DNA of 64,000 nt from Owenia fusiformis (lineage: Eukaryota; Annelida; Polychaeta; Sabellida; Oweniidae): NCBI GenBank assembly GCA_903813345.2, contig CAIIXF020000002.1:24006455-24070454 (forward strand). The letters are read 5' to 3'. A model generated the notes under the pieces. It had not been told where the DNA came from. It saw only the letters and a program-made list of their open reading frames with translations, and made no database searches. This document shows, piece by piece, positions 1-64,000 of the stretch. How positions within the stretch are numbered: position 1 is the first letter of the stretch; the number at the start of each line of letters is the position of its first letter. The position numbers and the translations under genes were made by a program.

Positions 1-559
1 GAAATCTTAGTAAAAGAAGATAACTCATAAATTCAAGATATATAGCACCAAGAAATGACCCTTGTGGAACATCATTATTATTATGTAGGTTACTTTTTAC
101 TCATTTCAGATATTTTATATGTGAGAAAGAGATCATAATCAGATGTATTTAGTATTATTTATTGATAATTTTGTAGGAAACACTAATATCAATTTGATAT
201 TATCACAGAATGAGACATTTCATAAATTGTAAGGTTGGTGGCCATCTTGAATTTTTTTATTTTTGTCAAGAAACATTTCTGGAACCTAACATTTTGGTAT
301 ACATCATATTAAAACTCTATTATAGAAAAAAAACAGCAAGATTTGTTTATGTGTATGCTAGTTTTCTGTTCTAATATGCTGGTTAAAATACATAAAACGC
401 GTGAAAATTCAAAATGGCCGCCAAAAAAATCCTCAAGGATGCCCGTTGGGCATCCAACAGTTTCTGAATATGGATATCATGTTTAAACAGAAAATGCAAA
501 AAAAGTTCATATAATAAGCATTTCCACCTTCACTTAAAATATGGCACTTCACATCCGGA

Positions 560-1230
560 CTAAATGGTTTGGCTGGAAACCTGTAAACAAGTCTTGAAAG
601 TGAAAGTCTTAGGACGGAAAATCCAAAATGGCCACCTTAAGATTTACCCAGAATGGCCAAAAACTAATCAGTTCTTGACGTTGATATGTAGAAACATCCC
701 TGAAAATTCCAGATGAATCCCTCAAATGGTTTAGACAAGTCTTGAAAATGAAGATTTTAGGACGGAAAATCCAAGATGGCCACCTTAAGATTTACCCAGA
801 ATGCCCAAAAACTAATCAGTTCTTGACGTTGATATGTAGAAACATCCCTGAAAATTTCAGATGAATCCCTCAAATGGTTTGGCTGGAAACCTGTAGACAA
901 GTCTTGAAAGTGAAGATTTTAGGACGGAAAATCCAAAATGGCCACCTTAAGATTTACCCAGAATGCCCAAAAACTAATCAGTTCTTGACGTTGATATGTA
1001 GAAACATCCCTGAAAATTTCAGATGAATCCCTCAAATGGTTTGGCTGGAAACCTGTAGACAAGTCTTGAAAGTGAAGATTTTAGGACGGAAATCCAAAAT
1101 GGCCACCTTAAGATTTACCCAGAATGCCCAAAAACTAATCAGTTCTTGACGTTGATATGTAGAAACATCCCTGAAAATTTCAGATGAATCCCTGAAATGG
1201 TTTGGCTGGAAACCTGTAGACAAGCTGAAA
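560..1230. repeat. Tandem array, about 162-bp unit, about 4 copies
   Basis: The word AGGACGGAAA recurs at about 611, 759, 921 and 1083. Two steps are 162 bp and one is 148 bp, the shorter one lacking the GGCTGGAAACCTGTA part. Units are nearly identical by eye, apart from scattered substitutions such as aatggcc/aatgccc. Each carries the words CCAAAATGGCCACC and CAGTTCTTGACGTTGAT. Related single words (tggccgcc, tggccatcttgaa) occur at 230-430 and 33530-33690, so the array probably grew from a dispersed repeat. Confidence 0.85.
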
Positions 1231-1401
1231 AGTGAGACGCCGCCCGCCACCCGCCCGTCAAGCTGACTACAATATCGTACCTTTTGTTAGGTACGATAAA
1301 AAGAAGGCAAGAACATGCAAAATGTCACAGCCTGCCTTTTTTATAGAGACAGAATGCCAACCGCCAAACACCAACTGCTTCATGCTGTCCACAAAAAGTT
1401 A

Positions 1402-1428
1402 GAGACTATAACATTATGTTATAGTCTC
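1402..1428. repeat. Perfect palindrome, 13-bp arms
   Basis: GAGACTATAACAT is followed by one base and then its exact reverse complement. A second hairpin with 10-bp arms (TATCGTACCT / AGGTACGATA) lies at 1273-1298. The half-site AGAGACTATAACA appears again near 28310 in another copy of the surrounding repeat, so this is probably part of a dispersed element and not a host regulatory site. Confidence 0.6.
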
Positions 1429-1708
1429 AACACTTCTTTTTTACTTATTAGTCCTACAGACAACTCTCATTGTATCCAAACTAACTAGATTCAAATCATT
1501 GGATCCTTATAGGACACCCGTAAATATAAAAAAATTGGTGACAGGTTACGAATCAGGCTCAAAAGTGCTGAGTCTGTAATTTTTATAATTTCTGAGTCAG
1601 ATTTTGACTGTGTGTGGAAACTATGCAATATCTCATTACCAGACTTTAATTTGTTGAAAACGATAAATTAACCATACTCTAATAATTAGCAAGTATACTG
1701 TATCCTAC

Positions 1709-4700
1709 CTATGGTGGCATAATGATTTGACATCTTCAAAATATGCAGCTGATGTCTCTGCTAAGGGGTCTTTCAAAAGTGGGTTTGTCAGAACTGAATC
1801 AATTACCCAAGATGCATCTAGTGGTGTAAGATTCTCAATAATACTTGTCGATATTCCTTTATCATGAGGTGGGATGATCTAAAATTGTACATAAAGCTTT
1901 CAAATAAATATGGATTGTTTATTTTAAAAACCATTCTAGAAATTTAGGCACATTTATTCACCAAAAATTGAAAAGGGATTCAGATGCTTTTGCAAAAATT
2001 CAATTTTTTGAAACGTTACACAAACTTAGTATCATGTTGTTGTTTTTCGATTGATAGTTGAATATTCTGGTAACTTTCTTCACTTAGATATAATATTGTC
2101 TTATTTAAATTTCAATCTAAAACATTGTATGTGTTCTTGTAAATATTTTGTTTATTTAGATTATCTTGAAAATACTGTTTACCTGAGCACCATTTTCCCA
2201 GTAGACTTTGTACCCATTGTCTTCTTTGGGATTGTGGGATGCCGTAACCATGACACCACAGGAACATCCATATTTGACAACACTGTATGGCTGTTGAACA
2301 GAACATTAACAAAATCAAAATTGTCTAAATTATAGAATGGATAAACTCTGCCTCTAAGGGATACAAATATAAAATATGAATATAAATATCAGAATCCCGA
2401 GGATTTTTTCTCAATTGGATGCAAAATCTTATTTAGACAATTTAGACCAGATTTGGTCAAAACATGCAAAACTTTTCATGATTTTTCTCATTTCCAAGTG
2501 GGTGCAAATGAAATCTCAGGTGGGAGCCTTTTATTAAACTTCAAGTGGATGCAGTGCGCACTTGCTATAGAATGCTGGGGAGATCAATGGAATCTTAAAA
2601 AAGTGTTGGATCGGCTGAATTAAGCTTTCAGAATGATATATTCCTCAACTTTCTTCATCAACTGAAATGAAGTGTACTGTTTCTTACATACATTCTTACT
2701 AATTAAACCATTCTAGAGTTTGACACATTAGCCCTAAACTCTAAGGAGAATTGGTGCAAGACTTCCATAAATACTAACTTACCACAAATGGGGTTGGGGT
2801 AATGCTAGAGAATAGGTAAACAGGAATGCCTTCATTCAACATCACACCAGCAGAAATCTGACCCCACCTGTAATGATAATTGGAGGTAATATGAGAGGTA
2901 TATTCTCATACCAATTAGTTCGATATTTTCTGTTCAGTATACAGTGTTCTCCCAAAAAAAAATTCCAACTGGGTGCAATATTTCAAGTCTTAAATAATCA
3001 GTGCTCGCTACGCTCAGGCTTTCTCCAGGTGCCTGCTGAATTCACTCATTTTTCAAATCAGAAGTTGGAGTGCAGGGTGCCAACTGGGTGACCTTTGGTT
3101 TCAAGTAGGGGGGGGGACTCAGTAAAAGTGACATGGGGAGATAACTAGTATACATGTCTATTCAAAAATGGAAGTATTAGAGCAGAAGAGCAATCGGGTG
3201 CTACACTACACTAAAAACCTGAAAATCATGTACCATCCTGTTGAAACTCAGAAACGTTCACAAACAACTCTCTCTTTAAATAATTAACTATGCTTGTGAC
3301 AGATGTTTGCTTGCATCTGCTCAACATACATACTTTGTCACTTAGAAAATCAATACAGTAAAACCTATTTATTCGAAACACCATTGGGACGGTTCAAAAG
3401 TGTTTGGATTGTCAGGCATTCACATTTAAATGTTTGCTAATATGGATGTTTATTAAAAGATAAAAAAATGGGACCAAAGTTTTCACATTGAGAGGTTCTC
3501 AGATAAGAGAGGTGTTTGGATATACAGGTTTTACTGTAATTCTCTCTCAACATGCTAAAATATAGTGGAAATAAACAGTAAAATAACTTGCTACTTACTT
3601 CTGACTATTGTGCCTTGCATCGTAACCAATCACAATGCCTTTTTTCTTCACCCCTTCACATGTCTTTAGCAAATATTTGGCAAGACCCTTAAAAAACAAA
3701 CATATATAAGTATTTAGTAGAAGTGTCACACCGACCCGAAGTCGACCCAAATCTCAGGTCAGAAGGCTCGGCTCGGGTCACAAACTACTTACCAATTTCG
3801 GGTCAGGTCAGAACACTCAGGAATTATCGTAAAATGCTTTATATTCCCAGCAATAATTTCAAACTTCTAGCTAGGATATTTCTTGTATACGTATAAATTA
3901 CTAAAAGAAAATAATTTACAGTTCTTCTCTTACAATTTAAGGTGGGACCCGGTCCGTCAGCATACCCAGCACGATACTATTGCTTAATTATTAATGTAGT
4001 TTTTCAAACTTAAAGACACCCATCAATACGAATAATTATGATGTTATAATAATACAAATGTATTTAAATATTCATGTACGAAGAAATATCTGCATCTTCG
4101 GGCATTTATAGTTGGGAGATTTAGCATATTGCATTTGAAATATTTGAGCGCTAGTAACGTCATGGTTTTTATGACATGGGAAAACGATGGCGCTCAAATT
4201 TTATGTGCAGCATCGTGAAGTATATGGCTATGAATGATTGAATTTTTCTAAGCCATATTATTATAATTCTTTCAAAATATAGTAAAACTAATAAATCTAA
4301 AGCACATAGTTTGTTTGTTCTACATTTACAGCATATGAAAAAAAATATCATGTGATATAAACACTAGTTGAGTCCTGATCACTTCGTACATGGTTACCGA
4401 CACGTCACATTTAATGTTGCTCAAAATAATATTATGTTTCTTGTCGCACTATTTATATTTGTAAATATGTATTACTCTGTATTTATGTTTAATAAATTCA
4501 AAAATGACTTTTGTTCGTTTTATTACTTTGTAACATGCATGGAGTTGATTTCTAATTTGTCCAGTGAAACCCGTGAACTGAAATATGAAGTACTGTTCCC
4601 AAGTTTTGGGAATTTTAGAAAAAAGACAAGATATTAGCCCAAAATATCTTAAAATTGAGACAATTTTTTTGTCTAGGTTTGCTCGCTACATCTGAAGCTT

Positions 4701-7700
4701 GAAATAATTTTTGCCCTAAGGCTGCTCACTAGATCTGATACTATCATTAAGTTTAAAGAAGTACAAACCATGGGACTTGATTACATTCTCAGGAGAGCAT
4801 GGTCTAGCCAGGTGTTCTGATATACAGGTTTCACTGGACAAATAACCAGAAAACCAGGTTTCACTGTATATTTTACCAGAAAAGCATGGGGTTTGATTGC
4901 AAAAAACATGGACTTGATTACATTTTGAAGGCATGGATTTGGTGTTCCAAGTTTTCATTGAATATTTGATCAGAAATATACATGTATAAATAATTTGATA
5001 TATTTTAGCAACTTTATATCCCAGGTTTTTAATATAAATAAAATGGTTGATTGGTTGATGTTATAATGCAGATCCCTGACCAAGATATGTCATGACCAAA
5101 AATCATGGAGAACCAGTATTTCATGGTAAATGCCATGGACAATTCCATTGTTTTTTTTCCATGAAATACCGTTATTACCATGGAAAATTTCATGGTTTTC
5201 CATGGTTATTTCCATGGAATACCAGTATTTACCATGGAATACTGGTAATTTCCATGGAAAGCATGGTTTTTGGCTCACACAGTGAGCCTATGGTTTTCTT
5301 AAGGGTGGTCTACATTTTTAGATTAATAGGAAGGAATGGTAGGAATGTGTAATATCACTCCTTACCTTAGCATTCAAATGAACGACTAAACCCCTACTGT
5401 CAGTCTGAGTTAATGAACAGTGAACACACATATCTTTTGGTCTAATGCCAAATGGTCCATTTAATATTTTTAAAAGTGAAAATCTGAACTTACGAGCCCT
5501 TACAGTATAAGACTGAATGTGTGCTTGATAGTGTTGAAACTGTCTTACTTCTGTATTTCGATTAATACATATTTTATTGAATAGACAATCGTTACCTTAT
5601 TTTGTTCCTCCTCTGGTCTGTAGATGTAGTAGATCAACATTTTATTAGCCTATGGAAATTTTGTATCGGCTTTTGTGAAATTCACAATACAATATAATCA
5701 CTCCAAAGAGCACACAATGACTAAAGATGGTTAACGGTTAAGTTGTATTCCAAGAAACTTATCAATTTAGAAATGCAAAATGTTCAATTTTGTTTTTCAA
5801 TTATAAAAAATGGCACCTGTAGAGAACAACATTTACAAAATTATTTAAAACGGAGAAATTTACTTATGTAATATTCGTTGGCATGTGTCAGGAAGTAACT
5901 AAGAAGAATATGTTTTTGATTTTATATCTTGTTCCCAAAGGAATTTGTTAAGGAGCTTATTTCGAGAATGCTTTGTTGAGAATGGATTCGAGATGTACTC
6001 AAAATTAATACGTTAAAATGTGTATTATCATCGAAATAACCACCTCACAAATTATTTTGGAAATCAAAGATGTACGAGTTTTGAGATTTTTAATTTCGAA
6101 TGTTGACTTAGTTACTCGACTTGACTGTTCAATGTAACTTGTGTACTCATTCAGTGAACACAACCATCGTACTTGTTGCCTCAGACATTGGGTACATCCT
6201 GATCATGCTATTTATTTTGTCATTCAATAATGACGATCATACCACATATGAGACAATTTTTCTATTGACGAGTGAGGGGATCATATTAAAAGAATCTGCT
6301 GACATGATAAAGTATCTAATGATGGGTAGAGACAGGATTCTTATATCAAAGTAACATTTTATATGTCATTTGAAGAATGTAATCCTATTTTCTTTACTTT
6401 ATTGCCTATATTTACTGTTATTGAAAATTGTATATTGGATGTACGTTTGGCCCTAAAAGGGCATCAGTACTAATAAAATCCTATTAGACGCCTATAGACG
6501 TCCTTGATTCTCAAAGACTGTGTGATGCTAACTTTAGTGGTAGTAATTCATACCGATTGACTATATATTCAAAATCAACTAACTACATTTGATTTAGCAA
6601 GGCTAAACCCCATTATCTGGGAATTCTTTATCTTTGTCGGATCATTCAGGTGAGAAATTTATGAAGTAATTCAATTGTTCTCTCCGCCAACGGATGGAAT
6701 TGGATGCCGGTATTTTCTCAAAAAAACTAACATAAGCATACTCATATTCCAAATAAATAAATGTTGAAAGGACGATTCTTGGTTTGGAGAACGAAGTTCA
6801 TCAATCTAAATGAGCATTATTCCTGCTTTGGACAAATTTGATTTTTTTTACATAATATAGATTTGAATGTCTTCTTTTGAATAGTCATAATTTAATTTGG
6901 GTAATATTTCTAGATTTTTCGCAAAAAAATATTAGCGCAGTACACTGATGAACTTCTTTCCCCAAATCGAGACTTGTATTTTATTGAATCTGTCTAATTG
7001 AGCGTTATCCCTGCTTCAGACCAATTTGTTATTTTTACATCTTGTAGATTTAAATGTCCTCTTTTGAATATTCATAGTTTAATTTGGGTAATATTTCTAT
7101 ATTTTTCATGAAAAAAATTATTAGCCCAGTAGACTATTCTCCAAACCGAGAATCGTCCTTTAAAAAAAATCTATCTGAGGGTAAAGTAAATGTCTTGTTT
7201 TCCCATAGGATTGCATATTAAATATGACAATTTAAGCAGTATAGGGTCCTCAAAAATACAATCTTTGAACCTTACTTACTATATCTCAACTTATTTTTTT
7301 CTGTTTAAAATTTCTACAGCATATGTACACCACTTGTTTACATACACTGTGCGATTTTCAGGAAAATCTATCGAGGATTTTTTTTGGCTGACGGACCAGG
7401 TCCCACCTTAATGCCAAGTTTCTATCATTTTTCCTTTATCAAAGTATAATATGCAGTAATGCAGGCTTAAACAGTCTTATAATGTGCCGTGTATTCACCC
7501 AGTCGTTTCAGTCCTAGTACTAAATTCATTTTTTTGTTTTCTCGTGACCTGACTCGAAATTACCCGACCCACGAACTTTTTTTGTAGCCCGACCCAACCG
7601 GAAGAATATCTGACCCGTGACACCTCTAGTATTAAGTTTTTGTTCAACAACTTTTAACCTCCATATTTCAATATATGGAATATGTATAGAACTTTAATAC

Positions 7701-10127
7701 ATTTTAAACAAAATATATCAACCATGCTCATCTGGGGTAAATTATTTTAATGTTCAATAACATAATTTACGTTATGTTAATAAATTGTTACTGTAGTCCT
7801 GGTAAATTTTGACGCTATAAAATTTCGCGATTTTTTAAAATTGCAATTTCGCGGCTATTTAATTTCGCGGATTTGAGTTGATGACATTTCGCGGATTGCA
7901 CAAGTTGAATTTTTTCCTCCAGCTCCGTAAACTCCATATTGATAATATTAATATTCTTACATGCCTTTTACATATGCATGAGCTTAGCAAGTACATCATT
8001 CAAATGTTGATATAAAATTGAACAATACCCCATGTTAATTATCACTCAAAAACACTGGATGAAACGTTTTACACCGAACGAAACATATCAAAAGTCCTGG
8101 GTCAAATCCCCGGGGATTTAAAAGACAAATTTCGCGACGATAAATGTTCGCGAACAAAGCGAAATTAAATCGCACGCGAACAATACCCGGAGTTCAGTAT
8201 ATCATATAAACCGTCTGCTCTTACATTCTACAATATATAGTGAATAGTCTATCTGCCAACTTAACATATAAGAGAATTTAATCTTATCTTTCATAATTCA
8301 ATTTACCTGTGCAGTCTGTATAATGGTTAAGTCATTCATCATAGAATATCCAGCACCCATTCTAGCCCGTAAGCCTGTAAAATAAGCATATACAATGATT
8401 GCAGTGAATTCTGTCTCATTTATTAATCAATATTCTCATTTTAAAACAATGAACAAACAAGGAAACAAAGGTCAAGCAACATGGCATTATGACTTACTTT
8501 TTTAAGATCTTTATCTGAAGAAAATCATGAAAATAGAATCAGTATGATCATGTTATAAAAATTTGTGTATATTATAGTACATATATCCAGATGAAATGAC
8601 TTTAGAATTATATGAGACTTGTATATGAAATGTATTGCATTTATAACTTGAAAAAAAAGAAAATTACCTGCTGTGCCAAATGCCATTCTATTGCACAATC
8701 TGCTTCGTAATTCATTGACATTTTTTGCCTCCACCAGTCTGAGGATTTCTCCTCTGGTTTGTTCATTCTGGAAAAATAATTTATTCATTCATAAAGGTTT
8801 ATTTAGTGGTGCAGAAATTTTGTTATAGAGTTGCGTTATTGACGCACTAAGGGTCTAGAGTAATCATTTCGACTCCAGTGTCCATAATCACGACTTGGTA
8901 ACTTCAATTTCAATAAATTGTACAGCAAACATAATTACAACAAATCTGGATGTTCGCAGAAGAAATACAAAATATCATGTAAGTGTGATGTCAATTAAGA
9001 GAGCTGTCTATCTAAAGATTATAGCAACCTAATCTAGATCTTTGTGTAAATTAAAGCACTGAAACTGTATTGGAACTGAATTTGTACAATTTTCTTCATT
9101 AATTTGTGCAAAAATTAGATTTCATATTCAAGTTGAACCCACATTTTCCCGTGACTTGCACCACTAATATTTTTTAGCCTTGCACCTTGTGATTTAGATA
9201 CTGAAGATCAGAGGTGTCACACTGACACAAAGTCGACTACTTACCATTTTCGGGTCAGGTCAGAACACTCAGGAATATCATACATTATCGTTAAATGCTT
9301 TATATTCCCGGCAAAAACAACTTCTAGCTGGCCTATATCTTTACATATAAATTACGAATGGAAAATAATTTATGGTTCTTCCTAAACAATTTAATCATAA
9401 GTTTCTATCATTTTCTTTATCAAAGCATAATATGCAATAATGATGTTATCAAAATATGTCATTAAAAACTAAGATAGTTCGACAATTAAGTCAAATTCAT
9501 TCTTCTGTTTTCTTCGAACTCCAATGAAGTGTCTCGGTATAGACGCTGCGGCGGGCAGATGAAGCAAATCCCCAAAATTTGGAAAAATAGTTCCCCTTTT
9601 CATCGCATATGTGGTCAATTTTCACACAACTTATAAAATATGTATTCATGAATGTTCCCCAAACATTATTTTGTCAGAATACTTCAAAATTATTGAAATA
9701 TGAGAAGTTAATTAGTTAATACGCGCAATTCAACCAATGAAATTGTCTAAATTTTACAATCACGCGATCTGAGCATGGGACTAGAACCAATCACGTCAGT
9801 TGTTTATTACGAAGTTACCATGCTTACGGTGAGATACCTGCCGGCCGCAGTGATATATCACTGCACGGGAGTTCGTGTTTTCTTCTGACCTGACCCGAAA
9901 TTACCCTACCTGCACACTTGTTTCCTGACCAGCATGAAAGTAGGCATGAAAGTGCCATCTTATCTAACACCAGTTTAGTCGTACAGTTTGATCCCAATGA
10001 GGAATTGTGAATCATTTGATTTTATTTCAACAACAAAAAATGATTCTGTCTGGTGTCTTACCTTGTCAAATCTAAGCCATTCATTAATTTTCGCATCGAC
10101 TTCTGCATCAGACACAGAAACAGCCAT
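1709..10127 (-). CDS. PGM2: PGM2-type phosphopentomutase/phosphoglucomutase (5' part)
   Basis: The enzyme interconverts ribose-1-P or deoxyribose-1-P and the 5-phosphates, and glucose-1-P and glucose-6-P, in the cytosol. Seven coding exons read in phase: 10062-10127, 8668-8767, 8307-8374, 3599-3687, 2783-2867, 2183-2290, 1709-1878. They give 228 complete codons (686 nt) of a family protein usually near 610 aa; the 3' part is off the window. The ATG at 10125-10127 starts [20 protein letters not shown], matching the family N-terminus (W-L-R-x-DK). Landmarks are [47 protein letters not shown] and the catalytic phosphoserine loop [16 protein letters not shown]. All introns are GT-AG. Intron 3 (3688-8306) is swollen by nested transposons. 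Family assignment is secure; choosing PGM2 over PGM2L1 rests on invertebrates usually having one such gene. Confidence 0.95.
3356..3536. mobile_element. pogo/Tigger-like MITE, 181 bp
   Basis: The ends are CAGTAAAACCT and its exact complement AGGTTTTACTG, flanked on both sides by TA, the Tc1/mariner/pogo target duplication. The inner left part (cattgggacggttc) resembles Tigger-type termini. No ORF. It lies in PGM2 intron 4. Degenerate relatives with CAGTGAAACCT-like ends or gaacacct words occur near 4800-4870, 30937-31050, 46300-46360, 51810-51960 and 53140-53280. Confidence 0.75.
5092..5275. repeat. CCATGG-rich palindromic minisatellite-like patch
   Basis: About eleven CATGG words occur in under 190 bp, mostly as ccatggaa / ttccatgg and accagtatttaccatgg / its complement. 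The strand can fold on itself at many registers. It lies wholly inside the TTAA element and is not coding: open frames on both strands are a by-product of the repeat. Confidence 0.7.
6808..7155. repeat. Duplicated segment, about 186 bp apart, inside the TTAA element
   Basis: Two diverged copies share, in order, gagc(a/g)tta(t)tccctgctt, tagatttgaatgtc(t)tctttt, tttaatttgggtaatatttct and agcgcagta/agcccagta. They are flanked by inverted words ggacgattcttggtttggag (6771-6790) and ctccaaaccgagaatcgtcc (7138-7157), forming a foldback unit within the larger element. Confidence 0.65.
7791..8197. mobile_element. TTCGCG-rich MITE, about 407 bp, TA target
   Basis: The left end ctgtagtcctggta and the complement of the right end ctgaactccgggta agree at most positions, and both are flanked by TA. 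Both subterminal parts are packed with TTCGCG / CGCGAA words (at least seven), a striking CpG enrichment in AT-rich DNA. No ORF. It lies in PGM2 intron 3, just downstream of exon 3 in transcription order. Confidence 0.6.
9210..9950. mobile_element. Second copy of the hAT-like element, right end eroded
   Basis: Starting at gaggtgtcacactgac it follows the 3718-7628 element through cgggtcaggtcagaacactc, aatgctttatattccc, tttctatcattttc and gacctgacccgaaattac, then fades near 9950 without a clear right end. It lacks the TTAA insertion but carries its own insertion at 9515-9875. It lies in PGM2 intron 1. Confidence 0.8.
9515..9875. mobile_element. 361-bp MITE with 9-bp target duplication
   Basis: The ends are CGAACTCC and GGAGTTCG. 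The flanks are the exact 9-bp direct repeat tgttttctt at 9506-9514 and 9876-9884. The paralogous copy near 7535-7545 has the single uninterrupted site (tttgttttctcgtgacc), so this is a real insertion. The longest open frame (about 63 codons) is not credible. A 9-bp duplication suggests Mutator-like mobilisation, by inference only. Confidence 0.8.
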
Positions 10128-10909
10128 TGCAGATTTTTAAACGTGAACGGGGGTGATCAGTAAGGGCAAACTAGATGTTAATGATGAAATTATATGCCTC
10201 CGTTGACAAATCTGAAATAAAAAATGACCGAAGAGCACTAAAATTATCTTCTTCCGCGATCGGCAAAATAAGTTTTCGAGTTTATATATAGAGATTTATA
10301 GAGTGTTTCATTATAATAACCTTCTACACAACTAGTAGGCGAATCGGAAAAAATACTAATTATATGTAAGAGACGAAGTAATTAATTGAAAAAAGCAAAA
10401 CTATAAAGAACTATTTGCGGAGTAATATTTCTGTCAGTCAGATTTTTATATGTCGTTATTTCATAATATCTTGAAAGAGAAAAAAATGATTATATACAGT
10501 AAATACTGTCAAACTATTTTGTTCAACAATATAGTGAAATCTGAGTGCAAAATTTTGTGCAAAATATCTAAAGTGCCGTATAAAATAACGACTTAAGAAA
10601 ATAGTTCTTCGTTGTCAGTAGCAACTTTATTCATCCGCAACACAGCATATGAGTAGTTTCCCCCTGTTTTCAGCACTCTTTCTTATTAGCTATATTATAA
10701 GAATGAATTGTTTACTAAACCTGCTATTTCTGTCTTTTAGAAACTGAAGTCAGTGTGAAATGATGGAGTTATAGAATTATATTAAGCAGCGGATGTATTT
10801 ATAAAGATCGTAAATCGGTGTAAACATTATTTCTCATTTTTAATTTTACACAAATTTGATAGGTAAACGTGTTTGAATCGCCTGTTGAGGATATTTAGAT
10901 TAATTTACA
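10128..10909. promoter_or_regulatory. Divergent intergenic region of PGM2 and FAM47E-like
   Basis: The two start codons face away from each other across 782 bp, so both 5' UTRs and a probable bidirectional promoter are here. It is not obviously CpG-rich; cgcgatcgg occurs near 10256. I cannot place transcription starts or rule out a 5' non-coding exon. Confidence 0.5.
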
Positions 10910-13900
10910 ATGGCAGAATCAAAGTATGATCTGTTGCTTGTCAATACAAAGGCAGAAAAGAACATTCAACAGCAACCATGGTGAGTAATTGTGAATCAAT
11001 AAAATCAGGATTTTCCAGTTCCACCAGTGACCAGAGACATAAAAATGTTTTTTATGTCTCTGGTTCCACTGATTCGACTGTTTGGCTACTTGGCTAGCCT
11101 ACCTTTCATTGAAAAATGAAATTGGCTGACTCCAAATTGAAATGAAATCATTGGCTTTCTCGTGGTAATAGTTTGATAGTTTTGTATGAGTGAATGCACT
11201 TCTCTTAATCGAAACTAAGTTCTTCGCCAGCTAAAATGTCACTCGACTTTTTTGCAAAAAACCTTCCAAAAAGTAACAGTCGCATTAATTCACATTGTCG
11301 TACTTACAAAATGATCCACCGCCTAACTTATGCACCATCGAACTCGGTAATATTGTACACGTAACTGTTAATTACTGTATATTCCCATAGAAAACTGGGC
11401 TTGCTTTTCAACATTTCAAGCGAAAATTCTCTACGGAGCTTTTGTTTTTCTGACGTAATTTCTTCTAAGAAATCGGTGACGTGATAGGTTCAGTTCATCT
11501 TATTTCGAAAGGGGTGTCATCTATTTAGAATATTTATTTTCATCTTGTCCAGTCCTATATACAACCTGCCCTTATCTTTTTCGCTTGTAAAACCGCGTAG
11601 TAATGTTGAAATTATGGAATTATGGAATAGATTCTCTGAGAGTGGCGACATGTCTGCATCTCTACCATCTTGCGTTTGACACCCCTCGTTTTGGGCGAGT
11701 CCAAGTAAACCGCATATCCATTTTCTTGAGAAAGTGCTTGCTGGGACATAAATGTATGTAGGACATCTACAGTGTAGCTCCGGTATCATACATGTAGATG
11801 ATCACCCATAGAAATTGAAATTATAAGGAATCTTAGAGGATTTTAGTTTTATAGTGGCAGATCAGTAATTTTAAATTAACATTTATATTTAACACATAAA
11901 CAGCAATCCAGTGGAAATCTTTTTTTATTTGCAGGTATAAAGAAAGGATTAAAACTAATTACATCAAATCAAAGAAACCTACCGATGTATCAAAAATGCT
12001 TGTTGGAAAAAACTGGACATTTATAAAAGATGGACTTGATGATTTTCGAGACGGATTACCACCTAGTGCAAGCGATGGCATTATTATAAAGGTAGGGGCA
12101 CAAGATAAATCTCCAATTTCAAACTGATTAAAACGATGAGATGGTTTACTCTAAACATGCAACTAATCCCTAAACCATCATTTATCTCACCTACAACATG
12201 TACATTCCTTCGTAAAATTTACATACATGTACTTTTCTGTTCATTCCAGCCCAACAAAGGCCCATCGCCAAACATACAAGGTAGCAGTGACAGTATGTCT
12301 CAAGTGAAAGAACCTGTTATGAGGAAAAGATTTGATAAACATGAGATCTGTTACTCTAGAGTTACTCCCCTTCAACTTCAGAGACGTGATCATATAGATG
12401 AAATAGAGTATGGTCTTACCCAGCATCCTCTAGCCCTATACCCACATTTAGAAGAGTGCATGCCACCAGATGTAAGTACATTTTCAATGCTTACTTAGGG
12501 TCCCTCATATAATATTCATTTGAAACAAACCCACCGAGGTGGAGTGACTTTTTCACATCAGCCCTTAGCGTAGGATTTGTTCTATGTTTCAAATAAACTA
12601 GATGTCCCATTTTTCTGCATCACCATGTAGAACTAGATGTACTCATAGGACTGTTTCAATAAATATATGGTGACATCATAAAGGTATCATTGTCATAGAA
12701 ATATATAATAAGATTAGATTGAGGCTTACATCAGGAAGTGATAAGACATCAAAAGTAGGATACACTTTTTAATAAAAATAGTATTCCATTCTTTAAAGTA
12801 AAAACAACAAAAAATTATTGGCAGTTATTTTGAAAACCAATGATGTAAATATCTAAACTCTACATCCAACTGCCAATGGTAAATATGACTTGAAATATAT
12901 CTCAAACTATGAAAATTAACTCAATCTGAATTTGAGAAAAAATGTGATTTATATTTTTTGTGTTCATCTAGGTGTTTGAAGATGTAGTTGACATACTTGA
13001 CCCTGAGATGAACCTTGCATCAGATGGGGAAGAATCACTAGAAGATTTAGAAAGTGAAATAAGTTCAGGATCATCAACTCCAAGTAAATTATCACAAAAA
13101 ATGGACAAAGAAACCACAGAGTAAGTGCATTCACTACCCTGTCCAGTTAGCTATCCACAGTCCCCTCTGACTACTCAAAGTAAATTAAAAATTTGATGAT
13201 TGATCTTAATTATCTTAAATCTCAGATGTAGATTTCATTCACAGAAGTTAAAGTGTATGATGAATATCATCTACTTACAGAATATATAGGCAGAAAATTT
13301 AGTGAAGTGTATTTTCTCACTTCATATTCTGCATGTGTGCTAATATGTATGACAAATGTACAATTGTATCAACAATACATTTTCTTTCCTGGAAACTTTT
13401 CAGAGAGGATACTGGGCGAATTAGGAATCCTTACAAATGGCTACCGCGGAAAGAAGAAAAAGACAAAAAAGAAAAAAAGAAAGTTTTAGAAAAACGTTCC
13501 AATTCTCCATCACAAGATGAACATATAAAAACTGTAACAAAAGACTTTTGCGACTGGGTCGCTAGTTTGGGGGGTGATAGCAATAACATTGAAGAAAGCA
13601 CAATAACAAGTTTATTTGCTAGTGGATATGAGACTAAACCAGCATTATCAGTGCCGATCCACGTTGTTGAATTAACGAATGTCCCTCCAGAATTAAGAAT
13701 GTCGGCAGTCGTACCACAACAACAACAACAAGCTAAAAGTATTCCTACTCAAGAAGAAAAGAAAGAAGATTGGGTATGTCAAAAATTAATCTTTGTTGCT
13801 ATAAAGTTAAGAATGAATTAAGAATGATACTTCAATATTTCATGTGATAACATAATTATCATTGATTTTTATTAGTGTATTAAACATAGAAATAAGGCTG

Positions 13901-15374
13901 AAAAAATGAAGTATAAGAAATATAGGTCTCTATATATCGTTTTCTTTGTCATATTGTAGACTGTCAATCATTGGAATTAAAATATTTTTATTACAATGTT
14001 TTTGTTTTTTGATATCCAGACTCACTCAGGAAACTATGTACCAAGTTGGGCAAAGTTTAAATATGGAGCATGGTATCTGCAACCCAAGACTTGGAAGAAA
14101 CGGGAAGCAGATGAACCCCTTCAAGACCCCAAAGAACTTAAAAATCAACAGGTTTCTGAGGCGAAGACAAAGAGTTTGGCTCTGGTAAGTGTGATTAACT
14201 GCAAATTGGATTAATTTGGCAATAAATTATTTTGCATTTTCACTATTTTACGAATGTCAGTAACTATTGCATGGTAGATATGATGAGATTACATTGCAAA
14301 CCTTATTTTATCAGAGTTCAAACACTTCAATTTCTGTTGATTGGTCTCGCATCAAGTCCCCATCCTGTATTCATTTTGTATTCTTTGTTAGATATGTAAT
14401 AGATATTTGGTGGGTGAGACCAGTGAATCTATGCAAGACTATAATATTTGTAATGATTCAATGCAAAATAAAACAATGTTCATTAGGAATTTTTTTATTC
14501 GGAAGAATTGAGATATTTCTGCATCTTGATCTTTTATAGTTTCTCTTAATGCTTTACTTGTGGTTGGACGAACTCATTGTAAAGTAATGACAGTATTGCT
14601 CAGTTTTTTTAACCAGTCTACTTCGGAAAATTCTAGGTTTGATAAGCTCTGCAGGTTGAGCCAAAAAGGTAACCCAAGCAAATCATGATAACTTAGTCAT
14701 CCAGTAGTTTCAAGTCATATTTGGCACACTTGAACATTTTTTGGCCCACCCTGTATGAAGGGCATTACCCTTAAATTAGGCTCTAAATATTAATTTACAT
14801 TTATGCTTTTGTTAACAGGATAGTGAGCTGGCACCCATGCATGGAGCCAAGTCCTTTATGGAGTTTATAAGTAAGAAAAATACAAGGAGACCTGAGGTAA
14901 ATATCTATTTTTTTATAACAATAACTAAATCATTTACTATGCATCTCATCATTTTTGCAACATTTTCAAGGTCCAAAATTTTTCATTCATCTCAAAAATT
15001 TTACCTCATCTGATCGGTGAATGTAGATTGTATCAGATATCTAGCTTTTGCCAAGGGGTTTCACTTTTCAAAAAATTCCAGGGGGCTCCCATTTAACAAC
15101 TTTGGCCTAACATCACTTGAAAAATGCTCATAATGGTGAAAAACTGCATGATTTTGAAAGTAATTTTGCTAAGGGCATGTCACCTGTGTATCATATTTGC
15201 ACACTCAAAATGAACCATCTCATAAATTTCTCATAATTTCTATTTCAGTTTCTTGAACGTGTAAAAGACTTCCAGGAAAAAGCTGCGAAAGAGGAACAAG
15301 AAAGACTGGAAGCAGAACAAGCCAAACTGAAGAAATTGAACATTAGAAAAACTGGTGATACTAAAAAAGAGTAG
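10910..15374 (+). CDS. FAM47E: FAM47E-like protein, 8 coding exons, 445 aa
   Basis: FAM47E is reported as a chromatin-associated partner that stabilises the arginine methyltransferase PRMT5; the invertebrate role is unknown. Exons read in phase: 10910-10980, 11935-12091, 12250-12471, 12972-13120, 13404-13773, 14020-14184, 14819-14896, 15249-15374 (1338 nt, stop TAG). Family hallmarks in order: W-x-F then GLDDFRDGLPP, LTQHPLALYPHLEECMPPD, VVDILDPEM, YETKPAL then VVELTNVPPELRMS, and WAKFKYGAWYLQPKTWKKR followed by DEPLQDP. Other features are an acidic serine-rich stretch, a lysine-rich stretch (KEEKDKKEKKK), a PQQQQQA run, and a coiled-coil-prone C-terminus (EEQERLEAEQAKLKKL). The ATG is preceded by taatttaca and begins MAESKYDLL. 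Complete, head-to-head with PGM2 and convergent with KLHL5. Orthology rests on motif order, seen directly; function comes from the vertebrate literature. Confidence 0.93.
11031..11063. repeat. Perfect hairpin, 15-bp arms, 3-nt loop
   Basis: CCAGAGACATAAAAA and its exact reverse complement are separated by TGT, just inside intron 1 of the FAM47E-like gene and about 50 nt after its donor site. The outer bases (cagtga / ccactg) add imperfect pairing. It could be a foldback remnant; no miRNA-like conservation can be judged here. Confidence 0.6.
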
Positions 15375-15762
15375 AATCTCAAGATGGTCAGTGTTAAATG
15401 ATTAAACGTAAAAGGCGAGGAAAATATGATAATCTAAGAAGGAATTTATGATAATAAGGATCAAATGAACATTTCCATCTGTATAGAAAGAAAGCGAAAT
15501 CATGAAACTTTATATGAGTGACTGAGAAAGAGTAAAATTATGTTTCTCTTAAATCTCATTTATAACTAACAATCACTTTTAATATAAATCGAACATATCA
15601 ACATTTTAGTATTTTACTTCAATTTTCTCACATGATTGATTGACACCAATTGTCCCTTTTGTCGGTCAAAAAAAACTTTTTTATCACAATCCAAAAAGGC
15701 AATAATTGAATATGAATAATGGTGATATTATTGTTATAATTATTGTACAAATGTACATTTTG

Positions 15763-15768
15763 AATAAA
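15763..15768 (+). terminator. Polyadenylation signal of the FAM47E-like gene
   Basis: AATAAA about 390 nt after the TAG, within an AT-rich tail (tgaataaaataaac). A second aaaataaag lies near 15849. Either would suit the gene; position is the only evidence. Confidence 0.5.
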
Positions 15769-15789
15769 ATAAACTATATTTTTGTAATA

Positions 15790-18700
15790 TAAAATGTTCC
15801 CGTTTTGTTGAAGTATACTTTTGGCTCTGAACTGAGCTACATTTGGAAAAAATAAAGTTATTTCTATATCTCACAAGTAATTTTGTAAAAAGATCAAAGA
15901 TTGGTTCATTTAACTTTATCTCATTGGCAGGTCCATAGCCAGGGTGATTTCAGAGGGAGCAAGCACCCCCCCCCCTTTGTCCAAAAATTCTTTCAAAATC
16001 ATGTAGTTTTCAACATTCTGAGCACTTTTCAAGTGTTATTGGCCCAAAGTTGTCAAATGAGAACCCCCTGGAATTTTATGAAAAGTAAACCCCCTTGGTA
16101 AAAGCTGGCTAGGGGCCTGAATGTTTAATTTTCTTGTTTATGCTCAAATTCGATGAAAAATACACAGCAGTGAAAAAACTAATTAGAGGGGGGAGGGGGC
16201 GCTCAAAATATAACAAACCAAAATAAAGATAATACAGATAATAAATACAATACATACATATTTTGTTAAATATACAAAATTATATTTCATTGTCTCATTT
16301 ATAATTACATACAATTTGTAGACAAATACTATTGTCTTAAATAAAAATCAATGAATTTCAAAATGGCATATACAGACATACCAAGTGTGGAATTTTTATT
16401 ACACTTCTGTACAAAAGTTTGGTAACCAGAAGTCCCTTTTTGACCATGAGTTAAAAATTCTGATTGGTGATTTTAAAAAATTCAGTCATGAATTACAGAT
16501 CTAATGTAATGAGAAATTAATATTCAGAAAAAACTTGATTTTTTCTGGGACTTTGGGTTGCCAAATAATTATACATGTTGTAGTGTAGTTAATTTGAAAC
16601 GAAAATGGAACATCCATAGCTGATCAACAAATCAATAAGTATAAGAGAACAAATATATTTTATCTTACATGACAAACTTCCCAAATTGTGATGAAATGTT
16701 AACTAAATTTCTACAAAATGCAATGGTACATTTATATGTAATGGTAAAATTAGGCTTAAGTGATGAAGTTCTACATTTAGCTTCCTTTACTGAAAATGCT
16801 CATGTTTATATACTGTATATGTTCCTTAAAACAGAAAGTAGTTATTACATTTTATAATAGAGCTTGTAACTAGTTCTACTGACTTCATGGCAAGAATGAA
16901 TATCATAAAATATTTAAATGACTTGTTCATACTACTGTACAGTATAAATGCGACTAAATCTATGCTACAGAACATTATAAATTACAACCAGAAAGTTCCA
17001 GCGATGGATGAGTCCATATATGGATTTAAAGGCGCCAAATACTGCCTCAATACAGAGTACCAGGCCCCATTGTAACATGAGTTTGCTTGAGGTGTCATTA
17101 TAAGTAAAGCTAGAGGCTACATGTATATGCAACTGATATGAGGCCACTCATGGAGCTGAGATACTTTGAATCAGGAATCCCATTTATACATAACATATAT
17201 TTACACTTGTGGAAAAGAACCAAAAATTATGTATTTCCCTTGTAGGTGTAACCCAAAATCTAAATGAATTATCTATAACTTTTGACTATTGAACACAATT
17301 CCTTATAGGCAGACATACAAATTACATCCCCATTTTTAACTATTTTACAAATACATCCCTATTTGATGGAATCTCTTGTAGTCTCTCTTGGTACACTCTA
17401 AAATGCTACTTGGTCTTACTCTTTATTTTTCTTGAAGACTGAAGTATCTGATATTCCTACATCTACAAATTAATAACCTAGAGCAGGGTTTGAAATGCAC
17501 AACTGTTTGCCAATGGTATTTCACTCTTCAGGCAGCATTCAGTCAGGGGGGAGGGTGCGGTAGCAAAAAAAATTCAGTTTTCAGTCAGGGGGTTGCAATT
17601 GTGGAATAAACAACCCAAAAAGAAGATTTATTTGAATTTTTCAAATAAAAAGCATTTTAAAGCTCTTTTCTTCTTCTTTCTCCTTTTTTTATTTTAATTG
17701 GTTATGGGGGGGGGGGGGTTGCGAGCACCCATCACCCCCCGCCGAAGAGGCTATTTTGACATGTCCTAGTCAGTATGAATGAAAAGTGAATTTTTCACCA
17801 AGATAAGAAAAATCCTAGTAAAAAGAATGGTTGATATGTAATTGCTCTTTGGACTCTGATGTTAAGCATGACCCCAATGCCAGAAAATGACGCACCTATG
17901 CTACAGTCATATTACATCATTCTCAAATACCTAACTAGTCATCAGTAAATGTACAAAAATAACTCTTTTGAGTCAAACCCGCAGTAATATTTCATGTTCA
18001 TAAAGTACATACAATGTACAGATGTCATTTCGTAAAATACATACAATAAACAAATGTCATTTCATATGATTCACAAGTCATCATATTTTAAAATAAAAAT
18101 AAAAAATGCTTGTTTTTGGCAGTGAAGAAATGATGTACACAAAGACATACTTCTCTACTTCTTCATAGTTCTAATTTCATTTTGTGTTAATAAGACTATA
18201 TTTCCAATTTCTAAATTATGTTTTACATTTGTATTATTGTCTCAAATCAATAAATGAATAAGGAGCGCTATATAAAGTTGTACTCATTTAGTGGAGTGAG
18301 ACCTTACATGAATCAATTGCAATATGTAGCGACTTGCTTAATCTTACATTTAGCCTCTGGACCCCCCCCCAACTTGTAGGGGATGTTTGTCGTTTGAGAA
18401 AGGAGGGGGGGGGGTACAAATGAAGGTTTGCTAAATCCTCGTCATGTATGGATGTAGGCCTATGGGAATACCAATCCCCACCATGTACGGCCAAATCCCA
18501 TCATGACATGTGAATTCCCTTTCATGTATGGGAATCTCCTTTCATGACTTAAATACATCGATGATTACGTTTAAAGCTTTTTAAAGCGACTAAAATACAA
18601 CATTAAAACTTACAAAAGATTGTCTCGGCATGAATGACAGCAGAGTTGGAATTAATTAAAATCTATATATCAGGGTTTGACCTGTGTAAAAATGAATTAA

Positions 18701-19732
18701 TTGACGCATTTCTACATTGGGAGAATTTATTCATCCATGAGGAGTGAAATGCATCTAAAGTAGCTGTCACATTAGCCATGTAGGCTCACCATTCACCATC
18801 ATGTGGCTAATTTAGGGCATAAATTTTTTGATTAATTTTTGTATTTGGTGTGATGAGGGATAACTCGCGGTAAAAACAATTTTTTGCCCACTCTGTATTC
18901 ATGTCGTTCTCCATCTGCCCCAAAGTATTCACATTGTGGCGAATGGTGAGCCTGCACGGCCTAAAGTGACACCTCCATAGTCCATAAAGGACAGATTTGG
19001 ACTGGTCTGACAAAAATACAAGCGTGTATTACCAAATAGTACAAGTACTAAAAATGGTACTAAAAAGTGTTTGCACAACAGCTAAATGTAACTAAATCTC
19101 CCAAATAATTATGTACACAAATTAAATTAAATCAAATATAAGTAAATATAATATATTGATATGATTTCCTCAATTGAAAACTACTGTTCATTTTAGTTTC
19201 TCTGTATCCTTAAGTTATTTGATCTAAGCATAGGCCCAGGAACATGTATAATTAATGCAAAATCAAAGTTTGTCCAATCGGAATCTCTGAGTCCACTATA
19301 CATGCTCCTGGGCCTATGGATGTACATGTAAGGCTGTAGTAGTTAAATTCTTTGCTTAGTATTATTTTGATTTGCAGAATAATGAGCATTGTACTGCAAA
19401 GTACAAGAATTGTTTTTTTCCATAAATGCTACATTGGCCTTACTATAGTAGTTTGTAATCATTTGTTTGCTAGATTTCGAGAAAGTTGCATAATCATTTT
19501 ATATTTTCACACTGTGTCGAAGAAAATACACTCAAAAGGACCAGTTATAAATGCGAAGTGGCTAAAAGTGTTACAACATGAGCTCTGCAAACATTTTCAA
19601 AATAAATTCCAGATTGTTTTTATGAGACATACACAGACTTCACGAGGAGAATTCTAATTTCACTTCAGTTCCTTTCATAGAAATTAAGAGTTACAGTAAA
19701 TTATTACAGGTTCAGAAATTGCAAATGAATAT
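15790..19732. other. Convergent intergenic region and KLHL5 3' UTR, no gene seen
   Basis: AT-rich DNA between the FAM47E-like stop and the last KLHL5 reading frame. It has homopolymer C/G runs (near 15966, 17706, 18362 and 18402) and a degenerate repeat at about 15925-16115. That repeat shares ggcccaaagttgtcaaatg, accccctgga and ggctaggggcctg words with 15050-15180, 47417-47520 and 63290-63430. The short open frames match nothing and have no splice context. The KLHL5 poly(A) site must lie somewhere here, but I cannot pick it. Confidence 0.6.
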
Positions 19733-20683
19733 CTAAAAGTCACCAAGATTTTGAAGGTGACTATCATCTTTTGAAACCTTTGATGTTTTTCTATGACGTT
19801 GTCTTGGCAATGTGCTACTTTGTGACGCCCCTGATGATTGTTGATGGGGTTGGTCATGAGATCTTTGTGGTGTGTCCTGATATCTTACAAGATGAGGTGA
19901 AGACTGTGGTGACGCATTTGCACTAGCGCCACCTGGTGGTGTTGAACTTGAACTAGAAGATCGTGGGCTTCCGGACAAATTAGGCGACCCTGATTGGCTA
20001 TTTGATTGGGATCCACGTCGGCTTGAACCAGCAGCCGGTTGCATGTGTGGACTCCGAGGAGACTTCGGCGATCCAGATAACTTTTGAACCTGCAAAGTTT
20101 TCTGTGGTGAAATCTGGCCACTTTGCTTAGAATGAGTATGACTCGATCCTTTTCTCATCATTTTAGGATCAAAAACAATTTTTGGCCTCACTGATTGGTC
20201 CGTCCATTTACTAGGACTGGTGCTGCCACCTTCAGTGATTCGTTGAGCGCTTTGAGCTATGCGCTCGACATTGTCACTACTAAAACTACTAAGCGCGTAA
20301 CCCTGAGTTGTTGAGATATCTTCATATATTGGTGGCGACTTATGTCCTGTTTTGGGGCTACCAGTACCTTGGCATGTTGCATTACCACTGGCTTGACTGA
20401 TAGCATGTACACTTTGCCTGTGCTTCATCTTAGGACTTACATGACTAACATTGTCATAATCTTCAGCAAATGTGGACGGGGCTTCCCCGGCCGGCACCTT
20501 CTCTCCAGGCGCTCCCTTTGATCCATTTTTCTGTGCTAGCCGAAATAATCCAGCAGGCATTGACAGATGGCGCCGCAAGGCATATGTTGCAGCTTCGGCT
20601 TGTTTTGTGTATTTCCGTAGGTAATCTTCGGATATGCGTGTACTTGGACTACGGGGAGGGGGAGAGGGGCGCTTGCGTTCTAG
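19733..20683 (-). CDS. KLHL5: Predicted readthrough extension of KLHL5 (316 codons)
   Basis: Directly after the KLHL5 TGA, the same frame stays open for 316 sense codons and ends at TAG (19733-19735). The first codons give LERKRPSPPPRSPSTRISED, then a helix-prone EDYLRKYTKQAEAATYALRR. Later come an acidic/aromatic patch (FAEDYDNVSH), YEDIST, SSDNVERIAQSAQRI, KIVFDPKMM, and a long serine/proline/glutamine-rich tail with SPK/SPR/SPH repeats ending NLGDF. Codon choice looks coding and much less AT-biased than its surroundings. The first in-frame ATG is well inside, and no separate promoter is seen. I read it as a C-terminal isoform made by stop-codon readthrough. An alternative splice joining it out of the Kelch exon is possible but was not found. 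Confidence 0.72.
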   Translation of the reverse strand, partial: LERKRPSPPPRSPSTRISEDYLRKYTKQAEAATYALRRHLSMPAGLFRLAQKNGSKGAPGEKVPAGEAPSTFAEDYDNVSHVSPKMKHRQSVHAISQASGNATCQGTGSPKTGHKSPPIYEDISTTQGYALSSFSSDNVERIAQSAQRITEGGSTSPSKWTDQSVRPKIVFDPKMMRKGSSHTHSKQSGQISPQKTLQVQKLSGSPKSPRSPHMQPAAGSSRRGSQSNSQSGSPNLSGSPRSSSSSSTPPGGASANASPQSSPHLVRYQDTPQRSHDQPHQQSSGASQSSTLPRQRHRKTSKVSKDDSHLQNLGDF

Positions 20684-20686
20684 TCA
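20680..20686 (-). promoter_or_regulatory. Leaky stop context TGA CTAG ending the KLHL5 Kelch domain
   Basis: The annotated-type stop is TGA (20684-20686) followed immediately by CTAG. UGA-CUA(G) is the established efficient readthrough context in animals, for example human OPRL1, OPRK1, AQP4 and MAPK10. The stop falls just after [12 protein letters not shown], where vertebrate KLHL1/4/5 proteins also end, so it is a genuine terminator of the short form and not a sequencing error inside the domain. Confidence 0.8.
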
Positions 20687-23600
20687 GGCACTCTTGACGT
20701 GTACCACACAGGCTCCGGCACGACCTGTGCGCAATGACGAGACCTGAAATGATAAACATGCAATGGAATGGTTATTTAGATTTCAGCAAAGATCTCATTC
20801 CCTTGATGTTGTATAGTTGTCAATGCCATGAATTCAAAATCTTTCTTAACAATCAACGCTCATTTTCATTCCTCAGATGACATACTACGATCCTTTTTCA
20901 ACATTAATGGCACCTTTCTTAAAAGTGATTTTGAGGATTTTCAGGAATAACGCTAACATAGCAATCATGTCCATCATTTGTCAAAAGGTCATTATAATTA
21001 TATTAATAATAAGAAATAATTTACCTTTGACCATTCATTTGACTGAGGGTCATAACATTCAACGTCACTAAGATACTGTTGACCATCATAACCACCAACA
21101 GCGTAAAGTTTATCCCCAAGGAGACAGACGGAGACAGCATCACGTGGAGAACTAATCGATGACACCAATGTCCAGGTATCTGTCTTTGGGTCATATCTAA
21201 AAATAAAGATTCCACGTTATGTATTAGTTCACAAAAGAGCTAGTGTAAATGGAGCTGGGTAGGTGATGGAAAATTGGGGTAGGCATAATCTTGAGCCCTA
21301 TCTTACTGTAAAATTGCATTCTATTTCAACTACGGTAAAACTTGACTTTGTGGAACACCTTCGGTACCTCAAAGTGTTCCACTTGAGGTGTTCCACATAT
21401 AGAGGTTCTAAACAATCAAGAGTGTCCACTTCATGTGTGTTTACTTTATTCTCTTCTGCTTCAACATTTTCCCTTATACTTCTTCTTAAAACATGACCAG
21501 TGACAAACTTGTGAATACACACCTTTCAACACAGTCGAATCTGCTGGATGTAGGATTAGAAGCTGGAGCATCGTGCCCACCAATGGCATACAGGAAACCA
21601 TTACAAGTGGCAACACCTACACCACCACGGCGACGTGTCATCAACGAACAGAGAGACCATTTGTTGGTATGTGGGTCGAAACATTCCACAGACCTTAGAC
21701 AAGAACTGCCATCTCTCCCACCAACAGCGTACAATCTGAAGTAAAAATGTAATCAAACTATCATGATGAAACAGTATTTCAATTCAGCCAAAAAAAACCA
21801 AAAATATTTTCAAATTACTTTTCTGTTGTTTTATTTGCTAGATGACAGTAAAATACAATAATTCTGTGACTTAAATTCCCAATAATGCCAAATACGAAAA
21901 ATAGTCGCAAAAAACTACAAGAAGTTGGTCAAATAGTTTATTGTACCTAACTAAACAAATAACTTTCATGATATTTTTGTATACAATTGTATTTGTCTCA
22001 ATTATCATCTAAAACTGCACAGAAACCCTGCAGAAAACTGGAATAGGTAATCAATGCATTTATATGAAAAATGTAAACAAACTTACTTATTTCCAAGGAC
22101 TGCTACACCCGCAGTGCTCCTGGCAGTGGACATGGGAGCAACATAGCTCCATTGCCTGGCCTGGGGGTCCCATCTCTCTACAGTATTGAGGTAGGACCAT
22201 CCATCGTGACCCCCTACAGCATACATAGGCCCCTCTAGTACACCCACCCCTAAAGTGAAAAAGTTTAGGTTTAGTTTCAATAAATGGCATAGTGTAGTGC
22301 TATGTATATTATATAACATTGCTGAGATGAATGATCTGATTTTTGGGATGGCATAAATCAATTAAAAATGTTGATTTTTGTCATGTGAAAATCTAATCAA
22401 TTTTCAATCCTGGAGGATCTGGGGGTTAAACCATAATTAAAAAATTACCTATTATTTTTCATGGCTTTCATTTAGATACTATCCCTAAAGGAAAAAAAAT
22501 TGTTAAAATCCCAAAATAGATGGCAATGTACCATTGGCCTTATTTTCTCAAAGTACTTCAAACATTTGCATATTTTGAAAGAATTCTATTCTTTGCTTTT
22601 TCCATCATTCATTTTGTACTAATTCGCCATTCATACAGAATAATGTTTTTTAATTCTTCCCTATACCTTAAGATTTAAAGTATTTACTGCATAAAATCAT
22701 GTTGGTTTTAAGTGCAACCAAACTAAAAATATAATTAATTACCTAAACCATGCCTATGGGTTGACATGGGCATCATCAGGGACCATTTCTTAGTGCTAGG
22801 ATCATAACACTCCACAGTATTCAGTGTTTTGAGACCATCCCTTCCTCCAACTACATATAGCCGATCCTCCAACACGGCAACACCAAACTGTAGACGACGT
22901 CCACTCATGTTTGCAACCTGGTTCCAGGTGTTTGTTCTGAGGTCGTATTTTTCAATACTGGTAGCACCTGAAATACAGAAATAATAATATTAAATATTCC
23001 AATGTGAGGTACTTTTCACTTAATTTATAGTTGACTTTCATCAAAATTGACTTGGAACCTGTCAGTCTTGTCCCATAGTCTGTCTCTTGTCCCATAGTCA
23101 GACTTGTCCAAAAGTTTGTTTATCCCCATAGCTGGCCTTATTCAAAACAATTATTCTGATAACATACCTTCAGTGTTTCCCTTAGTGCAGTCCATACCCC
23201 CTACAGCGTACAACACGCCCACTGTAGACTTGCGGGGCTTGGTCCTTGGACTTTGGAGGGAGAGGCGTCTCTCTGGTAGAAGGTGATACTTCAACGCCTC
23301 CATGATTAGTGACTGACATTCACTGTCATCCTTGAACAATGGGTTTGTCTCCACTTTATCAGCAATAAACTGAAAGTGAATTTCAAAACATAACCATACA
23401 GTGTAAAATGATTATTATTGAATTGCAAATGTTTTTCAATGTTCAATGGCAATACAAATGGAAACGTTTTGAAATGGAAATGTTTTGCGATACAAGTGAA
23501 TGAAGAATATGATATGAAGTGCAACTTCATCTTTGATCTCATATTTATTCAGAATTTTTGTAAATATTATACTAAACATTGAACATTTGCTACTTCTGCT

Positions 23601-26600
23601 GCAAAATTATGGCTCTTATTCTGACTTTTTATTTCTGTTTGAAATAAACATAAATTTTCAATAAAAACTAAAATAAAATAAATTCTTACTTGTGGAGCCA
23701 TCAGGGGTAGTTTCACATGAGCAAGTAGTGTTGCGAGGTCCGACTTTCTCTCCACCTCATCGTGTTTGGTCCACGTCGTGAGCGCGTGAAATATTACCTC
23801 TTCACTTGGAACGTTGAGATCTTCGGAACTAAGCAGTCTCGCTACATCGTCACAAGGCAGCAACAGGTACTCTTGATTGCGTATAACTTCACAGAAGTGT
23901 TCCTGGCGAAGAAGTGAATAAATTATTTTAAATTCAATTTTGTCAAGGAATGATCTTGAAAACTGTTTTGAAAACCATTTGATTGTAATATTTTGATGAA
24001 TAAATTCTTAAATGGTCTATATGTGAGTTTTAAGTTGGGCGGTACTCAAAACCAAAGCCAAAACCCACAAGTGAAAGGTTGTGTAGTGAATGTGGGGTAA
24101 TTGAGGATGAGCTTCACTTTATCACAAGCTGTACAAAGAACTTAAAACACAGAGAGCTTTTGTTTGAAACTTTAGAATCTGATCTGAAACAGTGCAAAGA
24201 TCCAGATAAACTGTTTGAAACTATTATGTCTAGTAAAAGCTCTCATGTTAACTTACATTTAGCCAAATTTGTATATCACTCTTTTAAAAATTTGGAAAAT
24301 GATTAATATTATGTAAACATTTTTTAAAACACATGTATTATGGATACACCACACTGATATCATACCCTGACATGTGAAACTGATGTAAAGTAGTTTTGTA
24401 GTATGTAGTTGTAGTTTGTAGTTTTTTGTACACTGTAGTGAGTAGTGACTGATATGTCATTTACATGACATGGTTATTGAGTCAATAAAAGATATATATA
24501 TGGAAATATTTAAAGAATGAAGCTGAAACATTAAATCTTTGAAATTTTGGGTCAAAATAGCCAATTTTGGGTCAAAATAGCCAATTCTGGCAAAATTCAT
24601 AACTTCTGCAAAATTCAGAGATTCATTTCAATAATTCTGATATTCTGCTGATTTGAAAGTTAACCCTCTGAAAAATCAAGAAAATTGCCTTTCTTACCAG
24701 CTTAGCCCATTACTTACCATTACATAACCATTAGCGATTTTGTAGAGATCCATACATCCCTGAGCATCTGCAAACTGCCGGATCCCTATACAATTTGACG
24801 GATGGAGCTGTTTCATGAGAAAAGAGCAACACGCATCAATTACTTCAGTCAGTTGTAAAAGGCAGGCTGTTGAGAGAAGATTTTCCACATTGTCTTCTTT
24901 GAGATCAATTTTACCTGAAAATATATAAATATTTTAAGGTGATTAAAAGAATATCAAGAATGCCATAATACAACATCAAATAGACTAAACTACATCTACC
25001 CTGCGTGCAGAGTCTAGTTAAACTACACTCTGCCTAGTAGAGACCATACTACAGTTTAGTAGCCCCGCCCCCACGACGGTACCGGTGACAGTTTGGGTAA
25101 ATCACATTTGACTTACGCGCTGACCTTCCACCAATCAGCGAGCTTGAAGAAACATACGCCAAATGCGTTCTAATTAAATATGCGCATGTCATTGGTCAAT
25201 TCCGGGCTCAACGATGACGTCAGAAGAAATGACCAATTAAACAACGTCGGTTAAATTTGGCCGACGAACTCTGATTGGCGCGGTGAGGTCACAGGTTTAT
25301 TTTAGTTTGAAAGAGTGAAGACGAAGCTCTCTTTTAAGAAGTGAAGTCAAACGAATGCAAAGGGTAAACTACATCCAGATCAAAACAGTATACGACTGGA
25401 TGTCCCATCCCTGGATACAACAATATCAGACAAGCCTTCAAATGTATGCACACATATATTTGAGTGAAGCAATTTATGTTTACCTTGATAAGACACATTT
25501 TTCTTAAAAAACAAGTTAGTTAATGAAAACACAGAATGAAATCCTGTGATAAGGGCTGGCGTGAAAGGTCAGTCCACCCCAGTGGGGATTGAACCCACAA
25601 ATCATCCTGAAAAGGATGTATACCTAATATTATAGAATAAAACATTTTTGCACATTAATTTTCTGTTCTTCACTTGAGTCATTGATTAACAAAAAATAGT
25701 TAACTCGTAATAACTACAAGAAATAGTGCCATTGACAAAAAGTTTCATTAGCAAACACAATACTTCTTCCATTCCCTTGGCACTTAAATAAGGCTTGACT
25801 TTTATGTTGTTTGATGTCATTTTTGTCATATTGATGGCATTTGTGATAAAATTAATTGGCAATTTCATATCTTTCATTCAGTTACTCATATATCACTCCA
25901 AGGTGAATTTATAAACCCCAGACCTGAGATATAAACATGTCACGGGTTCTGTCTTTCCTTTGAATGGCTATCTTGCATAAAATTCATCTCGCTTTAGACA
26001 CTTCAGATGATTCTCCATGGTATATAAAAAATACCAAGGCACTTCATGACAAACTACAGCTTTTTTGATTTCAAGCTGAAAGTAATTATCAATTCCATGC
26101 CAAATAAATATATAAATGTCTTATCTTTCAAGATAAGGGTTCGCTGCTATAGCTATGGAAAGAATTGAAATACCCTTGGACCAAGGATGCCGATCTCTTA
26201 TGATTGAAATGATTTTGATTTAACATATACAGATCATGGGCATAGCCAGGGGGGTGTGATGGGTGCAATCGAACCCCCATTCGAGGGGATGAGTCCTCCA
26301 GGGATGAGTTGTCCAGGGGATGAGTTGTCCAGGGATGAGTTGTCTGGGGGATGACTTGTCCGGTTACCAATACCCCTTTTTGGGGCTCGCTTCACTCGCA
26401 ATAATGCAAACCAAAAAACTTAACCCTCTCGACAATTTCTGGCTATGCCCCTCCAGATGTTAAATCTTCTAGATTCATCTCTATACTTCTCTTGGATTAT
26501 CATGACTAACTTAACATTGAAGGCCGCAACCTTCAGATTGCAGAGTTCACTTAATTGAATCTTCAAATCCAATATAAAAGGAGTAAAAGACCTAGAACAC

Positions 26601-29600
26601 TGAATTCAAAATGGAATTACAATCACAGAACTTGAGGAAATGATAGATTCAATTTATCATTAGGACTCATTGTGACGTTGATTGAAATAAATTGATACAG
26701 TTCACGATAAGATTTTTCAGAATAATAGCCTTGTCTTATAAATTATGCAGTTGCTTTTCCTGACACTCAAGTACAATATTAAGTCAACGGACAATGCTTT
26801 TGCATTGAAAGATAAAAACATTACCTCGACAAGAAGTGAAGTGACCAGGGCTGAGTGCAAAATTACAAGACCTGCTACTTATGCCTTGGTCACATTTGCT
26901 CAGATATTCAGTACGGCACCCAGCCGATTGTTCAAAATTGAATACAATATTGAACAAAACTATCAATCGGCCAGGTGCCGGCCGATGGACGGAGCAAATC
27001 TGACCCAGGCATAATTGGGTGTCCGAAATATTTTTGACTTTTTTTGCAATTTGTGTATGAACCTGTTTCATAGCCTGTTAAAAATCTTAGTGACATCATG
27101 ACTATTGACAATTCGCCTCATGTGTTCCTTTCCCACTCTCCCTTTAATGGCAGACAATGAAATTGTTCTGTGTAGTATAGTTGTCCCACATTTTGCGTGT
27201 AAGTGTTTCATGACCTTATTCAATTTACTGAAAATAATACTCAATTTAGAGAAAAGAAACAATCTTCTTGAATGACAAATTCTAATTTTCCACCAAGGCA
27301 ATTGTCCTCATTGTATAAAAAGTTGAACAAGAAGTCATATACCATAATGCAGTTCTACATGGTTTTGGATATTTCAACCAATGACATACCAGCATTTCTA
27401 AATTAAATTATCAAAGCCTCTGGGAACTTCATACCTCCTGTGTACTTCTAGTAATTGCCACAGTACCCATTGTAATACCAGTGTGAGTTGAAAATCGATC
27501 AACAAAAAATGAGTTTCAATCTTGACAAAAGATCTGACTTCCAAATTGGTTGGAAATCTTTCGAGGATAAACAATTTGGGTTATACATTGATTAAGTGAC
27601 TCACGTCAGCCCATCTTTAAAATTTCACGTTGACCATTTTTTTCCTCGGCAAATGTTTTGTTGGATCGAAAACATGGCAAAACATCAACAGGCATGGAGT
27701 CAATACTCAGCTCAAATATAAAACGATAGCAGGCGATTCTACATGACACTTACAAAAACAGACACTTCTAAGACACAAACTCCATGAGTAAGGGCAATAT
27801 TTCATATAGAGACCCCTGTCCAGGGACTTAAGACTGAGATCAAAGGCCTCATAAAAGTCCTCATTTTCATAACACAAATTATTTTCCCCAAAAGAAAGGA
27901 AAATAACAGTGTTATATCAGTGTATTGATCCGTCTTATCTCCGTGTCCAGCTTTCCAATTGCAACTGGTAGAGTACAGTTAAGGTCAAAAACATTTTTCT
28001 TACCCTGAACTTTCAATTAGTAGTATCACTACCCTCTGATTACCCTTTGGCTTTTACATTGACTCTCATCAACTGTTTAATCAATAAAATATAAATGTCG
28101 GCCCTGGCACTTTTGAACAAGGCATTTACATGCAAAATGTCACTACCTACCATTTCTTACAGACATTGACCACCAAATGCTGAACACCAAATGCTGAACA
28201 CCAACTGATGACAGCCAAACACCAGCTGCCGAATGTTGACAGCTGAACACTGACTATCAAACACCAACTGCCAAATGCCAACCCCAGAATACCATCCCAA
28301 AAATAAGTTAGAGACTATAACAATATGTAACCATGGTTGTGATATTAAAACTGCATGATGTTTCAAAATGAAAGACCTTAGAGATGATGTTACTTAATCT
28401 AAAGATGATTCAATAAGATCTAAACAATCTTTGAGTCTCATGGCCTTTTATAAAGAGTTATTTCAAGAAAACTGTAACATGTTGCCTTATAGTCAGTGGA
28501 CAATCCTTTTGAACAATCTGATTATGCTAAAACTTGTCCCTAGCAACTTATAACATATATTATATGAGAATACATATTTCATGACACAAAATATTATAAC
28601 ATGATTATATTACTTCAATTTATAATAAAAGCTACATATAATGAATAAGTTTATCTCAAAAGAACAAATTACGGTTTTGTCTGCTTTGCTTTTGAACATT
28701 TTTGAAGGGATTTATTTTTATCTAATTTGCAATGACATATTGACACCATATAGACACTCTAAAGGACATCTCTGCTAAAAACATATTGGAAAAAGATATC
28801 AGTTTTAGCGAAGCAGTCTAATCTAATTTATTCTCAGTTGAAACATGACTTGAATATTTCTCTTGAAATAAATGATCAATAAAAGTGATGTTGTTGTTAC
28901 AACACAAAAATGGGAAAACTGTTCATTGAATTTCAGATACAGTTCAAGTGAATGACCTGAGTAGATCTGTGAGTGACCAATACAGTCGTTAGTAGCCACA
29001 TCATTGACCACTGACCCCTCTCAATTTTATTCCACTCCATCCCCTGCCATTTTCCTATTCTCCCCCTATATCTCCAGTGATCTGCCTAGCATTAAAGCAA
29101 GTGAGCGGAGCACCCACCTGAGATTTTGTATTGAGGCTAGCACCCACCTGAAAATCCATTTGCACCCACTAAAAAATGAGAAAAATCACGAAAATGGGCA
29201 TAATTTGACCAATTTTTGTAAAAATGAGAATTATGCACCCACTTGAGAAAAACCCTGTGGAGATCAGTGATCTCCATACCTAGGTAAGGCCCTGATTCTC
29301 TTTCTTTATTCTTCTGATTTATATTTCTTCAAACCTCATTCCCTACTCCGCCCCCCCCCCCAAATCCCTCTTTATTATTCATCTTTTACTTTTCCTCCAT
29401 AAGAGGTCCTTGTGGCAGATCCATACTTCAACAAAGGGGGGCCAAATTCTAAGCTTGTGTGGAAAACAATTTTAGGCCCCTAAAACCAAAATTGGGCCCC
29501 ATTTTTGAAAAATGGCCAAAAAGGCCCAATTTTGAGGCCCTACAAAATTTTGGGGCCCAAAAACTAAACAAAATTTCTGGGCCCACTGTACCCCATACCC

Positions 29601-32600
29601 CATGAGAGTACCATTTTTGTGTCTTTAGAATAGAGTAAAATCAACCTGAACTCAAAATAATTTTCATACTAATGCAACATCAATAAGTAAAACAAGTCAC
29701 TGAATGTCACAATGTGCAAATGGCTACAAAAGTGTAACAAGTGTTACAGATATGGCTAATGTGATAGCCAGTCACAAAAAATGAAATCTGTAACAATATT
29801 TCAACATTCCTTTCTTGTAATCTCCCATACACAGATTAACATAAAATGTACAAAAATATGCAAAAATGAATAGCATACATTATCAATATGTATGCTATTC
29901 TTTGTGTACATAAATCTTTGCATACCAGTATAAAGTGAACATTACAATTTCTATATGTGCATCAATTCGCTAAAATATCCTTATAAATGTCCAAAATTTC
30001 AGCAGATATTATACAATTTCAAACTTCAACATCTACCCCATTCATTTCTACAATCCCCAATTCTTCCGTTTCACTTTTTTTTCCGTTTAACAAATAATAA
30101 TCGCTGAGTTTTTATTCACGGCGCTGCTCATAAATCTCTTATAACTGGGACCTAACTTACTTATCTTGTGTAAGGCTTCAATTTCGACCACTCAAATGCG
30201 TCCCTGGGGAAACAGAGCTTGATATATTGTTGGACCAACAGTAATTTAAACTCATCCTTGCATAGTACAATGGCCTAATAGATAATACTTGGTTGGACGA
30301 AAACAGAATTGAGTACAGTTTTGATTTTTTCGAGAAAAAGGCTTCAATAAGGTTTTTATTTCCATTATTTTGATTTTGCAGAATTTAAAGAGATATTCCT
30401 CCTCTTCAAATTCCTGCTTGGGAGACAAAGGCAAAGGTTGAGTTATATTGCCCCTTTAAACCAAATAAAAATAGCCATCTTAAAATTAACCTAACACATC
30501 CAAAAAATGAGTTCTAGAATAACCAAAAACATTCCTGAAAATTTCAAATCAATTTGTCGAGCAATTTGTCTGGAAGTGAACAGACAAGAAAAATCAGACG
30601 CCAAACCACACTATTAACTGACAATGGATGCGTATGTTGCTAATTCTAATGAAATGACTGCATTAATGCATGCACTTCAGCAAAATACAGATTCTGAGTA
30701 ATACAGAGTTCTTGAAGTGGTTGATATACCATGAATCATCAAAATGCTTTATACGATCCCATCATACAAAGATGGGAGGACTGCATCAATTGAATTATGG
30801 TATTCAATAGATCAAAAATGGGACAGATGTAAATGCTTAAAACGATTATTTAGCTCCTTTAATGGTTCATCAATAGAACAAGATTTTGTAAAGATGTCTC
30901 ATTTAGGGTTGAAGACCAATACTATCAAAGACTACAGTGAGACCTGTCTTAGTGAACACCGCTCTCTAGCGAACACCTGTGTCTAGCACCTACTCCACTG
31001 ACTTCTGTATAAAACCACAACTCTGTCGTGAACACCTACCTACAATGAACACATTTTTGTGGCTCCATATGTGTTAAATATATACAAGTTTTACTGAACA
31101 TGCAATATGGGAATACCTCATATTTTTCTGAAGGAAGATGGGGTGACCAGACTGAATGTAATAGAGTACTTTTGACTATACATGGAATATCCTTCTTTTA
31201 TTAGTTGAGATTCAATTCAACATAAGAAGTTATTACAATGTTGATTGAAATGCTATATATTAATGCAGGTTACCAATAGACTTTTCATGCTTTTTACAAT
31301 TATGGCAGAAAATAATAAATTACACACCTGCTTTTCTTGATATCCAATAACAATTCCAAGAAAATTAACTATAGTCCGAAGATTGCATCTTTAAAAGGGC
31401 ATAGCCAACCATGTTTAGGTTTTCCTTGAAATCATTTTAACTGTAAGTATAGTTATAATTTAACAGGCCACTGTGATCTTCTATTAATCAAGGTGCTATT
31501 ATTGATTGATTAAACAATGTTTATATTGGAGTAAGATAGCAACAAGGAATAAGAATTTTCACATCATATGTAGTTTCCTCGAGGATGAAATATTTTGTGT
31601 AAGCTTGATTTCTAGGAACTATATATATATATATCTTCAATATATGGAAGAGGTTTCCGAATAATCCTTCATAGTTAGAAAATACATTTTGAAATACATG
31701 TCAGGAATTTCTCTATATGGAAAATATGCATGTACCAATAGCTATAGCGAGGTTTCTACAGAAACAATGTGATAATTTCTCAACATAACAATATTGAATT
31801 TGACAATATTTAAGAAGCGATGGGTCTGACTTACTCAATACATGATGTTGAGGACGCGATACTTTCCAGCAATCAACAAAGACTACAAGAAATTTTACAA
31901 AGCTCATGGTCTCACTTCTCATGTACAACATTACTGTTATGGGCCTGTGAGAATTCAAGGGAGCAGCATGTTGAAGTGAACTGCAGAATTTTCCAGACAT
32001 TGATTGACAATGGGGCAGATATCAATACTGTTGACAAAGATGGAAAGACTGCATTAACGTACGCACTTCAGAAAAACACAACTGACTTCTTGAAGATATT
32101 AATCGATAATGGCGCAGATTTAAATATGACCAAATATGGGAATAAAACTGCTTTAATGTATGCCCTTGAGAGAAATAGAAGTGACTTTGCCAAGATGTTA
32201 ATTGACAATGGCGTTGATATAAATGCAGCTATTGACAGAGATGGAAAGACTCCTTTAATGTTTGCGATCGGGATAAAGACAATTGACTTTGTGAAAATGT
32301 TAATTGACAATGGGGCAGATATCAATGCTGCAAATAAATATGGAGAAACTGCATTAATGCATGCACTTAAAAGAAACAGAAGTGACTCTGTAAAAATGCT
32401 GATTAACAATGGTGCAGATTTAAATATGGCTGATGAGGATGGGGCAACTGCACTGATGTACGCAATTGGGATAAATACAACCGACTTTGTGAGGATGTTA
32501 GTCGACAATGGTGCAAATGTGAATGCTGCTGACCATGATTGGAAGACTGTACTGATGTTTGCACTTGAGAGAAATGCAGAAAATTTAGCTATTCTTACAC

Positions 32601-35600
32601 TGATTGAGAATGGTGCAGATGTGAATGCTACTAACAAAGATGGAAAGACTGCATTAATGTATGGAGGAAAAAGGTCAATTCATGGCATGCAGCTGTTGAT
32701 TGACAACGGAGCAGATGTTAATATCACTAACAACGATGATATGACTGCACTGATGTTTGCAATTGGTTACGATACAGCCAAGCTCCTAATTGACAATGGT
32801 GCAGATGTAAATGCTGCTGACAAACATGGGATGACTGCATTAATGTTTGAACTTTGGAAAAATTCTCAAGGTATGCAGCTGTTGATCGATAAAGGAGCAG
32901 ATATAGATGCTATCAATAAACATGGGAGAACTGCATTAACGCTTGTAGTAGAGGTAGATGCTAAGGGAACAGATATAGATGAGACATATGCAGATGTAGA
33001 TGTGACACATACAGATGTGACCCAAACAGATGTAGATGTGACACATGCAGAAATGAACATTACAGGAAATGTGAAACATTGGTCCAAGTTTGGACCATTA
33101 ATGCCTGGAGATAAAGCCAAGTATTTAGAAATCTTGATAGACAATAGAGCAGATATAAGTGCTCTTAATAAAGATTCTATCTACCCTTACATCAGTAACA
33201 AAACAATACAGTTTTGCATGGATGTAACATTCGGTGCTGAACATATCAACCAGGAAGAGTTTACTGCAATATGTGAAGATCATCATATCAACGACAGAAG
33301 TAAATTTGAATTAGTTGATCTTATTCAAAGCAGGAAAACCAGCCTTAAACACCAGGCAAGGATGTATATATTGAAAACAAAAGGGATGGATTGTAATGCA
33401 TATGTGGATCTCATAAATTGTTTAATCAATGAAGGACACTTGGCAGTCGGGTTGAAACACTTTATGATGTTTAAAAGTGAAGTACAAGATATGATGTCAC
33501 TATTCAAAGATTAATGTGATGTGGAGAAATAGTGGCCATTTTGAATTAAGCGTCCATCTTGAAAGTTTCTTCATGAACCATGTTTCAACATATAGCAATT
33601 GATATTTGAGTTATTAGTGATTGTATTTACAAAAAGTGGTGGCCATTTTGAAATTCAGTGGCCATCTTGAAAATTTCTTCTGGAGCAGAGGTCTTTCACC
33701 CATAAGTCATAAGCCTAAAAAATGTGAACCAAATTCATAGACCAAACGAATGGACAGCTTCTCTATATCCCTCTTAAACTTCGTTTGGTGGAATAATTAA
33801 CTTGTGGATTGCAGCAGTGATAGCCAGTGTGGTTAAAACAGTACTAAAGGATGGATCGTAATGGTGATCACCAGTCTGATATATAGGAGATCTAACCATT
33901 AGAAAACCAATTTGCTAAATGACTAAATCATGCCGCAATATTTAATTAAATCACCAAGTAGAGCGAATTCTGCAATTATCACTGTAAATAATTAATGACA
34001 TTGTCTGGGAAAAATGTCAACAAGCTCACAATTTGAAAGAGAGAATTAAGAAGGGAGACTAGAAAAACAGCAACTCCACGACCAACGGTTGGAAATTCCA
34101 ATAAAAAACGTCAAATATGTTGACATTAATCATTATTAAAGATTATTTCCAAAAGACATTTAGTTATTCATGATATAACTTATTCTTAAGCTAGGTATTT
34201 TGTATTTAGAATGAAATCTCAAAAAGGTTTCCTGTGCCTGTGGGGTCATGGCAACAGACGCTCATCCAAGGGCCTCCTATCCCATCACTAATACATGTAC
34301 AGGGTGTCCAAAAAAAACAGGACCGTAAGAAAGTTGAATAACTCGGTCAATTTTGCATATTTTGCCTTGAAATTTCAGAATTATTTAGTTCATTCAATGT
34401 GAATTTTGTTGTGAAAGTTTGATAATAATCTGTTAATTAAGTCAAAAACTACAGCTCCTAACAAAACATGCCCCAAATGTGCAAATCTCATCTCTATGCA
34501 CAATTCAATCCGGCGAACAAAGCTGTTGATGATCCTCCTCCACACATTTCTTTCTGAATGGACAAGTTTGTTCCAAGAACAATTGCTACTGGGGCTTACA
34601 TCCTTCTGATGAAGTGTTACAGCATCCATTGCATTCTGAACAATGCACTCCCTGGGTGGCAATGAGGAAACATGGAATCATTAGTCCCTTTTGGTTCGAA
34701 GGTGACTGGGGACTTGGTATCACCATGAACAAGGACCAGTAAGTTCTCACCAAGTTTTGGAGGTCACTAAGCACCAGAAGGGACATCTAAGGAGATAATT
34801 AAGCAGTGGTTTCAACAAGCCAATTCCACCCCAACACTGCAAATGATATGCTGAAATGGTTTAGGCAATGCTTTGGTGGTCAGCTCATCAGTTGCAGAAC
34901 GCAAACCATATTCGCCTGATCTAAATCCCCCAAATTTTTATCTTTGAGGATTTCTCAAAGCCAATGTGTATACTGACAGGCCCCTAACAATCTTAAGAGG
35001 GCAATAACTACCCCAATATTTACCATACACATTAATGTGTATAGGTAAGGGTCATTAACAACTTTGTTCGCAGGGTTAGTTTGTGCATAGAGAGGAGAAG
35101 TGCCCACTTTGAGCATGTTTTGTAAAGGACTGTAGTTTTTGACACAATAACCAGATTATCATCAAACTTTCAGAACAAAATTCACATTGAATGAACTAAA
35201 TAATTCTCAAATTTCAAGGCAAAATATGCAAAATTGATTGAGTTATTCAACTTTCTTACGGTCCTGTTTTTTTTTGGACACCCTGTACATTTATTGATGA
35301 TGTCACATAAAAAGCCATTGCATGCAACAAAGAGAACACTGAGCTTACTTATTAATCTAGCTCAATGAACTGTGTGAATAGAATGGCACCAAGATCACAA
35401 ACAGTCTCGATTGTGGAATTTCTGGAATCTCTAACAACAGGCAGAAAGTAAAAATGAGCAGACAACAAGTAATTCTATAGGAAATTATAATTCGAACATA
35501 GAGACAGTTGCTAGATTCTTCAAAAGAACAGACAATGTTGGTGAAAACAACTGAAAACATCATCTGTTGTTTGCTGCTAATAAAACCTGTGATCATGAAG

Positions 35601-38149
35601 ACAAATAACACCCTTCCTCAAATTCCTTCACTAACAATCACATATAAGAATTCTATTCCATTAAGAAAAAACTTCAAGCATTCACAGTGCGTGAAATAAG
35701 GATTTTTTTAACCTAGACATTTTGGCAGGCCAGCCAGATTTTAACCAGCCATATCATTTTTTCTCAGGCCAATTTTTTGCAGCCTGTTTCTTACTTCTCT
35801 GGCCAAAAATTTCATTTTCCATATTTCTCCACAACCACTCTAAAATGAGATTTAGTTTAGTACAATATTAACAAAGTAAAACTAATTCCATTGCATGTCA
35901 TGTATCATTCACTATACTGTACTTGATGACTTAACCAACAGCCTGGGTGTGTTGATTCCCCCCTAGATTCACCTTACAAAAACATGAGGAACGTGTACAT
36001 ATTGATCAAACTAAATTGTACTGATTTTGGTCGGTTTAGAATTGCTCTCAGAAGCTTCAAGGTATTCAAAAACACATACTATGTGCACAGACTCCACTAA
36101 CAGACTAAAATTCAAGGTATATGTTAGAGGTGTCACGGTCCAAATAAATTTCGGTACGGTACGGAACGGTACAAATGGTCTCGGGACCCGATACTTTCGA
36201 GACAGGACGGGACAGAACATTAAAAATGATTCAATGTCTGATGATGACAGTTTCACTTTCAGTTTCACTTTTCAAAATCATATTCAGAAATACGTCAATT
36301 AAAATCGAATATAAAGCATCTGCCGTGAATGTGATCGGCATTTCACATAGTATGCATGGTGAACTATCACCAATTCGTTTACCTTGTGATATCGGAGTCC
36401 CAAAATACTTCCAAACTGCCGACTTTTTGGACTTAGATGCCGGCTCGATTTTTCAATTTCTTTTCTACATCCGGCATACTGATAATGCACTCGATTTGCG
36501 AACGACGATGAAGAAATGAGTCATCCATAGCCAATCAAAATCACCGTAATTTCAACAAACAACAACAGCCAATCAAAAGTCACGTTATATCTTGGGCTTC
36601 AGTATGAAAACAAAAATATTTGAAATTTTTTTAAATCTTCAACAAAAGTCATGGAATAAGCCGAAATCGCGGGGAATTCGGAGGATTTCCGGACTGAAAT
36701 GTGAGTTCTATTCATGGGCAATCTAACGAATGCCACAAATGTCTGGCAGGCCAAAATGTCTGGGTGTTTTTATCAAAACAAGCCATCTATAATTTTGTAA
36801 GGCCAATGGCCGATGTCGGACGTCTATTTCGCGCACTGCATTCAGTATTCTTCAGAAGTTTGTGTCAATATTTTCTGACATGTTCGAATCACTTTGATAT
36901 GAGAAGTAGCTGTGGCTTAACACTAGAATGATTTAATTGAACATATGTGTACTGATAGGGGCCTTGTGCTAAGTTCAACAAAAAAGAGTTTTGTAGTTTT
37001 GTATAGAGGGAGGGGGACATACTTGATATTTACTAGATGATTTATTCTAAAATATTTATTCAAGACTTAATAACATATTTTTGGTAGCCCCATTGCCCAA
37101 TCCAAAAATTCTCAAAAATGAAGCAATTGGTAATTTTTGTGTACTTTTCTTTTGTGATTTCATGTATTTCATGTCATGTTAAGTTATGGAGGAAGATGTA
37201 GTGAAAAGGCCTACTGATGTTATGATACAGACAAAAAACTAACGGTTTTAGCTGTTCCTAAACTTTTGAGATGTCCCCTTCCCCCAAGGCTTTTTACCAT
37301 ATCATCCTACGAATCTGGCTATCTGTTAAAACCATGCTGATCTCCAGATCAATTTGAAATTTTTCTGTCAAAATACATTCAAAATGTTTATACCAAACCC
37401 ATTTCTTCCAGCATTGTGTAATTGAATAAACAAACAGGCAAGATCTAGGTTAGGTTTAGAAGAAACTTAGCTAGCAGTTCCAAGCCAATAAAGAGAACAG
37501 AATAAATTTCTCAAAAAGTCAGAGAAATATTTACTGAAAATGTATTTCCTTTTTCAAAATATCCCTAGATAGCAGATGCAATTTCTGATACTAATGGGCC
37601 CCTCATACATGAACGAATCGATTAAACCCAGCCTTGCAAATTGGGTAAATTGTCAATTCTGGCAATTGGGAACCACAACTGAAACACCTTTTCATTGGCT
37701 ATTGTAAGAAATAAAGCATTACAGAAACAGAATCAAGAATTGGCACATTGGCACAAAAATTGGCAAAATTCAATGAATCATATATAGATCTAGTTTTACC
37801 TGTGTAAGCATACTGGACTAAGGCAGTTAAGGCATCGGCATCTACATCAATCATTTCAACCTCATCAGAAGTCGCTTCTTTCACGTCACTTGTAAACATT
37901 GCATCAAAATAATCCGATGCGCTACTTAGCACCAATTTATGAGCAGGAATTCGTCGTGGTCCAACGACCAATACAACGTCACATAATTGTTTTTTCAGTA
38001 CGTAGTTTTCCATTTTCTTTATCATTTTTTCTGAGTGGTTTATGGAATGGTAAGATTCGTCGGGCGGTGACTCAGCATCCATTTTGATACCCGAAGATGA
38101 TGTAGAGGCGCCACAGTTGTAGTTACTGTAACTATGATGCACAAGGTAC
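20684..38149 (-). CDS. KLHL5: KLHL5-type BTB-BACK-Kelch protein, 9 coding exons (N-terminus incomplete)
   Basis: Probable substrate adaptor of a Cullin-3 ubiquitin ligase, with actin-linked relatives (KLHL1/4/5). Exons in phase: 37800-38149, 24718-24914, 23690-23902, 23168-23369, 22743-22967, 22087-22249, 21523-21735, 21025-21196, 20684-20743; at least 597 aa to the [77 protein letters not shown]. Linker: [12 protein letters not shown]. Six Kelch blades: [69 protein letters not shown]. The words WDPQARQW and [12 protein letters not shown] favour KLHL5 over KLHL1/4. The first exon here opens at an acceptor (phase 1); an internal ATG at 38080-38082 precedes the BTB, so an upstream exon is probable and unplaced. 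Intron 24915-37799 carries a nested gene. Confidence 0.95.
24050..24510 (+). mobile_element. 3' fragment of a non-LTR retrotransposon
   Basis: A frame ending at 24306 gives a short C-terminal tail with Cys-x2-Cys, then ELHF and Cys ([17 protein letters not shown]), the pattern seen at the end of the larger LINE at 40213-43720. An AT-rich 3' UTR follows, with aataaaag near 24485. It is heavily 5'-truncated and lies in a KLHL5 intron, antisense to the gene. Upstream bases stay in frame back to about 24050 (KPKPTSER). Confidence 0.7.
24997..25366. mobile_element. 370-bp MITE with 9-bp target duplication, carrying CRE and CCAAT boxes
   Basis: The ends are TACCCT / AGGGTA, flanked by the exact 9-bp repeat aactacatc (24988-24996 and 25367-25375). 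Inside are a perfect CRE palindrome TGACGTCA (25215-25222) and four CCAAT boxes in both orientations (25131, 25191, 25233, 25274). GC content is high for this window. The insertion ends 82 bp before the start of a KLHL5 exon. A deleted sister copy lies at 47777-47857 and a decayed one at 47998-48122. No ORF. The duplication length suggests Mutator-like mobilisation. Confidence 0.85.
25581..25598 (-). other. tRNA-like B-box, possible SINE remnant
   Basis: On the minus strand GTGGGTTCAATCCCCACT contains a good RNA polymerase III B-box (GGTTCAATCCC) in a small stem. I find no A-box or cloverleaf at the right spacing, so this is not called a tRNA. A tRNA-derived SINE fragment is the simplest reading. 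Confidence 0.35.
26281..26361. repeat. Short tandem repeat of ggatgagttgtccag-type units
   Basis: About five imperfect units of 16-18 bp (gggatgag-t-c/t-t/c-ccag). They sit inside a degenerate foldback whose outer words are gcatagccagg (26232) and ctggctatgcccc (26439). It lies in the long KLHL5 intron. Confidence 0.6.
26876..27016. mobile_element. Small foldback MITE, about 140 bp
   Basis: The left arm (ttatgccttggtcacatttgctc, then ggcacccagccgattg) pairs with the right arm (caatcggccaggtgcc, then gagcaaatctgacccaggcataa). The loop contains ttcaaaattgaatacaatattgaa. It is a nearly complete hairpin in the long KLHL5 intron. No target duplication could be assigned. Confidence 0.6.
28160..28330. 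repeat. Dispersed CCAAATGC-type repeat
   Basis: Degenerate short repeats of accaaatgctgaac / ccaaacaccaactgcc. They are followed by catccc/catccacaaaa and, in two copies, agttagagactataac. Other copies are at about 1330-1430, 47560-47650 and 48480-48820, usually introduced by aaaatgtcac and atttgttacag. It is an interspersed family of unknown class; no termini were resolved. Confidence 0.55.
30623..30840 (+). pseudogene. Decayed ankyrin-repeat relic
   Basis: DNA words line up with the intact gene downstream. These include gacaatgg, then aatgactgcattaatgcatgcactt (30650-30675), and later gatgggaggactgcatcaattgaa and aatgggacagatgtaaatgct. They match repeats of the 31820-33514 gene but are broken by stops and indels. 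It lies about 1 kb upstream on the same strand, so it looks like the remains of a tandem duplicate or an older longer gene. Confidence 0.7.
31820..33514 (+). CDS. Intronless ankyrin-repeat protein, 564 aa, nested in KLHL5 intron
   Basis: The N-terminus ([20 protein letters not shown]) has no signal peptide. About ten ankyrin repeats follow from residue 60 to 390, each with a variant of [20 protein letters not shown] and a helix A rich in FAKML/FVKML. Next comes an acidic threonine-rich spacer near 395-430 with repeated DVDVTH / DVTQT words. A helical C-terminal region ends [13 protein letters not shown]. The repeats are unusually alike at DNA level, suggesting recent internal duplication. It is one uninterrupted exon, antisense to KLHL5 and inside its 12.9-kb intron. 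No catalytic domain is seen, so no function is proposed. It could be a retrogene or a member of a lineage-specific ankyrin family. The ATG is the first in frame, with a purine at -3. Confidence 0.85.
   Translation: MGLTYSIHDVEDAILSSNQQRLQEILQSSWSHFSCTTLLLWACENSREQHVEVNCRIFQTLIDNGADINTVDKDGKTALTYALQKNTTDFLKILIDNGADLNMTKYGNKTALMYALERNRSDFAKMLIDNGVDINAAIDRDGKTPLMFAIGIKTIDFVKMLIDNGADINAANKYGETALMHALKRNRSDSVKMLINNGADLNMADEDGATALMYAIGINTTDFVRMLVDNGANVNAADHDWKTVLMFALERNAENLAILTLIENGADVNATNKDGKTALMYGGKRSIHGMQLLIDNGADVNITNNDDMTALMFAIGYDTAKLLIDNGADVNAADKHGMTALMFELWKNSQGMQLLIDKGADIDAINKHGRTALTLVVEVDAKGTDIDETYADVDVTHTDVTQTDVDVTHAEMNITGNVKHWSKFGPLMPGDKAKYLEILIDNRADISALNKDSIYPYISNKTIQFCMDVTFGAEHINQEEFTAICEDHHINDRSKFELVDLIQSRKTSLKHQARMYILKTKGMDCNAYVDLINCLINEGHLAVGLKHFMMFKSEVQDMMSLFKD
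34300..35285. mobile_element. Decayed Tc1/mariner-type element with duplicated inverted ends
   Basis: TA-flanked ends cagggtgtcc / ggacaccctg open into inverted repeats of about 140 bp, imperfectly extending to about 230 bp. A plus-strand relic reads [11 protein letters not shown] (near 34915), like the third catalytic block of IS630/mariner transposases. The transposase C-terminal words FVRR..LCIE..AHFEHVL end at 35125. The same words occur inverted on the minus strand near 34460-34530, so the left end carries a second, inverted copy of the transposase 3' end. Stops and indels make it inactive. Confidence 0.8.
36125..36560. mobile_element. Possible hAT-like element, left end only
   Basis: TAGAGGTGTCACGG at 36125 equals the end seen at 3718 and 7628, followed by cggtacggtacggaacggtac words. 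A matching right end was not found, so the limit given is a guess. Confidence 0.35.
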
Positions 38150-40212
38150 CTGGAAATACAAATTGAAAGAAATTAATATATCTAATAGGGCTTCAATCAA
38201 CGAGATTAGGTATGAGGCACAACACCATATAAATACTTAATGCATATAATCAACAGTTGTCAATATGTAGGTCAAATACTCAATGTTGATTGGTTCATTA
38301 ACAGTCAACAATACTGACTATTGACCAGTATACTTATACTGTTGACTGCTAGTAAAATACTGCTGAATTGCTATGGGTACACTGTTCAATCCTAAAAAAT
38401 AGACCATAAACCATCTTTGACTTCCCTTTAATTCATGACATACAAGAATAATTGAACATTCATGTATAACTCATAAGCACACTACCCTGGGTTTATGGGT
38501 AATACACTGCCCTCTGATTAAGCAGACAGTTTAACCGCCTGTCCAATGTTTCCTTATCAAAATACATTTTGGCTAAAAAATGAATGACCTATTGTCATTG
38601 TGTGATCTACAGCCTTACTATCTCTTGAAGTATGAGGCTCTGTCAAGCATTATATAAAGACTGGACTGATAAATTTGAATGCAAATGACCAACTCAGAAT
38701 GACTAAAGCTCTCATGTTTATAAGTCATATAAGATTATCAGCAGAATATACCACTCTTAGAAAGGTCTTTGGACTTGCAATAACATACTATATGGAAATA
38801 GTATATGGAAATTGCAAACTCTGATTGGCTCAGTGAGTTCAGAAATTAATCGGTCGTGTGAAGAGTGTAAGCAAAGAAGTCAACTCTTAGAAAGAGTAAT
38901 ACAAAACCATTCCTTCCACACATAATAGAATCCAAAGAACCATTAAATTTACACAAGACTAATTTTCCAACGAGAAAATAATGAAGAACTGAAAATCTAT
39001 AAATACAAGGCCGCTGAGCCCCAGGCAGTGTTGTTTTCTTATAGCTGATCATAGAAAATTGATATTCAACACTTGTAGTTAAAAGATCCTGTTTTAACTC
39101 TCGTTGAATATATCATTTGAGTTACCGTGACAACCATATTAATTTATTGCTCAATCTATTCCTAAGTATTTAGGCATGAAATAATTAATTAAGGCAGTCG
39201 GTTTAAATATTTTTTATGAAATTAGGCTCTTTTCTGTCGCTTTGACCTTGTTTGTGTACACTAGGATCGGCTTTACTGCACAAGCTAACTTTTATTCTTA
39301 ACAGACCAATCAGACTGCGCTATTTTCAATATAGCATCTTACCCGTGTAATAAAGATAAATACCAACCTGGAAGGTGTATGTGGATAGGCATTATTATAT
39401 AAGAATTGAGCCATTGTTCGAGTTTGGATTCTTTTCGAGCAGGACATTATCTTATCCTGTATCACCCAAACTGAGGCGCAAATATAGTCGGTCAATTCCA
39501 GTGTACTTAAGCCAAGCTCAGTGTACACTGAGTCAATTTAAGTGTAATCAGAGTTGATAAAACTGCACTAAGTCAAACAATTAGTGTCAACTGACTACAC
39601 TAGATCAAATTCATGAAAGAATATTTTGATTCAAATTGTAGTATGAAGTACTCATTTTCCAACAATTTTGGTTTTAAATTGTAAAGAGCTCCTGCACTTA
39701 AGGCTACTGATTGCATGAGTTAAAACATCCATCAATACTTCCAGTATTATTATCTTTTCACATGTCCATTATCCTAATTCTGTATCTGTACATTTGGCAA
39801 ATATATATTGAACTGACATCTATCACTTTTTCAACAATCACCAGCTTATCACATATCCATTGTATCCAAATTCTTCACTCCCTTTAAAATTATTTTAGTC
39901 TTAAACAGGTTCTCATTAATTTTAAAGCTACCAAATGCTGTAGTTACCATCCATCAATATATCAACTACTGGAGTCTCATCCTATCTTATTTTCATCGTA
40001 TCCTAATTCTATCCTCTCGCAATAATCACTGTAGCCTTGTTATAAATTACTCCGTTCAGCTCCGATTTACTCCACACAATAAATTTCTCTGTTGCTCTTA
40101 GAATAATTCTATAATTTATTGATTTTTAATCCAATCTAATTAATCAACATGGACTTAGCTTTTTGTCATTCACTCAAGAGTGAAATCGGCACCAGCGCTG
40201 ATTAAAGACAAA

Positions 40213-40736
40213 CACGGAGTATGGAGAGGATTTTTATAATAATTTGTTAAATAAAATCTACATTTATCAAAATATTGGTTTCACTGTAATATGTGGTGAT
40301 TTCAATTCAAGATGTGGTGATGTATTTGATTACATAGCCGGTGTGGATGAAGTCCCACCGAGAAACATCCTTGATTATGGCGAAAACTCGTATGGTGTAT
40401 TGCTTACAGAATTTTTAATTGATTCAAATTTTGTAATGTTGAATGGTCGGAAAGGTAATTCAAATAATTTTACTTTTATTGATGCAATGAGAGGAAAGTC
40501 AGTTATAGACTATATAATTGTACCTCATGAGCAATTGGATTTATGGCAAGATTTCTCTGTCTTAACCATAAGTGATATTATAAATAAATTCAATTTGCGC
40601 ATTCCAGATAAGCAACCTGATCATTCAGTTCTTTTATGTGAATTATCTTTAAACCATGTGAGTAATGTTTCTGATGCATATACATATGAAAATTTGTTCA
40701 TTTATTCACTTATTTATTTATTATGAAGTGTTAATT
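40213..40736 (+). pseudogene. LINE endonuclease fragment (upstream half of split ORF)
   Basis: Endonuclease/exonuclease/phosphatase fold, C-terminal part: the conserved GDFN block (CGDFNSRCGD), then TFID, SVIDYI and a final SDH-type block (QPDHSVLL) with the catalytic histidine. The N-terminal half of the domain is missing, so it cannot nick DNA. The frame runs into inserted DNA after codon TYEN and stops at once, so its last ten or so residues are not LINE-derived at this position. Confidence 0.85.
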
Positions 40737-40860
40737 TTGTGTGTTGTTATATATACTGTTTTCTGTTGTATTGATATATTGTAAAATTAGTGTTTACTTT
40801 GTGTACACTTAACCTTTTATGGGTATGAATGTGTAATAAAGTTCATAAATCTATGAAAAT
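40685..40860 (+). mobile_element. Nested 158-bp LINE-tail insertion with 9-bp target duplication
   Basis: The exact direct repeat tatgaaaat occurs at 40685-40693 and 40852-40860. The DNA between is AT-rich, begins with a short coding-like tail (FIYSLIYLL then stop) and ends with aataaagttcataaatc, a LINE 3' UTR with a poly(A)-type signal. Removing one repeat plus the insert (167 nt) puts the two halves of the larger LINE back in one frame. This is a 5'-truncated copy of another LINE that landed in the first. Confidence 0.88.
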
Positions 40861-43557
40861 GACAATCACTTTGATGATGCTAAGAAAAGGTATGATGTAC
40901 GGAATGTTCCAAATAATTTCATGGAAAATGATGCTTTTAATGATATTTTAAATGATGCAATACTATCTATTGAAAACGCACTCAATGTATCAAATGATGT
41001 GAATAATGCATATTGTATTTTTGAAAATCTTGTACTTAAAGAAATGGATAAAAACCTTCCTGCAAAATCTAAACACACATGTCAAAACAAACGTAAAAAA
41101 TCTATGTATAAGGCATATTGGTGCAAGGAATTGGATAATGCATGGGAACAGGTGTGTAAATCTGAAAAAGCCTATATAAAATGTAAACATGGAGTATATC
41201 AAAAACGTGCCTTGAAAGCCACATATTGTCAAGATAGAAGGTATTTTGATCGTTTAAATAGAAAATATAAACGTAATTATCAACGTAAGGAAGAAATGGA
41301 ATTAATGAACATGTGTAATGATAAATACGATCAAAAGTCTTTCTGGAAACAAATTGGTAAAATAGGCATATCTGAAAATAGGCAAAACAGTATTCCTATG
41401 CAGGTTATCGACAGTGATGGTCAAATGTCAACCGATAAAAACACAATTTTGAACCAATGGGAAGTAGAGTTTCAGAAACTGTACAATCAAAAAGATAATC
41501 CCAATTACAACTCTGAGTTTTTTCACTCTATTCAAACTGAGTACAACTCAATGAATACCGATGAGTCCAAGGACGTAAACCCTGATTTAAACAAAGATAT
41601 TTCTTTACAAGAGGTCATGTCAAGCATAAAAAATGCTAAACTGAGAAAAGCCGCTGGTTTTGATCGAATACCTGCTGAGGTTATAAAAAACCGGGCGTGT
41701 ATGACATTACTTCATTTGATTATCGCATACTCATTCACTCACTCCATTGTTCCAGAACAATGGAACATGGGGATAATTAACCCAATTCCAAAATCTGGTA
41801 ACAAAGATCGTCGAGTTCCTTTAAATAGCCGCGGAATAACCTTGATCTCGATACCTTGTAAGGTTTATTGCGACATTATAAACTCACGCTTGACTGACTG
41901 GATTGAGAAAAATGGTAAACTTGTTGATGAACAAAACGGCTTTCGCAAGGAACGAAGCTGCCAGGACCATCTTTACTCATTATATTCTATTGTTCATAAC
42001 AGACAATTATCTAAACTGTCAACTTTTGTTTGTTTCGTAGATTTTTCTAAAGCCTTTGATAATATTAACAGACAATGTCTGTTTGTAAAATTGAATAGAA
42101 TGGGCATTAAAGGTCGTATATATCATGCCATAGTCTCACTTTATGAAAATGTGCAATGTGCGGTGAGAATAAATGGTACTTTAACAAATTGGTTTCCCGT
42201 TTCAAAGGGTGTGAAACAAGGGTGTAAAATTTCACCGAGTCTTTTTTCAATATATATTAACTCTTTAGCCACTGAGATTAAAAATTTAGGTCTTGGTGTA
42301 AAATATGGTTTGAATGAAAATATTAGTTTACTCTTATATGCTGATGACATCGCTTTAATTGCTGCAAATGAGTTTGATCTTCAGACAATGTTAGATAAAT
42401 TAAATGAATGGTGCAATAATTGGCGAATTCAAATCAATACTGAAAAAACCCAGGTTTTACATTTTCGCCCCAAAAATATTGTACAATCAAAATTTGTTTT
42501 TCTCTGTGGATTGAACACAATATCCTCTGTAAATGAATACCAATACCTAGGTTTGTATTTAGATGAGCACCTTACTTTTAAAAAGGCAATTGAAACATTA
42601 GCAGCCTCTGCTAGCAGAGCTCTTGGAGTCATTATTGCTAAATTTTACCATAAGGGAGGTTTTACCTTTGATGTTTTCACAAAACTTTATAATTCACTTG
42701 TTTTACCAATTATGACATATGGATCTGGTATTTGGGGAGATAAACCACGTGGACTGCTAAATAATGTTCAAAATAAGGCAGCCCGTTTCTTCCTAGGTGT
42801 TGGAAAGTACACACCAAATGATGCTGTAAATGGCGATATTGGATGGCCTTCATTTTATAGCGTTCAACTTAAGGAAACCTTTCGTCAGTGGTGTAGACTT
42901 ACAAATATGAATAATTCCCGTGTTACTAAAAAGATATTTACTTGGTCCAAAAATGTAAGAAAATCCTGGGAATACCAGGTCATTAAGATTTTTGATCAAA
43001 ATGGCTTAACAGATTTCACTGATAAAGAATGTACACAAATCCATGGTACTAAGGCCAAGATTAAAAGTTTTCAAAAGAAACTTATCGATAAACATCAAAT
43101 TGATTGGCATATAAACTTATGGAATGACAATAAAAACACAGAAAATGGTAACAAACTTAGAAGTTATAGACTCCATAAATCTCGTTTTCATACCGAGGAA
43201 TATGTTGAGATGTATTTACCTAGGATTTACAGACAAGCTCTGGCAAAACTTAGGTGTGGTGTATTACCTCTGAGGGTAGAAACTGGAAGATATAATCCCA
43301 AATTAGACCTTCATGACAGAATTTGTTTAATGTGTGATATGCAGGAAGTTGAAAATGAAATACACTTTCTAATAGATTGTCCATTGTATAATGATTTAAG
43401 ATATGATGTTTTCACTTACATGTCATCATTGCATCCTTCTTTTGAAAATTCAACAAATTTAGCAAAATATTGTTTAATTATGTGTGATTGCAATGTTTAC
43501 ATGCTAGCAAAGCTAGTATATTGTATGTTTAAACGACGTAAATTATTTTTATTGTAA
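40858..43557 (+). pseudogene. LINE reverse transcriptase (downstream half of split ORF)
   Basis: The longest ATG frame starts at 40921 (878 aa), but sense codons continue upstream in frame to the nested insertion, so that ATG is not a natural start. Reverse transcriptase blocks (numbered from it) are KAAGFDRIPAE (243-253), ITLISIPCK, EQNGFRKERSCQDH, FVDFSKAFD (372-380), GVKQGCKISPSLF and YADD (473-476) with both aspartates present. The C-terminal C-x2-C-x9-H-x4-C lies at 802-820. No RNase H domain is recognised. Frames are otherwise intact, so the copy is fairly young. Confidence 0.9.
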
Positions 43558-43720
43558 ATTTTATTCAGTGTCTCATAAGTCGGCAACGGCTGGACGTGTA
43601 CATATTATTCTTTTACCTCTACATGTGTATGTATATTTTAATTGTTTTTTAGTGTAAATTGTATACGTGTGACACTTAAATAAACTATTTTAAACTTAAA
43701 ACTTAAACTTAAAGTATTAT

Positions 43721-46690
43721 CGTAATATAGCCTACTGGTAAAAGATTAGGGTGATCATTTTAAATGAGAATTTAATTGAAGATGAGTATAATTAATTAGT
43801 ACTAATTAATAAGATAAGAGTTGAAAATGTAGATTCCAAAAATGACAAAAAATCAGACGATTTATTTTCGTTTAAAAGAGAAAAGCATGAAAAATTCATG
43901 AAAAGAGAGATATTTGTCAAGTAAAGAACAAATCAATGACAACAAACCCTAACAAATAAATATTATTCGAGTCATACTAATTTTTCCCAAAATCCCAAAA
44001 TTTTGAATGAAGTCGTTCAATTTTTTTGCATTTTCACATAACTCAGAGATTTGACTTCACATGTGTCCAAATTGTTCCTCATAAATTTCAAGCACATTGA
44101 ATCATACCTCACATTTTAGAATGTGATCATCGTAATCATTTTTCATGAGAAATCAATGACATTGTCAATACTGTTCCCTAACATTGCCAGCACTTGTGTA
44201 ATTTAATACGATGTATTGAAAAGATCCTCTTCTGAAAATAACACTGTCACATCCTTCCACAGTTTTTCTCCTTTTAAGTATGACTAATCCGATAAACTGG
44301 TATTATCTACATATATAATCAAGATTATATGCCAATTTAATTCTCACAAATTTCCCCAATTATTGCTGAATTTTCCTTCATAGAACATATCCACGGTGAC
44401 ATTTTCTAGCTGAATTCAGTGAAAAGAGAATATATCAGACGATTTGTTATAACGCTAATGTAATGATTTCAACAAGTCATCGGGATAATGATCAATATCC
44501 CCAAGGGATGATGTTACGGAGGCAAAGCATCTTCATCCCTCTCTGAATCATCTCTGTGAGCATAAATCCATGTTAAACCACACTTTTCAGACAGGCTTCT
44601 GCCGTCAACATTTCCATTCTGTACTCGTTTGATTCAATATATTTTTAGATTCAGTAAACGATAAATTCCTATTCTTGGCATTTACTTCATCTGAATGCAT
44701 AATTACTGTTTAGATTGAGAAATGAGACTTGTTTTCATTTGTTGATCTTAAGATATGATTACTATTCAATCAACATTATCCAAACACTGTATATGCAGGC
44801 AATGTTATCAATCTAAATCAACTGAAAATTCACTGATGACAAATCTTCATTATGTAATCCCTTTCAGTTAATGAGCTCATTCTCAGTAAAATTGGTACGG
44901 AGACAAAAAAACTCATGTCGATAGTGAATCATTTTTTGCAATGATACTTGTGACTGTGATAACGAATAGCCATGTTTCTAGATTCATGTTGCAGTGTAAT
45001 CAACTCCTACATTGTGGAAATGGTACGGAGACAAAAATATCATCCTTGGGCCCTTACAAAAAATATCTGTTTAGTGTCTATGCCTAGTCTTTCCAAAATC
45101 TCCCTGGTAAGATAGTTTTCCATATCTTTTTAGAATTTCACCATTTTCTTCTCATTTAAATGTTTTTTTTATATTTGAGACTGAAAATAACATAAGAAAA
45201 AGGCAATCTAGTCTTTTTTCAAAAAATAAATTTCCTAATAAACATACATTTCAGCTGTCTTGGCCTTATATTGAGTCATCATTGACATGTAGGTATATAT
45301 AGGTAACAATTACTTGATCTTATATGTCATATTATATATTCTGCATAATGAATACTCTAATGTTACCTCCACCTAGCTTGTTGATATATTTCATATTTAC
45401 TCCTTACAGCTAATAATTATCAATTTTGATTATTATAATTTGACAGCCAACAGCAAAACTGAGTCACGATTTCAAGCATCTCCATGGTACGGAGACAAAC
45501 AACGTCACCTCTCCTGAATTACTTACTTAAAGCGATCTCTGTATCTAATATAAAGACGACAGTTTACTAAGCTAGATACTGTTATACATTTTACCCTATG
45601 CAAAAATTTCACTCGATAATTCCAACTAAGATTTTTGAATGCTCTTCTTGATATTCTTACATTCCCATACAAATTGAGATTTTTAGTGCTGGATACTGAA
45701 TTATCATTTGCATAATATTATTTGTTGTTTCATTTTTCATTTAAATCAAACAAGACAGCTAAAACTTATCATTTCATCAATGCAGATTGCTAAGATTGCA
45801 CTGTGTATTTTTCCACGCATGAACAAATTCTGATTGTATCAGGTTTTTGTTCACCCTGCTGCTTTATCTAGCATACAAGTACTGCACCCATGAATCTAAT
45901 ATCACATCTAGCTCATGTTTTACGAGAAAAAATACAAGTATAAAGGAAGTTCCATGAAGGAAAATAAGAAACAGGCATGCCATCTATACTATAAATATCT
46001 CAAAATGTTAGATTCTCACTCTCCCATTTTCAAATCTAAAACAAATGAAAAAATATTGCCTGTGATTATATTCATGGGTATTTAGTACAGAAATTGGTAG
46101 AGTTTTCTGGATACATCTAAATCTAAATATGTAGTTATCAAGAGACAAATTATTGATTTATTTTACAACTTCACTCTAATCCGAACTCATTAATCCTATA
46201 AATCTCTCAATCCTCTAGATAATCCATCATATTTTATCACACTATTAAAACTATTGAAGTACTTCTTGAGGATATACCTCAGAATTAAGCAAAATAAAAT
46301 CTTTGAATGTGAACACCTCTCTCAATTAAACACCTTAAAATATGAACACTTTTCAGATTGTTTGAGACTATTTATACTATAATACAAATCTAAATGTAAA
46401 ACTTTTCACCAATTCCAGCTGATTGTTCACCTTGAGGTCAACAGTAGAATCTAGACTTACAGTATGGATATATACTCTACCCAGTTGACTCTTTTAGAGG
46501 TAAACAATTGGATATTGTTAATATCATGTTTTTTGTCATCCTGCCCAACTTCGTGTCTACTTGATAAAGAAAAAAAATTAGACTGTCGCGATAACTCATT
46601 CCGAGGAAATAGATTAATGTAACCCTATGAATTAATAATGGTCTGAGATAATCCAGTTTGATGAATCTGGCACCAGCCTCATATCTAACA
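43721..46690. other. AT-rich non-coding stretch, no gene seen
   Basis: No credible ORF, RNA gene or splice-linked exon on either strand. The word GGTACGGAGACAAA recurs exactly at 44894, 45022 and 45486, with a weaker form near 44515. A decayed gaacacct-type repeat lies near 46310-46360. This is upstream of, or in a 5' intron of, KLHL5. Confidence 0.6.
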
Positions 46691-46695
46691 AATAT

Positions 46696-47340
46696 TCATC
46701 ACTGGAAATAATACATTTATCAATGCTTTATTGTATCCAAAATTGATATATCACATTGGATCAAGTATCTACCCTGATAAAGATGCAACTAGCCATATAG
46801 CCTCTGAATACCAGAGGTGATTTCAAAAGTTTGATGCTGTTAAGGTATCAAATAGACTAAATGCGAGTAGCAATAATACATTTATCAAAGCTTTATCATG
46901 TCCAAAATTGATATATCACATTGGATCAAGTATCTACCCTGATAAAGATGCAACCTGCCACATAGCCTCTGAGTACCAGAGGTGATTTCAAAGGTTTGAT
47001 GCTGTTAAGGTATCGAATAGACTAAATGCGAATAGAAATAATATATTTATTAATGCTTTATCATGTCTAAGTTTAATATATCACATCGGATCAAGTATCT
47101 ACCCTGATAAAGATGCAACTAGCTACATAACCTCTGAATACCTGAGGTGATTTCAAAAGTTTGATGCTGTTAAGGTATCAAATAGACTAAATGCGAATAG
47201 AAATAATATATCTATTAATGCTTTATCATGTCTAAGTTTAATATATCACATTGGATCAAGTATCTACCCTCATAAAGATGCAACTAGCCACACAGCCTTT
47301 GAATACCAGAGGTGATTTCAAAGGTTTGATCCTGTTATAA
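46696..47340. repeat. Tandem array of 165-bp units, 4 copies
   Basis: The word ggatcaagtatctaccct begins at 46758, 46923, 47088 and 47253, an exact 165-bp step each time. Units share tttat(c/t)aatgcttta, gcctctgaatacc(a/t)gaggtgatttcaaa and gttaaggtatcaaatagac. Each holds the short inverted word cctctgaataccagagg. No coding potential. The exact period and near-nucleosomal length suggest the seed of a satellite. Confidence 0.9.
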
Positions 47341-47416
47341 TCTTATCGATGTTATGACCTCTAAATGTTAGCTTATGGTGTATCATGGTTTTCTATAGAC
47401 AATGTATTACAATCAT

Positions 47417-47520
47417 CAGGCCCGTAGCCCATAGTGATTTTGCCATTTTGGACCAAAATAGTCACAAGTGAACCCCCCCTGGAATTTTTCAAAAAGTGGC
47501 AAATCCTGGCTACGGGCCTG
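47417..47520. mobile_element. 104-bp MITE with 13-bp perfect ends
   Basis: The ends CAGGCCCGTAGCC and GGCTACGGGCCTG are exact complements, flanked by atcat on both sides (5 bp). The interior has aaccccccctggaattttt. Older relatives sharing the interior lie at about 15050-15180, 15925-16115 and 63290-63430. Confidence 0.75.
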
Positions 47521-47776
47521 ATCATATACACGAGATAAACAAGGCATTAACATTCAAAATGTAATCACCTGTCATTTGTTACAATTGATGATCACAGACC
47601 GCCAAATGCCAAACACCAACCATCGAACACCATCCATGAAGTGTGGTGGTGACATAAAAATCACAAAGTTTATAGAAATTGAGAGAAACATTCATTCCAG
47701 GAATTTTGAGACATCTTTAAGTATACATGAAACCAAAAAAAACTCAACATTGATAGTCATTAACTATGTGTGTAAC

Positions 47777-47857
47777 TACCCTGTATGCAGAGTCTAGTTA
47801 AACTTATGAAGATGGAGCTCTCTTTTAAGAAGTGAAGTCAAACGAATGCAAAGGGTA
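47777..47857. mobile_element. 81-bp deletion derivative of the 24997-25366 MITE
   Basis: It keeps the left end (taccctg..tgcagagtctagttaaact) and the right end (agctctcttttaagaagtgaagtc, then gcaaagggta) of the larger copy and lacks the CRE/CCAAT interior. It is flanked by an exact 9-bp repeat gtgtgtaac (47768-47776 and 47858-47866), so it moved as a short element. Confidence 0.85.
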
Positions 47858-47997
47858 GTGTGTAACTATGTAACACCTATAATTTTATTTATTTAGATAT
47901 TTTTGGAAGCTAGACACAACACTACATTTAAGTGAGATAAATAACAGATATGCATTGCCATTTCTGACTGATGTTATGATATCATACTCTATCATTC

Positions 47998-48122
47998 ACC
48001 CTGCATACAGTCTAGTTATAAACTACCCTCTGTCTAGTACCGACTCTTTTACAGTTTAGTAGCCCAACCCAACGACTGGCGCCAGTGACAGCCCTTTTAA
48101 GAAGCGAATTCCAACAAATGTG
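47998..48122. mobile_element. Decayed third copy of the same MITE family
   Basis: It shares accctgcatacagtctagtta, actctttacagtttagtagccc-type words, ccagtgacag and ttttaagaagcgaa with 24997-25366. Both ends are eroded and no target duplication is left. Confidence 0.65.
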
Positions 48123-48829
48123 ACGTCTCAGTACAATATCTGTTAATAAAGCTCAAGCCAGCCACCTGGTGGTGAAACTGGTACCTAACAACTATTGTTA
48201 CCAAAGTTCTTCACTGAGTTAAATTATATATGAATCAATTACATTTCTATATAATTAGACAACTCATTATACTGAGCCTATCATGAGTACAATGTGATAA
48301 CATGAACATTTGTTTATTGTTGATGTTGAAAGACAGCTGATTTTTCAAAACATGAATGTAGCAATGCCTTGAGCATTCTGACGCATACTCCACTCTCGCT
48401 ATATATCTATATATTCCTTTCATCTGATTGAAACATTGTTCACTATTAATCACTGTCTAATTTTTTACCTAAAGGATCTTACTCAGGTAAAATAACATAA
48501 ACATTATAGAATGTCACAGCCTGGTTACAATTATGAAAGTGTAACAACTGTTACAGATGTCAGATGCTGGTCACAATGGCCAAAAAATGTAATAAAAAAA
48601 TATTTGAACAAATTTGAACAAATTATGTCTCTTTTTTAAATATTCAAATCATGGAAGAACATTTTAAAACATAAGGTAAATAGGTACCATTATTCCTAAA
48701 AAAAATCGATAAAATGAAAAATATGACCACCTGCCATTTGTTACAGACACTGACTGCCAATCGTCAGTCGCCGAATGCCAGACACCAGACACCATCCACA
48801 AAAAATATCTTGATGATTCAAGATGGGGT

Positions 48830-51800
48830 TATCTAGGAGTAGCTTATCAAGGGGACTCAAATCAAGACACTGAACTTGTCACTATTGCTGGATTTATCTA
48901 GGAACCCCTTTTCAATTTCATCATGCCATCCCAAAATCAATCAGGTGATTCCTTTGTTTCTGGATAGCATTCCTTTGTCTTTTAGACACAAATGAAACTT
49001 TTAATTATTTACGAAGTACAATTATGAACTAAAACCAAGTTGTATACAAAAGGGAAATAAATGAAAAATGACATAATAAGCAGACATGAAATATTCATCC
49101 TAATTTTAGTGCTTTCTAAATCATATATACAAATGACAGAAAAATGCATAATAAGCGTGGGACGATAACTGTATACTTGGGATTCACTAAGTTTGGTTAC
49201 GTTCCATTATTGATGCATATTCTAAATCCCATCCACACTCTTATCATAATCGTCACCAACAGGAATCAGACATTGTATAACATGTACTGGAAAAGTGTGC
49301 TATTGACAGATTTATTATTTCATTCCAAAGTATTTTCAGTATTTTACTGTATGAATTATTTACTGAGACTGATAGTGGTCAATTTATTCAGAGTATTATA
49401 ACCGGCCTCATCTTAATTGATCTAAATCCTCTCTACCAACTGATAACATACTACACAAAACTGCACTATTAACTGACTGTGGTTCTTACAGTATATGCAT
49501 CTAGATGGTGAAATGTTATTTTGGATGGTTGAATAAATAATGTTGACGGCAATATCGATCATTGTCTAAAAAAACAAGTAACATTTTTTAGCAAATAATA
49601 TTTAGGCAATGGAGGATATATCATCATATATCATCTCCCACACAAATTTTTTTGTTGACATTTCAGAATTGTCGCCATGACAATCAACCATCTAAAAATA
49701 TAGCAAAGGGCCAAAATATTACAATGCACGATATATAACAATCAAAGTGCTTTATCGCGATAAATGAGGTATTTTTGATATATTTTAAAACAAAATCATT
49801 CAAATACAGTATATCAAGGTCTCGATTATGTTGTGTCACAAAGTATTTTTATTTTTCAACTTTCACACAACTTTTCCCCTACTTCACGCAGTCATAAGTT
49901 TTAAGGACGAAAAGTCGTGGGAAAATCAAAAAGATTAGTAACAAAACAAAATAAAAATACTTTGGAGTTGTAACTTGTCTTTTTTATTAGAATTAAGTGA
50001 TGTAATAACCTGTAATAAGACTCGTTAGATCTTTCATAAGGTTTTGTACCTTTTTGATTATTAGAAATAGTGAAGGTTGAAACCTACAACCATTCTGTTT
50101 ATTAAGGATTTGGGTTGAAGAGGGGGGGTGATTGTTTCTCTAATGACTGATTATGCTCTCATACATTTCTTTTTGGAAGCTAGATATTTTTGTAATATTA
50201 GATTGGCTCTTTGTCATTTAGCACAAAGAAATGAGTAATGTAACACCTTATATAAATCAATCAATAAATGAATGAATAAATATAATGTCATTGAATAGCA
50301 GGGCTCCTGTTATATTCTTTATCCCATATTTTGTACCATATTAGAGTTACTTATGCATTTGGATCAACATGTACCAGACTCTGTCTAGAATACCTGTCTC
50401 CATGGAGACGCCTCAAACACCATTTGGAATCTGAATTGATCAACTAATTGAACATCAAAGCATGCAATTCTATTCTCTTTAGGATTTGATAGTCTTGCAT
50501 CAAGCCCCAATCTGGTAACTATCCATCTTTTCCATCTATTCATCCCATTGAAAAATATCCTGAAGAGAACATCTACTTTTAGAAGCTATATATACCCTAT
50601 CATAGGCTGAGGTGTTATCGATAGAGACAAAGTACAGTAGATGGTATCCTAGTAGAAAAAGATGGTATAGACTCTAGAAAAAAGCACGGTAGAAACAGAT
50701 AAAACCTCAACCTAAGCACCTCTGATAGACTCAGTAAATTCAGAAATATTTCTGTTAAATAAAGAGTATGAGACATCACTCTTGCTAAGGAAATGCAATT
50801 TTGAGATTTTCCCCAAGAAAGAACTAAAGAAAACAGCATCGCCATCTTTCTTACAAACTCCAAACTTACCCATGTTTTGTATATTGTGATCTCAGAGAAT
50901 CCTGACTTGTCATATCCTTGAGTCTAAGTTCTTATGATTAAAAATAATGTATATCCAAAGATATAAGCTTGAATTTTATAAATGTGGCTCCAATATACAT
51001 ATATGAGTTAATTAAATAATTAACATGACAATGAAGTGAAATCGCTCCTCTTGTTCAACGGCCTAATGTGGATTAATACACCCGATCCAGACAAATGTTC
51101 TTTTTGTGACTAACTCTCTAAACTTATCTTTTTTCTTGGATGGGATGTAGTTCAAGTCAACTTTGAGATATGAAGTTACATGTACATGACAGTGTTGTTT
51201 GCTTGAGTCATTTTGGAAAGTATCCAATGTACATGCATGCCCTCTCTGACGATATCAAAACAGTCATATTTATTCGTTTATATTTGATTCTAAATATATC
51301 CAAAGTGAGATGGCAGATTCGTGATGATGAACTCGAAATTGTAATTAAAATTAGATTCCTCTTTGATAAAAGCAGACCTTACTCAAAGTTGCTTTGTATT
51401 TTTCAATTAATAAACATCTTATCTAGTATTTCGACTCAGTATGAAAATATCATATCTTTGTAATCCTGTAACTGTATATAATACACCGTAATAGACAGTA
51501 GACTTTTAAGTACAAATCCTGCCAATCTGACACCCAAAATGACACTGTGTAAACTTCCTAAACATAGTATTTTCTAGTAAAACATCCAAGCACTTCAAAA
51601 GGCTTACCTAAAAATATACGTCATCATGACTTTTTTTAAATTTTGATCAACATACCTTTTTGTGATATTCCTCTGTCATCTTCAAAGTAAGCCGCACCTG
51701 TCTTATTTCATGGCTTATTTCTCAGCTATTTTCTTGCTTCTTTTTGTTTTAACAAATTAGTCTACTAAACACCTCATTCAGAACTTGAGTAACAAAATTA

Positions 51801-52565
51801 ACAAAAATTTACAGCTAAACCTGTGTATGTGAACACCTCTTGAAAATGAACACCTTGAAATGTGAACACTTTTTACAGTATATCCCATTGACTCCCTTGT
51901 TATCTGAATTTCATAATGTAAACACCTTTCAATATGAACACTTTTAGCCTATCTCCGTTGTGTTTCCTTCGTGTAGGTTTAAGTGTACATATATTCTAAT
52001 GAAGTGCTTGCCAATAATAAATCAAATGTCAATGTCAGCATGACCTTCAACCAGACAGAAAATATCAAAGAGTGGATAGGCAAGAAATGAGGTAAACAGG
52101 CATGACATTAACAGATTGGAAACCATATATAAACATATAAACACCAAAGATAAAGACTTGTTTGTTGAAGTTTTAGAGAGGAAACAGTAGTATAGCTACA
52201 AGCCTCTATGACCCCCCAACCTACTACTACTTGACAACATAGGTATGAAAACTTCTCACACAAGGAAGCGGTGCAGTGGGGGGGGGGGGGCGTCAGAAAG
52301 GCTTGTAGCTAGACTAACGAAACAGGGAAAAATAAGATACGGCCATAATATTGATATAACAAACTTGACGTTGGTGTTGATTTTGTTTTATCTAACGCCT
52401 GTCAAAGGAGGGATAACAGAGGTTGTAGGAGTCACAATTATGTTGTATTGTTCTAGGTAAAGAATGCCGTTCTATTTATATTCAGCAAAATGTCACTCTG
52501 TTCCAGTGAACTTTCCTCACAATTTGTCTTCAACTGGCAATAAATTCTATTTGTTTTTGAGTGTA
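48830..52565. other. AT-rich non-coding stretch, no gene seen
   Basis: Only short chance ORFs without family resemblance. Scattered decayed repeats: a gaacacct-type MITE relic near 51810-51960 and, near 52195-52320, a foldback with ctacaagcct / aggcttgtagc words whose sister is at 61990-62080. Homopolymer G runs occur near 50120 and 52278. Confidence 0.6.
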
Positions 52566-52995
52566 CAGTAATACCTTTGTAAGAAGAACATCTTTGGTAC
52601 ATCAAAAAAAAAGTTTTTTATTCTGGATGTGTTCTACTTACAGAGGATTATTCACCATGTAGTCAATTATTCAAGGGACCAAAGTATTTATTGGGGTGTT
52701 CCACGATGTACAGAGATGTTCCACTTATAGAGATGTTCCACTTACAGAGACATTCCACTCACAGAGATGTTCCACTTATAGAGCTGTTCCACTTATAGAG
52801 CTGTTCCACTCACAAAGCTGTTTCACTTACAGAGCTGTTCCACTTACAGAGATGTTCCACTTACAGAGCTGTTCCACTAACAGAGAAGTTTCACTTACAG
52901 AGCTTATCTACTTACAGAGCTGTTCCACTCACAGAGCTGTTCCACTTACAGAGACGTTCCACTTACAGAGCTGCTCCACTTTACAGGTTTCACTG
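52566..52995. mobile_element. pogo-like MITE containing a 17-bp minisatellite
   Basis: The ends CAGTAATACCT and AGGTTTCACTG are imperfect complements flanked by TA on both sides. The interior, about 52697-52980, is a tandem array of GTTCCACTTACAGAGCT-type 17-bp units, about 16-17 copies with point changes. A 121-codon open frame across it is only the translation of the array. The unit resembles the MITE's own subterminal words (gtgttctacttacagagga at 52630), so it probably expanded from them. Confidence 0.85.
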
Positions 52996-54076
52996 TATTA
53001 TATCGCACACTTATGTCACTCCTTTTTAGGTCAGGAATCAAATTGTTTAAATAAATCCTAATCATGAAATACATCCTCCTTGAACTTACCTCATCAGTCA
53101 TCTTATCATTTTTTAAATTGACAATTCATCACGATTCTAAAACAGTGAAACCTATTTAATAGAAACCCCTCCTTTACCTTTATTCTAAATGTGAACACTT
53201 GATATCCACAATATCAAGATTTTGAGATGTGAGCACATTCTATATGAACACTTTATCCTCTTGAATCCCAGGCTCTAAAATTGGTTGAAACCAGAGAATT
53301 TTTCATTTTTTGTCACCTTTCTTTTGACATTTTACTACATACCTTTACAACTTTAGATGCTCAACTTAGTAAAATTAGATGGCAGAGATCAATTCTACAC
53401 GTTTTAAAACAATTTTTGTGTAAATTGGATGAAAATTGTTCAAATAAGAGCAATTTTTGTGAACAATTTTGTGATGGATTTTCTCATCCCTCTGGGTTTC
53501 AAGGTCATTTCAGAGGTGACGAGAAATCTCGTCATTCTGGGTAGTCAAGAGGTTAAGCCAGAATCTTACAATATGTAATAGAACAGTTTTAAAGTGAGTT
53601 TTTGATTCTCGCCTTGCTAAATTTGTGTCATTACCCCCTACCCTTAACATTTCTCTACCACAAAAGTAAACATTGCTAGTGATTTTAATGTAAATAACAA
53701 TAACAACTTCTCTAAAAATAAAGCAGATTATACATTTAAAAAAAGAAAAAATGTCATTCTATGGAAAAAATACTTGCCGTATTAGAGACCTCCTGGATCG
53801 AATTTTTTTAAATGACATTGTTTAAACAGCCAAATTACAACCTTGTTTAGATCCAACCTTTCCCTGTTAATACGACGTGCTTCGATCTAAAGTTATTAGC
53901 TATCATTCCAGATATTCCGACTGACAACTAAGATATCCTCGAGACTTTTGTGGAAAAATAACTGATTTTATCTGATTCTACAATCAAAATAACTGAAATG
54001 AATCTGTAACATCTTTGTCAATAAAATGAACTCAAAAACAATTTTGAGGTTGAGTTTTAGTGAGGGTTACCATAAC

Positions 54077-54247
54077 TGTTATGTATCTGGTTTCAGTACT
54101 GGTCATTAAGATATCTGATACCCTTAACTGAGACTACCATGCTTATAGCAGACACTTGTAAGTCTGGCTTCCTACTAGAAACACATTAACTATGTAGTTC
54201 TTATATTATGTTTGATGTATAATAAAGTCTTGATACAAAACACAACA
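54077..54247 (+). repeat. 5' LTR
   Basis: Starts tgttatgtatctgg and ends caaaacacaaca, with a poly(A)-type aataaag near its 3' part. No difference from the 3' LTR was seen. Confidence 0.95.
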
Positions 54248-54262
54248 TGGTGTCAGATGTGG
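54248..54262 (+). promoter_or_regulatory. Primer-binding site, tRNA-Leu type
   Basis: TGGTGTCAG follows the 5' LTR directly and complements the 3' end of metazoan tRNA-Leu (ending CTGACACCA). The match weakens after nine or ten bases. tRNA-Leu priming is known for sea-urchin SURL elements. Confidence 0.75.
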
Positions 54263-54296
54263 TCTCACATGAATAAGTAGATCAGAAACATCAACA

Positions 54297-57200
54297 ATGG
54301 CAAGTGGATACTCAAAGATAGTGAAGGAATTAGACTTTTATGGCCCTAATCTCTCAGAAGATTGGAAGAGATGGAGAGAACTTATTGAATTAATGTTTGA
54401 TTCTCCTGATGCCACAAAATGGAAAGAGCAAGAGAAAGCCGCTCAAATTCTCCTTCTCATCGGCGAGAAAGGAAGGGACATTTGCAGATCGTGGATTGCC
54501 ACTGGGGTACTTTCGGAATCACAAAAGAAGGAGTCTAAAACCCTCCTTGATAAATTTGAGGAATATTGTACACCCAAGAAAAACAGGTCGATCCAGAGGA
54601 AAATGTTCTATGAATGCTACCAGTCGAAGGATGAGTCTATTGACGAGTTTGTGACAAAACTTAGACTTATTGGCAGAGACTGTAAATTCCCCGATCTTGA
54701 CGAGATGATCGCCGACATGATATTGACACATTGCCATTCAACACAAGTCCAAGAGAAGCTACTAAGATACGAGGAGGACCTCACATTAGACCATGCTCTA
54801 AAGATAGCACGCTTATACGAGCAGAGTAACGTCCATAAGAACTCTCTAAATTCCCGCACAGAAAGTGGACATGAGGAAGTCAGTATTGTAAAGAAGTCGC
54901 AGTCACAAAGGTGTGACAACTGTGGACTGATACATAGAGGAGGCACGTGTCCTGCGGCTAATGAGCAGTGTAACGGATGTTTAAAATTCGGGCATTTTAA
55001 AAGATGTTGCCGTAGTGGGAAATCTAGTGAAAAGGACTCTAGACAACGGAGGCAAGGCAAATCTGGAAAACGTAGAAACCCCCGAAAAGTGAACCAGGTG
55101 GAGGAATCAGTATCTTCAGAAGATGAAGTGTACTTGGGATCTGTAACCACTGAAATCCCAGACACCCAGACATCAAAGATAGCCCAGATTCCAGCCAAAA
55201 CCCCAGATATACCCAACTCCAAATCCTGGATTATACAACTAAAAACAGGTGGGCACACCCTTACTGCTAAGGTGGACACAGGTGCCCAGGCCAATGTGAT
55301 CTCACATGCACTGTTCAAGAGGTTAAGACACCCCCCTATGAAAGCTTCTACCACAAGGCTATTTACCTACAACAGGCAGCCCCTGGACGTCATGGGTGAA
55401 TGTGATATGCCTTGTAACTTTGAAGGGATAAACTACAAAGTGAAATTCATAGTAATTAAGGAGAAAGCTGACACTTTAATTAGTCTGCAATCAGCTATTC
55501 TCTTTGGCTTAGTATCCAGAAGGAACATTTCTACAGTTGGCTCTGACAGCACACTGACCACAGACCAGTTGGTGTCGAATTACAGCTATTTATTTGAAGG
55601 CCTAGGCTGTCTGCCTAGCAAAGTGCACATTACCCTTGAAGAAAATGTCACGCCTGTGGTACACCCCCCTTACAAGGTAGCTGTTCATCAGAGAGACAAA
55701 TTGAAAACTGAATTAGAGCGAATGCAAAAACAAGGAGTAATTGCCAAAGTGGATGAGCCCACTGATTGGGTGAATAATATAGTTTTGGTTGAGAAGAGCG
55801 ACAAATCTCTTAGGATATGCCTTGATCCTGCAAACCTCAACAAAGTTATTAAAAGGGAACCATACCCTACTGCCACAACAGAAGAGATCAGCACAAGATT
55901 GAAAGGTGCTACGAGGTTTACCAAATTGGATGCGACAACCTCATTTTGGCAACTTGAACTTGATCACGAGAGTTCGTTGCTTACTTGTTTCAACACACCC
56001 TTTGGACGATATCGATTTACACGTCTGCCATATGGACTAAACATATCTACTGAAAAGTTCCAGATGGAAGTTTGTAAAGTTCTAGAAGGAATAGATGGCG
56101 TTGAAGTCCAAGTGGATGATATATTGATTTCTGGCAAAGATGAGGAACAGCTTAAGCATCGAATGGAAGCAGTGTTCCAAAGAGCAAGTGAGAACAACCT
56201 CAAGTTTAACAGGAAGAAATGCCAGTTTAATGTGCCATCAGTCACATATGTAGGACATACATGGTCGAGAGATGGACTGAGTATCCCGGATGATCGGATA
56301 AAAGCGATAGTTGAGATGAAAACCCCTACAGATAAACAATCACTGAGTCGATTCCTTGGCATGGTGAATTATGTTGCCAAGTTCGTACCACGCTTATCAG
56401 AGCTAAATGCTCCCTTGCGAGAACTAATGAAAGAGGATATTATTTTCGAATGGAATAAGCCACAGAAAGAAGCGTATGAGCAGCTGAAAAAGCTTATAAC
56501 TACAGCGCCAGTTCTCAAGTTTTACGACCCCAATAAGCCATCAGTGCTGAATGTAGACTCTTCGAAAGATGGTCTTGGAGCTGTTCTACTACAGGATGAT
56601 ATGCCTGTATGCTACGCGTCAAAATCGCTCACCCCTGCCCAACAAAACTACTCCCAAATAGAGAAAGAGATGACGAGTATATGTTTTGGAGCAACTAAGT
56701 TTCACCAATACCTCTATGGTAAGCCCTTTGTCGTGGAAACTGATCACAAGCCCCTGGAGGTGATCGCAAAGAAAGCTCTAAATAAAGCCCCAGCTCGATT
56801 ACAAAGAATGCTTTTGCAAATGCAAAAGTACGATGTCACAATCAAGTGGAAACCTGGAAAAGACATGGTTATATCAGACACTCTCAGCAGAGCATGTGTA
56901 GACAGTGACACAGAAAGCTCGAAAATTATTGCTTCTATCATGAACGACATTGATCAACAAGCAGATGGATTACTTCAAGCTTTACCCATGTCTAAACCAA
57001 AACAGCAAGAGTACAGGAACGCGACCTCGAATGACCCTGTGCTGCAACGCATTATGGAATATTGCAGAATTGGATGGCCTGAAAAGACTGATGTACATGA
57101 GTCAGTCATGCCATATTACACCTTTCATGATGAACTTAGTACAGTTGACAGTCTCGTGTTCAAAGGCCTGAAACTGGTAATTCCCACATCAATGAGAGAC

Positions 57201-58112
57201 GAAGTAAAGTCGCTTATCCATGAAAACCATATGGGAATCGTTAAAACAAAATCCATAGCAAGAGAGACACTCTTTTGGCCCAACATGAATTCCCAGATCG
57301 AGGATATGATAAAAAACTGTGACATTTGCAAAACCCACAGAAATGCCAATCAAAGAGAACCTATGATTCCACATAAGGTTCCTATGCGCCCCTGGGAAAA
57401 GATAGGTGTTGACCTATTCTCACATAACAACAAGGATTACCTAATTGGAGTAGACTACTACAGCAAGTACCCTGAGCTGTACTCACTCACCAGCACCAAG
57501 GCAAAACCCATCATAAATTGCCTAAAAGCCTCATTCAGCAGAAATGGTATTCCCCAAACAGTGTTCAGTGACAATGGTCCACCATTTCAATCATCAGAAT
57601 ATGTAAAATTCAGCGAAGACTACAACTTCGACATTGCTACATCGAGCCCGAATCTAGCAAATAGCAATGGCCAAATTGAAAGGACAATTCAGACTGTAAA
57701 AAATATTATCAGAAAATCAGATGATATTTTCACAGCCATGCTGAATTTGAGAAACACCCCAATTGATGCGAAGATCAACAAATCCCCAGCAGAATTACTT
57801 ATGGGTAGAAAACTGCGATCTAAAATTCCTACAAGTGATGTTCTACTGAATCCCCAAAGCCCAGATCCCAACGTTTGCACAAAACTTCAACAGAAAAAGC
57901 AGATGGAGAAGAGAAAGTATGACCTCCGCGCTCGTCCCCTTGCCCCTCTTCAACCTAATACCCCTGTCAAAGTCCGTGAGAAAAGGAACAATAAATACAT
58001 CTGGAGAAATGCAACAGTGACTGAGAAACTAGATTCGCCCAGATCATATCTAGTTGAAACCCCAGATGGAGGACAATTTAGAAGGAATAGGAGACATTTA
58101 ATTCCAGCATAA
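54297..58112 (+). CDS. Gypsy-type Gag-Pol polyprotein, 1271 aa
   Basis: A single frame starting 49 nt after the 5' LTR. Order: Gag (1-200); two zinc knuckles (about 206-239), the second a canonical C-x2-C-x4-H-x4-C; aspartic protease with DTGA at 327-330; reverse transcriptase with LDA (544-546), LPYG and the catalytic VDD (606-608); RNase H with D754, E789, D816. Integrase has an HH-CC finger (H975, H978, C1008, C1011) and D1039, D1092, E1128, where D1092 and E1128 are 35 residues apart as required. The C-terminal tail is basic, with no chromodomain. Gag and Pol are fused without a frameshift. All catalytic residues I can check are present. The RNase H first motif is VDSS where most Gypsy elements have DAS. 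Confidence 0.96.
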   Translation: MASGYSKIVKELDFYGPNLSEDWKRWRELIELMFDSPDATKWKEQEKAAQILLLIGEKGRDICRSWIATGVLSESQKKESKTLLDKFEEYCTPKKNRSIQRKMFYECYQSKDESIDEFVTKLRLIGRDCKFPDLDEMIADMILTHCHSTQVQEKLLRYEEDLTLDHALKIARLYEQSNVHKNSLNSRTESGHEEVSIVKKSQSQRCDNCGLIHRGGTCPAANEQCNGCLKFGHFKRCCRSGKSSEKDSRQRRQGKSGKRRNPRKVNQVEESVSSEDEVYLGSVTTEIPDTQTSKIAQIPAKTPDIPNSKSWIIQLKTGGHTLTAKVDTGAQANVISHALFKRLRHPPMKASTTRLFTYNRQPLDVMGECDMPCNFEGINYKVKFIVIKEKADTLISLQSAILFGLVSRRNISTVGSDSTLTTDQLVSNYSYLFEGLGCLPSKVHITLEENVTPVVHPPYKVAVHQRDKLKTELERMQKQGVIAKVDEPTDWVNNIVLVEKSDKSLRICLDPANLNKVIKREPYPTATTEEISTRLKGATRFTKLDATTSFWQLELDHESSLLTCFNTPFGRYRFTRLPYGLNISTEKFQMEVCKVLEGIDGVEVQVDDILISGKDEEQLKHRMEAVFQRASENNLKFNRKKCQFNVPSVTYVGHTWSRDGLSIPDDRIKAIVEMKTPTDKQSLSRFLGMVNYVAKFVPRLSELNAPLRELMKEDIIFEWNKPQKEAYEQLKKLITTAPVLKFYDPNKPSVLNVDSSKDGLGAVLLQDDMPVCYASKSLTPAQQNYSQIEKEMTSICFGATKFHQYLYGKPFVVETDHKPLEVIAKKALNKAPARLQRMLLQMQKYDVTIKWKPGKDMVISDTLSRACVDSDTESSKIIASIMNDIDQQADGLLQALPMSKPKQQEYRNATSNDPVLQRIMEYCRIGWPEKTDVHESVMPYYTFHDELSTVDSLVFKGLKLVIPTSMRDEVKSLIHENHMGIVKTKSIARETLFWPNMNSQIEDMIKNCDICKTHRNANQREPMIPHKVPMRPWEKIGVDLFSHNNKDYLIGVDYYSKYPELYSLTSTKAKPIINCLKASFSRNGIPQTVFSDNGPPFQSSEYVKFSEDYNFDIATSSPNLANSNGQIERTIQTVKNIIRKSDDIFTAMLNLRNTPIDAKINKSPAELLMGRKLRSKIPTSDVLLNPQSPDPNVCTKLQQKKQMEKRKYDLRARPLAPLQPNTPVKVREKRNNKYIWRNATVTEKLDSPRSYLVETPDGGQFRRNRRHLIPA

Positions 58113-58458
58113 AATGTGTGAAATGACTATCATTAGTATAGTGTAAACCCAAGACTGGAAGTGAAATGGAAATATCCATATTTGCAATGAAGGTCAAGGA
58201 TAGACCAAATTAGCATATCAAAATAAACATTGTAGTAAGACTGTAGTAAACTCTTAGGTCAAGAACCTCATTAGCATGTAGTACAAACATATGCACTGGA
58301 CATTTTATCAATGAATACTAAAGTTCATGAGACAGGTCACATAGTTCAAATTACATGGCTAGTAAAGTTAAAATGAGCTCCCTTACAAAATATTCAGAAT
58401 TAGTAATGATCATATTTCAATGAGATGACTGTTAAAAGTTTAACTTGTTTTTTAAACT

Positions 58459-58471
58459 AAAAGAAGGGAGA
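58459..58471 (+). promoter_or_regulatory. Polypurine tract
   Basis: AAAAGAAGGGAGA abuts the start of the 3' LTR, the expected plus-strand primer of reverse transcription. Confidence 0.85.
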
Positions 58472-58642
58472 TGTTATGTATCTGGTTTCAGTACTGGTCA
58501 TTAAGATATCTGATACCCTTAACTGAGACTACCATGCTTATAGCAGACACTTGTAAGTCTGGCTTCCTACTAGAAACACATTAACTATGTAGTTCTTATA
58601 TTATGTTTGATGTATAATAAAGTCTTGATACAAAACACAACA
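58472..58642 (+). repeat. 3' LTR
   Basis: 171 bp, TG...CA, no difference from the 5' LTR seen by eye; followed by the target duplication ataac. Confidence 0.95.
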
Positions 58643-59667
58643 ATAACAAAGGAATCAAAACGAATCTAATAGAAGTTCGCTTACAAGATGGATTAGATTG
58701 ATCCTTGAAATTATGAAAAGAAATTTAATATTTTTTATATGGCCTGACTAAAAAGTAAAATTTTCAGAAAATGTGTGATTAGAAAAACACTGAATTTTAA
58801 AAAGGAAAATAAATCTCAGGAGAGATTTTGTGAGGTTTTTATTGCATTTTATTTGCTTTAAATTGTTTCGAAAGATGGGATTTAGACATAAATGAATGTA
58901 ACTTCGCCCAAATAAGTTCTTCTAACATGCTAAGAAACCATAAAAAGTCAGACAACTTAAATTAAAATATTATGCTTCTAAAATTGCAAAAACAAGATAT
59001 TTAGATGTCAGGACTTTCATTAATATGATGTCAAGATTTCTATCAATGATGTCAAAGATTCTATTTGATAATATTGACATTTATAATATTTGGAGATCTT
59101 CATTTTCATTTGATGAACATCTTTTGCGTCCAACTATTTTTAGTTTTCATGATTCTATCCTAATTTAGGAAAACAGTTCATCCATATCATTTCTCAATAT
59201 ATAATCCATAATTTTTTCATCATTTATTACTATCTTAGAATTCTTTTTCATTTTAGAGATCAAACTATAAACTATATTTTTGTTTCCCAATCGATATAAT
59301 CTACAGCTTTTCTGCTATCCTCTTCTAACTGGTGTTCTTGTTTGTAGTTTTTATTTAACAGAAAACCTATACAGTAGCAAATATTTTCCAAATTTGGTCA
59401 TCCATAACTTCAATATTCTAAGTTTTTCATATGTGATATACCCGAAGCAATTAACCCTTTCATTCGATGAAAGAAAGTTAATATTACATTTCAAATTGAT
59501 GGTAGCTGGAGGGTTAATGAATATATTAGCACTGATGGTTCACAATGAGTGAACTGAAAGTCCCTCAAATATTTTTTTTAGAGTTTCATATAAGGCATAT
59601 TCATCATCTTCAATTTGTCATTTTGTAGGATTCATTGAAAATGTGCTTCATAAAACTTCTCAATATA

Positions 59668-61624
59668 CAGGGTGATCCAGAAGTAACGTCAAAGATGTTG
59701 TAATTTCAAAAGTATTCATCAGATCTTCATGAAATTTGGTATACATGTACTGTACCCACAACATTTCTGAGTTACCATCTCAAAGATTGGAATTCAATCA
59801 TTTCATTGGTTGAAATTATGGTTGCTATAGTAACCCGATATCGCGTAACCCGGGGCAAATTACTTAACGTGTAATGCGTAATCTCAAAATATCAACAAGA
59901 TCTGAAATTGTTATATCCTCAACATTTTATTTCACAACAATATAAATCATACTATTGCACAGTTACTAATAATACATAATTGCCACCATTTGCAACACAT
60001 TTCTCATGTCTGGATACCCATTCCTTGAACACAGAATTAAATCCATTAGAACTCATTCCTTGTAGGGCTAGTACTACGGCATTTTTCAATTCCTCACAGG
60101 ATTGAAAATTATTTCCACTAAGGTTTCTTTTTAGTTCCCCATACAAATAAAAGTCACTGGGGGCAAGATCAGGTGAATAAGGGGCATGTTCAAGTTGTTG
60201 AAATCCAAGTGTTTGGACTGTGTTGCTGGTCAGGATTGCAGTGTGCGTAGGGGCATTGTCCCAATGCAAGATAAACTGCTGCAGATGTCCTGGACGCTTT
60301 TTCCTCAGGGAACGTTGAAGATCACGCTTCAGAACCTGAAAAACAAATGTTTAATGGTTGTTAAACCAGTTGTTTCATTGATTGGATTTGGATTTGAATC
60401 ATGGCCATGGAGTTATAATTATATTGACAGTGAACAACATTTAAATACTTTAATTTAAAAATAAAATTCACAGTATGATGTATTATTAGAACAAATGATA
60501 TCTTACCTTTGCAATGTAAACGGCATTAATTCTCTGGCCAATGGGAACAAAATGGGTTAACACCATTCCTCTAATGTCAAAGAATGTCACAACCATTTGT
60601 TTCTTTTGTGGAATTCCTGGTACTATTTTAGGCTTGGTTGGTGTTGGGGAGTTGTCATGTTTCCACGATGAACTTTGTTGCGTGGTCTCTGGGATGTAGA
60701 ATGATAGCAATGATTCGTCACTCATAATGATCTTGTTAAGAAAGTCATCTCCATCTCTCCGATATTTTGCAAGAAAGTCCCTTGAAGCCTTAACACGCCG
60801 GTCTTTCTGCTCCTGTGTCAAGTCATGCGGCACCCATTTAGCAGACACCTTCTTTAACAGACAGTTCTTTGTCAGTATCCGTTGCACAGTCCCATAGCTC
60901 AGATCGTGTTTTTCAGCCAATTCTCTGATAGAAATTTGCCTATTGTCCATAACATCAGCTTCAATTGCTTTGATGGTTTGATCATCGAATGACGACACTG
61001 GCCTGCCTCCTCGCTGCTTGTCTACCACTTCATCATATCCACTGGAATACTTGTTAAACCACCTGTAAATGTTTCTCTCAGCAATGGCAGCTTTACCATA
61101 TGCCTTCTTTATCTGTCTTATAGTCTCTTTTACACCTTTCCCCAACTTTACACAGAACTTAATGTTTGTTCTTTGCTCTATTTTACTCTGACTTGGCGCC
61201 ATCTTGAATTGGGTGGGTTAGTGTCCTTGGTCATGTTAGTATTTGTCATGGATGATGGAAGCAATTCAAAGAAATTGAAAGCTTTTTATGAATGCCTATT
61301 GTGACATCACAACTATTACATATTTGTTACCATGGCAACAAATATAAAAATCATAGAAAACAAACAATGAACATTTTCAAATGTTACTGACTTTTTAAAT
61401 TAGAGAAATTCACAAAAACGTTATGGTTTCTCTTCAATTTGCCCCGGGTTACGCGATATCGGGTTACTATAGCAACCATAATTTCAACCAATGAAATGAT
61501 TGAATTCCAATCTTTGAGATGGTAACTCAGAAATGTTGTGGGTACATGTATACCAAATTTCATGAAGATCTGATGAATACTTTTGAAATTACAATGTCTT
61601 TGACGTTACTTCTGGATCACCCTG
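59668..61624 (-). mobile_element. mariner element with long inverted repeats, 1957 bp
   Basis: TA-flanked inverted repeats run from 59668 to about 59861 and from about 61436 to 61624. They begin CAGGGTGATCCAGAAGTAAC and match nearly throughout, differing mainly by one 5-bp indel (ctgta) and a few substitutions. Classic mariners have ends of about 30 bp. The element encodes a D34D transposase on the minus strand with one intron. It appears structurally complete. Confidence 0.93.
59952..61202 (-). CDS. mariner (D34D) transposase, two exons, 359 aa
   Basis: Exon 1 is 60507-61202 (232 codons, ATG at 61200-61202). A 171-nt intron 60336-60506 has GTAAGA at its donor and TTTTTCAG at its acceptor. 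Exon 2 is 59952-60335 (127 codons plus stop). The joined frame is uninterrupted and close to the usual ~345 aa. An N-terminal paired-type double HTH (IRQIKKAYG.AAI..R.IYRWF; IRELAEKHDLSYGTVQRIL) is followed by the mariner linker WVPHDLTQEQKDRRV. The catalytic triad is D162 (MSDES), D258 (HWDNAPTH) and D293 (YSPDLAPSDFYLY), with 34 residues between the last two. Without splicing, the frame stops six codons into the intron, before D258. Introns are rare in mariner transposases. Confidence 0.9.
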
Positions 61625-61626
61625 TA

Positions 61627-64000
61627 GAGTATCTACGATTCTAACAAAAAACTTACAAGATTTTTCACTTGCACTCAAACAAATAGCTAAAAATACAGGG
61701 ATAATCATTGAATGTATCAAAGATACTAGAGTTCTTAACACTATTGATAAACACTAGTGACATCTTTTAATTGGGAAAAAATTATTTGCTCCATTGAGAG
61801 ATTGTTATGAAAATATCTTTTGAGAACCACTTTGATCTGTTGTTGAAATAAACAAATCTTATCAGAAATTCTTCTAAATCATATAAAAACACCTATGTTT
61901 TGATAGATCTTTTAATACCTCTTTAAGATAATAAAAATTAGTAGCTGGTCAAACTAGATTGGAGTTAATCTGTTCGCCATTCTGATAGTCTTCCTTGACT
62001 CTAGACCCCCACCTTATCTCCTCGTGGTATGGAATAGGGGGGGGGGGGTCATAAAGGCTTGTAGCTAGACTACCATGCTGATGGAAAAACATCAATCGAT
62101 AACCACAAATCATCCTTATTTGGCTAATAAAAATCTGTAAAATGTCATGCTGTCATGTAACACATAAATTGCCTAAAGATGGAAATATTCATATTCTCCT
62201 CGCATACGATTCAAAACTAATACACTTTCAATTCTTATTGACTGATATAATAGGTTTGTGAATAAGAATGTATCTTGTAAATAATCATCAATTTGAGAGT
62301 TCTAACAAATGTAATATGCTGAATATTCAGGATTTACTTCATTCCTTGCTAATTCCCCTCTTTTTCCACAATTTGACTCATTCATTCCATAAGAATCCTA
62401 ATTCTCAAATGTTCTGACCTAGAAATCTAACATAACTCAAGGTAGAAACAAACAATCCTAAACTAAGTATAGCTTCAACATATAATGTCATTTCATGTAA
62501 CATTACACACCAAATTCATGTAAGATTACACATGATATGTAACATTACACATCATATCAACTGTGTAATTAAAGGCTTACTGAATTAATCAGAAATAATT
62601 AGTGTCAGGCCAACATTCTAAGACTTTACTCATTGTAAAATAAGATTATGGTGGCTCTGCATCATGATAAACCAAGACATCTCATTTCTTCTCAGCCTTG
62701 AGGTGAAACAGATAGATGTTATGAGTATCAGAATGGTGGCTCTGTATTAATTGGAAAGTATTTGTGAACCAACAAAATAGCAACAAAAGAAATGATAGAG
62801 CCAAGCAACTAATTGTTAAGATTGCTGCTCCCATTTGAGATTTTGAAGAGATTTGCACCAATCTGAACACCCATTTCCACCCTCTTGAAAACGACTAAAA
62901 TCTTTTTTTTGACAAACTGTATTAATATAATCCAAATCTATCTACTTCGGGAATGTAGCTAGATCACAAGAGCTTGAACCAAGACTATCAAGCTCATGTC
63001 AACCTAACCAAGATTAAATCAAACTCAAGCTCTTGTCAACGTAACAAACAAAGACTTACTACATGTAGACTGAAATTTGAGAATGGGGAGGGTGCCATAC
63101 AGGGGCTTGATGTAAGTAATAAGGCCAATCATTTAATTATCTCAGCTTTAGCTAAATGTCTTGCAGTTCTGGAAGATGTCATTCTTATCTATGATGTCTC
63201 ATAAATGATCATCTGTTTATTAAAGATTTGCCTTTGTGTTAGATCTTAACCAGCAATACTTTCACCAACATATTTCTTATATACTTTTGTCAGCCCGGGG
63301 GAGATTGGGGGGGGGGTCATGCAAACCCCTAGATGGCCTAAAATTCTTTCAAAATCATGCAAGTTTTTAATTTTTGGGCAAAGTTGTCAAATGTTAACCT
63401 CCTAGATTTTTTTCAATTTGAAAAGTGAACTCCGGTTCAAACTGTATAAACATTAAAGTTCTTAAAAATATAAAAAATACAAATTGCAACCTCAACATAG
63501 CCCAATAGCCAGACATCAAACATGAAGCTGGATATAAAATGCCAATCATGGAAATAGCTTAAATTGACACAAGACATTTTGAGACATTTAGGAAATTCTG
63601 AACAGCATGAAATCATGATGTGTTTACATTCCAGTGAGTTCCTGGCTATATGATATACAGATATGGGTATGAGATATGGGATATGACTTTAACCCTTGAC
63701 AAGAGCTTAACTTAGTACAATGAGGAAACGAGGCACAGTTCAACTATTGCCTGTTAGTATTATTGCTAACATCAATTTCACATAAACTCCAATAAAACGC
63801 CGTGAAAGTTACGTTTGAGACTGTATCTAATGTCTCTGTCACATTTGATTTATGGCAACCGTACATCGGCCGTTGCTTCCAAAAATCAAGCGTAACATGC
63901 GGCATAAAATATAGGGATAAGTAGTATGATGCCGATTTTCCATATCAATTTTGTGAAGCTTTGGCTGTTGTACAGCTGCTTTATGGCTGCTGTAGATCAA
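61627..64000. other. AT-rich non-coding stretch, no gene seen
   Basis: Short chance ORFs only. It holds a sister of the 52195-52320 repeat near 61990-62080 (gggggggg then tcataaaggcttgtagctagac) and a repeat related to 47417-47520 near 63290-63430. The acattacacat words at 62500-62560 are a small degenerate tandem repeat. Confidence 0.55.

Follow-up and report, generated by a model that had tools for sequence, protein, structure and literature searches.

Does a Kelch-family gene of Owenia fusiformis encode one protein or two? The question is raised by the stop codon of a KLHL1/4/5-type gene, a TGA that is directly followed by CTAG and by a long open frame in the same phase. Proteins of the KLHL family, with their BTB-BACK-Kelch architecture, are Cullin-3 adaptors. 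The gene lies in a stretch of 64,000 nucleotides, here called the window (C2:24006455-24070454), of a genome of 498,259,871 bases in 525 contigs. Nine exons can be modelled on the minus strand from 38082 to 20684 (Table 1), separated by eight GT-AG introns of consistent phases, and the last exon has the acceptor TTATCATTTCAG and is in phase with the preceding one. The encoded protein has at least 575 residues, with a BTB domain, a BACK domain and six Kelch repeats (six Kelch_1 stretches). Ahead of the ATG on which the model starts, the frame (about 38083-38151, minus strand) contains 12 residues that resemble RYLVHHAYGSYH of Lineus, and the true start is therefore probably found in an upstream exon.

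Table 1. The KLHL1/4/5-type gene, its stop codon and the region downstream (positions within the window)
Feature	Position	Strand	Basis or remark
Exon with BTB start	37800..38082	-	First ATG used; upstream coding exon likely; BTB domain match
Exon (BTB/BACK)	24718..24914	-	Gene model
Exon (BACK)	23690..23902	-	Gene model
Exon (BACK to Kelch)	23168..23369	-	Gene model
Kelch exon	22743..22967	-	Gene model
Kelch exon (exon 6), two-base overhang at end	22087..22249	-	Gene model
Kelch exon (exon 7), two-base overhang at end	21523..21735	-	Gene model
Kelch exon (exon 8), phase 0 at end	21025..21196	-	Gene model
Final 19 codons of standard KLHL protein	20687..20743	-	Gene model, translation
TGA stop, proposed readthrough codon	20684..20686	-	Sequence
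CTAG immediately 3' of TGA	20680..20683	-	Sequence
C-rich tract ending TAG	20649..20668	-	Most pyrimidine-rich candidate 3' splice site in extension
316-codon in-frame extension; basic, rich in Ser and Pro, mostly disordered by prediction, two helices	19736..20683	-	
Second stop, TAG	19733..19735	-	Sequence
First downstream AATAAA	18726..18731	-	None between 20743 and 18731

In a protein search that scored the 8000 candidates with the most words in common, 662 matches were obtained, and in the best 120 of these the closest proteins are KLHL5 and KLHL1. Identity is 68-81% over 525-575 columns for 45 of the best 120 of the 662; the top relative reaches 81%, the nemerteans Tubulanus and Lineus about 80%, the annelid Lamellibrachia and the brachiopod Lingula 77%, and molluscs 74-78%. 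With its domains and these closest relatives, the protein can be assigned by sequence to the KLHL1/4/5 clade. In a tree with 29 relatives it falls into no well-supported group, and the named rows nearest by path are the two nemerteans, Lingula and Haliotis. The place of the stop is shared widely: 118 of the best 120 of the 662 relatives have the motif GRAG[AS] near the C-terminus and stop 7-24 residues later, 111 of them 7 or 8 residues later, and the window TGA follows at 8, while in the two others of these 120 the motif is absent. Vertebrate, mollusc, annelid, nemertean and insect relatives have this stop position in common within a few residues, and as animal-wide relatives thus end at or close to the same place, the TGA is, judged from these proteins, the ancestral KLHL stop. 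The original prediction that the TGA sits exactly where vertebrate KLHL1/4/5 proteins end is thus borne out, and so is the predicted UGA-CUAG context, with TGACTAG at 20680-20686.

Three of the 3126 TGAs on both strands of the window are followed by CTAG, and TGACTAG is rarer there than the 6.45 occurrences expected from shuffles. Within the genome, 56 distinct in-frame next stops, at 30 loci, were collected downstream of Kelch matches (most of these frames run into introns, two are cut off, and some come from the KLHL1/4/5-type gene itself), and CTAG follows only the stop of this gene at 20684-20686; the longest second frame behind the 55 others has 97 codons. According to excerpts of PMC4132726, four human genes that carry UGA-CUAG were read through in HEK-293T reporters at rates of about 7-31%, 12 bases on the 3' side of the stop seemed to be enough for this, and a purine is preferred directly 5' of a readthrough stop; here the preceding base is C. 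No significant RNA structure was found 3' of the TGA (z -0.41 and -0.47), and in the same excerpts strong downstream structure is described as unneeded for OPRL1, OPRK1, MAPK10 and AQP4, in which UGA is likewise followed by CUAG. The motif alone is no proof, as four of 23 human genes with UGA-CUAG are given there as PhyloCSF-positive.

The frame after the TGA stays open in the Kelch phase for 316 codons, as had been predicted. At its own composition the chance of such openness is 1.7e-6, and none of 5000 dinucleotide shuffles stays open; across the same stretch, stops number 9 and 30 in the two other forward frames and 22, 18 and 13 in the reverse frames, and only three stop-to-stop frames in the window are longer, an ankyrin and two retroelement open reading frames. 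The surroundings had been described as stop-rich and AT-rich DNA, of which the first holds for the other frames, whereas the extension itself has 47% G+C and nearby 1-kb bins about 34-37%. The predicted coding-like composition and SP-rich tail are found as well: T, for example, makes up 13% at codon position 2 and 34% at position 3, and there are 14 Ser-Pro pairs where 5.7 are expected, a number reached by none of 5000 residue shuffles, so that the excess reflects the order of residues and not the composition. The product is basic (net +22 by simple count) and hydrophilic. Taken by sequence, a protein-coding extension is supported, with modest evidence for codons 1-41, which lie ahead of the first internal ATG. 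These codons score above open dinucleotide shuffles with two of three training sets (z 1.97 and 1.69, the third giving 0.81). By raw codon log-odds, codons 1-40 come out negative, which is the top value among the forward frames and below all three reverse frames. Three non-coding controls (z -5.5 to -6.7) were set aside, as stop codons were penalised in them and the shuffles were forced open.

For the last-exon product (336 residues, with the TGA read as Trp), a single-sequence model gives a mean pLDDT of 47.8, with 230 of the 336 residues below 50, and helices at 39-60 and 156-171 of the product, which are residues 19-40 and 136-151 of the extension. Most of the tail is thus predicted to be disordered, and its early part to form an amphipathic helix; the hydrophobic moment of the helix within codons 1-41 is 0.504 versus 0.217 and is reached by 0.7% of shuffles, for a stretch that was picked after the model was seen. 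A structure search with the model returned 30 matches, none at E<=0.001, which is uninformative because of the low model confidence.

The last exon and the extension each have one match in the own 498-Mb genome, and the search there found no second copy or relative of the extension. Elsewhere no relative was found either: among 5193 candidates from proteins of 174-553 residues none matched at E<=0.001, the first 170 residues gave 58 candidates and none at E<=10, two Pfam queries with the extension returned nothing, and none of the best 120 of the 662 relatives has the extension joined to a Kelch domain. In annotated and predicted proteins the position of the stop is conserved. As such records normally end at the TGA, the missing relatives are weak evidence against readthrough, although the second frames of close relatives, where predicted as proteins in their own right and similar enough, might have appeared in these searches. 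Excerpts of PMC5100048 also describe readthrough regions as fast diverging, with many orthologous pairs without visible similarity.

Before readthrough is accepted, curation in the excerpted text of PMC5100048 asks whether the stretch from the stop to an acceptor or start codon is coding and whether a SECIS is present. If alternative splicing bypassed the TGA, the extension would be a last exon and the CTAG a coincidence. A candidate acceptor for this exists, as 20648, 35 bases past the TGA, would be the first exon base after a tract of 93% pyrimidines that ends in TAG, exons 6 and 7, and these alone, have two-base overhangs that fit it, and the 12 codons in between are too few for a coding test. 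This tract is C-rich while the gene's acceptors are T-rich, ten other candidates score higher in a matrix from only eight introns, and a splice from exon 7 to 20648 would leave out exon 8 along with the last part of the propeller. The donor of exon 8 could instead join the in-frame acceptors 20671 or 20530, but in the same rough matrix the former scores -2.7 and the latter is outside the top ten. The candidates 19932 and 19883, with scores of 3.6 and 3.1, do fall into the range of the acceptors that the gene uses (1.0-12.2), but as they are some 250 codons into the extension they cannot account for the coding frame that precedes them. Among the best 120 of the 662 relatives, moreover, none is a Kelch protein with a tail of this kind, and a splicing bypass is unlikely. 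Quite unlikely, too, is a separate cistron, on the same mRNA or on one of its own, that starts at an internal ATG, the first of which is codon 42 (20560). From this ATG 275 codons are open, the stretch ahead of it would be open by chance in about one of six cases (0.16-0.17 for 43 codons), and its raw codon log-odds are negative, as said; codons 1-41 are nevertheless mildly coding in comparison with shuffles and contain the best-predicted helix, the extension shares the Kelch frame, which by chance happens in one of three cases, and a separate cistron leaves the CTAG unexplained. The start context of the ATG, CTGTCAATGC, is weak by the usual rule, which also counts against such a start.

A recent nonsense mutation or a sequencing error within a normally longer protein would need little, as TGA is a single transition away from CGA. 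It is very unlikely, since the relatives stop at the same place, and the CTAG would again be chance. That the UGA encodes selenocysteine or is edited to UGG is compatible with the identity of the stop, but by sequence search the downstream SECIS of a selenoprotein has no match in 16500-21300 at E<=5, and none of the four inverted repeats found in 18500-21300 spans the stop, so that this reading is hardly worth considering.

Programmed readthrough at UGA-CUAG is the best explanation of the locus and, unproven as it is, probably the correct one, as a single process then explains the motif together with the frame that is shared and the contiguous position of the extension. What speaks against it in advance is that, among 52 eukaryotes, abundant readthrough was found in Pancrustacea only (as stated in excerpts of PMC5100048), so that the prior is low. 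The extension is very probably part of the mRNA, because no AATAAA occurs between the start of the last exon (20743) and 18731, beyond the extension (Table 1). Of the originally predicted second isoform, the coding extension, the ancestral TGA and its context stand, whereas the occurrence and rate of readthrough and the role of the tail are what we infer. One mRNA would give rise to two proteins: most ribosomes would halt at the ancestral UGA and release the standard protein, and a minority would decode the UGA as an amino acid, which on readthrough is usually Trp, Arg or Cys. This would append a basic, Ser/Pro-rich and mostly disordered tail of 316 residues whose early part would form an amphipathic helix. 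The tail most likely would confer a phosphorylation-controlled binding or targeting on a fraction of the adaptor.

The closest parallel is kelch of Drosophila, which is KLHL2/3-like while the Owenia gene is of the KLHL1/4/5 type by protein search; both encode a BTB-BACK-Kelch protein with a UGA stop and a very long in-frame extension. VDR can also be likened to the Owenia gene, and its readthrough stop is said to have a CUAG context. In Drosophila kelch, readthrough of the UGA leads from 76 to 160 kDa and is commonly about 5% (excerpts of PMC4132726), and VDR is described as a readthrough gene in the excerpted PMC5868278. The extension of AQP4 is short, typically 28 residues in contrast to 316 here, and conservation is shown for human UGA-CUAG genes (PMC4132726), whereas the Owenia extension is known from one genome. 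Another lophotrochozoan case of proposed readthrough (excerpts of PMC3890597) is the FVa/EFLGa precursor of the annelid Platynereis, which is a neuropeptide precursor and not a Kelch protein. No report on KLHL5 readthrough was found in the open-licence PMC literature, as judged by titles. We tentatively consider, with somewhat less than even confidence, that a lophotrochozoan Kelch-family adaptor has independently acquired a regulated UGA readthrough with a tail of more than 300 residues, driven by CUAG as in vertebrate genes. If independently acquired, readthrough would be a recurrent route to two forms of Kelch-family adaptors. It would be a counterpart to Drosophila kelch from a different branch of the protein family and would add a lophotrochozoan nuclear gene to the cases of CUAG-type readthrough; notable are the length of the extension and the addition of a further Kelch-family case beside Drosophila kelch.

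Several other elements are found near the gene. In the presumed 3' UTR, an inverted repeat at 19229-19318 has 22-nt arms that are 95% complementary and 46 bases apart; it folds into a strong hairpin (z -8.59) and has a let-7-like Rfam match of 29.4 bits, below the cut-off of 53.5. A let-7-like microRNA was rejected, as the stretch has 49 matches in the own genome, itself included, and because of these matches it is rather a dispersed MITE-like inverted repeat. A second inverted repeat at 18775-18960, with 45-nt arms and 80% complementarity, lies near the likely poly(A) site. No transfer RNA gene was found. Mobile elements are present in the form of a reverse-transcriptase open reading frame at 40849-43557 (plus strand), probably of a LINE, an open frame of 1279 residues at 54273-58112 (plus strand) with protease, reverse transcriptase, RNase H and integrase matches, probably of the Ty3 type, and a Mos1-like transposase fragment at 60489-61217 (minus strand). 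Within the modelled 13-kb first intron, on the opposite strand, 31814-33514 (plus strand) holds an ankyrin-repeat frame of 566 residues that is open without a stop.
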